Positions 1 through 64,000 of a DNA stretch of 64,000 nucleotides are shown here, one piece after another (within the stretch, counting starts at the first letter, position 1; every line of letters begins with the position of its first letter). The DNA comes from Citrus sinensis (taxonomy: Eukaryota; Streptophyta; Magnoliopsida; Sapindales; Rutaceae). The DNA lies in contig NC_068558.1 in assembly GCF_022201045.2 (NCBI RefSeq), positions 49,393,501 to 49,457,500 of the forward strand, in the 5' to 3' direction. Below the pieces are notes generated by a model. The model was not told the DNA's origin. It saw nothing but the letters and a program-made list of their open reading frames with translations, and did not search any database. The position numbers and the translations under genes are program-made.

Positions 1-524
1 GTTGAGGAGGAGGTGATATAAGTTATATTATTGCGCAACTAAATAACAGCTATCTCATAATAGTTCTTTTATTTTGCAATCAATGGAAATAATTTGTTTC
101 CTTTTTTTTTTTTTGGTTGGCTTTGCTGAAAACACATCGATTTGGAATAAATCTTTTAACTCCAAAAACTCCCGTTTTTGCTTTCAGAAGACTCCCCGTG
201 TTGGCTTTTCCTCTCATCATCATCATATCAATTGAAGAAATCTCAGGAGAAGCGTTGATTATTATGAATAATAATAATACTATGTAAATGAATCTTTAAA
301 AAAATTGAGTAAAAATTCAGTAATGAGTGGTCCGAATCCGATACAATACAACACTTAATAATGGGTCATGGGCGCACGCTGGGTTGTGAAACAAAAGGGC
401 AAAAATGAGATTCCGTATATGTAAAGAGCTAAATACTGAAATGCCACCCCCATCACAACTAATTTACAAAACCCCCATCTTTTCTCCAACTCTTTCTCCT
501 TCAGAAGCTTAAACCCCGAACTCA
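1..524. other. Intergenic DNA and presumed promoter of the CRM-domain gene
   Basis: AT-rich DNA with T and A runs and no convincing gene. The last 100 bases turn C-rich and would hold the promoter and 5' leader of the gene starting at 525. No clear TATA box was picked out. Confidence 0.5.
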
Positions 525-2993
525 ATGATCTTCAACCGCTTCTCCCGCCAAAAACCATCTCTACGGTCACAGCCATTCACGCTCCTGACGTGCTGCCTCT
601 CCGCCACCGCTGCCAATACCACCAACAATTCGTCAAAACTCTACGACCACTACTCCTTCAAACCCCCGCCGTCCCTCTCCCCAAAACCCGAAAACCCTAA
701 CCCTACCCTCAATCCTAACAAAAATTTCAAGAAAAAGTCGAAACCCCAGTACCGTCCACCGTCATCTCTTGATGCGCCGAAGAAGAAATACACCGATTTG
801 CCGTTCGATTTTCGATATAGTTACACGGAGACCAACCAGAATGTAAGGCCCATTGGGCTTCGGGAACCCAAGTACTCTCCGTTCGGGCCGGGCCGGCTGG
901 AACGCGAGTGGACCGGAGTTTGTGCTCCGGCTGCGGACCCGAAGGTGAAGTCGGCGGAGGAGGGAGCGGAGGATCCGAATTTGGAAGAGAAGAGGATACT
1001 TGTGAGGGAAAGGATTCAGGGAGAGCCTTTAACTAATGCTGAGAGGAAGGCTTTGGTGGAGAAGTGCCACCGAAATCGGACCAAGAGGCAAATCAATTTG
1101 GGTATTCATTTTCTTCTCTCTCTCTCTCTCAGCTGAGTTTGAAGGCTAATTTTATTCATTGGGTATTTGATGATTCGTTTACTGGATTAAAATGTTAATG
1201 TCTTGAACTCTAAGTGGATGATAAAGGTTAAAATTAACAATTTGTTATTGGTTTTTCTGAAATGGATGTAGGAAAGTAAGATCCAATTTCCTTGCTTTTT
1301 GATGTGGAGGCTTATGATAAGTATTAATAGAAGTGCTTTGAAACAACTTTGATGCTGTAGAAAGTACTTAATAGTTCTCTCAGATAAGTTTCTTATTTGG
1401 CTGTTGCTTATGAACTGCATATGCTTCATCTTTATAAGAGCTAGTGGGACTTTTTGCAGTTATTTATCCTTGCCAAGTGGTCAAAATTGTATCTTTTTGC
1501 CCAGACTTTAAGAATTGGTTAGACTTCTCATTTTAGAGTTGGTTATAATGGACAGAACATGCAGATTCTCTCTTTTTCAGTTATTATATCCACGGTCTTA
1601 GTTGTGCTTTGTTGTTGTGTAGGGAGAGATGGTTTAACGCATAACATGCTGAATGATATTCATAATCATTGGAAACATGCTGAGGCAGTGAGGATTAAAT
1701 GCCTAGGAGTCCCCACCGTTGACATGAAAAATGTGTGCTTCCAGCTTGAGGTACCTGGTTTCTTTCTAATGTTGAAACATCCCTTCTTCAGTTCTAGGCA
1801 TTTTAAATGGAAAGAGAATGTGTGTGTGTGTGTGTGTGTCTGCACCATGTTTTGCTTTATCCATTGCCAGTATATTTGTTCGATATGCTATTTTGACTGG
1901 AAAAATGTTTCATACAATTTCTACATTGTTGCAGGATAAAACATTTGGAAAAATAATTTTTAGACACGGAGGTACACTTGTGCTTTACAGGGGCAGGAAC
2001 TATAACCCTAAGAAAAGGCCTGTGATCCCATTGATGCTGTGGAGACCTCATGAGCCAGTATATCCCAAGCTGATCAAAACTACAATTGAAGGTCTAAGCA
2101 TCGAGGAGACCAAGGAAATGAGAAAGAGAAGACTGGCTGTTCCTGTTTTAACAAAGCTTGGTATGTCTATCTTTCCTGTTCTCTTTTTGAGAATCCCTCA
2201 TTTAATTAAGTAATTACTACTACTATTATTTTTATTTTTATTTTTATTTTGTGCACTAATTTGCAAGTTGCAACTGCAGCCAAAAATGGTTATTATGGCA
2301 GCCTTGTACCCATGGTGAGAGATGCTTTTCTAGTCAGTGAGTTGGTACGAATTGATTGCCAGGGTCTTGAGAGAAGTGATTACAAGAAAATAGGCTGCAA
2401 ACTTCGGGTAAACTTGAATTTCTGTTTACATTCTCTGCTAAAGTTGTTTCCTTATTTTTTCCTCTTCCTTTTTTTTTTTGGGGGAGGCGGGGGGAACCAA
2501 CCCTTGAACCCTTTGGAGGATTTCCTTGTTAGTCGTTCTCTTGTGTAATTATTGCAATTTCTACTTCTTGTTGTGTTCGTTGTTGACAATTCTGCTTGAA
2601 ACAGTATTATGTCAATTTCTAATAGGTTAAATTCTGCTTGACAAATCTGGTGAGGATAGATCATTCTCGCTCCCCCTTTTTTAAAATAGTTGCAGAGTAT
2701 GGAATTTGGTAATGCTGATTTGTTAGAGCACCCTCTCAACTTTTTATGTCAATTTCTAACTACTTGTAGTCTTGGTTCAGGATCTCGTTCCTTGCATCCT
2801 TGTGACATTTGAGAAGGAACAGATTGTGGTTTGGAGGGGAAAAGACTACAAGCACCCAGGGGATGATGGACAATTCTTCACTCATCGAGAATTATTTGAT
2901 GATCCAGAGAATGATTCGGCTTGTGGTGTAGAGGAGGAAGTTATGGGTGACAGCAGCAGCCAACAGGACTTTTGCTCTGGGGATGATGAGTAG
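525..2993 (+). CDS. mCSF1: Mitochondrial CRM-domain group II intron splicing factor (CAF/mCSF1-like)
   Basis: Five exons: 525-1101, 1623-1750, 1935-2160, 2280-2407, 2781-2993. They join in frame to 423 codons plus stop TAG. The N-terminus is rich in Arg, Ser and Thr with few acidic residues, as in an organelle presequence, followed by a Pro/Asn-rich linker and the CAF-type stretch [13 protein letters not shown]. Two CRM domains follow: the first from about residue 169 ([13 protein letters not shown]) to [12 protein letters not shown], the second from about 283 to [13 protein letters not shown]. The tail is acidic. CRM proteins bind organellar group II introns and promote their splicing. The length and architecture fit Arabidopsis mCSF1 (At4g31010) better than the longer chloroplast CAF1/CAF2. 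The family call is firm; the mitochondrial assignment rests on resemblance. Intron 4 carries a T-run/G-run (2469-2494). Confidence 0.85.
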
Positions 2994-3431
2994 CATGTTA
3001 TCTAATTTGCTAAGGCCTTTATATACAGCCTGATCTTCAGCCACACAGATTTATTTCTTCTCCGTCATAAGGAAGAAAAATTAGTTCGAGATACTTAATA
3101 GGTTAATGTATTTGATGAGATGAACTTATCGGGCTATTTACTGTACAGAGAGATCCTCAAGATGGGATGCTCAGAACTTTTTTTCTTTCTTTTGGGCATA
3201 GAATATTTATAAATTATTATGCATGTAATTGCACTGACTGTATCTGTCAGTGCGTGGATCAGGTCCCAGCGGAGCGTGAGCATGTTTAGATTTTTCATAT
3301 TTCAGTGGAGATACCGAAGATGGACGCTTGACTTTGGTTGTGCTTGTGCATTGGGGTGCCCTGAGCCCTGGCCTAGCTTAGGTCATTATGGAGAAATTGG
3401 AATTGTATTAACTCTTAGTCACCTCTTGTGG
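2994..3431 (+). other. 3' flank of the CRM-domain gene
   Basis: Presumed 3' UTR and flank. No gene is supported. A 71-codon open frame at 3219-3434 lacks recognisable domains and is probably chance. Confidence 0.4.
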
Positions 3432-4501
3432 TAGGGGTGGGCGTCCGGATCGGTTTGAATCGAATAGAACTTATATTTCGAGTTCGAATCGGTCTGAGTT
3501 GAAATTTAAAATTCGTTTGAATTTAAAATTCAGAACCGGATTGTATTTTGGTTTGTGTTTAATCCGAACTGAATAGTCAACCCGATTGAGTTAACTAAGG
3601 TTCTGTTTGGTATAATTTTTTAAGTAGAGTTTATTTAAATAGAGTTTTTATTATTAGAATTTTTATAAATAAAATTTTTACTAAAAAAAATTAATTATTT
3701 GGTTGTTAATAAGAGTTTTCAGTAAAAATTTATGAAATTATTTTAATAAATAAGTTTTTTTAAAGTTATATAATGAAAAGAATAAAATTAAATTAAAAAT
3801 AAATAGATGATATTTTAAATATTTTAATATTTAAAAAATTTTAATGTTAATTTTTAAAAGTCTAAAATTTAAGTTTTTACTTATAAAAGTTAAATAGTTT
3901 ATTTAAAATTTAAAAATTAAATAAATATTTATAACTAATAAATAAGTTATACCAAATAAATATTAAAAAAATTAAAAACTCATTTTTTAACCCTAACGCA
4001 TCACAACGTCCGGACACACTTTTCTGCACTTATGTCGCCTCTGACTCATCCACTTTCTTCCCCCCAACCAAACCACCCCTTTCTTTTCCTTTTTTTCCGC
4101 CGCTGCCGATATCATCTTCTTGTCTTTTTCTTCTTCTTCTTCTTTCCTTCCACTGCTGCCAAACATCTTCTTCTTCTTCTCGTCCTCCGCTACCAAATAT
4201 TTCTTCTTCTTTTTCTAATCTCCCATTAGTTAATTGTTAATAATTTATTTATTTTTAATTATCAGTTAATTTTTTAAATTTTCTTTTGTTAAATGTTAGT
4301 TAATTTTTTTAATTGTTAATATAGAACTCTTTATGTTAATTAGTGAATTTGTGAATGAGATTACAAGAAATTTGTTTGATACGTAGTTAATTACTTGATT
4401 CATTTTTGGATGGAGGTCGGTTCAGGTTTATAGTTTGAATCCGAATTATAACTCAAACCAAAATCCTAATAACCCGAACCAAAACTGAATTCGCCCACCC
4501 A
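3432..4501. mobile_element. Degenerate TIR element (TAGGGGTGGGCG ... CGCCCACCCA)
   Basis: The left end reads TAGGGGTGGGCG followed by GATCGGTT-like sequence. The right end is the complement, CGCCCACCC, preceded by AACCCGAACC. Such GGGGTGGGC termini with Tyr-free, GGTTCGG-like subterminal repeats are typical of plant hAT-like nonautonomous elements. I could not find a matching 8-bp target duplication, so the copy is probably old. The interior is very AT-rich at 3600-3980 and then C/T-rich at 3990-4210, which may be host DNA or a later insertion. No transposase is present. Confidence 0.5.
3598..3970. mobile_element. Possible nested AT-rich MITE
   Basis: Starts with GGTTCTGTTTGGTATAA and has the inverted motif TTATACCAAATAAA near the other end. 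The 370 bases between are almost pure A/T. This TTTGGTATAA/TTATACCAAA pairing is common in plant MITEs. Exact ends and a target duplication were not resolved. Confidence 0.3.
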
Positions 4502-6142
4502 GTACGGCTTTGCCATGGGCCTACTACAAACGATGATTTGGTCCAACAGCCAAAAAATCCCAACATAAGAGTGGATCCGACTGATTTGACATGCTTGATG
4601 TCTATTTTCGTGCGATCTGAATATGAATGAACATGAGCGTGCAACCAAATTCAAACAGATTGCGACAAATATAATGAACTAAAAGCCCAGGATGAACGAA
4701 GCTTTCACGTCTGCTGTGTTCAAGTCCCCTCCTTTTTCACCAATTACGTGCGTAAATTAAATAAACCCATTCGGCATTCGCTCATTAAAAATTTAAAAAA
4801 GAAACCGGAAAAGAGTTCGTGGGGCTCTGGCAGGCTGGCTGGCAGCTCCAACACAGCACGTTGTCCCGGTACGGTACCGCAGTCCCACGACTCGCCACGC
4901 CAAGTCACTCGCCCATACAAGATTTTTTTACCTCTCTTATAGTCTCGTCCACATAAAATGACTCTTGCCTCTTTTCCCGCATTAAAAATTAACTATTTGC
5001 CCACTATCTAACACCCAAAATAAATAAATAAATAAATAATTGATTGGTAATAACATTTGCCTCCCTAGTTTTCTATAATTTTTCAGATACCAGTATCGTT
5101 CGTCTACTTATATTAAATAAGATTTCCATTAAATGACTGAAACATTCTGTACTATCCACTATAATCTTTTATTTTAAAGAATTATTAAACAATTGATAGA
5201 TTCAATATTTATTAATTTATAGTGTATTTGTAATTCAATAAACATATATTTAATATGCTAAAAATTCATTATATTTTATTAATCTAATCAATTGAATATA
5301 AATTTATCTGTTAAATATACATAAAAATGACCAAAAAAATAAGTTCATTGTACAAAGTTAACTGGATAATATGATAGTTTTAGATCTTGCTATGCACAGA
5401 TAACTGAATCAGTGGATCAAGCACTCGAAATATAAAAAAATACTTCAAAATTTTTTTATTCCAATTTGAGAATTCAACCCATACTTTTAGATGCATAAGA
5501 AAAATTAGAGATAGGATCTAGTTAGATTTAAATTTTAAGAAGAAATTAAGTAACAATAGAGTAATATTTTATATAATAAAATATCATATTTAATTATAAT
5601 TTATGATATAAATGGGATTACAGAATTACATAGTGATTTTTCATAAAAAGTACTATCTTAATAATTTAGCCTATTATCCCAAGTTAGAATAATAATAAAT
5701 GATATAAATGAGATAATTAATTCATCGAATAGTGATTTATAGAGGTTATATTGTTAATAATAATAATAATTATTATTATTATCATGATAAAAAAAAATAA
5801 ATGATAGAAACCTACTTAGTCATTGTGTAACTGTTCCAAGTACCTATTTGTCACGAATGAAACAACTATTCCAAAAAATAAAAGTTTGAGGACGCGCATT
5901 ATTATCCAAGCAATAAATAAATAAATAAAAGTTTCCATTGAGGCACATGCGTCAAACACGTTGGAAGAATATTATAAAATTATCCATATTTGTAGGACAG
6001 GAAAACAAATAATAGCCGACCAAGTAAAGTTTTACATTTACAGGACGACAGCACTCATCCTCTCTCTCCGTGTTTGTTTTCTCTGTCTGTCACATTGAAA
6101 TTCAAGGCTCCAGCTTCTCCACCCCCCACCCAACAAACAACA
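4502..6142. other. Intergenic DNA and LPEAT2 promoter
   Basis: No gene is supported. It contains A/T-rich DNA, a short (AAT)n/(ATT)n foldback near 5756-5783, several TAAATAAA runs, and in the last 100 bases a C/T-rich leader. Short open frames here look like chance. Confidence 0.45.
5973..5979 (+). promoter_or_regulatory. Candidate TATA box of the acyltransferase gene
   Basis: TATAAAA lies about 165 bases before the chosen ATG at 6143 and ahead of the C/T-rich leader. The position is plausible, but in such AT-rich DNA a chance match cannot be excluded. Confidence 0.3.
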
Positions 6143-6654
6143 ATGGCGGACCATCATCGTGACCATGATCATGATCTCTCTTCACCTCTCCTCCAATCTC
6201 CTCGCTCCGATCATTCCCCCGTAATCATCTCCATCGAAGCTGACGGCAACGACACCGTTTCCGACCCAGCAACTCAAGATCAACTGAACAATCACGATAC
6301 CCGCTACCATAATAATCCTGGCAACCCCTATTGGTTTATTGGCTCTGACGGGTTGTCTGTACCGGGGCCAAACACGGCTAATCCTTTTCTAAACGACACC
6401 CCGCATGTCGTTGGGGTTTATGAGTTTGTCAAGATTGTGGTGTGCTTTCCAATTGTTTTGATTAGGCTCGTTTTGTTTGGGTTTTGTTTGTTGGTGGGGT
6501 ACTTAGCAACCAAGCTGGCTTTGGAGGGATGGAAGGATAAGCAGAATCCGATGCCAGTATGGCGGAGTCGCCTTATGTGGGTCACTAGGGTTTGTTCCCG
6601 CTGTATTTTGTTCTCTTTTGGGTAATTTTCATTTCTTCTTCTTCTTCTTCTTCT

Positions 6655-6711
<57 letters not shown>

Positions 6712-9700
6712 CTTCTTACGGTAATGGTCAATTTAAATTGTAATTGATAAACAAGAAACTAAAAACATCAGATAAAAATCACATTTTGGATGATGATGAA
6801 TTGTCCTTTCCTTTATGTAGGTTTTATGAATTCCATTAAGAGTGGAAGTATAAGCATAATGGTTCACCAGAGGATTATGGCCTCACTAAGCTTTATTTGC
6901 TTTGTGCATTTACCTAATTTTGTGTTATGGTCAAATTTTCTATATGGCATGTTTGGATACTGAGAGAATTGTGATAGACAGGGAAGTGGATAATTCAATT
7001 TGGGTTGGATTCTAAAATTTTGATGGGTTTTCTAAGTGTTTGTTATTTGGCGGTTTTGCCTTGCAGCTATCATTGGATAAGACGGAAAGGAAAACCTGCT
7101 CCAAGACAGATTGCTCCTATAGTTGTATCTAATCACATATCATATATCGAACCTATTTTCTTTTTCTACGAATTATTCCCCACGATTGTTGCATCAGAGT
7201 CCCATGATTCCATTCCGTTTGTCGGAACTATCATCAGAGCAATGCAGGTAACTCGTAGTTAATATAAGTTTTAAGACATCTACTTTAGTTTTAACTCACA
7301 GTCCTAATATTTGTTGTCAATCTCCCTTTCCCCCTTTCACTTTCCTTTTGTTTTAAATTCTCAGGTGATATATGTAGATAGGTTCTCACAATCATCAAGG
7401 AAGAATGCTGTTAGTGAAATAAAGGTAGAAAGTTTCTATAGTTTCTGCTAACTTTAGTTTGATTTTAGTGGTCTTGAGTATTCTCATTCTTTTGCTGGTT
7501 CAAGCAATTTAGAGAATATAGTCTGATACTGTTTTCCTTTCCTATTTGTTCCTTGTTGCCATATTCTCGAAATATCTCATGCCCTTGATCTCTTCTCTAA
7601 ATTAATTCCATCATACATAATGAACGCTCTTTAGTCCTTTCTTGAATGACAGTTTTTTGTTTTTTGCTAGCATATACATGTCTAGGACTCTAGGTCTGCC
7701 ACTATCTACATCTGATGTGACATTTTAGGACTTCCAGTCTTGAATATGCACCAATAGCTGAGTCTGTATTCCACGATTACTGTTCTGCCATCAATTGATT
7801 CAGAAATGCCAACTTGATGAGTTTTTTTCCTTGCTTAAATGGTATTATTTATCTCTATTTTAGGTCCTTAATGTTGAATATGGCACAATTGCATAGGATT
7901 TGCATATAAATGTATGACAGCTCTATGAAACTAAATTCAATTAATTATTATGAATGTATTAGCTATTTGATACAGAAATGTGCTTTCAAGGATGTGAATA
8001 CAGAGAAAGGCTTCTTGCGATAGATTTCCTCGTGTTCTATTATTTCCTGAGGGAACAACGACTAATGGAAAATTTCTCATTTCCTTCCAACTCGGTGCAT
8101 TCATCCCTGCTTACCCCATTCAACCTGTCATTGTTCGCTATCCCCATGTGCACTTTGACCAATCTTGGTATGATGTTCCTTCTTTCTTTGATTCCTTTTT
8201 TCACCGTATGTTGGGCCTTATTTTTTGGCATGCCATCTTGCTCAGGGGGGATGTTTCTTTGGGAAAGCTCATGTTTAGAATGTTCACACAGTTTCACAAT
8301 TTCATGGAGGTATGCTCTCTTTCCTGAATACTTAATTTTTATGTAGATTTAAACTTTAAAAATAATTAATATCATTTTTATGAACAGGTAGAGTACCTTC
8401 CTGTTGTTTTTCCAAGCGATAACCAAAAAGAAAATGCTCTCCGTTTTGCTGAGAGGGTAAATTTCTGCTTGCTATTGATTTTTTTTTCCCTTTTTTCTTT
8501 TTTTGAACTTGTGAAATGTTTGTTTCAAGTTCAAGTTGAGGCTTTGTGATTGGAAAATAATATGCACATTACACTATCAGTTGATAGTGATTTCATTTTA
8601 GGGCATCTGGGGGTGAAAATCAGTAAGGATCTGTGACATATTTATTTATTCAGAAAATATATATTCCGACCAACAGTTACTTGCATGTCTGTATATTATG
8701 AGTTCCCTTCGTATTCCTTGCCTTGTATGTCGTTTTATGATAAATGATTAAATGTTTCATATTTGCATGTATACAGACCAGCCATGCTATGGCATCTGCT
8801 CTCAATGCTGTACAAACATCTCATGCCTATGGAGACTTAATGCTTCTCATGAAAGCATCTGAGCTAAAGGAAGTATGCATTTCTTTATGTATATATGTTT
8901 GGTTTGCAAATATAGAGACTTTCTCGTGTTTGTTGTGGTTATAGGCTACAGAATTCGATTTGTTGTTTATCTACCTCAAAGTCATAGTAATTTTGCACTT
9001 ATTTTTATTTGTCATAATTTATGCAGGAAAACGCCTCAAGCTATATGGTTGAAATGGCTAGGGTTGGATCTGTGAGTCCTTACACTGAAATGCCTTATAC
9101 TGGAATGTTTTATTGTATGCCAACTCTATGAAAGGAATTAGTGAACCTTTGCCTTTGGTGAAAGGTTCTTTTAATACATGTATATAACTTTTTGTTTTTG
9201 TTCAAAGGGCAATCCAACAATTGTTATGAGGCACTGCATAGATGCCAGTCCTTTTAGTTCTCACTATGATAGAGTACTTACATAAATTTCACATCATATG
9301 AGGCTTTTATATCTATATGTTGGTAGATATGTGAAGCTGGCAACTTAAATACTTTCGTTCTTTTGCCGAAACAATGAGCGAGTATTTTTTCATTTTTCAG
9401 ATATTTCATATAAGCAGCTTGGAAGCCGTCAACTTTCTGGAAAAGTTTCTGTCTATGAACCCCGACCCTAGGTATTGTTGAAGGTTGATATATATTATCA
9501 TCAGAAAATTAAAATGGTATTCTGACTTCTGAAATAAAGGCACTGTTGAAAAGTTATTTGTTTTAATTGTAAATCATATTTTTCTTTTGGCTGTTAAGCA
9601 AGATTGTGTATACCCCAAATGCAAGCTGATGGTAAGATCATTTTCACAATTCCACATGTTTGCTTTGGGTTATGCACAACCATCACCAACTCTTTGTCCA

Positions 9701-11420
9701 CGACTTGTCCTTGGAATATGTGTAATTCTTTTGAAAGGAGAACATAAATCTTTTCAGATCTGTCTATTGTTTGTACTTGTTGATTTCCTTCACTTGATTC
9801 CTCGTTAAAATGCCATAAATTGTGGTTATACTAAACTGATTATATGCTTTATTAACTTCTGCTTTGCAATCTTTGTTAGAGAACAAATATGCAAATTCTT
9901 TCTAGTCTGTAAGATGTCAAATGTTGTCTTTATTCTGCACTACAATCTATGTAATTATTTCGGGGATGTGTTTGAAAGAAGGCAGTGGCTATGGTGGAGC
10001 AACTCCACTGTAGAGCACTGATGATGACCGTTAGATTATAGCAGTAAGTGTAAATTTAATATTTATCGTAGGGTCATCATTAGTGCTGTACCGTAGAGCA
10101 GTTCCAACATGGCTGGACCCTTGAAAGAATAGTTTTAAGATATCTGATGCTTAAGGTGTATTAACTAGTAACCAAGTGGTTATCTTATGCCTTTTTCATT
10201 GTTGCCAATGCAACATTTTAACATCCTCATTATCTAATACTATTGGCAGTGGCTGTGTTAAACTTCTTGACTTCTTGAGTGTTCTGAGGCTCAAGACTTG
10301 TCCTCTTTCTGATGAGGTATGTCTCATGCAATTCCAACTTCTTTTTCTGTACCTTCAATGTCCACAAAGGCTGAAATCAATATCCTTGTCTTTTAGAGCC
10401 CTGGAATAACAGATATTTAAAGCGAGTTATGCATGAATGAGTCTAAAAAGATTAAGTTAGTGAACTTGATATGATCCTGGACTAACAGATATTTGAAGTG
10501 AGCTGTGCATGATAATGGGATGAAAAAAATTAAGTTAGTGCACTTCATATGATTTTTATATGTGGAATTACTGGACACTCTCTCACATCCGCAAATTTCA
10601 TGGTCATTGTTTTGAATTGCAGATATTTGGGTTCATTGATGTAGATAAGAATGGGTCAATCACGTTTAAGCAGGTAATCTCCCCTTCTTACCCTCCCAAG
10701 CATTTTCATTGACATTTGCACCCAACTTTATGTTCTCCAAAGGAATTTTAGCCATGATCAAGACCAAGTTTTATTGAACTATGGATACCAAATTTTAGCA
10801 AAATTTCTTCCCATCTTCATATGATTGTTTTACTTGTTGCTTTCAGTTCTTATATGCATCAGCTCATGTCATGAAGCTGCCATTATTTTGGCAAGCCTGT
10901 GAGCTAGCCTTTGCTGAATGTGACCCTGATGGAAATGGTTTTATTTCAGAGAATCAAGTATGTTGCGCTCTTTATATTTTTATGCTTCAATATTTGGGAT
11001 TGTTTGACTTCCTTGAGTTCTAAGTCTCACATTAATGGTTTCCGATTGCTTTTCGAACAGTTGGAAGTAACCATTAGACCTGCTATCCCAGATTTGAACA
11101 AGTACGAGGTAAAAGATATTGTGATTGTTCATCCTTTTTTTTTTCCGTCGCTAATAACTCTCAGAAATTATCTGTGTCAGTATTGGTTCAGGTATATACC
11201 TAAATGTTTTTTAGTCAAACCTAATTTGTGTCATACTGTCCGCTTGTAGATCGACAGTTTATTCAGGTTATTTGACAGCGATGGTGATGGAAGGGTGAGC
11301 AGAGATGATTTCATTTGCTGCCTTAGGAAGAATCCTCTTTTGATAGCTATTTTTTCGCCTACATTGCTACACACTGACTTGTCAGAAGCTCGCAATAGGA
11401 TGCCGGGGGATGTAATTTGA
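6143..11420 (+). CDS. LPEAT2: Lysophospholipid acyltransferase with EF-hands (LPEAT2-like)
   Basis: Fourteen exons: 6143-6621, 7067-7247, 7365-7424, 8004-8167, 8246-8309, 8388-8456, 8777-8872, 9027-9071, 9401-9471, 10250-10316, 10623-10673, 10847-10957, 11061-11108, 11250-11420. They give 558 codons plus TGA. An upstream in-frame ATG exists at 6074, but 6143 begins MADHH.., as in Arabidopsis LPEAT2 (At2g45670). A hydrophobic segment lies at about residues 95-126. Acyltransferase motif I is NHISYIEP (182-189) and the FPEGTTTN motif is at 254-261. Three EF-hand loops follow, at about 437 (DVDKNGSITF), 475 (DPDGNGFISE) and 511 (DSDGDGRVSRDD). The enzyme family moves acyl-CoA chains onto lysophosphatidylethanolamine and related lysolipids at ER membranes. 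The EF-hands suggest Ca2+ sensing, but loops 1 and 2 end in Gln instead of Glu. Confidence 0.92.
6634..6707. repeat. Compound microsatellite (CTT)n(CT)n(GT)n
   Basis: Three adjoining simple repeats at the start of LPEAT2 intron 1. Likely polymorphic in length. Confidence 0.9.
9985..10116. mobile_element. Small MITE-like foldback in LPEAT2 intron 9
   Basis: About 45-base imperfect inverted repeats: GGCTATGGTGGAGCAACTCC at the left, and the complement of GTTCCAACATGGCTGG at the right. Both arms continue into AGCACTGATGATGACC and its partner. The 130-base size, the foldback and the intronic position suit a MITE. No target duplication was defined. Confidence 0.5.
10401..10553. repeat. Two-copy tandem repeat, 76-bp period
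   Basis: Two diverged copies start with CTGGAATAACAGATATTT (10401) and CTGGACTAACAGATATTT (10477), and both end in ATTAAGTTAGTG..CTT-AT-ATATGAT. They lie in LPEAT2 intron 10, before the EF-hand exons. Confidence 0.7.
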
Positions 11421-12273
11421 TGGACAGTTTTTTCATGGTCCATGAAAGTAACGTGTGTACCTTATTTGTAACCTGTGATTTCTGGGTTTGGAATTTCCGG
11501 GGGAAGAAGGGGTATGCGGTCGATCATTAAGTATATGGAGTCTTGATTATTTTAATATCATACATCTGATGTGCTTATTTTATAAGTTATAATCAACAAT
11601 TTCTCATTTTACTTAAAAGAGTGAGGTATTTATTAATTTCATAACGTTAGGGGACCTAACGTTTGAGTCTCAACTTGAATCTTAATGCTATATATCATCT
11701 TAATGAATAAATGTCATACCAATTGAGACTCGAATGTTTGGATTATCTAGCATTATTCTTATTAATTTGGGAAGTGATATCTAGTATATGTCCAACAAAT
11801 GTCACGCAGTACTGACGACAATATATTTACAAATTTAGGATACAAATGAGATATTATGTCAATTACGGTCAAGGTTGGCAATCGTTTGAAGGCCATCAAA
11901 GTTACGAAGGAACTGACATTTTACATATGCTAGCTAGTAGAATGTTTGAAATGTGGGCATTGCCTACTCAATGTTTTTTTATGTGTAAGCAATGATATTG
12001 GACCATGAGCCTAACACGGGGTGTCGATAAACCCGAATGTCGTTACAACTTTCAGTTCACGTGTTACATTGTTTTGGTCCATAAACAGAAATAGCACGCA
12101 AAGCAGATTAGCAACTCATTTAGCAACTCACCGGACCACATCCCCGACGCTGAAAGGCCTAAAGGACCACTTGAATTCATTTGGGTATTGATTGACGCCT
12201 TAGGTAGTACTTATGATTTATAATAAGCCTAATTCCCCGTAACTCGTAAGGACGAATATTTAAAGTTATCAAC
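11421..12273 (+). other. 3' flank of LPEAT2 and intergenic DNA
   Basis: Presumed 3' UTR followed by unremarkable DNA. A weak inverted pair (GTTTGAGTCTCAACTTG near 11662 and CAATTGAGACTCGAATG near 11720) hints at an old small MITE. No gene seen. Confidence 0.4.
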
Positions 12274-12286
12274 CATAAGCGAAGAT

Positions 12287-12597
12287 TTTTTTTTTTTAAT
12301 ATTGTTGTATAGGACTGTAGGTATTATAATTAATATTTACAAATAGATTCTACAATTGGGACATTTTTCGTGGCATGTACTCCTCTGAAGCGCTGTCCAA
12401 ATTCTTCAAACCCTCTTAAATATTCGAGGGTTGTCCACTCCACTCACATTTCGTGAGGAATAAACTGGCTCCACTCAATTATTTGATAATTGAGCAAGAA
12501 TTATAGCCCCATAAATATTTTTATGGAGGCTCGAACCATTGCACTCATTATTGTAAGTGCAATGATTCTCCCACTGAACCAAAGGCCCATTGGTTAT
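12287..12597 (-). mobile_element. tRNA-derived SINE with 13-bp target-site duplication
   Basis: Read on the minus strand, the element begins near 12597 with a tRNA-like head. A box A-like motif TTGGTTCAGTGGGAGA and a box B motif GGTTCGAGCC are spaced as in an internal Pol III promoter. A unique body follows, and the element ends in an A-run (T-run 12286-12298 on the plus strand). CATAAGCGAAGAT occurs directly before (12274-12286) and after (12598-12610), which is a perfect 13-bp target-site duplication. Size, head, tail and TSD together fit a SINE mobilised by LINE machinery. A related copy lies at 34360-34980. Confidence 0.85.
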
Positions 12598-12610
12598 CAT
12601 AAGCGAAGAT

Positions 12611-15600
12611 CAAGATTAATTTTGGTACTACTGACCCATAAATTAGGAAAATAAAAATGTTAGTTTAATTTATGAGGGAGAGTAGAAAGAGTACACAGAG
12701 ACGGTAGCACCCTGTTTGTGGTCCCGAATGATGAAAGCCACGGGTTGCAAACCTTAACCTTGTCGTTCAATTTTTGATGATAATGCACAAGTCGGGTAAG
12801 AACAGAAGAACAGTAGTTGTCAAATATAAATGGGCACTACGAAGTTGGTGCTGCAAAGTGTCGGCACCACACTTTATGTTTCATACAAGATAAAACGTGG
12901 AACACATTTAACGTACACTTGCATTTGTTGTGCTCGATCGGTGCGCGCGATAACGTCAATTTACTTCTTTTTTAAAAGGACACTCGTTCGTTAATCGTTC
13001 CCGCACCGCACACTCTTTGAGATTACATTTTGGTTTTGGAGTCCCCTGGCTGCATAGCCAATGCCATCATCCTATGTAGATTGTATCAGTTAAATAAATC
13101 TCAAAGGAATACTGCTACTTATAGTAAAAAGTTTGGGGGGTAGAAATTCACTATATCTGTATGGATTAGAAATGCCAAAAGTCTCAATAACTAACTACTG
13201 CATACATACAGGGAATGGATGCTAATATTCTCCATGGGTCTAGTGCCACACCGCACAAATAGGGTGGATTTTAAATAATTTTTAAGTAATAAGAAAAAAA
13301 TAATCTCTAAATTCTTAATGGGGTGGGTACTCCAATTCTCATTTTATATAAATATTTGTTTTAATTTTTATTTTATCAATTATAATATTGGTTAATGAAT
13401 TTTCTTTTTTATTTTTACCTAATATAAATATAATTATACAAATAGGCTATAACTAAAAAAAAAACCCTACAATATGATTTTTATTCAACCCTAAAATATT
13501 ATTATATTCTCTTTTCTCTCTTAAGATACTGCTCTCTTCTAACATTTTATAGTTCTGATATCATTTTAAGATGTTTCTAACTTTGGGAGGCTTTTTTTTT
13601 CATAATTTAAATATTTTATAATATGATAGTGATTTTATTTAAATCTGTAATTTTTAATTTACTGAAATTATGTATCTCTATCTAATGTAAAATAAGTAAA
13701 TGAAAAATGGATAGGAATGAGAAAATCATCTCCACCTAGGGATTCTCCGTGCTCACCCCCACTAAATTTATTAAAGAATGGAGTGAAATGGAGTGAAATT
13801 TTTAATGAGTGGGGAATGAAGTAGGTCTTCCCATCCCCACCCCGCCCTAGTGTCATTTCTAACTGCATGGTTTTTTTTTAGATTATACCACATTAGTTAG
13901 TCATGTATGTCATCTTTACAAGTTTTTTTTTTTAAAAAAAAAAATTCTCTCTTCACTTTTTGAGAAGAAGAGTATGGCATTATCTAAGTCCAAATATATA
14001 GAACATTTTAACTTTATTTAAATAAAAATATTACTAAAATACAAAAAACACATATTTCAATACTTTGAAATTTTTTTTTATTATTATATTAAAATCTTTT
14101 TTTTTTGCTCTGTTCGTGACATTTTCACTTTAACAAAATGAGGATGTCATTAAAATATATATAAAAAAATACACAATTCAATGCGTTGAAAATTGTGTTT
14201 TTTGCCTGTTAGTGTATTAAAGTTTATATGTTTTAGTTTACTAGTATTAAAGTGAGGATACCCTCATTAGAGGATGATTTTATACACACACACACACACA
14301 TACCACACAGCTAAGATTTAATATTTATTTATGTAATAATATGTGATAAATCAAAATATTTTATCTTTTATCTTTTCTTGCCAACAAGACCAACTCTAGA
14401 GTATTCGGGGCCTTTGGCGAAATTTCTTTTTGAGATCTCCTCACATTTAGTAACTTCAACACTTAAAGAAATATTAAAAAAAAAACTCAAAATTTAATCA
14501 AATTTTAACTATATATTAAATATTAACAATCAATAATAAGATAATACGAAATTTCAAAAAAGAAAAGTAATCAAGAAGATTTTTTTTTAAATTCCACGAG
14601 ACTATTATTTTAAGATTTTTTTTTACTTCAAAAGTAAACAAATAAATGGAATATATTTTTTATAGAGAAGAGCCCAAGAAATTTTATAATGTTAAATAAT
14701 TAAGTTTTTTTTAACAGGTGAATAATTTTTTAATATTTTTCTTGGAAAAAAACTAATAATGTATTAATAGTTATTAATGATAGCTCTTTAACATTAAAGT
14801 TATCAAACATAAAGTTTGTGTAAAAAACTGTAATTGTAAGATAATTATTAATTAAAGAAAACCTAAAAAATAGGTTTTCTTATTATAAGTTAAAAAATTA
14901 ATTTGAGTATATTAAGAAAATAAAAAAGAGTATTCTAACATATAAGGATTAGGTGGCTACAATAGAATTTTCCTAGCATATGGGGCCCTAGGCGACTGCC
15001 CAGTTCGTCTATACTTAAAGTCACCATTGCGCGCCAACATTATTCATAATGATAAATATGTTAAAAAGAATATTGTTTTAGATATTTCATTCAAATGTGA
15101 AAAAGTAAAAACATTAACTCTTGGTGTAAGTGGTTAATACAACCTTACAATATTAAAAATAAAAAAAGGATATTTCATTTAGATATATTTAGAATTTAGT
15201 TAAAATATCCATTCAAATTTCAAATGAAAAAAAAAAAATTCCATATTAGTTGAACAACAAGACCCATGGTTTACTTTCATATAAGATAATGAATCAACCT
15301 AACTATTAACCCAACGATGAGAACTCCTCAGCTACCAAAACGAGCAAGGATTCAAATTCTTTTAGAAAATTTGTAAACTTGTACATATAAGCTAGACGTT
15401 ATTTGCAAAGGAAGGGCATCCTCATTTTAAAAAAAAAAAAGTGCGAAATAATATTATAAAATCTTTTTATAACAAGTCAAAAGAATTAGGTTACTTTTTT
15501 TCACACCGCTATTAAAATCGAAATATTTCACATTACTTTCAAAATTATAGAGAATAGGCTTAATTCTCAACTACTCAACCAATAATTCAATATAATTATG

Positions 15601-16400
15601 ACGGTAATATGAAATACGTGGCTTTTAAGCCTTCTAATTATGTAATTGATAAAAAGAGCCAAAAAAAAAAAAACAATTGATTAATGATCTCATTAATTCT
15701 TTAACTTCAAATTGACTCAAGATCTACATAACAGGATTAGCTTAAAGGAGTTCTCTCTCATTCATTATGTTCAGAATTTTCTCTCATTATCCTGAGTCTG
15801 ATAAAAAAACTGAGGCAAAAGCAAGTTGTCAATGCTCCTAAAGGATATATACAGAATACAGTTAGCTAAGTATTTGAAGACTTTTACCTAGAAAAGAAGG
15901 AAAAAATAATTAAAAAGGTCTCCTTAAATTATATTTGCATGTATTTTATAATCGAGTAAAATTCATTTATTGGTTCATCTGAGTGACCCTAGTATTTATT
16001 GTTACTTATTTTTTCATTAAAAAAGAAAAATCTAACGGTAAAATACAATCAATATATATATATTTTTTTTAAAAAAAAAATCTATAATTAAATCTTATAA
16101 ACAATAAAACAATTAGATGATGGACAGTAAAAAAATAGTTACGCATGACAGAACAAGGACAAGGGCAGGAAGTTGTTCTATAGTAAAAGCGAGATGTCTT
16201 TGGTGCTTCGAAATAAATGAGAGCGATGAATTAATGAGCGCTTCGTGCTGAGTTTACGATCTTTCATTGGTCTACTGAGTACGAAACTGTACGGACGACG
16301 TGACATGTTTTCAACTTAGTACCACCCACTTGCTATTTTTAACCCTCATCTTCCGTTTTATTACACTGTTGTTCTGATTCTTTTTTACTTCTTAGATCAT
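12611..16400. other. Long AT-rich intergenic stretch with no supported gene
   Basis: Almost 3.8 kb with many A/T runs and an (AC)n microsatellite at 14282-14301. A block at about 14390-15030 starts with TATTCGGGGCCTTTGGCG and ends near GGGGCCCTAGGCGACTGCCC, which resembles a decayed repeat with GGGGCC ends; I could not classify it. The right part would include distal SOC1 promoter sequence. No coding signal seen. Confidence 0.4.
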
Positions 16401-17352
16401 ACACCTCTCTCGTTATCAGGAGTCAGTAGTCCGGACGCTCATTTATTCTTTTACTTTCTTTTGGTTCGTATATTTTTTTCCTTTTTTATGTAAATTTTAT
16501 TTTTCTTTCGGGTCTGTGTTTGTAGGTTTACCAAAACAAGCAAAACATGAGGCTTCAAATGTATTTGATACTAAAAATATAATACTCTTTTAATTTCTGT
16601 TTCTTTAAATAGGTGCTGTTTGAGGATAGATCAATCCCCAGGGAATTAAGGAAAGGTGATTTTCGGTTGGTGCTTTGCTCTCGCTCCCTCTGTGGTGACT
16701 AAATCAAAAATTAACAATCAGGAAAGGAACCTAGCTAGTTTAGTTACCTTTCTCTGCAATATCATCGTTGCTCAAAAACCGCAGATATTTTGTCAGCTTC
16801 TTCCCATTTTGGTTTCTTCTTTCTCTTTGGATTTTGCCCATTTGGTAAGACTGTTTACCTTTCTTTTGTTTCTCTTTTTGGTTTCTTTAGAGCTTCTTAC
16901 GAGTTAGTAACAATCAGCACAAAAAGATTTGTATTGTTGTTCTTCGTTTCTTTTCTTTCATCAAACTGATCCCTTTTTTGTGTTTTGCATAGCTGTTTAA
17001 CTGATTTTTCTTTATTATTATTATTACTATTATTTTTGCATACTTTTTCAGCTTCTTGAAAGGCAAAAAGGATTAAAAAAATCTTTTCTTGAGCTTGAGT
17101 TTTTGCTGCTCTCTGAAGGTCCTCTCTCTCAAAAATTTCGGATTTTTTATAGCTCCTGTCACTTCCTTAGCACCAAAACTTTTCTGGGTAATAAGATTTA
17201 CTCGTCATCTTCAAAGTTCTTGGCTTTTTGGGCCCTTGATGCATTAGGAAAAACAAACCTTGGTTAATTAATTAATTAGTTAATTTGTGTGACCTACCTG
17301 GTTGTGATTTACTGATAATAAACTCTAGTAGTTTAAACAGGTCTGAATTAAG
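16401..17352 (+). promoter_or_regulatory. Proximal promoter and 5' leader region of the SOC1-like gene
   Basis: T- and CT-rich DNA just before the MADS ATG, as expected for a long leader, possibly with a leader intron. An 83-codon open frame at 16656-16907 is unlike any family I know and could at most be an upstream ORF. No canonical CArG box was found by eye. Confidence 0.35.
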
Positions 17353-20300
17353 ATGGTGAGAGGCAAAACTCAAATGAGGCGCATAGAGAATGCTACAAGC
17401 AGGCAAGTCACCTTCTCCAAAAGAAGAAATGGTTTGCTAAAGAAGGCCTTTGAGCTTTCAGTTCTCTGTGATGCTGAGGTTGCCGTTATTATCTTCTCTC
17501 CTAGAGGCAAGCTCTCTGAATTTGCAAGTTCCAGGTAATTGTTCTAAATTTACTAAAAAGATTTGGTTTCATTAATTGTTCTTTCTGATTTCATTTAAGT
17601 AGTTGCTTCAAAATCTGTACTTTACTTGGATTTTTGGAAACCTTATAAGACTTTATTATGGTCCAAGATTGAAGATCCCAGGCCCCCCCCCCCCCCCCCC
17701 TGGCTCTCTCTCTATCTTCATCTCTCGCTCTCACTGACAAAAGTTCCTTTTAGAATTTAGAGTTTGTATAAATTAGTAAATTAAGATCTTTGTTTCTTCT
17801 CTCAAGGTTAAGGACTTTTTTGTCTCACGTTTTAATGGATGGTGACTGAGGAAGGAGAACCTTCTTGAATTGGTCTAAATTCTAAAACAACCTTTAATGA
17901 TTAAAATGTTGGAGTTTTGTCTCTGCTAATTACCTTTTTAATGGTTTTTCATCTATAGATGCTACATGAAGAGCCTGTGTTGCTGCAAATCAGCAAATCT
18001 AGGGAGTCGAGACAATGGCTATTATAAACTTTGCAACTCGTTGGTTTAATGAGAGTACTAATACTGTCATTGCCAGTTGCTAGCTATTGTATATGAAGGT
18101 TTTCAAAGTTTGCAACTTTTTGTTGAAACTTGAGAGGATATGAGGAACTAGGCACTAAGTATAAGATCATTTCATTTTCTAATTCAGCAAACTCAAGGCT
18201 TATCCCTAATGGTGGTGAAAGTGAAAGAAGTAAATACGTTTTTTGGGTTGTTTATTAGTTGATTACTTCTTATAAGTATATATATTTACAAATATATAGT
18301 ATTATACATATGCTGACCAAAAATTCTGAGGCCATGAGTTTGAGTCATATTATATTTTTATGTTAGGACTCCTCTTTTCTCCTAATTTTAAAATTAGATA
18401 GGGATAGTTATATCTTCCAATAATTTGGACGGAGTATATTTTCTTTCAAAATTTATGAGGAACTAGGCACTAAGTATAAGATCATTTCATTTTCTAATTC
18501 ATCAAACTCAAGGCTTATCCCTAATGGTGGTGAAAGTGAAAGAAGTAAATACGTTTTTTGGGTTGTTTATTAGTTGATTACTTCTTATAAGTATATATAT
18601 TTACAAATATATAGTATTATACATATGCTGACCAAAAATTCTGAGGCCATGAGTTTGAGTCATATTATATTTTTATGTTAGGACTCCTCTTTTCTCCTAA
18701 TTTTAAAATTAGATAGGGATAGTTATATCTTCCAATAATTTGGACGGAGTATATTTTCTTTCAAAATTTATGAGGAACTAGGCACTAAGTATAAGATCAT
18801 TTCATTTTCTAATTCATCAAACTCAAGGCTTATCCCTAATGGTGGTGAAAGTGAAAGAAGTAAATACGTTTTTTGGGTTGTTTATTAGTTGATTACTTCT
18901 TATAAGTATATATATTTACAAATATATAGTATTATACATATGCTGACCAAAAATTCTGAGGCCATGAGTTTGAGTCATAGTATATTTTTATGTTAGGACT
19001 CCTCTTTTCTCCTAATTTTAAAATTAGATAGGGATAGTTATATCTTCCAATAATTTGGACGGAGTATATTTTCTTTCAAAATTTATGAGGATGGGAATTT
19101 GAGTTATGTCATAATAAACTTGAGTTAGGTTGTCTCAGTAAGTTTTTTATTGTGTTAAAAAAAACTCAAAATTTCACAAGTGATACAATAGTTAAAATTT
19201 TGAATCTGATGATAGATGAGTCTGTGACATGTTAGTGATTAAGAAAGAGAAGAAGCTTACCCATGCATTACCTAAGATTTTAAGTATCTGCAGTTTTAAA
19301 GTCTAATAACCTATTTGGGATTAAGGTTCTCTACCTTTTATGCTACAACTATTGTAGAAAAAAGTTGTAGTTATGAGATAAAAGTTAATAGTATACAGTA
19401 AATACAGTTTTTAAATAATAATTTTGACAAATTATTAAAGACAACGGATTTTTCATTATATAAGTGAAAAATTATTTTGATATGACTTCCAAACTACAGT
19501 AATTAGTGTTTTCCAAATATTTTAGTGGTAAAATTTTTAAGTTATAACTGCCTAACTCCAATTCTAAATAGGGCCTAAGATCCTTCTCTAATGCTTGACT
19601 AAAGCATTAGCATAGTTATTTTAGTACTAATATTTATTCTCCTTTTTTTTCTGTTGGGATAAGTATTCATTAACCATTTAATTAGATTTATTTATTTTAT
19701 TAGATAATTGTGTTGGTGTTGTTACGTCCTAGTTTTATCATGTGTATAGCATGGTATCAATAAAAGAGGATAGATCATCAGTTTTTACAATGATGCACCA
19801 TAGAGTTTCTATTTTCCAATGTTGCAGTGAAGGAAATTAGTTATGTTGTGTATTTCCATGCAGTTGTATTTGCTTCTCTACCACATTCCTTAACAATGTA
19901 GCTTATTTCACTTTGTGTGAATTGTGATTTTAGTTAATGAAAAATTTTGATTAAATGAGATTGACCTTGTGTCCAGCATAAATCATTTCTTTACTGTGCC
20001 ACCCACTACGATCTATGATTGATCTTACGTTAACTAGTTACTTACCACTCCATCTAAAATTTTAAATCTAAAGTGAGGGTCAAAACAAGGGTATTTAAAA
20101 CATTATGACAGTTTAATAGAATCAGGAGGTGAGGCCAATTTAGAATTATCATAGACACGATCAGTTGGTGTATGTGGAGCATGATAAAGAGTCTCAATAT
20201 GTATATGGCACAGCTACAAACTTCTCCTTATTCCTATTACCTTTATGAAACAAGTCTTCATGTCAATGTGACTGAAAAGTGGAAAAGCTCATTTTCTTTT

Positions 20301-22910
20301 CCCTAATGTAAAGGGCTTCATGTCCTGGAACATGGCAATTGGAAATTATATTTTTATCCTATCACACAAGAGAAATCATACGCTTTCGCAACACAGTTAA
20401 AGTATTATCACTCATATGCTGCTTCTCTATATGAAGATTATGCAATTATCCAACAAAATCAGATACTTAATATATGCACTGACACAATGTCGTGAGGAAA
20501 GTCATAAAAATATCAAGAAATAAGCTAAACAAATTATTTATTTTTCACACACAAGATGTATTAAAATTCTCCAAAGGTAGCGGAACTCATATTGGACTTT
20601 GAATTGAGGAAATATTGCCCATTTGAGGCTTGTTACCCGTATCTCAGTGTACGCCCTACTAAAGATGGCTTGTTTTATTTATTTATTTATTTTTTAAAAT
20701 GTGTTTTGGAATGTAATCGATTGGAATCTTGGTTGCATGGTATTGTTTTTGTTCTTCAGCATGCAGGAGACAATAGAACGGTATCTGAAGCATACAAAAG
20801 ACACTCGAAACAAGCAACAGCCAACGGAACAAAACATGCAGGTTACCTATATATGCCAACTCCACTCAAATTATTTAAGAATGAAAATGAATGTTCCATG
20901 CAACAATGTTCCATGCAACTATCCTCCATTCAATCTCTAAAATCAGAGTCCAAGTTTGGGGGCCAAAAAAAAAAAAAAAAAAAAAACCCACACATGCTAG
21001 TAGACACTAATGGTTTTTGGATTAAGGGGCCCCAATTTATAGATAAAAAAAAAATTATTTCGCTCTAAGTCTCCGTATAGCATCATGGTATAACCATTGT
21101 GGTTTTTAATTCATAATTATTTTCAAATAAAAGCTGACACTGTTTAATAAAAATGACTTTAAAAAAAAATTATGAAAATAACATAAGTTTTCATTAAATA
21201 ACTGTGAGGATAATCACCTTAACATACTTCCATATAGATCTGCAAGTTTTACAACACTTATACAGAGCTATAGCTTAAAAATCAAGTATAGTATGTTTTT
21301 TACCAATATAGTAGTGAACTAGTGATGCTGCATTTGCAGCGGGAGCATCTGTCCGCTTTGTTAGACGTGAGACTAAAAGAAATTTCTTATAGATTAACTG
21401 GTTGGTTCTCGAGATTAAACAGGAGCTATCTTTTATCACCACCATGCATGCATGCATATTTTCTTGGCTGCTAGTAATCGTATATAATTTCTTGTTTTCT
21501 CACATATGGATTTGAAATGACAGCATCTGAAGCATGAAGCAGCTAACATGGTGAAGAAGATAGAGCTTCTTGAAGTTTCAAAACGGTTAAATAGACACTA
21601 GTCTAACAAATTAAACTTATGTTTTATCAAACGTTGTTCCATAGAACTCAAGTTCAAAGAAGATTCTGAAAATTTTGACTGGAAACTTCTCAGGAAACTA
21701 TTGGGAGAAGGTCTGGCATCATGCACCCTTGAAGAACTACAACAAATAGAACGTCAGCTGGAGAAGAGCGTAAGCAATATCCGAGCAAGAAAGGTTCATC
21801 CCTACTAATCTTCTAAAGAATTACAAAAGGAAAATTTAACATGCATGCTAAAAGTTTGTCCATGTTTCAGAATCAAGTTTTCAACGAACAGATTGCGCAG
21901 CTCAAAGAGAAGGTCAGTGTTATCAAAATTTGCTTTAGTGTTTGGTAAACACTGTTGTAACTTTAAAGCTAAGTTAATTTAATTTTATGAAAAATTTATT
22001 ATATCTTTACTAATTTTGTGAAAATTATTATTTTAAAATTTATATTTACTACGTACTATTAATTTTTATTTTAGAGTTATAGTTGTGCTTATAAATTTAG
22101 GCTACAGTACCTTAATACTAAACAAGACTTTAAAATGTAGTGCATTGTGATAACTCCTTAGTCCCTTATTAAGTCCCTACACAACAACACTTCCAATATA
22201 CCATTCCACACCAAACATTTCAATAAATTCTAGCTATGTATACATTTATTTCGAAATCTAACATATAAGTTACTAGATATACTTAGGATTCATTTGGGAC
22301 AGCTGCACTGTAGATATCTGATTTTCATTTTCATGCTAAATCATTGAAGAGATTTATCTTGAAATCTCCAGCAATCTTGACTGGAAGAAGAAAGAAAAAG
22401 TGAATATCTTATTTCGAAAACTTTGTCTGATTCCATGTATGCTTTGCTTAGGGGACAAAGAAGTTTAGCGGTTTTTCTGTCTTTGCATTCAGCAGTTGCT
22501 ATCTCTTAAAATAATTTCAAACTTAGTCAATTCGTTTTTTTTTTCCTCTTTTTATTTTGTACATGCAAAATCAGGGAAAAGTCTTAGAAGCTGAAAACAC
22601 AAGGCTAGAGGAGAAGGTGAGCTTCTATATCAAGGAAAATAAGATTTTATCAAGCTATTCATGTTAAAATTTATAAGAGAATATTATAATGAACTTGGGG
22701 ACTTTGGGCAGCTTTATAAAATCATAAGACTCCGGTATCCTGAATTGTTATTTTCAGTGTGGTATGGAAAACTGGCAAGGATCAAAAGAGCAGCCAGAGA
22801 ATCTAACAAACGACGACGGTGCCTCAACTTCTGACGTGGAGACTGAATTGTTCATCGGCCCACCTCCTGAAAGAAGAGCAAGGCGCTTGGCAATACCACC
22901 ACAAAACTGA
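17353..22910 (+). CDS. SOC1: MIKC MADS-box transcription factor, SOC1/AGL20 clade
   Basis: Seven exons: 17353-17534, 20760-20841, 21524-21585, 21694-21793, 21871-21912, 22575-22616, 22758-22910. They give 220 codons plus TGA, and exon sizes 182/82/62/100/42/42 are the classic MIKC pattern. The MADS domain starts [18 protein letters not shown]. The K domain includes [18 protein letters not shown]. The C-terminus has the SOC1-clade motif [12 protein letters not shown]1 proteins integrate photoperiod, vernalisation and gibberellin signals to promote flowering, usually as heterodimers bound to CArG boxes. Intron 1 is 3.2 kb and carries a 3x315-bp tandem repeat and a poly-C run. The gene lies between LPEAT2 and AGL6, as in Arabidopsis. 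Which SOC1 paralogue this is cannot be settled here. Confidence 0.93.
17683..17700. repeat. Poly-C run (18 C) in SOC1 intron 1
   Basis: Uninterrupted C homopolymer preceded by CCCAGG and followed by TGGCTCTCTC. Long G/C homopolymers like this recur through the window. Confidence 0.9.
18141..19085. repeat. Three tandem copies of a 315-bp unit in SOC1 intron 1
   Basis: The unit begins TGAGGAACTAGGCACTAAGT at 18141, 18456 and 18771, giving an exact period of 315 bp. A partial fourth copy (TGAGGA) starts at 19086. Copies differ at only one or two visible bases (TTCAGCAAA against TTCATCAAA in the first, one A/T change in the third), so the amplification is recent. Confidence 0.95.
19309..19577. 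mobile_element. Degenerate MITE in SOC1 intron 1
   Basis: Left end CCTATTTGGGATTAAGGTT; the complement of the right end reads CCTATTTAGAATTGGAGTT. This gives about 14 of 19 matches in a terminal inverted repeat, with an AT-rich 230-base centre. Family and target duplication are unresolved. Confidence 0.4.
21938..22130. mobile_element. Possible MITE remnant in SOC1 intron 5
   Basis: Left end GTGTTTGGTAAACACTGTTG; the complement of the right end reads GTCTTGTTTAGTATTAAGG. Loosely inverted, AT-rich between, and similar in style to the 19309-19577 element. Weak evidence. Confidence 0.3.
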
Positions 22911-23304
22911 TCATTGTATTGAGTTTATGCAGAAGCATTTGCATATATGAAACATATGATTATGAGGAAAAAGTTGTATTTCGTTTTAAGACTGCTGCAC
23001 AAATTACACTTGCGCAAGCAATGATTATAGATTTAACAGTACGGTAAGATTGCATTTCTGTTGGACTAACTTCCATGAGTATGGTATTGTAAGTATCCTT
23101 AAATGTATTTATTTTGGTGTATACTAATGTTCATATGTTCCTCCAGTCCTCATTTCTATTGCTAAGAACTTTGATTTTTCCTAGGAGCGCCTAACGGGAA
23201 CGTTTATTTATAAAGCGGACCAATGAGCAGACTTGATCAGCTCAGATATGGTCGCCAACCCAAATGAAAAATTAGTTTCTAACAAGCATACGCAAGATCA
23301 TGAC
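22911..23304 (+). other. 3' flank of SOC1 and gap to the fructokinase pseudogene
   Basis: Presumed SOC1 3' UTR (AT-rich to about 23110), then spacer that may include the 3' UTR of the convergent fructokinase remnant. No other feature seen. Confidence 0.4.
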
Positions 23305-25390
23305 TCATGAGTCAATCTCCTCCTGAGAAACTGCTTTGGGCAACATACGGAGAACTTCTGCTTCTGTGAGCAAAGCAGGAACGGCTCCTTTCGCTCTTAA
23401 CTGCGAGAGCACCACAGGTATTAGAATTGGTAAATATTAACAACTGCATCTTATAGAGATCTGGATCTGAAGCAAAACTTTTCGGTATTGCACAAACAAA
23501 GCATTACCGGCACCGGTTGTATCAACGCGTGCAATTAACAACACCACCACCAACGTGACCCTTAAATTCCTGCACAACACGGAAGGAAATTGATTGATTG
23601 AAAATAATACCAAATATCAGTCGGAAGGAAAGGAGGTTATTGGCTATCTGCTTAAACCAACCTAACAGAAGGAAAGAGTATGTGTACTTGGATGTTATGC
23701 GGCACATTGAAGTTTCTCAAAATGAGAGCAAAAATTTTAACAAACTAAACTTCTTTTTAACCGTAAATTTTGGATGCTAACCTGTGTGTAATATTTGCAG
23801 CCATTTGACCCCTCGGTGACAAGCAAAAGCTTAAGATTGGAGTGGAAAAGCTTCTCTAACACCACATTATCATCAGAGGCATCACAACCTTCAATCAATA
23901 ATGTCAGTTCTTCCTCACTTATCTGGCATTTGATATTTTCATGTGTGTGAGTTCCATAGTGTCAGTTGTATTTTACTTAAAATTATAGATATTCGATACT
24001 TCAGAGCAAAGCTTCAATTGTCAATGCATCTACCTTAATCATGTCAGCCTCGTCCCATATGCTTATGATGCCTCCACGAGCAGCCTCGGCAGATGGCCAT
24101 GGTAGTAACCTTGCATTTGGATCATAAGATAGGATGCAGCCAGACGTTTTGGCCATTTCCATGGCAGCAATATGAGCTGACCGACGTGGTTTCAGCAATA
24201 TACTTGCCTGCATCAACAATTATTAGGAAACAGATATCAGGCAATCCCCAGTAGGTTTTGAACTAGGTGGAGAATTTAAGTTTGAGATTGTTTTCTTAAA
24301 AGGTTTATCTATTATGCACAGTTTTCTTAAGGAGTTTATCTATTATGCACAAGTAAAACAATATTATAAGTTTATCAACCCAGTAAATCAGAAAATAGTT
24401 AAATAGAGTAATGAGAATTGCTGAGTGCCATTAGCCGTACTCTTTAAAGTTCATCCTCGTAAGCCCTTGTCTTTTTTTTAACCCTAAAAATGCAGAATTT
24501 TACCTTCTCTATTAGATTTACATCAAGCTCGGCCTCACAAAGAAGCATTTCAGCACTGGGGTTGCGGAAAAACATGAAACCGCGTTCACCCTCAGCTGTT
24601 AGTGTCACAAAAAGCCAATGCAGTCCTTGCATGTGGGTTAAAACGGATGCCAGAGTTGTCAACGTTATTTTCCTTGAGAATATCAGCCAACATGTGCCCA
24701 AATTCATCTTCCCCTACCTAAGATCGTAGAGATGACAAAGTTATACACAATAGATTGAGGAGAAAATATTTGTATGATATCAGGCTATGTAATGTCATGG
24801 TAACTACTAACAAGGCAACGACATATGGAGCAAAACTAATGTGAATCATATTCTCAAGATGGACTGCCTGTGACTCAAAATGATGACATCTCAATCGAAT
24901 CAGTTGTTAAACTAGACAGCAGAACATGGTCCTGGAAGTACTTTAACATCAATGAGTAGTCTGTTCAAAACTGAAACAAACAAAAAAAAAAACCTTGTAA
25001 ATATCATATTTACACTTTTTTTTAGGAATTGAATTCAGGTCGCCAACCAAATAATGCTTCTTGAAAACCATTTAGTTAAGCCCCTTGGGGCAAACATCAT
25101 AAACTTTAAAAAGGTATTGCGTAACATGAACAAGAAGGCAGCATTTATATATACTCAAAATTGCACCTTGCCGATGCAGAGCCTTCCAATCTTGATATAC
25201 CTACGGCAACATTAGCAGGCGCTCTTTCCTAAAAGCAGATGCTTTTGCGAGTGAAACGCCAGATTCAGTGGGCAAAAAATCAATCAACAGTTCCCCGAAG
25301 CAGACAACAAGTGCTTTTTTATCTGGGGTTTGTCCCTCTTCATCAGCAGGAAGCTTGTTAAACTTTCTGAAGAAAAGATGACTTGATTTC
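23305..25390 (-). pseudogene. Fructokinase (pfkB family) pseudogene, intron-bearing
   Basis: Minus-strand blocks follow the fructokinase order: [20 protein letters not shown] (about 25310-25250), GISRL (about 25200), the stretch with [19 protein letters not shown] (about 24560), [19 protein letters not shown] (about 24110), ISEEELTLL...LLLVTEGSNGC (23925-23795), VDTTGAG (about 23520) and GAVPALLTEAEVL (23390-23350), with TGA near 23305. Working fructokinases phosphorylate fructose in the cytosol or plastid. This copy is broken: a deletion removes the APGG part of the GGAPANVAV motif, an extra T shifts [10 protein letters not shown] near 24608, frames shift before VDTTGAG and after CGAL, and the GAGD catalytic Asp reads Asn. 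Introns are kept, so it is a duplicated copy and not a processed one. Confidence 0.85.
24987..25110 (-). mobile_element. Possible short SINE in the fructokinase pseudogene
   Basis: On the minus strand, CCAAGGGGCTTAACTAAATGG resembles a tRNA head with a weak A box, and CTGAATTCAATTCC resembles a weak B box. It ends in a T/A-rich tail at the A-run around 24987. No target duplication found. Tentative. Confidence 0.3.
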
Positions 25391-26230
25391 AACAAGAGAT
25401 GACATACTAATCCAGTTTTTCCAGGCCATCATAACAGGGTTTTTAGAAAGAAATTCGAAATAGTCATTGGCAATTCTAAAACAGGGCAGTTGTGATACTG
25501 AAATCTGAATGTTATAAAGGTTTCCGAGGATATGAACCTCGAGCGCCCTTAATTGATTGGTAGGACTGAGGAGCAATTTAACATCATCAAGTCAGACTCA
25601 TGACAATGAATTTGAATTATTACAAAAACTGGATCTCATTCTCAAGAATTATTAAACGATCAAAGTTGGTGGAAATTAATAAAAATCTAAGAAAAGAACA
25701 TAACCTAGCAGAAAGCAAGTCCCTCAAATATTAACATTGAATCAAAGTCTTGAGACAAAACACAGAAACAGAAAGAAATACCAGAAGGGGACATCCTGGG
25801 GGGTAGAAACTTTAGCAAACTCGGCGCGGGGATCGAACTTCATAGAGAAGCAGCAAGCTGACATTTCTTAGGCCAATACGTCAGTATCCTGTCTGTAATA
25901 CTTATACGTCTGTGCATCTCTTCTCTGCTCTGCATGAGTATGACCCTGACAGCGGCATTCCATTGCTTCTTGTTCTTGTAGTGCAGCAATATTTCATTTC
26001 TTTTTGCCCTTATTACCCCCCAATTCCGATTTGTATTTAAGTCATGGTCCCCTCCTAGGACCTCGGATTCGGAACTACCAGTTTTTGTATTTCGGACTCA
26101 GGACTCTGCACACTGTTTTAAACGTTATTAATTATTCTTCAAGTTTCTTGTTTTGGCTCCTGGTGGATTGCCTTAGCGGGGACTTGAACCTTAATTGGTT
26201 CGGCCCTTTTTTCCCTTCTTTTTTTTTTTT
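25391..26230. other. Upstream flank of the fructokinase pseudogene
   Basis: No full gene is supported. A minus-strand ATG at 25843 opens a short frame beginning MKFDPRAEFAKVSTPQ and running to PFWYFF. Its composition looks protein-like, but I do not recognise it; it may be a leftover 5' exon of an unrelated gene. Confidence 0.3.
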
Positions 26231-27890
26231 TAGGGGTGTTCGCAGATCGAATTTTACGAATTGAACATCAATCCATATTTAATTCATGATTTTACGGATT
26301 ATAAATTTTTAATTCAATTTAATCCACGGATTGGTAAATTCAATCCAAATCCAATTCATACGTTTGCGGATCGGATGAAGATTTAACTCAATCCACCATT
26401 TTATTGATTGGTCCGTGGATTAAAAATTTTTAATTATGTTCATTCTACAAACGAATTAAATAAAAAAAATCTAATATAAAAATAATTTTACAACCGATCA
26501 AATTCAAAATTGAATAAGATTTAAATAAATTAATTATTTCAATAAAGTTAGAATAATACATTCAAAGTTTCAAAATAACTCAGTGAAAAAATCTCATTTG
26601 TTTAAATCAATACATGAAAATTATAAAAATTAACTAAAATTAATTGTTTAGAAAGCTATATTTGTTTATTTAATTGTTCAATTATTTAATTATGTTTATC
26701 ATATATTATTATCAGATAAGATATACATAGTGTTAATGTAACTATGTTTTAACTTATTATTTATTAGTAAGTAGTAATGCCACATTTACAATTTTTTTAA
26801 TTAAATGAATTTTTTTTTTTGCAGATTCGCATATTTTTGCGGATTTACAAAAGCAAATTCATATCCAATCAACCAATTGCGGATTTTTTAATTTTCAATC
26901 CAATCTAATCCCCCAATCCACAGATCAAATTTTTGTGGAGATCGGTAGGGGTGGGCATCAGATTAGATTCAGATATATCTGATCTGATCCGAACTTATTT
27001 GGATCAGATTCGGATTTAGCCAATAATCCGATCAGATATAATTTGTGTCATCCGATCGGATTTGATTCGGATCGGATCGAATTCAGATCGATCCGAACAA
27101 TCCGATCGGATTACACTTATTAAAAAAATAAATTAAATAATTAAATATAAAAGCAGAATCCGATATTTCTACTCATCTTTATCATCAATGTTTCTTCAAA
27201 TCATCAACAATTTCAAGATCTAACATCTCTCAATAACAGCAGCAACAATGGTTGTCTGCTTCAACAGCAACCATCATCGTCAAGCCTCATCTTCCTCACC
27301 CTCTCCCTTAGCCTCTTTCCCTCCCTCATATGCTTTTCTCTCATTCTCCTCCACGTCCTCTCCATCCTCATCGTTGTCACCTCCTTCTCAATCACTATAT
27401 CTCCTCCAACAAGCACTACACCACTGACATGGTCGCCACTGTCCTCACTAACATCTTCCAAAGCTCCGTCTCTGTCACGGTGCTTTCCTAATGGCACTAT
27501 CATTCTCAAACTTACTTGTATTCTCTTTGATTTGATCTTTTTCTTGGAATGGGTTGTGGTTGCACTTTCTTGTTGATGTGCCATGCTTTTGTTGATGTAA
27601 GTAACGATGGAGCCGCCAGCGCCGATAGGTTTCAGAATGAGGATCTGAAAGCATCATCCAAACTAGTTAAACTCACCCAAATCCAAACTCAATCGGAACC
27701 GATCCAAATCCGAATTTATTCAAAATTTCATCTGATCCGAACTATTTCAGATCGGATTGGATTGGATTTGATATTCGGATTGGAATCAGATTGATTTTTT
27801 TCCAATCCGAATTATCCAAAATCCGATTGGATTCATTCGAATCCAAAATTGCCCACCCCTAGAGATCGGATTAGATTCTAAACACCCCTA
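26231..27890. mobile_element. Outer hAT-like nonautonomous element (host of a nested insertion)
   Basis: Ends are TAGGGGTGTTCGCAGATCG at the left and the complement-matching TCTAAACACCCCTA at the right. Subterminal repeats contain CAATCC/GGATTG motifs. Flanks TTTTTTTT and TTCCTTTT make an imperfect 8-bp duplication. Removing the inner element (26946-27861) leaves about 740 bases. No transposase. Confidence 0.65.
26946..27861. mobile_element. Inner hAT-type element with perfect 8-bp TSD
   Basis: Terminal inverted repeats TAGGGGTGGGCA and TTGCCCACCCCTA are flanked on both sides by GAGATCGG (26938-26945 and 27862-27869), the 8-bp duplication typical of hAT elements. Many GATCGGAT/ATCCGATC subterminal repeats lie inside both ends. 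The middle (about 27170-27660) is different in style, C/T-rich with Ser/Pro-coding potential on the plus strand and a 107-codon minus-strand frame (27584-27261), so it may be captured host sequence. No transposase domain seen. Confidence 0.85.
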
Positions 27891-29772
27891 TTCCTTTTAA
27901 TGGGAATAAAACAGCCTATGGGATCCAATGGAATCGTGATTGGTACTCAATTATGATACGCTTGCTACAAGTACCTAAATATACGCGGCTTAAATATTTA
28001 CATCATTTGTTAACTTTAAATGACACCTTTCTAAAATCTTTATAACACCCTCCTTTTCAATTTCTAAATTATCCTTACTTGACTTTCTAAAATACAAACT
28101 AATATATTAAAATTAACCATTTTCCCATCAAAATCTACTTAGCAAAAAGTATTTCTATGAATAGTTATATAAAAACATATAAATCGTAAAATTTTTAATT
28201 ATTTTCTTCTTATTATATTATTTATATCTCCATAACTAAAAGGTTTTATAACTTTCTTCAATAAATTATTTTTACTTAAAAATTAAAATATATAAATATA
28301 ACTAATAAAATAGTTGGTTTACAAATTTTGTTGAAATAATATTTTATTCAAGTATTTAACTACTTTTCATTGAAAAAAATTAAATTAATTTATATTCATT
28401 TATTTAGGTAATTTTAATATAAACAAATGGGTTTTATGGGATATTTGAGAGGTGTAGTTTAACACACCTATTTAGCATTTTAGCCAAATAAGAAGACACA
28501 AATGATTTATTAATTTTGAGCCACCAAGCTGCACATATTCCATGAAGCATTTAGTTTGATAGTATGATTTAATATTATACTATGATTTTGTGTATGTACA
28601 TTATATGATTAATTGAGTCATGAGATTATTTTTTATCCTTCTTGTTAGGTGCTCTAGGAATATGTGTTGAGAGTTCGATTGCTTTGTCCGTGCGATAATG
28701 TTAATTCCGCCGAGTTTTCACCTAGGTAGTATTTGGTGCAATTTGTCATGTATGTTATGCTTGTATGATTTCATGTTTGTTCATATATTTTGATTAGTGT
28801 AGAGTTATGTTATATGATCATGCATAAGCATTACTTTACTATATATATATAAATTATATTTACTCACTGAGCTGCAAGCTCACTATTTTATTATTAACCA
28901 ATTTCTTCCAAATTTCCCTAGGGTTTCGTGTAGCTCAATTTATGATAATTTGATGTTAAGCCACAACACGCATTACTAAATGTTTATGTTTGTATCATTG
29001 TATGTATATATTTGAAATGTATGTATGTACAGTAAGATATGAAGTATGTTTTCGAATGAGGTATGGAGCCTCTTTATATGTCGTAGTAGATATATATATA
29101 TATATATACATATATCATGGATTAGATTATATTATGAGTTCTAGATATAAGCATAAGACAGGTAATACAGTGACTATCTCATGATTCACTGCAAATCCAA
29201 CAGACATTTCAAAATAGGCCGTGTCATGTAGGAATGCCTAATATTTTTAAATACATGTCCATTTAAGTCCACTAAATTGAGACTATAATTAGTCCCAGTC
29301 ACTGACCCAATTTTGAAGAAATAAAAAAAGGAAAATGGTGATGTCGTCATCCAATTCAAACGAAAATACTTACATAAGTGCCTGTGTGTGGTCTAGGATT
29401 CTAAAATTTTTTAAAGTTTAGAAAAGTTATTAAACCACGTGAATATATATATATATATATATTATTTTTAGATTGGAAAGTCTCCCTATATATATAACAT
29501 ATATTTACATATAATATAAAATATTATAATGTACAATATATAATATTGCATTTGCACGAACCACAAACATGAACCCATGTTACAAATAAGTATAAGATAG
29601 TAGATAGATGGCCGAAAAAACATTTAACTAACCACATTACATGATGTCCCATATACGACAAGTATGTAGAGTATCTTGGCAAAATATTACAAACCCCAGT
29701 TAGTACAAAAGCCATTAGAAAAAATTATATAATCATCACGTATGCTTAATTACATATATCTCAATGCTCTAC
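27891..29772. other. Intergenic stretch between the nested elements and AGL6
   Basis: AT-rich, with (AT)n runs at 29090-29108 and 29444-29462. Short open frames lack recognisable domains. The last few hundred bases would hold the AGL6 3' UTR (minus strand). Confidence 0.4.
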
Positions 29773-32700
29773 TCAAAGGACCCATCCTTGGATGAAGTTG
29801 GTCTCACCAACCGTATTCTTTGGCACTGAAGACCCTTCAGATGGAAGATAATTCAGGTACCTGCACTAACACCACAGGCCTTATTAATGTCTATGTATTT
29901 TATCATCGACCTGGATTAAATTTTTTTTATTTTTTGTATGTACGTACCCAATTTGTAGAGCAGGTTCCGGGTCACAGTTCATGGGACTGTCATGAGAAGG
30001 ATGAACAGAGAAGTTGCTATTTCCAGCACCTGCAGCAGCAGAATTCCACAGGTCTTGAATGGCCTTAAAACTTTGCCCTTCAGTCTCCAGCTGAAAAGCA
30101 TGCAGAATATTGAAAGTGAATTCAAGGATTGATACCAATGTTATTAATTAATTGCCATGATCAGATCGTATTATATTAGTTATTTCTGTGAAAAGCGCAA
30201 CCTTAATCCTGAGCTGCTTGTTGATATCTCCAAGCTGACGCTCCTGCCAATCAAAAGTCCAGAAATCACGCACGCCCAGTAAGAATTTTTACCAACTAAA
30301 CTAATTAACTGACGCCCACAATATATAAATTTTCTTACCTTTTTGCGGAGGTCTTCCACCTGCTCTATCATAATCTGTGTCTGCGCACAGAACAAAAGGA
30401 AACAGTAATAAACATAAACTTCTGTGATCTCTATAACATGTAACATGCATCAAACGAAATATGAGTTATGTGACTTTTGTTCTATAATACCCGAAATGTA
30501 ACTTCATAATATAGAGCATTCATTAGTATGATATTGATCATATACAGCAGCGAGCTGAGTACACAAAATGATCAGTAATGGATCCTTTCTAGTTAAACAA
30601 ATGCAAGTACCTTCCTTTGCCTGGCCAGTGCTAGGGCTCCTTCAAGCTGTTTCTCAAGATTCTGCAGCTCCTTTACACTCAGCGGTCCAAGATCCTCTCC
30701 AAGCAAATGCCTTTCAAAAACATTTGTAAACCATTTAAGTCTTCATGATGATGGTGGAAACTATATATATATATATATGTTCTTACAAATTAAAGCAAAT
30801 TAAACGCAACTAATTAATAGTTGTAGTTAATTTAAATAATGATAAGATCAGAATTGGAATATGACCTTTGAGTGCGTTGAAGAGACTCATATTTTGCTTT
30901 CAACTTTGTTGCCTCCTGGTACCAGCTCTGGATTGTTGTTATAATAATCAAAGACAAGCTAGGTAACATATACAGTAAGAAAAAGAAAGCATCACACAAA
31001 GAAAGAAATGTAGAGCATGTCTATCAGGCACACATAAACCTGTGTTTCACGTTCGATGCTGTTGTCTTGAGGATTGAAGCAGCAACGTTGGTATCGCTCA
31101 AGGGTTTTGTTTATGCTGCAAAGAGAAATTAATTACTCATTATCGATCTCTGTTTGAGAATGTGCATAGGTTTAATTTCAGTTAAGCAAATATGCAAGAT
31201 TAATGAGCTAGCTTTATTAAGCAACAAGCATAAACAAGGCAATATGCACAAACACAAAAGTACGAGAAAGATTTGATCCATTGACTTCTTGCATCCAGTG
31301 CAAGGGCCAAATTGATTATACTGTCCCATAAGGAAAACTATAATTACTAATTTGATCATTTGATAAACTACTAACATAAGATGCAACTTGTCAACCGTTA
31401 TAAGAGAATGCAATAAACCATGCATGCAAGAGTAGCAAAACTAATCCCCGTTAATCATTAACAAATTATATGTGTTAAAGGGGACCTTTGACTACTTCGC
31501 TAATTAAAAAAAATCTAAAATTAAGTTTGACTCTTGTCACTCAAGTACACAGATTAATTATTTTTAACTGGTGGTTTTTCTTTCTGCAGGAAACTTTTTA
31601 TGAATAATGTGTAGGTAAAATAAATATTTTAGATAGCTGTACTATGAAAAAATTCAAAAAAAAGAAAAAAGAAAAAGGAAAAGGAAAAAAATATAGAATG
31701 ACTGACAGATATCATTTCCAGCTTAATTTTCTCTCGTCTTAATTCTCATATCAAAACTACCCTCAACTTGAGAGAAATTCATTCAACTCCTAAAAGCAAG
31801 AATCTCTTCATTATATATCCATATCCTCAAAATCCAAAATGCACAAACCTTGAATATACTTTCAAGAAGAAACATGTATAAAACATTTTTAGATAATAAA
31901 TCAAACAGGAGATAAATCAATTACTGTATTTTGAAAACTCAAAATTATTATATGATGATTAGATGCTACAGCAGCAAAATTGTGAAATACTCTCGACAAT
32001 TGTGATTCTTATACATGGTGTAAGAAAATATTGCATTTTATTTGACAGTATTAAACTTAGAGAATTTTACTACAAGTACCAGTATCATATTTTCTCCGAA
32101 AATTAAAAAAAAACATTCTTCATGTGAAATGAAGAAGATATTCTTCTAGCAAAAGATGAAACATTCTTTCAGTCTATAAAACAATCAAGCGCGCGCGCGC
32201 GCGCGCGCACACACACACACACATGAACAGAACATATATATGTATATATATAGAAAGAAGCTTGATTCTTAATTAAACAAAATGAATACATACACATTTA
32301 ACTCAAAATAAATTAATCTTCACTGGTATTGAGAGAGCGAAAGAACTCTTCCTTTTTTTTTTTTTGAACCAAAATGGCAAAACGAAAACTTTCTGAGAGT
32401 TGTGTTAAGTTAATCAGTTCATATAGCACAATAAATAACCCATGTTCACTCCAAATGTTGCATACAATATAAAGCTGGACTGAGATATTATCAGGCAACT
32501 CAACATCATCTACATTTTATTCTCTGTGTGTGTGTGTGTGTATTCATTTAAAAATTTATTTTCCCCCAAATTAATGTATGAAACTGTAGCCAAAAGTTTT
32601 TATCTTTTAGAAAAAATGTATATTTAAAACAAGCAAGCAACCATTTTGATATATGAAAGATATTTTCAGGTGAGCGAGAGAGAGGAAAGAAGCAAACCAG

Positions 32701-33805
32701 TGATGAAACCAAGAGATCTAGAACAGAAAGATTCAGGACATCCATGATTCAGGAGATAAAGGGAAGGAGAGGAGAAAGAGCAAAACTTGAAAACGTGAGT
32801 GTGCATCTTTGCTTCTGAAAGACAAAGGTAAGGGATTACAGTATTCCAAAAGAAAACGCCCTAACGATCCAAAAGACAATTAATTTTCTTATTATATATA
32901 TGTGGGCATGCTTGATTTGCCACCCACCAATGATACCAAGATTTAAACTATTATATTATGAGAGAAAGGAACATTGAAAGAACCAGAAGATCAAAGAATG
33001 AAAAGACAAGAAGACAAGTAGTAAGACAGTGAACTTTTCTGGGGGCAGAGGTTGATGATCTGAGAGTAAGCTACAGTAACACTGCAAGCTTTTTTTTTTT
33101 TGACAGAGGGACGGGAAAAAAAAAAAAGAAAAGAAAAGAGGAAAAGATAAAGTAGCCAGCCAAAAACCCTAGATCTTGCACAGAGGTCCAAGCGGAGGCA
33201 TTTGATAATTAATAAGAAAAAGAATAATAATAATAAAACATAGATGTATAGTCAGTGATGGAATCTCTCTCTTCTCTGCACAAAAGCTAACTAATTAAGT
33301 TCAATCATATTGTTTTCTTGTACCTTATAATTATCTGAGACTAGCTAAGAATTCAGATGAAAGAGAGGAGACAAGAGAGAGAGAAAGAAAGAAAGGGCTT
33401 TTGCAAAAGACTATGAAACGTGTCGATCTATCATGGGAATATATCATGAACTGGATAAAGCATCTAGCTCTTGCTCTTCTCTGTAGAAACTCCAAATATA
33501 TCATGTATGTAGTGTAAACAAAAAGAGACGAGAGCTTTGCAAGCAAAATAAAATAAACAAATAAATATCAAAGGAGGAGCCAACATGAAATTAAATTAAT
33601 GGATATATGTAAAATATATATACCCAGCACTACCAAACTCATAGAGCTTGCCACGGCTAGAGAAGATGATAAGAGCAACTTCAGCATCACAAAGCACAGA
33701 AAGCTCATAAGCTTTCTTCAGCAAACCATTTCTTCTCTTTGAGAAAGTGACCTGTCTGTTAATCTTGTTCTCTATCCTCTTCAGCTCCACTCTTCCTCTC
33801 CCCAT
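29773..33805 (-). CDS. AGL6: MIKC MADS-box transcription factor, AGL6 clade
   Basis: Eight minus-strand exons: 33805-33624, 31115-31040, 30927-30866, 30710-30611, 30380-30339, 30243-30202, 30090-29948, 29860-29773. They give 244 codons plus TGA. The MADS domain begins [18 protein letters not shown]. The K domain contains [20 protein letters not shown]. The C-terminus carries both AGL6 signatures, [12 protein letters not shown] and the terminal [13 protein letters not shown]6 proteins act in floral organ and meristem identity with SEP-like E function, forming MADS tetramers. Intron 1 is about 2.5 kb, as is common where clade regulation sits in intron 1, and holds a (GC)n(AC)n run. SOC1 lies convergently 7 kb away, with only a pseudogene and transposons between. 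Clade call very firm. Confidence 0.95.
32189..32223. repeat. (GC)n(AC)n microsatellite in AGL6 intron 1
   Basis: About 10 GC dinucleotides run directly into about 8 AC dinucleotides. Alternating purine-pyrimidine DNA of this kind can adopt Z-form. Confidence 0.95.
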
Positions 33806-33979
33806 AATTTTTCAGTACACTCACTTTTCTTTTTATTATTATTTGCTTTGCTTTGCACCTAGCTGGATAATATAAGTTATATATAAGTGTATATTATTAT
33901 TGTTATCATCAACTGATAATATATATTGGTGTTTTGAGTTTGAATGTGTTTAGTTTTGGGGATACATATATATATATAT

Positions 33980-33984
<5 letters not shown>

Positions 33985-34012
<28 letters not shown>
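33985..34012. repeat. (GA)n microsatellite in the AGL6 leader
   Basis: On the AGL6 strand this is a (CT)n run about 180-207 bases before the ATG, a typical plant leader feature. An (AT)n run adjoins it. Confidence 0.9.
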
Positions 34013-34130
34013 ACAAAAAGGGAGCTGATGATCAACAAGTAGTAGTACTGATTGATGATGGTATATGTAATTCTTTCTTTTGTCTACTGTGTCTGTGAAA
34101 GAAGTGGAAGTTGAGACCTGTGGTTGTACA

Positions 34131-34137
34131 TTATATA
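34131..34137 (-). promoter_or_regulatory. Candidate TATA box of AGL6
   Basis: Minus strand reads TGTATATAATG, about 325 bases before the AGL6 ATG and upstream of the CT-rich leader. Position and form are plausible. Confidence 0.4.
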
Positions 34138-34359
34138 CATCTTGTTTGATTAATTACTTTTACAATAAAATGGAAACAAGTATGCGGGTGTGTATATTCG
34201 TTATTCTCTTTTACCATTTTATTTATTAATATCTCTCTGGTAATTGTCCAGCTTCCCTGCGCCTTCATTTTTCTTACCTTAAGCATTAACTTACCCTCCT
34301 CACGGAAGCGTGCGTCCACGCTCGCAAATGCAAAAGCATGAGATGAGAAATTCAGATTT

Positions 34360-34980
34360 TTTCTTTTAAATATTGTTATACAGGACGGTTACTGATATTA
34401 CATAAGATATTACAATTAATATTTACAAAAAGATTATACTACTGCGTCCACTCTACTCACATTTCTTGAGGGATAGATTGGCTCCACTCAATTTACTAAT
34501 AGTGAGAGGATAGACAGGTTATACTATTACGTCCACTCTACTCACATATCTTGAGTGATAGACTGGCTCCACTCAATTTATTGATCATGAGGGATGACTT
34601 ACATTTCGTAAGGGATAGACTTACTCCATTCAATTTACTGATCGTGAGGGGATAAACAGATTATACTACTGCATCCACTCTACTCACATATCGTGATGGA
34701 TAGACTAACTCCACTCAATTTACTGATCACGAGGGATAGACTGGCTCCACACAATTTACTGATATTACATAAGATATTACAATTAATATTTACAAACAGA
34801 TTATACAACTGTGTCCACTCTACTCACATTTTGTGAGTGATAGACTGACTCCACTCAATTATTTGATAATTGAGGAATGAATGAAATTAACCCGCATAAT
34901 ATTTTTATGGAAACTCGAACCCTTACACTCAACATTGTAAGTGTAAGAATTCTTCCACTGAACTAAAAGCCCCTTGCTAT
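34360..34980 (-). mobile_element. SINE of the 12287 family with internally amplified body
   Basis: The minus-strand head (box A-like TTTAGTTCAGTGGAAGA, box B GGTTCGAGT) and the tail end (TATTACAATTAATATTTACA on the plus strand) match the 12287-12597 SINE. The body is about twice as long because a block around TCCACTCTACTCACAT is present four times (near 34447, 34530, 34673 and 34815), interleaved with CTCCACTCAATTTACTGAT repeats. A tail segment is also repeated internally near 34763. No clean target duplication was found. Confidence 0.7.
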
Positions 34981-36784
34981 TTAGAATTATTTTTCAAGAA
35001 AGTAAAAAAAGCACGGAGTGCATCAATATGATATCAGGAAATGCAAATCTTGAATTTGATAATGTATAAAATGATGTAGAGTTACATTTTGATCGTCGAA
35101 GAGACCGTACGATTTTGTCGGATTTGCGTTGTACTGGATGGATGGAGCTCTTGCTGTTGGTGGGCACTCTATATGGGGTCCTCCTATCCTATTGCGCTGC
35201 GCAGATCTAATATTAATGGTTGCAAATTTGCAATTTCCAATCAACTTTTATGCTTTTATTCTTATTGAACCCATCAGGTCACATGCCGTGACTTGATCGT
35301 TTTAAATAATTCAATGCTCCACATTCCAAGTTTTCTTCTTATGCAAAGTTGTTCAGTTGATGACATTATGGTGTTACTTCTCACTCTCTAATCCCATTAA
35401 CGATATTAACCTGCAGGAGCTGCAAGAAAAGACTTTTGACTATCAATTTTGATGCATTTTTTGTAATACGAAAATTACGGAAAAAAGTATAGGTTAAAAC
35501 TTGCCTTGGTACGAACATTTGAATAAAAACCAAGAAGATTTCACGTTCAAAGTTCAAACCCTCATTTACACACCTTTTGTGTGTCATATAATATTTAATT
35601 TGTTACATGTGTGTGTGTGTGTGTTACTCTTAGGATCCATGTGACCTTAAAATTACGTGACAATTTTACCCAGCCATAGTCGTGCACGTGAAGCACACCC
35701 ACTTGAAGTGAGTTTTGAAATAGAGGTTGATATTTAAAGAAACTGGAAAAGAGCAGACTGAGAATTCGTATTCCGTATGTTTATCATCATAGTTGGCTTG
35801 CTAATTCTGATATGCTCAGCTGTAGACTCTACTCACGAATGAATTGAGGCAAAGGGAAGAGTAGTTAAAGCTAGCGTGCTGTGCAGTGATAGCTGTTTCC
35901 TCCTTTTGATTTGAAAATTTCCTTTCATGCCATATTGTTAACAATTGCTTTAACTTGATCTACAAGTCAACAAGCAACTTATAGTCCACGGCCTAGAATT
36001 ATGTGATCCTTTTTTCTTTTTTTTTGTATGTAAGAAGAAAATATTTGATCAGTTGCAGATTCTACAAAGCACTTTGTGCATGCAACAATTTTGGAAGCGA
36101 AAACATGATCTGTCACCTCCAAACCTTTGAACCAAACACATCACCCACCAAAAAATTTAGTTTACTAATTCTATTTATGAAGTAACAATTTCATTTTATT
36201 GTTGAAGCGTAGTTGGCGAGAATCATGAGCTGAATAGTGCTAAGTTTTTTTTTTTAATAATATGCGTGTGTTTGTAATAATCTATGGTTAAGATTCGACT
36301 ATATATTAATTATTAATTATTTATTAACTATCAATCGCAATATTATTAAAAAAAAACTCAATTTAACACAAAATCTTAATCCAATTGGTGAATGGATTGA
36401 GTTTCAGCATCATATATCATCAGGAAATGTGCTGATTGCATGTTAAATAATCCATCAAACAGTCAATTTTTCTTACTATCTTTCTCCTCTGTGATGATTT
36501 TATGCAGGAATTGGGATAATGAAAACATGGCATTATTTTATATTGAGTTCGAAAATCCACATTTTATATGTTAACACAATGGGTAATATATAGATTTCAA
36601 TGTCCACCTTTTTTTTGGGGGGGGGGGGGGGAGGTTTGGGGTTGAGGTTTAGATTTCTTGCATGTGGGATGAGTTTTATTAGGAAAAAAAATTTGTTGTT
36701 CCGTAACCTTGAGAATTACAAATATGATTAATCGCTGGTGTTGCAAAGGTGCCAGCATCTCTACTCTTTGATATATATAATTAA
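34981..36784. other. Intergenic DNA upstream of AGL6
   Basis: No gene supported. It includes a (GT)n run at 35608-35624 and a T8/G15 run at 36609-36631. It may hold distal AGL6 control sequence. Confidence 0.4.
36617..36631. repeat. Poly-G run (15 G) after a T-run
   Basis: T8 followed by G15, one of several Tn-Gn junctions in the window. Confidence 0.9.
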
Positions 36785-37352
36785 GGGTTATTATCATTTT
36801 ACTACTTCAAAAATTGTCAAATATCAAATGACTACAACAAGTATTGTCTCCTATCATTTTTCTACTATATTTTTATAAAAAAATATAATTTTACTATTTT
36901 TCTGTTATAACCGTTAGTTGACCAGTTAGTTAACTAATAAAATATCAATTTCACCCTTTATGATTAAAAAAAAATTACTTGAAACTTATTTACAAAATAA
37001 AATTGTAATATATTTATTAAAATGGATATAAAAAGCCAACATAATTCTTTTTTGCTGGAATTATGAAAATGAAGTTTATTTACAAAATAAAATTGTCTTA
37101 TTATTTTTTTAATGAAGCTTATTTTTTTTTAATCATGAAGGATAAATTTGGTATTTTGTTAGTCAGCTAATTGGTCAACTAACGAGTCAACTAACGGTTG
37201 TAACGGAAAAATAGTAAAATGATATTTGTTATAACGAAAAAGTAATAAAATGATATTTGTATAAAGATATAGTCAGAAAATGATATGAGACAATATTTGT
37301 TATAATCATTTAATATTTGACAATTTTTGAAGTAGTAAAATGACAATAACCC
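36785..37352. mobile_element. MULE-type MITE with long TIRs and 9-bp TSD
   Basis: Starts GGGTTATTATCATTTTACTA and ends with its complement (TAGTAAAATGACAATAACCC). The inverted match runs about 180-200 bases each side, through TAACCGTTAGTTGAC and its partner. TATAATTAA flanks both sides directly (36776-36784 and 37353-37361), the 9-bp duplication typical of Mutator-like elements. 568 bases, no coding capacity. Confidence 0.88.
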
Positions 37353-37361
37353 TATAATTAA

Positions 37362-38629
37362 TGGGTGTTGAAGTTCAGCTACGGTAGAGCACGAATCTCT
37401 ACATAAAGTAATAAATAATAAATAACGAGTTATAATGAACTTTTTATCATTTATCATTTTGCGTGTGTGGCTTAAATTAACGCTCACTCCAATATAGCCA
37501 CAGCCATAATTAATTATTGCGGCCCGAAATTTGCCGCTCTATTAATGCAATTGGAATTATGATTCAATGTTACGCCCACTTTTCAAGGAGAGTGCGTAAG
37601 TAGCGTGATCTACCGGAAGTCAATAAAGCAATTTATATAATTTCATTCATTCATGATTAAAAAAAAAAGCAATTTAATTTGTGATACGATCTGAAGTTCA
37701 AAGAGATTAATTAATGTACTTGGGAGTTAATATGGCAAGTTAAATACGAATGTTAAAGTTAAACAAAACACGGTGAAGTACGGTGTTCATATGGGCACAT
37801 TTACGTTTTCCGGCTCTATTAATTCATCGCACTATTTTTTTCGTTTGTATTATTCAAATATTTTGTTGATGTCTTAAGTTATGGGTTACATTTGTCAACT
37901 CAACCTTTTTCTTTCTAAAAAACTGGGAATGCAATAGAACACATTTGAAATAATTTGAGCCTGAAGCACCATATACATTCATGGCTCTATTTATGCAAGG
38001 AAAGCAGCTTGAGAAAAAATTAAAAATTATTGTTTTCTAAATTATAATTAAATCGATCTCCAGTAATTAAAAAGAGATAAAAGAGGATGATTTTGAATGC
38101 TAATGTATAGAAAATGACTGCTGTAAAAAGAATCAAGTATCCATCACACTATCTTGAAAATATTTGGAATGAAAAAAGAAAAAAGAAAAAAGAAATAACC
38201 ATCACATTCAACTCAAAACTTTGATGAAATAAACCAAATGGGCATGATTAATTTCTTTTTCTTCATAATCTGTTACAATTAATGAATCGATCAGCCCACT
38301 TGCCCACCTTCACCTGATCTCTCGGTTTCTATTAGGTGCTAAGTAAAGCCTGAGAAAAAATAGCAGATAATTAAGAATCCATATTAAGGTACCATAAGAT
38401 TAAACCAAATTTGAGGGAAAAATTAATCACTAATAGCATTATATATCAACTTAGTGTGCAACAATTAACTGTCAGTAAGTCAGATTGCAATTTTAAGCGA
38501 ATCCTGATTTCTTGTTTTATGTTGTGTTGAGAATGCTGCCCAAATCAAATATTGCTTGCCCAAGTTTGGGCTCAAGGCAATAGTACGCCATTGGAGTTCC
38601 AATTGGAGGCACAAAACATGCTCTACCTG
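37362..38629. other. Intergenic DNA abutting the outer edge of the palindrome
   Basis: No gene assigned. A minus-strand frame at 38717-38517 continues out of the truncated ATX3 copy into unrelated sequence; the part beyond 38630 (with PPIGTPMAYYCLEPK) has no match in the right arm, and I do not recognise it. Confidence 0.4.
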
Positions 38630-38659
38630 GTATCAAGAGACAGTCCAATAATGACCTAC

Positions 38660-38879
38660 CTATTGCAGATAATAATTTTATTGTAGTCCCAGTCTTCAAC
38701 CCATCTACAGATAGCACATCTTTCAGTTGTCCATTTTACAGAAACAGGCTCGTACTTCTCTGTAGCAATAAAACACTGTTATGTAAGTTTCCCAATACTG
38801 AAACATCACAAAAATTTCTAGTTAAAATTTTTGAAACCCCTAAGAACACCACATCAACCCCCCCCCCCCCCCCACCCCC

Positions 38880-38910
<31 letters not shown>

Positions 38911-41900
38911 AAAAAAAACAAAAGCAACAACAACAACAACAATAATGATAATAATAATAATATCAACATGTAAATATTTCAAGGATGTGCCTATTACCTT
39001 TCATAAAAGCAAGTAGCTTTTTCTCATCTAATTTTACTGGATCCATAGCATCAGCATTAAATTCAGTGATCTGCATTGTCTTCGATGTTAATAAAAACCA
39101 TACATTTAAGAATCAAAACTTAATATGTACATATATAGCCATAATGTTTTGTTAATTGACAGATCAGATGGCTATCGGGATGTTCAATTGTTCACATGTC
39201 TACAATTAGAAAATAAAACATAGAAAAGGGAAGAGGGGAGCAGGGTTACATTCTGTCCACAAAAATAATCCAATATTCCCTGATAGGAGCAATCACTATA
39301 GATAAGGTAATTACATTTCTTGCTGATTCACTAAAGTTGGAAGGGAAACTGATGAAGCAGGCTATGGCTTTAAGGAAGGAAACTACATTTATGAGCAACA
39401 ATCACTGAGAACCAAGATAGTAGATAGCTGTGATTTCTTTTAATCATCAATACATTAAGCCAATAGCCTCCAATAATGACCAAAAGTTCTAAAAAATTTA
39501 ATATACAGATAAAAAGAATTATAAAAACAAGATGAAAGAATCAATACGAACCCATTTCCCCAGTGGTAGCATAGTGCCCAGAACTTTCACGCTATACTTC
39601 CATTTTTTTGCTCTACAGCCAGTGTGGCGTTCCCCATTCACTAAGTGTTAGCTTTTTCGGCCCACATGATCGACACCTACACACAACTCTAAAGGAAAAA
39701 GGGCAAAACATCAGTTTAGCTCAGCTATTTTTTAGAATATTCTATTCAAAACAACTTTGCCATAACCAAAGTAGTGCAACCAGAATTCCCTACTGAAAAA
39801 ACCAAGTCAAATAATCAAATAACTTGTTGACAATGTATGTGTGGCTATTAATAAGTATTTCCAAATAAAGAGTGTGAACAAACATTTTCCGAAAGAAAGA
39901 ATGGGGAGGAGGATAGAAAATGTCAGCCCTAACAGAATTTTTCAATTTGATTCTTTTAACAAAAAGAAAAAAACAATAACGGTCTTATTAAACTTATCAA
40001 GGACATTAATAAGTTCTGAGGCTTACAAATGAAGTTTTGGAAAATATGCTCCTTCGACGTCATTGCATACTACCATTATCTTGTCAGGCAGCACCATTTG
40101 CCCGTCATTTTCTACAGCACTGTCAAAAAATATTGTTTGGTATAATGTTTAAAAATTCACATCAAATGAACATCCATAATACATAGCCAAAGTAAAACAT
40201 CAGATGTCTGTAGGATTAAGTTAACATACCTGACACCTGGCTGCCATTTTCCTATATTTGATGATTGAAATTTAAACTTTACTCTGCAATTCGGGCAATA
40301 ATAATCAATGTGCTCCAGATCCTTCACAGCATAATCAGGTCAGTGAACCCCCAAACTCCATGAACATAATGAATAACATAAATAAAAACAAAATAAAATT
40401 ACAAATTAGGTAGGTGTACCTTAAAATGTTTGCCAGAAATTTCGTCACACTCAGCATGCACCCAAACATTACAACCGTCACAACATACCTGCTCCAGAGA
40501 AGTAAAACAATATTTTCTCAGTGTTTTTTACCCCCACCAAAAAAATATATATATACTAGCCCCACCGGAAGTGTGAATAATCTCACCCAATTCCCACTAT
40601 CTGAATGGTGCCAAATATTCTTGCATATGCCACAGTACTGCTCTGATTTTTGTAACTGTAAAAGGAATAAATGTGGAGATCATGTTAAGAAAAACAGTTA
40701 ATCTATTTCTTCCATCAATAGAAAAATAGAAGCTACATTCATGTCAAATAAAATTCAAGAACAGAGTCTTACGAACCTTAGAACAATGTTTACATAAAAA
40801 CTGGGTTTCAGATACTAAGCCTTTCATTCTCTTCAACTTGCAAGGTCGAAATAAGCCACAACCGTCACACACTCTTGCAACCTTATAACATGCATTCTGC
40901 AGCAGTTGATTAAACAAATGAATTCTTGAAACACAAAACAAAACTATCTGATCACTACCTACGGAAATATATTATCCAATAACCCAAAGTAACAGCTGAA
41001 AATACAAACACAAACATCCAAAGTGTTAGAAAATAAGTGTTAAGGAAAGCAGAATTTTGTGTGTACAACCACAAACAATATTATTGAACGGGTACAGTCC
41101 CCGCACAGTCTAGTAGAGTGACTATCACACAGGATGAGAACCACTAATCCACTAGAAAACATTGCACGAAAATTCCACGATGGGAAAAGTGACTAAGATT
41201 GGATTTTAGCGCCTACGACAAGACATGAAAAATTTTAAAAAGTACAAGCAATCCTCCAACTTGAAGTAGGACTGCAACAGCAATGGGAAAGGGCCAGAAA
41301 CAGCACAAAGAATATATCAAATGGTACCATCAGCACCACCTGATAACAAGACAAAAATAATTCAAATGCCAGAATATCAAAGTAAGAGGAGAGTGAGAAA
41401 AGAACAGCCTCAAACAAGTCATGCAGAAGGATATAACATTGTAGATGGATGGTAAACCTAAGCTAGTGTATAAACTTTCAATTCATCACCACAAATTTAA
41501 AAAAGCAGATTCAGTTCATAACTGCATGCAACATGTACATCTGTGTAGCAGTACTTTGAAAAGTTTACCTAATTTATTAACTTAATTCAGATGTTACACA
41601 AGCCTCTTCTGTGCAAATCATCCAAGAATTGAATATTTAAGTAACAGTTTTATGGTAAACAACAAGACAGAAAAACCAAAGCTAATTTAATTTAATCATA
41701 TGCATGTGAATCTTGCTGAATAGTGATTAGAGCCTTGCAACGCATCCGTGAAATTTCAATGCACCACAAAGTAGTGAAATTATGAAGAACTTACCTGATT
41801 CTGAGGGCAGTATTCCAGATCCTGACCTGAACCCGTGGCCTCTTGGCCTCTGCGGGAATAAGCTTCTGGACCAATTTGCCCAATACCAAGGTTCAAGTCC

Positions 41901-43089
41901 AAAAAACCATTTTCTGCCAAAACTGCCTCCTCCAGGGCAATCTGAAAACCACTGATCTTGCTCTTGTGCAACTGGGTTGGCTCCTGAAATCTAAACAAAC
42001 AGAAAATCAAGAAAACCCTTTATACTCTAAAAATATTATTGTGCAATCATCCAAAAATGGAAATATACACACTTGTCCATGAATTCCGCAAAAGGGAATA
42101 GCATCCCTTGCTTCACCCATCCATAGTCCTGCCCATCAACATCATTACAAACAATTTAAGTGAAAACATGATGACCATATATTAAACAAAAGAAACCAAC
42201 AAAATGAAAACATGAGAGACTTATATACCCTTTGTGTTCCATTCTTTGAGTAGCCAAAAAACATGACACAGAGGCAGCCAGGAATACAGCACCTCAACAC
42301 AGCTTCAGGCGCTTGCAAAATGGGATCAATTACAACAGCAGGCCAAGCTGGATACGACCTCCCACATTTAGCCCAAACTAAATCACCCAGAGCAAAATCC
42401 TCAGGCTTGTAAACATCCTTCCTCTTTTTCTTTTTCTCTTTCTCTTTTGTAATTCTCTCTACATTCCTAGAACTAAACCCTGGCATAAACTGTTTCTTAC
42501 CCGCCATTGGCAAAGAATTTACATTACCTGCCGGCATAACAGGGCGACGCGAAACCAAATACTCTCTCGGATCAAAACCATTATATCCTCTATAATTTGA
42601 ATTTCCAAATCTATACTTATCCATGGTAAAACCCAACTTATCAAAATCCCCGTTCACTTCTATAATATCAACATCATCTTCCTCGTCAAAGCTTGAATCC
42701 GTGTCACCAACAACAAGAACCGAATCATCATATCTGGAAGGAAGTATTTGAGTCCTTCCTTTCGAAGGTTTCAATGCTGGAGGTCGAAACCTGTCGGAGC
42801 TCCGGTTTGTGCCTCTTCCTTTATAATTAAAATTGTTCAAATCAGGTTCAAATTCGGGGTCCCAACATGTGGCTTCCTCGCTAATAAAAGAACTTGAGCC
42901 ACTGCTTAAATCATCGACTTCAACATGCATTAAGCTTTGATGACAATCGTCGCCTCCTCTTCTTCTTCGTTTCTTTGGATTTGCTACGTAAGCATACTCA
43001 TCGGCGACTTCATTTTCCTCGCACGACTCTGCAATCTTGCAAAATTGTGGATTTGGCATTTCGAGTTTCGAAGGTCGTTTTATAATCAT
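38660..43089 (-). pseudogene. Truncated, frameshifted mirror copy of ATX3 (exons 1-11)
   Basis: Minus-strand exons mirror the intact gene: 43089-42229, 42128-42073, 41990-41795, 40896-40777, 40655-40587, 40488-40420, 40321-40230, 40119-40027, 39688-39552, 39070-38998, 38759-38660. They cover the PWWP domain, the first PHD finger and the start of the second. Everything beyond is missing, including the rest of PHD2, the extended PHD, SET and post-SET. Exon 9 has one extra C on the plus strand (CCCC at 39632-39635 against three in the mirror), which shifts the frame within the ..SEWERHTGC.. segment. The copy cannot make an active methyltransferase. It keeps the full 2-kb upstream region, so it may be transcribed. 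Confidence 0.9.
38858..38918. repeat. Long poly-C/poly-A tract in the left arm
   Basis: C16 A C26 followed by A18, in ATX3-copy intron 10. The mirror tract at about 51200-51258 (T-run then interrupted G-run) differs in length and interruptions, the largest visible difference between the arms. Confidence 0.9.
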
Positions 43090-43100
43090 ACCTTTCAGAC

Positions 43101-43236
43101 AAACCCTAACTTCCCATCCAACACGGCAAATTATATACTCACCTTATCTAAACCAGCGACTTAATGTTTGTATTTCCGTACAATTAAATTTGTTAATATT
43201 AAAACCCTAGCCCTAGACTTTAACTCGAAACCCTAA
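43101..43236 (-). promoter_or_regulatory. Telobox cluster, left-arm copy
   Basis: Mirror of 46878-47013. On the plus strand the motifs read AAACCCTAA, AAAACCCTA and AAACCCTAA. Confidence 0.55.
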
Positions 43237-44029
43237 CTTGCGGCGCTGGCGGAGGAGACTTACGAAATACCGCACGTTTCTGTTTCCGTTAAGAAACGAT
43301 TTAGAGATAATTGGATGAATATTTGTGAATAGCAATCGCCGAATTAGTAGCGACGACAGAGAAAATCAATTTTCCCTGCAAAAATAATACAATTTTCTGA
43401 GAAACCCGACGAGCTGAGCGGAGGTGGTAAAGACGCAGGGTGCTGTTTGGCTAACGACGAGTTCTACACAAGGCACGAAGTACAGTGCATATATATTTTT
43501 TAAATAATAAATTTGATTAAAACGCAGTTATTATGAATTTATGAGATTAAAATATGGAGCTACGGTGGGGTCCATACCAAATATGACGTGCTTTGGCTCC
43601 AAATATTTGGAGAGGGAGGGAGGGTAAGGAATATTGCGTCCTCGAAAGCGCGAAGTGAAAAGTCGAGAGGTAGCATAGAAATTTTATGCTATGTTTCCGC
43701 GAGGATGCATCGTGCATCTTGTCGAGCACGTGGCCAACGGTTACTGACCTTACAGTTGCTTGTAAAATAATGTAGATGTATATTTTGTACGCTGTCACGA
43801 CGAGAGGTAACGGCTTATTGCGTGACTTCCGTCTGTTAGCCCGCGGGTGCGCACCCGTACCGGTGGTGCGCAAAACTGATCTATATCTATATGGCTCGAT
43901 ACCCGACTAGTGACTGTAGAAGCCTGAAGGAGAATGCTTCGTTCCAGCGTTCAAAAAATAAAATAATATAAACTAAACATCGTGCCATTAATTTTAAATA
44001 ATTATTAAATATTGGGTCATTTTATAGTA

Positions 44030-45000
44030 TCATCATTAAAATTACAGTATTATTTTTGTAATTAAATATAAATTATATAAACAAAACGTAAGAAATATAA
44101 ATTTAATATAAAACTTATAAATTAACATTAAATATAAAGCAATACGTAAATTATGTAAATGGAACATCGGATTTGTAAATACAATGTAAATAAGTAAACT
44201 AATATAAGAATGCTAAATTGATATACTATTGGTGGATAAAATAAAAACTTATAGATGTAATATAAAAATTGTAAATTAATATTAAGTACAAAATAAAATA
44301 TAAATTGTGTAAATGAAATATAAAACTTGTAAAAAGAAGGTAAAATAAGTAAATCAATATAAGTGTGCTAAACTGATGTATTATTAGTAAATAAAGCAAA
44401 AACTTATAGATTTAATGTAAAACTTATAAATCAACAAAAAGTGTAAAATAAGTCATAAATGATGCAAATGGAACATAAGCCTAAAACATAAAAGGTAAAA
44501 TAAGTAAATTAACATAGTAGTGATAAATTGATATATCATTATTAAACAAAATAAAAATTTATTAATATAACATGAAACTTGAAAATCAACATTAAGTGTG
44601 AAATAAAACATAAATTAAGTAAATAAAATATAAGACCTGTAAATAAAATGTAAAATAAGTAGATTAACATATAAGTGGTAAAGATGCTGTATTATTGGTA
44701 AACAAAACTTAAAATACACATGTAACATAAAACTTGTGAATTAACGTTATGTGTAAAATAAAAAATAAATTAAGTAAATAAAACATAAGACCTCTAAATA
44801 AAAGGTAAAATAAATAAACTAATATAGGAATGGTCAAATGATGTATTATTGGTAAACAAAACATAAACTTACATAGATAATATAAAACTTGTAAATCAAC
44901 ATTAAATGTAAAATAACATTTAATTATATAAATGAAATAGAAGACTTATAAATGAAATGTAAACGAAGTAAATATTACAAGAGTTATTAAAAAAATTATA
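44030..45000. repeat. Degenerate ~155-bp minisatellite, left arm
   Basis: A block with GAT(A/G)TA(C/T)TATT recurs at about 44220, 44375, 44530, 44696 and 44840, a mean spacing near 155. Each unit also carries TAAAACTTATAAATCAACATTAA-like and AAAATAAGTAAA-like segments. About six diverged, almost G/C-free units. Confidence 0.8.
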
Positions 45001-45045
45001 AATATATAATAAAAACTCATTGTGATAATGATTACCTTATATATT

Positions 45046-45068
45046 CAATTTAGAAACAAAAAACAGTA
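45046..45068. other. 23-bp asymmetric spacer at the palindrome centre
   Basis: The only unpaired bases between the arms. Directly flanking it, TTACCTTATATATT on the left pairs with AATATATAAGGTAA on the right. Confidence 0.95.
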
Positions 45069-45113
45069 AATATATAAGGTAATCATTATCACAATGAGTT
45101 TTTATTATATATT

Positions 45114-46085
45114 TATAATTTTTTTAATAACTCTTGTAATATTTACTTCGTTTACATTTCATTTATAAGTCTTCTATTTCATTTATATAATTAAATGTTA
45201 TTTTACATTTAATGTTGATTTACAAGTTTTATATTATCTATGTAAGTTTATGTTTTGTTTACCAATAATACATCATTTGACCATTCCTATATTAGTTTAT
45301 TTATTTTACCTTTTATTTAGAGGTCTTATGTTTTATTTACTTAATTTATTTTTTATTTTACACATAACGTTAATTCACAAGTTTTATGTTACATGTGTAT
45401 TTTAAGTTTTGTTTACCAATAATACAGCATCTTTACCACTTATATGTTAATCTACTTATTTTACATTTTATTTACAGGTCTTATATTTTATTTACTTAAT
45501 TTATGTTTTATTTCACACTTAATGTTGATTTTCAAGTTTCATGTTATATTAATAAATTTTTATTTTGTTTAATAATGATATATCAATTTATCACTACTAT
45601 GTTAATTTACTTATTTTACCTTTTATGTTTTAGGCTTATGTTCCATTTGCATCATTTATGACTTATTTTACACTTTTTGTTGATTTATAAGTTTTACATT
45701 AAATCTATAAGTTTTTGCTTTATTTACTAATAATACATCAGTTTAGCACACTTATATTGATTTACTTATTTTACCTTCTTTTTACAAGTTTTATATTTCA
45801 TTTACACAATTTATATTTTATTTTGTACTTAATATTAATTTACAATTTTTATATTACATCTATAAGTTTTTATTTTATCCACCAATAGTATATCAATTTA
45901 GCATTCTTATATTAGTTTACTTATTTACATTGTATTTACAAATCCGATGTTCCATTTACATAATTTACGTATTGCTTTATATTTAATGTTAATTTATAAG
46001 TTTTATATTAAATTTATATTTCTTACGTTTTGTTTATATAATTTATATTTAATTACAAAAATAATACTGTAATTTTAATGATGAT
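45114..46085. repeat. Degenerate ~155-bp minisatellite, right arm
   Basis: Mirror image of the left array. Together the two arrays make about 2 kb of inverted AT-rich repeats around the centre. Confidence 0.8.
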
Positions 46086-46877
46086 ACTATAAAATGACCC
46101 AATATTTAATAATTATTTAAAATTAATGGCACGATGTTTAGTTTATATTATTTTATTTTTTGAACGCTGGAACGAAGCATTCTCCTTCAGGCTTCTACAG
46201 TCACTAGTCGGGTATCGAGCCATATAGATATAGATCAGTTTTGCGCACCACCGGTACGGGTGCGCACCCGCGGGCTAACAGACGGAAGTCACGCAATAAG
46301 CCGTTACCTCTCGTCGTGACAGCGTACAAAATATACATCTACATTATTTTACAAGCAACTGTAAGGTCAGTAACCGTTGGCCACGTGCTCGACAAGATGC
46401 ACGATGCATCCTCGCGGAAACATAGCATAAAATTTCTATGCTACCTCTCGACTTTTCACTTCGCGCTTTCGAGGACGCAATATTCCTTACCCTCCCTCCC
46501 TCTCCAAATATTTGGAGCCAAAGCACGTCATATTTGGTATGGACCCCACCGTAGCTCCATATTTTAATCTCATAAATTCATAATAACTGCGTTTTAATCA
46601 AATTTATTATTTAAAAAATATATATGCACTGTACTTCGTGCCTTGTGTAGAACTCGTCGTTAGCCAAACAGCACCCTGCGTCTTTACCACCTCCGCTCAG
46701 CTCGTCGGGTTTCTCAGAAAATTGTATTATTTTTGCAGGGAAAATTGATTTTCTCTGTCGTCGCTACTAATTCGGCGATTGCTATTCACAAATATTCATC
46801 CAATTATCTCTAAATCGTTTCTTAACGGAAACAGAAACGTGCGGTATTTCGTAAGTCTCCTCCGCCAGCGCCGCAAG

Positions 46878-47013
46878 TTAGGGTTTCGAGTTAAAGTCTA
46901 GGGCTAGGGTTTTAATATTAACAAATTTAATTGTACGGAAATACAAACATTAAGTCGCTGGTTTAGATAAGGTGAGTATATAATTTGCCGTGTTGGATGG
47001 GAAGTTAGGGTTT
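46878..47013 (+). promoter_or_regulatory. Three teloboxes in the ATX3 leader
   Basis: TTAGGGTTT at 46878-46886, TAGGGTTTT at 46905-46913 and TTAGGGTTT at 47005-47013, the last only 12 bases before the ATG. Teloboxes near start sites are bound by TRB Myb proteins and have been linked to both growth genes and Polycomb recruitment. A G-box-like CCACGTGC lies further up at 46381-46388. Confidence 0.6.
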
Positions 47014-47024
47014 GTCTGAAAGGT

Positions 47025-50000
47025 ATGATTATAAAACGACCTTCGAAACTCGAAATGCCAAATCCACAATTTTGCAAGATTGCAGAGTCGTGCGAGGAAA
47101 ATGAAGTCGCCGATGAGTATGCTTACGTAGCAAATCCAAAGAAACGAAGAAGAAGAGGAGGCGACGATTGTCATCAAAGCTTAATGCATGTTGAAGTCGA
47201 TGATTTAAGCAGTGGCTCAAGTTCTTTTATTAGCGAGGAAGCCACATGTTGGGACCCCGAATTTGAACCTGATTTGAACAATTTTAATTATAAAGGAAGA
47301 GGCACAAACCGGAGCTCCGACAGGTTTCGACCTCCAGCATTGAAACCTTCGAAAGGAAGGACTCAAATACTTCCTTCCAGATATGATGATTCGGTTCTTG
47401 TTGTTGGTGACACGGATTCAAGCTTTGACGAGGAAGATGATGTTGATATTATAGAAGTGAACGGGGATTTTGATAAGTTGGGTTTTACCATGGATAAGTA
47501 TAGATTTGGAAATTCAAATTATAGAGGATATAATGGTTTTGATCCGAGAGAGTATTTGGTTTCGCGTCGCCCTGTTATGCCGGCAGGTAATGTAAATTCT
47601 TTGCCAATGGCGGGTAAGAAACAGTTTATGCCAGGGTTTAGTTCTAGGAATGTAGAGAGAATTACAAAAGAGAAAGAGAAAAAGAAAAAGAGGAAGGATG
47701 TTTACAAGCCTGAGGATTTTGCTCTGGGTGATTTAGTTTGGGCTAAATGTGGGAGGTCGTATCCAGCTTGGCCTGCTGTTGTAATTGATCCCATTTTGCA
47801 AGCGCCTGAAGCTGTGTTGAGGTGCTGTATTCCTGGCTGCCTCTGTGTCATGTTTTTTGGCTACTCAAAGAATGGAACACAAAGGGTATATAAGTCTCTC
47901 ATGTTTTCATTTTGTTGGTTTCTTTTGTTTAATATATGGTCATCATGTTTTCACTTAAATTGTTTGTAATGATGTTGATGGGCAGGACTATGGATGGGTG
48001 AAGCAAGGGATGCTATTCCCTTTTGCGGAATTCATGGACAAGTGTGTATATTTCCATTTTTGGATGATTGCACAATAATATTTTTAGAGTATAAAGGGTT
48101 TTCTTGATTTTCTGTTTGTTTAGATTTCAGGAGCCAACCCAGTTGCACAAGAGCAAGATCAGTGGTTTTCAGATTGCCCTGGAGGAGGCAGTTTTGGCAG
48201 AAAATGGTTTTTTGGACTTGAACCTTGGTATTGGGCAAATTGGTCCAGAAGCTTATTCCCGCAGAGGCCAAGAGGCCACGGGTTCAGGTCAGGATCTGGA
48301 ATACTGCCCTCAGAATCAGGTAAGTTCTTCATAATTTCACTACTTTGTGGTGCATTGAAATTTCACGGATGCGTTGCAAGGCTCTAATCACTATTCAGCA
48401 AGATTCACATGCATATGATTAAATTAAATTAGCTTTGGTTTTTCTGTCTTGTTGTTTACCATAAAACTGTTACTTAAATATTCAATTCTTGGATGATTTG
48501 CACAGAAGAGGCTTGTGTAACATCTGAATTAAGTTAATAAATTAGGTAAACTTTTCAAAGTACTGCTACACAGATGTACATGTTGCATGCAGTTATGAAC
48601 TGAATCTGCTTTTTTAAATTTGTGGTGATGAATTGAAAGTTTATACACTAGCTTAGGTTTACCATCCATCTACAATGTTATATCCTTCTGCATGACTTGT
48701 TTGAGGCTGTTCTTTTCTCACTCTCCTCTTACTTTGATATTCTGGCATTTGAATTATTTTTGTCTTGTTATCAGGTGGTGCTGATGGTACCATTTGATAT
48801 ATTCTTTGTGCTGTTTCTGGCCCTTTCCCATTGCTGTTGCAGTCCTACTTCAAGTTGGAGGATTGCTTGTACTTTTTAAAATTTTTCATGTCTTGTCGTA
48901 GGCGCTAAAATCCAATCTTAGTCACTTTTCCCATCGTGGAATTTTCGTGCAATGTTTTCTAGTGGATTAGTGGTTCTCATCCTGTGTGATAGTCACTCTA
49001 CTAGACTGTGCGGGGACTGTACCCGTTCAATAATATTGTTTGTGGTTGTACACACAAAATTCTGCTTTCCTTAACACTTATTTTCTAACACTTTGGATGT
49101 TTGTGTTTGTATTTTCAGCTGTTACTTTGGGTTATTGGATAATATATTTCCGTAGGTAGTGATCAGATAGTTTTGTTTTGTGTTTCAAGAATTCATTTGT
49201 TTAATCAACTGCTGCAGAATGCATGTTATAAGGTTGCAAGAGTGTGTGACGGTTGTGGCTTATTTCGACCTTGCAAGTTGAAGAGAATGAAAGGCTTAGT
49301 ATCTGAAACCCAGTTTTTATGTAAACATTGTTCTAAGGTTCGTAAGACTCTGTTCTTGAATTTTATTTGACATGAATGTAGCTTCTATTTTTCTATTGAT
49401 GGAAGAAATAGATTAACTGTTTTTCTTAACATGATCTCCACATTTATTCCTTTTACAGTTACAAAAATCAGAGCAGTACTGTGGCATATGCAAGAATATT
49501 TGGCACCATTCAGATAGTGGGAATTGGGTGAGATTATTCACACTTCCGGTGGGGCTAGTATATATATATTTTTTTGGTGGGGGTAAAAAACACTGAGAAA
49601 ATATTGTTTTACTTCTCTGGAGCAGGTATGTTGTGACGGTTGTAATGTTTGGGTGCATGCTGAGTGTGACGAAATTTCTGGCAAACATTTTAAGGTACAC
49701 CTACCTAATTTGTAATTTTATTTTGTTTTTATTTATGTTATTCATTATGTTCATGGAGTTTGGGGGTTCACTGACCTGATTATGCTGTGAAGGATCTGGA
49801 GCACATTGATTATTATTGCCCGAATTGCAGAGTAAAGTTTAAATTTCAATCATCAAATATAGGAAAATGGCAGCCAGGTGTCAGGTATGTTAACTTAATC
49901 CTACAGACATCTGATGTTTTACTTTGGCTATGTATTATGGATGTTCATTTGATGTGAATTTTTAAACATTATACCAAACAATATTTTTTGACAGTGCTGT

Positions 50001-53000
50001 AGAAAATGACGGGCAAATGGTGCTGCCTGACAAGATAATGGTAGTATGCAATGACGTCGAAGGAGCATATTTTCCAAAACTTCATTTGTAAGCCTCAGAA
50101 CTTATTAATGTCCTTGATAAGTTTAATAAGACCGTTATTGTTTTTTTCTTTTTGTTAAAAGAATCAAATTGAAAAATTCTGTTAGGGCTGACATTTTCTA
50201 TCCTCCTCCCCATTCTTTCTTTCGGAAAATGTTTGTTCACACTCTTTATTTGGAAATACTTATTAATAGCCACACATACATTGTCAACAAGTTATTTGAT
50301 TATTTGACTTGGTTTTTTCAGTAGGGAATTCTGGTTGCACTACTTTGGTTTATGGCAAAGTTGTTTTGAATAGAATATTCTAAAAAATAGCTGAGCTAAA
50401 CTGATGTTTTGCCCTTTTTCCTTTAGAGTTGTGTGTAGGTGTCGATCATGTGGGCCGAAAAAGCTAACACTTAGTGAATGGGAACGCCACACTGGCTGTA
50501 GAGCAAAAAAATGGAAGTATAGCGTGAAAGTTCTGGGCACTATGCTACCACTGGGGAAATGGGTTCGTATTGATTCTTTCATCTTGTTTTTATAATTCTT
50601 TTTATCTGTATATTAAATTTTTTAGAACTTTTGGTCATTATTGGAGGCTATTGGCTTAATGTATTGATGATTAAAAGAAATCACAGCTATCTACTATCTT
50701 GGTTCTCAGTGATTGTTGCTCATAAATGTAGTTTCCTTCCTTAAAGCCATAGCTTGCTTCATCAGTTTCCCTTCCAACTTTAGTGAATCAGCAAGAAATG
50801 TAATTACCTTATCTATAGTGATTGCTCCTATCAGGGAATATTGGATTATTTTTGTGGACAGAATGTAACCCTGCTCCCCTCTTCCCTTTTCTATGTTTTA
50901 TTTTCTAATTGTAGACATGTGAACAATTGAACATCCGGATAGCCATCTGATCTGTCAATTAACAAAACATTATGGCTATATATGTACATATTAAGTTTTG
51001 ATTCTTAAATGTATGGTTTTTATTAACATCGAAGACAATGCAGATCACTGAATTTAATGCTGATGCTATGGATCCAGTAAAATTAGATGAGAAAAAGCTA
51101 CTTGCTTTTATGAAAGGTAATAGGCACATCCTTGAAATATTTACATGTTGATATTATTATTATTATCATTATTGTTGTTGTTGTTGTTGTTGCTTTTGTT
51201 TTTTTTTTTTTTTTTTTGGGCGGGGGGGGGGGGGGGGGGAGTTGGGGTGGCGGGAGGGTTGATGTGGTGTTCTTAGGGGTTTCAAAAATTTTAACTAGAA
51301 ATTTTTGTGATGTTTCAGTATTGGGAAACTTACATAACAGTTTTTTATTGCTACAGAGAAGTACGAGCCTGTTTCTGTAAAATGGACAACTGAAAGATGT
51401 GCTATCTGTAGATGGGTTGAAGACTGGGACTACAATAAAATTATTATCTGCAATAGGTAGGTCATTATTGGTTGTCTCTTGATACCAGGTAGATTGGGGT
51501 GGTTAAATGATAAACCATTTGCAGGCAAGGGGATTGAAGCTTATATTGTATTCTTTTGGAGATTTTTTTCTTTATTTATTGATTTTTTTCTCAACCTAAA
51601 TGGCATTGTTATTTGTTCAGGTGCCAGATAGCTGTTCACCAAGAATGCTATGGGGTAACTGATGTTCAAGATTTTACCTCATGGGTTTGTAGAGCATGCG
51701 AAATGCCTAATGCTGAGAGGAAATGTTGCCTCTGTCCTGTGAGAGGTATGTCCTCGTAATTGAATGTGGTAATAGTTCTTAACTGTTCTGTTTTTTTTGT
51801 ATATGGCATGCGTAGATAGTGTATTTACACACATGACACATGTAAGTATTACCTGTAGTTGAAATGGAAAGAAAATGGTCAGTGCCATAATTTATAGTTT
51901 CTGCATGGTCTTGTGAAACTTTTTTTTTTTTTTGAAATATGCAAAACAAAACAGTAGTTATGTCGCTTCTTTTAGGACTTCTAAAATATTGGTTGATTCC
52001 AATTTAATTTAGATGATGCTGCAATCGTAGTAGTTATACTTCCATTTATGATTTCTCTTTGCCTATTAGCAAATATAAATGTGATGATGTAGCATTTTGA
52101 TTATGTATTCTGAGCATTAGTATTTAATGCAGTTATGATTTTCTCTGAAAATGTTGGCTCCAATCTCAATGCTTGTCTGTCTCATCATATTTAGAACTGA
52201 TTTTTGATTATGCATACTGAGCAATGTAAGTCAGACTACATGTCTACCTATGTCTGACAAAGGGCTTGTCTTCAATGCCGGCTTGTCTTCAATGCCAGCT
52301 TGTCTTAACATGTTGAAACTGCTTTTTTAGGGGGTGCACTGAAACCAACAGATGTTCAAACTCTTTGGGTTCATGTTACATGCGCTTGGTTCCGGCCTGA
52401 GATTGGTTTCTTGAATCATGAGAAAATGGAACCGGCAACTGGAATTCTTAGAATTCCAACAAATTTGTTTTTAAAGGTATGATGTGGTTATGATGATCAT
52501 CTAATGAGCTTTCTTTCCTCCTACTTCAATCAAGCATCTTTTTAAGGCAGTGCTTAAAGACTGTCCCTGCCATGCTTGGGTTCTATTTCGCATTCATTTA
52601 AAGAAAGTTCTCTTGGCATTGGTTTATTTATTTATTATTATTATTTTCTTTTAGTGTATGGGTGTTGAGTTGACTGCTTGTCTCTGAAATTTTTCTTAAA
52701 TGTATTGACTGCAGAGTTGCATAATCTGTAAGCAAACTCATGGTTCGTGCACTCAGTGTTGCAAGTGTGCCACGTATTTTCATGCAATGTGTGCCTCAAG
52801 AGCAGGATACTGCATGGAAGTAAGTCTTATTGTTCTTTGCTCGTAAACAAATTCATTTTTTGAGAGTTGTAATTTCATGGAATATGTCTACAATGGAAGA
52901 TAGTGATTAAAAATGATTTTTTTTTCTTATTTTTCACACATGATTTTGCTTACAATGGTCAGTGCATTAAGGAAATGAGGGTTGAACGTTGTAAATTATT

Positions 53001-54988
53001 TCATTAATTTTTAATATTGAACTTCAGATACACAGCTTGGAGAGGTATGGCAAACAGATAACAAGGAAGTTGATATACTGTGCTGTCCACAGGTTGGAAA
53101 AATTTACTGTTCATTGGTTTCTTTATTTTTCATATTTTCTGATTTCAATCTGTTCTTCCATTGAAAGACAAAAGAATTGTCCAACTTTATGCACCATATC
53201 TTATGGTTTTTGGTCTTCGTTCCTTCGTATCTTGATTTTTGGTACAGGACCCCAAATCCAGATGCTGTTGTAGCTTTCCACACTCCAACAGGGGTTTTTG
53301 CTGGTAGAAGCTTGCTTCAGAACCAGAGAGGCTGTTTCCGTGGTTCAAGGCTGGTTTCAGCTAAGAGAACAGAGGACTCTGAATCACCATCCCCTGATAC
53401 TAATGACTTCGAACCTCTATCTGCTTCAAGATGTCGTGTTTTCAAACGATCAAAGAATAAGGTGATGAATTTGGGAACCTTATACTTTTTAAAAAAGGAA
53501 TTGTTGAAATTTTAGCCATGCTTTTTTCGAGGTTGCGTTTCTTTTGGTACAAAATGTCATGTCAGATGTGACTTTTGTTTAGTTTGTAGCTGACTTCTTG
53601 TGATCTATCTCTTTTCTTCTTGTTTGCAGAGCATGGAAAGGGAGCCGATATGCCACCGACCAATGGGGCCAAGACATCATTCTTTGGATGCAGTTATTAG
53701 CTTGAACACATATAAAGTGATATTCTTGTCTTTGTTTTATTTTTTTCTCATCGTTTCCTTAGATTGTTTTTGTTTGCTGGTAATATTCCATTTTATACTT
53801 ACATGCTTATTTTGTCTTATGACAGGAAGTTGATAAACCTGAGATTTTCTCTTCATTCAAGGAAAGACTTTACCACTTACAGGTACACCATCATTTTTAA
53901 TGTGAAATGACTGATGCCTACAGGCCATCATCTCAATTTTTTTTTTGTTTGGGGGGGGGGGGGGGGGGGGTTGTTTTCCTCAGAGAACTGAAAAGCATCG
54001 GGTTTGTTTCGGGAAATCTGGCATACATGGATGGGGCCTCTTCGCTCGTAGACATATTCAAGAAGGAGAAATGGTACTAAATTAAGATTTTACAATTATC
54101 CATTTTCAAACTTGTGGGTTTAAGTATTCAACTTGTCTGGAATTTTTTTGATACCTCGAATAAGACAATCAGTGTCTGGTTTCCTCATTAGTGATGTGAT
54201 AGTTATAGAAGGCATTTATATCTCCAGGTTGTTGAGTATCGTGGTGAGCAGGTAACTCAAAGCATTGCTGATCTAAGGGAGAAACAATATCGTAAAGAAG
54301 GCAAAGATTGCTATGTGAGTTCCTTATTCAGTAATCCATGGCCGTGACCATGGGATTGTTGTGGCAGAGCTTGTATTATTTGATTGCAATTATAACTTAC
54401 TGTTCCTTTCTTGTGTGATGAAGAGTTTGAATTTCTCAATGTGGTGAACTATCTATCCTTTCCTAGGTGTTTAATGGTAATAATTGATTTGTTTGAAACT
54501 TGGGCTTTTGGGACTTTTGAAAAGTCTGTCAATAGTATAAATATGATGTGAAAATTGTAGATGAGAGAAATTGATAGGCATCTTCCTAAAAGAAAAGGTT
54601 CAATGTAGGGCAATGGAGATAATGGAGTTCACAGCATTCACCTGTCTGGCAAGCAGGTGCCAACATGGTATATTTGTTGAGGACTTTTCCTGCTTTGGTT
54701 TCTGTGGGCTTTGTGAAAATGGCTACCTCCTTTTCATCCACCTTGCTTCAACCCCCACTTGATTTAGGGCAGAACAACTTTTTATTATTGCTGCTATATG
54801 CTTTGTTTTAATATTTATTGGATTATTTAATCTTTAAATTAATGGTTCCTGCAGCTATTCAAGATCAGTGAGGAAGTGGTAATTGATGCCACAAATAAGG
54901 GGAATATAGCTCGCTTAATCAACCATTCAGTAAGTTCTTGTTACAAAAGTTAATAACAAAATCTTCAAGATTCTCTTTGGGGTGTTTG

Positions 54989-55021
<33 letters not shown>

Positions 55022-55926
55022 GAAGCTCTACCCTAACTTGTAATTTCCTCATTCTTTTGCCTGATCAATTAGTCTGAGTTTGGATTTGGTTGGCTTGGGT
55101 TAGGTTAGTGAAATTTGTGTTGACCGTACACAGATTCTGTCAATTAATACTTATATCGGTGCATGTGGTTGTGCAAAGGCATTGTATACCCTGCTTTTCT
55201 TGGTTCTGCTCTCCTGGTATCTGAAGTTCTCAGACCCTGGTTACTTGCATTGCACCATTTGAGCCTACGACAAAATAACGCCAAAAAAGGAAAAAAAATG
55301 CATTATTTTAAGGAAAGTGATTATAAGGAGACAACAATTTTGATTTGGTCTGGATCTTTCAGGTTCTAATGATTAGTGTTGCTTTTAGAACCTGAGCTTC
55401 ACGCCTGTTTCCACCCATTGGTCTTGTTGTAGTCACCAAAAGTTGCTTCTATTTTGTGCTTAAGTCAGTAATTGTTGTTGCAACTGTTTTATGAACCAAA
55501 AATTACTTCTGTTTCATTAATTGTTGTTGCAACTGTTATATGAAATTCGACCTTGATTCTTAGTTCATACATTTATTTGGCCCTATGTGGTAGCATTTTT
55601 AAAATGATGTTAAAAATTTATTCCTTCTGTTGCAGTGCATGCCTAACTGCTATGCAAGGATCATGAGTGTGGGAGATTGCGAGAGCCGGATAGTTCTTAT
55701 TGCTAAGACCAATGTGTCAGCTGGTGATGAATTAACGTATGATCTTCCCCACCACTACCCCCCCAACAAACAATATAAATTTTGGTTTCTTGGTTGAGGA
55801 ATAAATTATTGTGCTTTTATTTATTTATTTTACAGGTATGATTACTTATTTGATCCGGATGAGCATGACGAATTGAAAGTCCCTTGCCTATGTAAAGCTC
55901 CTAACTGTCGGATGTTTATGAACTAG
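47025..55926 (+). CDS. ATX3: Trithorax-type histone H3K4 methyltransferase (ATX3-like)
   Basis: Twenty-three exons: 47025-47885, 47986-48041, 48124-48319, 49218-49337, 49459-49527, 49626-49694, 49793-49884, 49995-50087, 50427-50562, 51044-51116, 51357-51456, 51621-51745, 52331-52476, 52715-52819, 53028-53092, 53248-53461, 53630-53716, 53826-53882, 53984-54073, 54228-54314, 54855-54929, 55636-55736, 55836-55926. They give 1035 codons plus TAG, all phases consistent. A basic N-terminus leads to PWWP (from about 228, [20 protein letters not shown]), a PHD ([13 protein letters not shown]), PHD2 ([14 protein letters not shown]) with extended PHD ([11 protein letters not shown]), SET from about 890 ([23 protein letters not shown]) and post-[11 protein letters not shown]. 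No FYRN/FYRC block, so the ATX3/4/5 group; adjacency to RMF points to ATX3. Nuclear chromatin enzyme. Exons 1-11 lie in the palindrome; 12-23 are single-copy. Confidence 0.93.
51202..51258. repeat. T-run/G-run in ATX3 intron 10
   Basis: About 17 T, GGGC, about 18 G, then GTTGGGGTGGCGGGAGGG-like sequence. Mirror counterpart of the left-arm tract, with different interruptions. Confidence 0.85.
52263..52306. repeat. Short 17-bp tandem repeat in ATX3 intron 12
   Basis: GGCTTGTCTTCAATGCC occurs twice and a third partial copy begins AGCTTGTCTT. Confidence 0.85.
53951..53970. repeat. Poly-G run (20 G) near an ATX3 3' splice site
   Basis: G20 lies 10 bases before the TTGTTTTCCTCAG-type acceptor of exon 19 (AG ends at 53983), where a pyrimidine-rich tract is usual. 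Confidence 0.9.
54989..55021. repeat. (CT)n(AT)n microsatellite in ATX3 intron 21
   Basis: Simple dinucleotide repeats following TTTGTC. Confidence 0.9.
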
Positions 55927-57157
55927 GTTCTATCTTTCTGCTAAGAGTAACCACCTTATCTTCATTTTTGTGAATCTCACATTGCCAGTCTAGCTTTGTA
56001 ATTTTCTTTTTCTTCTTGTCTCGAAAATATTTGGTCCATTTTTTTGTAATTCTTTAGATGGCAATAAAAATGTAAATACATCAATCGCCGGCTGGCTGTT
56101 TAGTGGTGGTATTTTTGTAAATTGATGTAGACTTTATAGAATGTTCAGATTCCGATTCGTCTTGTGAATGTTACTTTGTTTTCCCGTTGAAGTGCTCTGC
56201 GAATTGACCATGTTTCAACTTACCAGCACATTTTCCCTTTTTCCTCGGATGAACTGCAAGTTTAATATTTTTATCTTATGGTGGCGAGATTTGTCCCCAT
56301 TTTTTGTCATTTTGTTTAAATAAGGTGAATGAGTAATTGTTAATTAAATTATTATCTGTATTACAATTTAGAAGTTAAATTTTTTATACTGTATAAATCC
56401 ATAAGTTTTATGTTTAACTCTTCTAAACTTTTAAATGGGGGGGGGGGGGGGAATTGGGAGAACTTAATATTGCATTCCATTGATGGAGATGGAAGATATG
56501 CAATGATAAGAATCTGAAAAAGAAAAAAAATATTTAATATTGCTTTGACGGAGGAACAAGAAAAGATAAGAGAATTTGAAAAGGAAAAAATTCCTACCTA
56601 AAAAAAAAAAATTATAAATATTAAATTGACAGGTACTTTTAGTATTGATTAGATCTAGTTGCAAAATATGTTCATTTTCAATTATCGGGGTGGGTTAATA
56701 ATCAACAAGGGTGGTTTTATAGGAAAAAAAGGGGGCCATCCTAATCTTATGCTTCTATACTCCATTTTGTTGAGATTTTCACATGGCCTGGCAGAGCGCC
56801 AATCTCCTGGTAATGGTGGAACCGAAACCACATACGTCAATTTTCACCACGAGATTCGTAGCCTTGCGGCAGTAATGGCTAAAATTCAACAAACCGTGAT
56901 GAAGCAATTCTTATTCTTAATGGTGTTAGTTATCTTAGCAAACCCCAAAAAATGGGTGAAAAAAAGGAATCAAAGGAAAATTGATAATATAGGTGGGCGG
57001 TAAATTGTCTTAATCAGGACTTTAGGTGGACGTGTAGTAATATTATTGGGATATCCTTGAGGCATGCCAGGCCCGGCCCATCACGAGAACCGGAATTCCG
57101 ATCCATGATGAACTACTTGAATTTAACTTTCTTTTTAAATCTTGCATTTGGCGCGCC
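55927..57157. other. Spacer between ATX3 and the RMF-like gene
   Basis: ATX3 3' UTR region followed by AT-rich DNA with a G15 run at 56437-56451. A 114-codon plus-strand frame (56659-57003) has no recognisable domain. The last 50 bases are the RMF-like promoter. Confidence 0.4.
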
Positions 57158-57166
57158 TATATAAAG
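57158..57166 (+). promoter_or_regulatory. TATA box of the RMF-like gene
   Basis: TATATAAAG preceded by GGCGCGCC, 56 bases before the chosen ATG at 57222. This fits a transcription start near 57190. Confidence 0.65.
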
Positions 57167-57221
57167 CGGAAGACTGAGAGTTGAAGTCATTTTGAAATTT
57201 CTCAGAGAGAGAAACAGAGAA

Positions 57222-60200
57222 ATGAGGAAGAGATTGAAAAGAAACAAGGGACTTTGCGTTTGCAGCTCTCCTTGCTGCCCTTACCATGCTTCTTTATCCC
57301 TCTTCAGCTGGTACTTTCTCTCTATAGACTCTCCTTCAACAATGAACTTTGAATTCGAGCCATATCTCCACTTCATTCCAAATTCTTACTCTCATATTCG
57401 TATACTTTACGCTTGCATATTTAATCAATTTTAGTGAAATTTAAATCAATTCATGTTTTTCGAATTTTGATTTAAAATTCTGAGCTCTTGTTTTGTTTCA
57501 TTCAATTTAACTGAATACGAGCTTTTAAGGTACTCTGGAATCTGAATTTCGAAGACAATAACCGTTTCATCATATTTGATCTCCGAATCTGGGATGATAT
57601 GATCTTCAATTATCAGATTATTTGAAATTTTCTCAAGCTTGAGATCTGTTTGTTTTCAAAATCTATTTGACGAAGTTGTTTGTAGAAGAAGGTTGTTCGG
57701 TTGTTTACCAGTTGGTATGAGATGTTTTTAGGAAAAAATTTGATGTTCTACTTTGAGAAAGCAATTTATCGTTTCCAAACATTATTCCCAACCTCTATAA
57801 ACAGATCGGTTGAGAATCGTTTATTCTTATTCTTCTGTTTCAAAACAGTTTTCCATTTTGATTCTTGACAACTGTTTGGTAGCTGCGAAAATAATGTGTT
57901 TAGAAATTTAACAAGATATTGAATCTCATGTTCTCTGTTGTTCCAGTTTACTGACTAAGCAAAAAATAACCTCGTCTGAGAATTAGAAGATTCTGTTATC
58001 TCATATTTGAATGAACTCTTTTAAGTTTTGAGGCCACAATTTCTTCAATTTTCCTCTGTTTTCTCTTTAGCCAAACAGAATAATCATGAGAATTTAGTTT
58101 TGAAATTAACTCGTGAATTTTATGTTTTCGAAATTGGAGTGCTAAAACTGGCCATTCTCTTGAGCTTTTTGCTAGCCTGCCAAATTAATCTTCAAAGCAC
58201 AGATCTGCGTTAAATTTGAAATGAGTCAAATTGTTAAATCAGTTTTGCAGTTGATGTTATTTACTCGGTTTAGCTATTATTATTTTTTTAAAAAAAGATA
58301 GTATTAAATAAATTTTTTTTGGGCTAAAAAAAGGTATGACGTGGACATATGGACATACATAGCGAGGTTTTTGGACGGAAAATCTCTGGTGAAGCTGGCG
58401 TTGACGAGCAAATGGTTCCACGACGTTATTATGCATGACTGCGTTTGGAAGTTCGCGTGCCTGCGTGATCTTCAGGTCCCCGATCCACGCCACGTGTCCT
58501 TTAACTGGACCAAGATCTACGCTACGGCTTTTGGTATAGACGAAATCCCTTTGGTTTTGCCTTTTTAATATGCCTTTTTTAATACTGTCACTATCATCAT
58601 CACAGTCTTATCGCTATAATTCATTATTGCAGATGGGAGTCATTCTTACTTGTTTCGTCAGCCGGACAAACATCTTGGTAGTTCTTTCTTTCAGCATTTT
58701 CTGTTTAAAGAATTATAGTTGTATAATTAAAACTAGAAAGGATTCAATAAATAAAGCTCAAAGTTTGTAACCATTTTCAGTTTTTCACCCTTGGATTACC
58801 CTTATCAGATATATGGAAGAAACTTGATAGCATCCTGGTTGGTACAATGAAGTGAACAGGAACTTATGATTTTATATTGGGCTTTAACTGTTAACTGCGT
58901 TAGATAGATTATATCATGATTAAGATGATCTCATTTGGGTTTCTAAGTGGCAATTAAGAGTAATGGCAAACTAATTGCCCATCAGTTCAAATTTCCTCTC
59001 AACCTGCCATGCCTACTTATATTGTTAGTCCACGAACGCATTTCATGCCTATAGGTTTAGTAAGTATATGAGTAGCTTGCCTTTTTATGCAAAATATTTG
59101 TTGTACCAACAATAATAAATGTGGAAGCTCATGCTTCAGTGCATCTGCCGGCTAATGAAATTTCTTCACTGTGTTTCGTCTTTTTACCGAACGAATCAGA
59201 TTGGATGCGAATTGGTGCATTTCTATTCGATTCACAAGAAGCACTCCTGACGGACAAGCTGGACTTGCCCGTTAGAATCATAAAAGAAAAAACTATTGAG
59301 AAGATGCTGAAGGCCTGTGGATCCTGCTTGTTGAAAAACATTAAAACTGGGATATGGATAGCTGGTACTGTAAAATCGATTGAAGTATCCTGCTGTTACT
59401 TTTAAATTGCGTTCATATTTGGAATGTCATAGTCATTAGCCCAACTAATCGTGCACGTCAATGTGGTTGATTCTTTCAGATTTGCAGCTAGTTCGATGCC
59501 CTGCTTGTAACCTTGATACATGTGAAGGTGAGATTAAATGCCTAATTGCTCATAAAAGCAGGGCATGGATTTTTTTTTTGGTTGTTAGATTAATTTGTTA
59601 GATAAGATGTGTGGTTAGGGTTGTGATCACTAGATATGTAACACTGCTTTGGTAATAAGCCTAGTGCTGGACCGTAGGTCCAGATCACAGAATGTGAGAT
59701 TACTTTTAAAATATAGTGCAATATACTTCATGTGGTAGAACCCTGTCACTGAGGATTAGAAATCCATGAGGACCATGACCTTCAAGATTCTTCAACTAAC
59801 AATTTGTGATGTGCTCTCTTTCTTGGATATTTGTAGCAGGCGATTATTGAAAGAGATACCGAGAAATTTTTTTTTTCATTTAATTTGTTTCATTATTTAG
59901 TAAAAAGGCATACCACGAGTTGTGAAGCAAGAAAACTCGCATTTTTCCGTGTAGGAACAATGCAGATGCTAGAAGCCAGGCATATAGAGCTGTTCTTGAG
60001 TGAGGGTTTCCTGAATAGAAGCTGGGAGTATGAGCTTATTGGATCTCATAAAATTGAAAAGGATGTACGGGCAGCTTCCGCAGGAATTTTTGATGTGGAT
60101 CACTTCAAGGACTGTCAATCAGCAGGTAAATCTTCATTTTGTACACTAAACTCATCTAACTCACCGTGTTCAGTCCATATCACCAAGAAAGATTCACAAT

Positions 60201-61266
60201 ATGCTCATTAGTCATAACAAGACAAACCCGCAAAAATAAAGTCTGCTTCAGCCACTGGATAGGAACGTTGTCTCTAAAGTTTTCATGTGAAAGGTGTAAT
60301 AATATTTTCCACAGCATCAAGGAGCATAAGTTAGGTGAAACTGAAAACTATTTGGTAGAATGCCTGATCAAAGATGATCTAAGAATGCAAATGAGGTACT
60401 TTGGGTTTAGAATATCTTTTCACTGACATATTCTCAAATAGCCGATATGGCTACCCTAAGATTTCAAGCTTTCCTTTATCAACAATGTCAATCCAATTGA
60501 ATGAAAGATTAATGCTGTTAAAGAACTTTCGTTTGATAAGAACCTAACATTTAGCTTTAACTTGCTCTTGAATCGCTGAAACACTTGGGACTTTGTTGAC
60601 ATAAAATTGAGGAAACCATGAGGTGCATGGCCATATGAATTATGAAAATGTGTTTTACATTGTGTACAGTAACAGAACTTTATCAGAAAGATCATAACCG
60701 AATTTTCCAACGGATGACAACTAGAATCTATTGGGCTGGTTACTCCGGGATATGGATCGGGATAGAGCTTATGACCGAGAAAGGATTATTTCTGATATTG
60801 AAGGTGGAATGAATATAATTCAGTTTTGAAATATTTGGCAGGGGTGTTCGATCTCAAGAGATGGGCCGGCAAACCAAACGAGATGCTACCAAAAGCCATA
60901 ATTGCTTTTCATGCAGTTGCTATCAACACCAATTTACAAAAGAACGAAGGTACATGTTTACAATGTGTGAAGATCCATAAAAATTTGTTTGAATGTTCTC
61001 AGCTCTTCACTTCCGCCTCCCCATTGTTACTAGTGGTCTATTTTTCAGATAGGCCTGCTGACTTCTTCTTCTTCTTTTTTGGGCCTATTGCCAGTACATT
61101 CTTTGATTGCCGTTCATATAACATGATTGAACTATACAAACTACATTTTTTCAATTATTTTCTTTTTGACTTTCTGGGAGTAGGAATTCTTGTCAAGTAC
61201 CACACCATGAAAGCTGGGCCCGAAGGCGATATTGTATCGATCCGAATCTCACAGCAGCTTTTGTAA
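57222..61266 (+). CDS. RMF: F-box protein, RMF-like (At3g61730 type)
   Basis: Eight exons: 57222-57310, 58334-58533, 58633-58677, 59200-59364, 59480-59527, 59955-60125, 60842-60949, 61184-61266. They give 302 codons plus TAA, all phases consistent. A short basic N-terminus with paired Cys (CVCSSPCCPYH) leads into an F-box (about residues 31-75, DIWTYIARFLDGKSLVKLAL and KWFHDVI). The remainder has the features of the RMF group: CPACNLDTCEGTMQMLEARH, GIFDVDHFKDC, FDLKRWAGKPNEM and a C-terminal LVKYHTMK. F-box proteins act as substrate adaptors of SCF ubiquitin ligases; RMF (REDUCED MALE FERTILITY) acts in tapetum and male fertility in Arabidopsis. Adjacency to ATX3 supports the name. Intron 1 is about 1 kb. 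Confidence 0.8.
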
Positions 61267-61893
61267 TTCTGCTTAATTCTCACATATATATTAGCAAATA
61301 TCAGATAATTCTAACTTCGGGACAATTGGTATGCCTAACTCAAAGTTCAGAGGGGATCATTCTTCAGCAATCATTCCGATCTTACCCCTCATTGTAGAAA
61401 TTATTACAAGATACTGGACAAGTCTTATCTACGATTCAAGATTTATAGCCACTAGTTAATGTCTGTAATCGTGAAGTTCAGTTTTGCTGTAGAGTTTTTC
61501 AGGTAGTTATGCTTCTTAAAATGAAGGAGCCATAAGTTCATTTCTTAATTTCTTTTCGTTTGCCTTCAAAATTAGCATAGGCTGATGAATATAGAAGTGG
61601 TTTCAGTTTTCACTTTTTAAAACATTAAAGGATTTCTATTGTCAAACTATACGTCGGCATGCCGTACTACAAATTGTATGCATAGACTTTTCCCCTTGTA
61701 CTTGCCTTGAACTTATTGCCTATGGGCAAATTTACAAAGAAGTTGCTGTCATAGAAAGCTAGAGCAAATAAAATAGTCTTTGACTTCAGGTTTGTTTTTT
61801 AGTTTAATCAACGAAGTCCCGAAACCAAACATCTTTAATTATCCACTAGTCCTGCTCGTCTCTGGAATTAGTCCTTCATCATTCATCATCAAT
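61267..61893. other. Spacer between the RMF-like and ATL-like genes
   Basis: RMF-like 3' UTR and the short promoter of the next gene. No further feature found. Confidence 0.4.
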
Positions 61894-62566
61894 ATGTGTA
61901 TCATACAAGTTTTCTTCTTTCTCTTCTTCCTTTTTTCCTTTATACATTCAGAATCTTGCCAAGTTCATTTTTGTGCCGATAATATCCCCGTACGATTCCC
62001 CTTCCAACTTCACGGCAAGCAGCCCGAAAACTGTAGCTATCCTGGTTTCAATCTTACTTGCACTAGCCAAGGCATAACAGTGCTCAAGCTTCCTAATTCT
62101 GGAGAATTTTTTGTCCGCAACATCAATTACATCACTCAACAAATATACCTCTACGACCCCGAAGACTGCCTTCCCAAACGGCTCCAAAGCTTCAATCTCT
62201 CCGGCTCTCCTTTCGTTGCTACTTTTGTTTCTCACAACTACACTTTCCTCAGCTGCCCAGCTCAGGTCATAAAGTCCCGCTTCACCACCATCGATTGCCT
62301 CAGCAATTCAACAACTTCAGTTTTAGCAACTTCTTCCGTGAGTTTTGTGAATTCAATGATATCTTCATGCCAGATAATTTCAACATTGACAGTTCCAATT
62401 TCGAGGCCGGTTCACTATGACGAAGGATTCATAATTGACCTTAATAGTGACCTTCCGTTAACATGGAGTTTGCCTGATTGCATTGATTGCGAAGCAAGAG
62501 GTCAAATTTGCGGGTTTAAGAGCAGAAATAGTCAAGAAATTGGTTGTTTCAACAATTCTAAACCAG
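61894..62566 (+). CDS. ATL21/22-like protein with GUB_WAK extracellular domain, first exon only
   Basis: The chosen start (61894) gives a signal peptide MCIIQVFFFLFFLFSFIHS; an upstream in-frame ATG at 61780 would bury it. The mature part has the GUB_WAK-type Cys pattern (CQVHFCADNIPVRFPFQL, CSYPGFNLTC), then a second Cys-rich part (CQIISTLTVPIS, LPDCIDCEARGQICGF) and ends ..GCFNNSKPG at a GT donor (62567). Putative RING-H2 proteins ATL20-22 show just this order, followed by a transmembrane helix and RING-H2; LRK10L-type receptor kinases are the alternative. Neither a membrane segment nor RING or kinase coding was seen in the remaining 1.4 kb, so the gene either continues beyond the window or is truncated. 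Confidence 0.75.
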
Positions 62567-62842
62567 GTAATTATCTTTCTTAATCTTGATTAATCGAATG
62601 CTAATTGCCATCAGAAGAAGGGCCACAGAAACTTAAATACAGGGGATACACACACACACACACATGCAAATTTCTTTTCCTATTAAAGCAATTGACTTAA
62701 CTAAAGACACTGTTTTGATTGCATGTCAAGCGTTTAAGCTATTGGCATTAGATTAAAGAAAAAGTGACTATCGAAATACAATGTCAGATCCTGGGGATGT
62801 GGGAAATGAAAACGTCATTACTTAAATATAATATGATTAGTG

Positions 62843-62949
62843 CTATGTTACGTTGAACCTAACATACACATACTCACAGCAACAATGCTAATGGTGAGGT
62901 CCATCACTGTTGCTGTGAGTGTATGTATGTTACATTCAACGTAACATAG
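62843..62949. repeat. 107-bp foldback with ~42-bp near-perfect arms
   Basis: CTATGTTACGTTGAACCTAA.. on the left pairs with the right end ..CATTCAACGTAACATAG, and the inner parts CACAGCAACA and TGTTGCTGTG pair, leaving a loop of about 23 bases. It could be a tiny MITE or a small-RNA hairpin. Confidence 0.85.
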
Positions 62950-63270
62950 GGTAATCCATATAATATTGTTCCTTCTGATTTACAAGACAATGTCTACTCT
63001 TCATAAAGCCAAAAGTCAAAACCCAAAATTTCTATGTTGGTAATTTGTGGTCAAGCATTATTTTAAGGTGCTCTGAGTTGGTGGTGATGGTCGCTTTCTT
63101 TATTGGTTTTACTTGGTACATTTTTTTTGGGCCCTTCATTTTTCTTAGGTGCTGAATGTTACTACGTAAATCATAGACTTCATAGCATCTGAAAGGGACC
63201 AAATTAGTCGCAGACTTCTGGATGACCATGTTTTTGTTGCATTGTTTCGCCGCCTATGGGAAAAATACAA

Positions 63271-63366
63271 GGGTGCTTTTACGTTGCATCGAGATACACG
63301 TTGGGTGCTTTTACGTTGCATCGAGATACACGTTGGGTGCTTTTACGTTGCATCGAGATACACGTT
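63271..63366. repeat. Three tandem copies of a 32-bp unit
   Basis: GGGTGCTTTTACGTTGCATC starts at 63271, 63303 and 63335. The copies look identical, so the amplification is recent. Confidence 0.95.
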
Positions 63367-64000
63367 GAACTCGTTATAAATTTTCTGTTATTGAGTCACA
63401 CTTATTCCGACATTTCCATTCACATTTGAGAAGTATAATAAAATAGTTGTCAATTGAACCTCGTTAAATTAGTATTTAGTAAATTTATAATTTTGATTAA
63501 ATAATAGTTTTTGTAAATTTTAACTTGAGACCACGTGGTAAATTAATAATTTAATAAATTTTTAAAATATTTTATTTTTTATTAAGACACAATTAATGTA
63601 TAAATTAACTAATTAATTAATTTAAAACTAAATAGTATAAAAATATATGTCAATGATTTTCTTTGTTGTTCGTGTCGTCATTAATTTTTTTACACTTTTC
63701 ATATGAGAAGTCGTTTTAACTTAACATATGAAATAAGACAAAGATCAACCAAATATAATGCCTCTATTTTTTTTTCTTTTTAAATGAGTTCCATGTAATT
63801 GTTTTATCAAATGATTGATTTATTCAATTAAGATCAAATTATAATTATATTATAAAGTTTGATAAAATCACTATATTATTTAATTATACTACATTTATAC
63901 TTCATAAAAAAATTTATTATGAACGTGAAATAATCTTTATAAATTAATCACTAATTTATCGATATATTAATATTCACTATATTAATAAAATTTTCATAAT

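Follow-up and report, generated by a model that had tools for sequence, protein, structure and literature searches.

ODIRA at yeast SUL1, as described by Brewer and colleagues (PMC4689423, PMC10766186), yields a triplication with an inverted middle copy in which distal sequence is kept, and one of its junctions lies where a short inverted repeat, its halves separated by a small spacer, was already present. Both features recur at a natural locus on chromosome 3 (C3) of the sweet orange, Citrus sinensis. In roughly 5-10% of yeast ODIRA cases, new spacer-widening microhomology junctions are reported, and long palindromes are called rare and unstable in natural genomes (parts of PMC10766186). The orange locus lies in a 64,000-nucleotide stretch of C3 (the window; unprefixed positions refer to it). 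We hold with good confidence that its palindrome is real, the product of an inverted-triplication event in a transposable element in an ancestor of Citrus chromosome 3, later homogenised by conversion. A literature search found no account of the locus in the available portions of the articles consulted, including PMC11992330, PMC10873711, and PMC4525380.

The inverted alignment covers 38622-51493 at 99.6% identity. A left arm (38622..45045, minus strand) and a right arm (45069..51493, plus strand) flank a spacer, CAATTTAGAAACAAAAAACAGTA (45046..45068), which marks the fold-back point J1. The arms match exactly between 39764-45045 and 45069-50350 (5,282 bp, 100%, 23 nt between), and over this length the 23-base spacer and the position pairs summing to 90114 without net indel given in the preliminary description hold. 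The inverted arms it described are present, but the left edge falls at 38622, 8 bases outside the 38630 that it gave. Twelve substitutions separate the window arms, eight of them in a poly-C/poly-A stretch (51161-51270), along with a few small indels. TATT and AATA beside the spacer are the two sides of an inverted microhomology of 4 bp in the ancestral sequence. A hairpin is predicted for a 65-nt single strand at the spacer (z = -8.1). No promoter or terminator was found in a scan of the spacer with bacterial patterns, a negative to which we attach no weight.

Mapping of citrus ATX proteins places an ATX3-type histone-lysine methyltransferase gene at 47025..55926 (plus strand), in 23 coding exon stretches of which none has an internal stop. 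A PWWP domain is found in the window gene, and PHD and SET domains in the citrus proteins. Eleven of the 23 coding exons lie within the right arm, as expected from the earlier claim that this arm carries exons 1-11 of an intact gene. The left arm holds a truncated, divergent copy of the same exons (38659..43089, minus strand; approximate mirror coordinates). Exon mapping also bears out that this copy ends in the intron after exon 11, the left arm end corresponding to the intron that precedes exon 12 (51619-51747).

The assembly duplicates a far larger block, and this accounts for a second, longer palindrome, R2 (C3:48080326-48094279, centre C3:48087293-48087315), which has an identical spacer, sits 1.35 Mb upstream on C3, and is unmentioned in the preliminary description. 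Units A1 (C3:48080870-49432121) and A2 (C3:49432122 to ~50762730) form a direct tandem duplication: in the assembly, as sampled at each end, the unit ends occur twice in the same orientation and the outer flanks once. The units meet between C3:49432121 and C3:49432122, at window position 38622, where they overlap by 1 bp; small anomalies occur 17 bp away on one side and 22 bp on the other. The window copy stands at the head of A2, and the duplication breakpoint falls inside its left arm. The left outer edge, taken in the preliminary description for the end of the fold-back, is in fact the join of the two 1.35-Mb units; the true edge, kept in R2, lies 545 bp farther out. These outermost 545 bp (51494..52038, plus strand) hold exon 12 and continue the right arm to 52038 in R2. 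R2 has their mirror, at 2.2% divergence, and the window left arm lacks it; the left-arm gene copy comprises exons 1-12 in R2 versus 1-11 in the window. Aligned blocks totalling ~73.6 kb hold 182 mismatches between A1 and A2 (0.25%; individual blocks range from 0.08 to 0.74%); the units also differ by insertions of up to 0.7 kb, and a 2.1-kb comparison at the opposite unit end shows 7 substitutions. Eight of 58 matched open-frame rows (51 queries) fall below 100%, several of the eight being only putative genes, and such protein differences are too few for a broader comparison of the units.

R2 preserves what the window copy has lost. Its segments read L, a forward, (a+b) inverted, the 23-nt spacer, then a-b-c forward, where a is the central 0.77 kb. 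The third copy of a (C3:48079560-48080329), at the end of the R2 left arm, keeps the ancestral flank L, which at full length occurs once, adjoining R2. The end of this copy, whose window counterpart is 45804..45815 (plus strand; last four bases TATA), forms the outer join J2 (C3:48080318-48080329). Here a 4-bp microhomology, TATA, links partners ~6.2 kb apart (the other at window 52035-52038) with no short-loop inverted repeat, and the inverted arm of R2 ends exactly where the third copy does. J1 lies at an inverted repeat whose 4-bp halves enclose 23 nt, as seen in the third copy. A 9-base inverted repeat at the centre was considered as the priming site and rejected: only TATT precedes the spacer in common with the third copy, which sets the ancestral repeat at 4 bp. 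Beyond the right arm come the gene and the sequence downstream of it, and distal sequence is therefore retained on both sides. Across A1 and its flank, copy number is one for L, three for a, two for b, and one for c. Set against ODIRA, R2 thus contains a three times with the middle copy inverted, and has J1 but not J2 at a short inverted repeat.

The sequence that folded back belongs to a transposable element with 155-bp tandem repeats (right-arm part 45046..46101, plus strand; mirror ~44013-45045). Three relatives of the element were compared. Two of them, L007 (C6) and L008 (C4), align in a single piece through a and the spacer into L (1,538 and 1,506 bp, 79-80%), and L006 (C7) does so in two pieces with an insertion between them. 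Against the palindrome, all three alignments stop at 45037-45044, its centre. L-spacer-a is the ancestral contiguous sequence of the element.

Divergence between the R2 arms falls from 2.2% at the outer ends through 0.49% at 3-6 kb to 0.03% near the centre. The outermost part carries 12 substitutions in 538 sites versus 16 in 6087 across 45069-51160 (Fisher p 7e-7; noncoding only p 5e-4). Between the third copy and the arms there are 14 substitutions in ~770 bp (1.8%), where the arms differ from each other at 1 of 746 sites; judged against the outer ends and the third copy, the inner arms are more alike than their age predicts. This gradient fits arm-to-arm gene conversion, which would have been strongest near the centre. 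In the window, the apparent direction varies by site: 45137 would have been converted right to left, and 48213 left to right if S once stood in the window right arm. Polishing or assembly homogenisation, rather than conversion, could also account for the perfect match between the window arms over 5.28 kb.

A second C. sinensis contig, 50541887 (50,541,887 bases long), probably the other homologue, is known here from its annotated proteins rather than its DNA. One of these, P0024, reads through the truncated gene into the R2-type left flank and has the left-arm residue K. The R2 left arm and flank differ from the contig proteins at D/H, E/V, and R/C, and the window copy differs at L/S from R2 and from the full-length proteins of the contig; consequently, no two copies are wholly alike. 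That R2 simply copies the other homologue is unsupported for the left arm and flank, while the rest of A1 may possibly be such a copy. SDE2, a second gene for typing the other homologue, had none of its 106 listed relatives on the contig and was thus uninformative.

Three rival explanations bear on these data. A library or assembly fold-back absent from the plant, which the preliminary description had kept open, is now very improbable. Exact identity of the window arms across 5,282 bp, the small anomalies flanking the window left edge, and the use of CLR sequencing and Canu for what is likely this assembly (PMC9832951) are all as an artefact might have it. This reading is strongly weakened because the two loci differ, their arms carry specific substitutions, and P0024 from a second contig crosses the same left edge. 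The substitutions in the R2 arms are independent and the outer arm ends 2.2% diverged, left-arm alleles are common to the window and R2 (site 51342, poly-G interruptions), and the ancestral junction in the third copy is backed by the element relatives. A different history, in which an old direct duplication of a was followed by a younger, adjoining fold-back, is unlikely. The 1.8% divergence of the third copy, against near-identical arms there, is what such a history would leave, and the third copy could on that account be older than the palindrome. However, divergence reaches 2.2% in the last 545 bp of the arms, giving the palindrome an apparent age equal to that of the third copy, and the inverted arm stops exactly at that copy's end. 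One event is inseparable from two because J2 has no short-loop inverted repeat.

The 1.35-Mb duplication may be chromosomal, or the assembly may have duplicated haplotypes. The chances are about even that the palindrome is real and the window copy an assembly duplication, in which one of the two units is the other haplotype of this locus placed end to end with the first and the phase switches within the palindrome. The A1/A2 mismatch of 0.25% with insertions is what two mandarin haplotypes might show; the join has its 1-bp overlap and local anomalies; P0003, which has the R2-type residue S, is listed on two contigs; and the likely assembly joined contigs into pseudo-chromosomes, with no 1.35-Mb chromosome 3 duplication named in the available parts of its description (PMC9832951). 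Against it stand the residue differences that leave no two copies wholly identical and the absence of any N in 324 kb around both palindrome copies. The contig is also 1.77 Mb shorter than C3, a shortfall explicable by a real duplication on one homologue and equally by a false one. If the duplication is false, genes of this chromosome 3 block are counted twice in the citrus assembly. A more tentative reading, to which we give clearly less weight, is a long-lived natural inverted triplication in which one palindromic junction has escaped erosion beside a preserved copy of the sequence where folding back started, present on both homologues since about the mandarin-pummelo split and converted from the centre outwards, whose instability supplied a real 1.35-Mb duplication breakpoint.

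The palindrome itself was probably made by DNA copying that doubled back inside the mobile element. J1 and J2 would represent two template switches of the ODIRA or tandem inverted duplication class. Replication in the element upstream of the ATX3-type gene probably doubled back at the short inverted repeat by either mechanism, and the second join would come from a microhomology switch or from a second palindromic junction that eroded later. Arm-to-arm conversion, chiefly near the centre, would then have held the arms alike, and the duplication breakpoint in the left arm would have left the trimmed window copy at the start of A2. Fold-back template switching, proposed from the window, is backed by R2, where the ancestral junction survives.

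To our knowledge, the orange locus has no sex-chromosome role. Gene-converting sex-chromosome palindromes (willow W, PMC7023750; primate Y, cited there) likewise have gene-bearing arms, conversion, and uneven divergence, but the orange arms are 7 kb long and the spacer is 23 nt, not the kilobases described for willow W-type palindromes (PMC7023750). Human DUP-TRP/INV-DUP (PMC10766186) also has an inverted triplication adjoining a duplication, and many of the joins listed for it have 0-5 bp of homology; its copy-number profile is 1-2-3-2-1 rather than the 1-3-2-1 of the orange, and the orange arms measure ~7 kb. The tandem inverted duplication model (Kugelberg and others; PMC4689423) differs in that the second orange switch lacks a second short interrupted inverted repeat. 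Compared with yeast ODIRA, in which repeats of 5-6 bp enclose 40-80 bp, the orange has a 4-bp repeat with 23 nt, and is a natural plant locus with one junction still palindromic and arms later homogenised. It has been proposed that inverted triplications whose junctions are palindromic act as unstable precursors, mostly seen after secondary rearrangement (PMC10766186). In the orange, one junction is intact and the ancestral fold-back sequence lies nearby, which allows base-level reading of the switch points and their dating from a single genome, and the divergence gradient offers a direct handle on the sites of arm-to-arm conversion in a plant chromosome.

The palindrome in the window is very probably real. 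As the preliminary description proposed, it is an inverted repeat with 23 nt between its arms; over 39764-45045 and 45069-50350 (5,282 bp each) these are 100% complementary. A gapped inverted alignment covers 38622-51493 at 99.6% identity, with a few small indels and 12 substitutions between the arms, 8 of them inside a poly-C/poly-A stretch (51161-51270). The exact identity of the inner arms could reflect conversion or an assembly effect. A 65-nt strand across the centre folds as a single hairpin, as expected of any palindrome. Elsewhere in the window, a 315-bp unit is repeated in tandem, with three copies in direct orientation (18139-19091; 99.4-99.7% identical); there are also direct repeats of ~105-141 bp (34389-34860), and open frames at 58308-58565 and 61777-62580 with an F-box-like domain and a wall-associated-kinase galacturonan-binding domain.

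Pfam places a PWWP domain in the window. A composite of two citrus models maps 23 coding exon stretches to 47025-55926 with no internal stops, and the right arm holds 11 of them. The mapped exons bear out the earlier claim that the left-arm gene copy ends before exon 12 (51619-51747). The long citrus proteins P0001-P0015 are all listed with PWWP and SET, and 11 of them with PHD (PF00628) as well; their source-record names differ (ATX3, ATX4, ATX5).

The window is C3:49393501-49457500 of a genome of 299.7 Mb (11 contigs). Searching that genome with the central kilobase (at least 66 matches; 40 of 513 candidates scored) recovers two mirror pairs, one in the window and one at C3:48.087 Mb. It also finds a partial third copy (98%) at 48.0796 Mb, along with a family of diverged sequences. 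The upstream pair belongs to R2, a longer palindrome at C3:48080326-48094279 whose spacer, at 48087293, is the same as the window's. Homology between the two regions begins at window 38622 (C3:48080870) and runs to the ends of the compared sequence, with insertions of up to ~0.7 kb. The R2 left arm ends at the counterpart of window 52038 and includes a counterpart of exon 12, which the window left arm lacks. Its gene copy is decaying: exon 4 has lost 2 bp, and G has become A at 51620, apparently removing a splice acceptor. Immediately left of this arm lies the third copy (C3:48079560-48080329, forward). Its sequence matches window 45046-45815 except for 14 substitutions and two indels of a single base.

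Relatives of the central element reveal the ancestral order. The R2 left flank, L, adjoins the spacer of the third copy on the left. Three element-family members were compared, on C7, C6 and C4. Those on C6 and C4 align in one piece at 79-80%. Each alignment starts at the end of the central ~0.77 kb, a, crosses the spacer and enters L: for the C6 member it covers 48080329 to 48078843, and for the C4 member 48080319 to 48078870. The C7 member aligns in two pieces separated by an insertion, one from 48080329 across the spacer to 48079416, the other over 48078973-48079423. Against the palindrome, all three match the right arm and end at 45037-45044, at most 9 bases from the spacer. Because the relatives run through L-spacer-a but end at the palindrome centre, the centre is a derived breakpoint inside the element, which spans ~1.7 kb and has 155-bp tandem repeats. 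At this central junction, J1 (spacer 45046-45068), the third copy and the palindrome share TATT before the spacer and differ beyond it. This 4-bp overlap is complementary to the AATA after the spacer, so in the ancestral sequence the 23 nt were flanked by a 4-bp inverted repeat. The outer junction of the R2 left arm with the third copy, J2, has a 4-bp overlap, TATA, between sites that the ancestral order separates by ~6.2 kb.

Between the R2 arms, divergence is lowest near the centre and increases outwards, with 1/2999 substitutions in the first 3 kb, 15/3088 at 3-6 kb and 12/538 over 51494-52038, excluding the low-complexity 51161-51270 (15/104) and 51271-51493 (2/223). The contrast between inner (16/6087) and outer (12/538) sites is significant (Fisher p = 7e-7) and persists at noncoding sites only (15/4274 versus 8/409, p = 5e-4). 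Substitutions in region a number 1/746 between the arms, against 14 in ~770 for the third copy (p = 9e-4). Since the outer arm ends and the third copy are both ~2% diverged, the arm interiors appear to have been homogenised. The 4,353,521 SNVs given for the two haplotypes (PMC9832951) amount, by our own arithmetic, to ~1.5% of 299 Mb; on this rough comparison, which is no dating, the age of the palindrome looks similar to that of the mandarin-pummelo split. The four arms differ in a poly-C/poly-A (poly-G/poly-T) tract (38842-38923 and 51194-51271), both in its length and in the bases that interrupt it, and the interruptions AGTTG and TGGCG are specific to right arms. The window's outer left arm keeps left-arm alleles, at 51342 and in lacking the right arms' poly-G interruptions, which shows that it derives from the same left arm as that of R2.

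In the assembly, C3:48080870-50762730 is a 1.35-Mb direct tandem duplication of units A1 (C3:48080870-49432121) and A2 (C3:49432122 to ~50762730), as sampled at the ends of the units. Nine aligned blocks show 182 mismatches in ~73.6 kb (0.25%, range 0.08-0.74%). Between the window's left flank (36500-38622) and its match from C3:50760604 onward there are 7 substitutions in 2.1 kb, and sequence at C3:49344501 is found again at 50675029. The R2 left flank and the sequence beyond 50762750 each occur full-length once; part of the R2-flank query also matches a diverged repeat family. The units join at window 38622 with a 1-bp overlap; on either side of the join are small anomalies, 17 bp away on the left and 22 bp away on the right. 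The window palindrome is a truncated duplicate, and its outer left edge arose either in an event of its own or through joining in the assembly. What makes the locus interesting is the conversion gradient and the survival of the ancestral junction rather than that edge. Just left of the join is a MITE-like foldback element of ~585 bp with inverted internal halves (36776-37362), with dozens of matches at ~65-92%, many in both orientations (40 of 226 candidates scored). An SDE2 homologue in two open frames (L015:2270-4017) differs between A1 and A2 at two residues of one frame, one of which (S/I) falls in the part taken as coding.

Whether the duplication is real or false is evenly balanced. The same genes are present on a second C. 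sinensis contig, B (50,541,887 bases), taken as the other chr3 homologue. Its protein P0024 follows the truncated gene, then enters the R2 left flank (minus strand; C3 48081007-48080915, 48080744-48080562, 48080445-48080401, 48077035-48076922, 48076516-48076451 and 48071320-48071264). P0024, P0040 and the R2 left arm share K in CCLCPVK, where both right arms have R; R2's V is missing from both proteins and its H from P0024, while P0040 lacks the H stretch. At FSDLNLG, S is coded only by the R2 right arm, and L by both window arms and the R2 left arm. Among the proteins listed with contig 52308633, P0003, P0007, P0010 and P0011 have S. On contig 50541887, S occurs in P0005 and P0006, which reach the SET end; the truncated P0024 and P0040 have L. 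S is absent at this position from all 101 non-citrus relatives compared (64 carry L, 8 lack an aligned residue, the others vary), so S is derived, common to the R2 right arm and B and missing from the window. The residue sets are therefore L/L in the window; L,K,H,V (left) and S (right) in R2; and L,K,D,E (left) and S (right) in B. That no two are identical throughout speaks for three real copies. Two haplotypes with a phase switch inside the palindrome would also produce this pattern, and the 0.25% divergence of A1 and A2 suits two haplotypes of one species. The Valencia assembly DVS_A, which the assembly studied here appears to be, was made with PacBio CLR data, and its contigs were linked up as pseudo-chromosomes (PMC9832951). 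If the duplication is false, genes in C3:48080870-50762730 are counted twice.

Mechanistically, the palindrome belongs to a known class, and it is preserved unusually well. The order L-a-(ab)inverted-a-b-c probably results from two switches: a fold-back at the short inverted repeat of J1 and a second join through microhomology. J2 would be either that second switch or an eroded second palindrome. In one account of ODIRA, a replication fold-back model for inverted triplication, junctions map to repeats of 5-6 bp that are 40-80 bp apart, and in ~5-10% of yeast cases a new junction at microhomology leaves a wider spacer (PMC10766186). The smallest loop reported among stable yeast junctions is 17 bp (PMC4689423). 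J1, with 4 bp around 23 nt, lies near the range of these yeast junctions, although its repeat is shorter.
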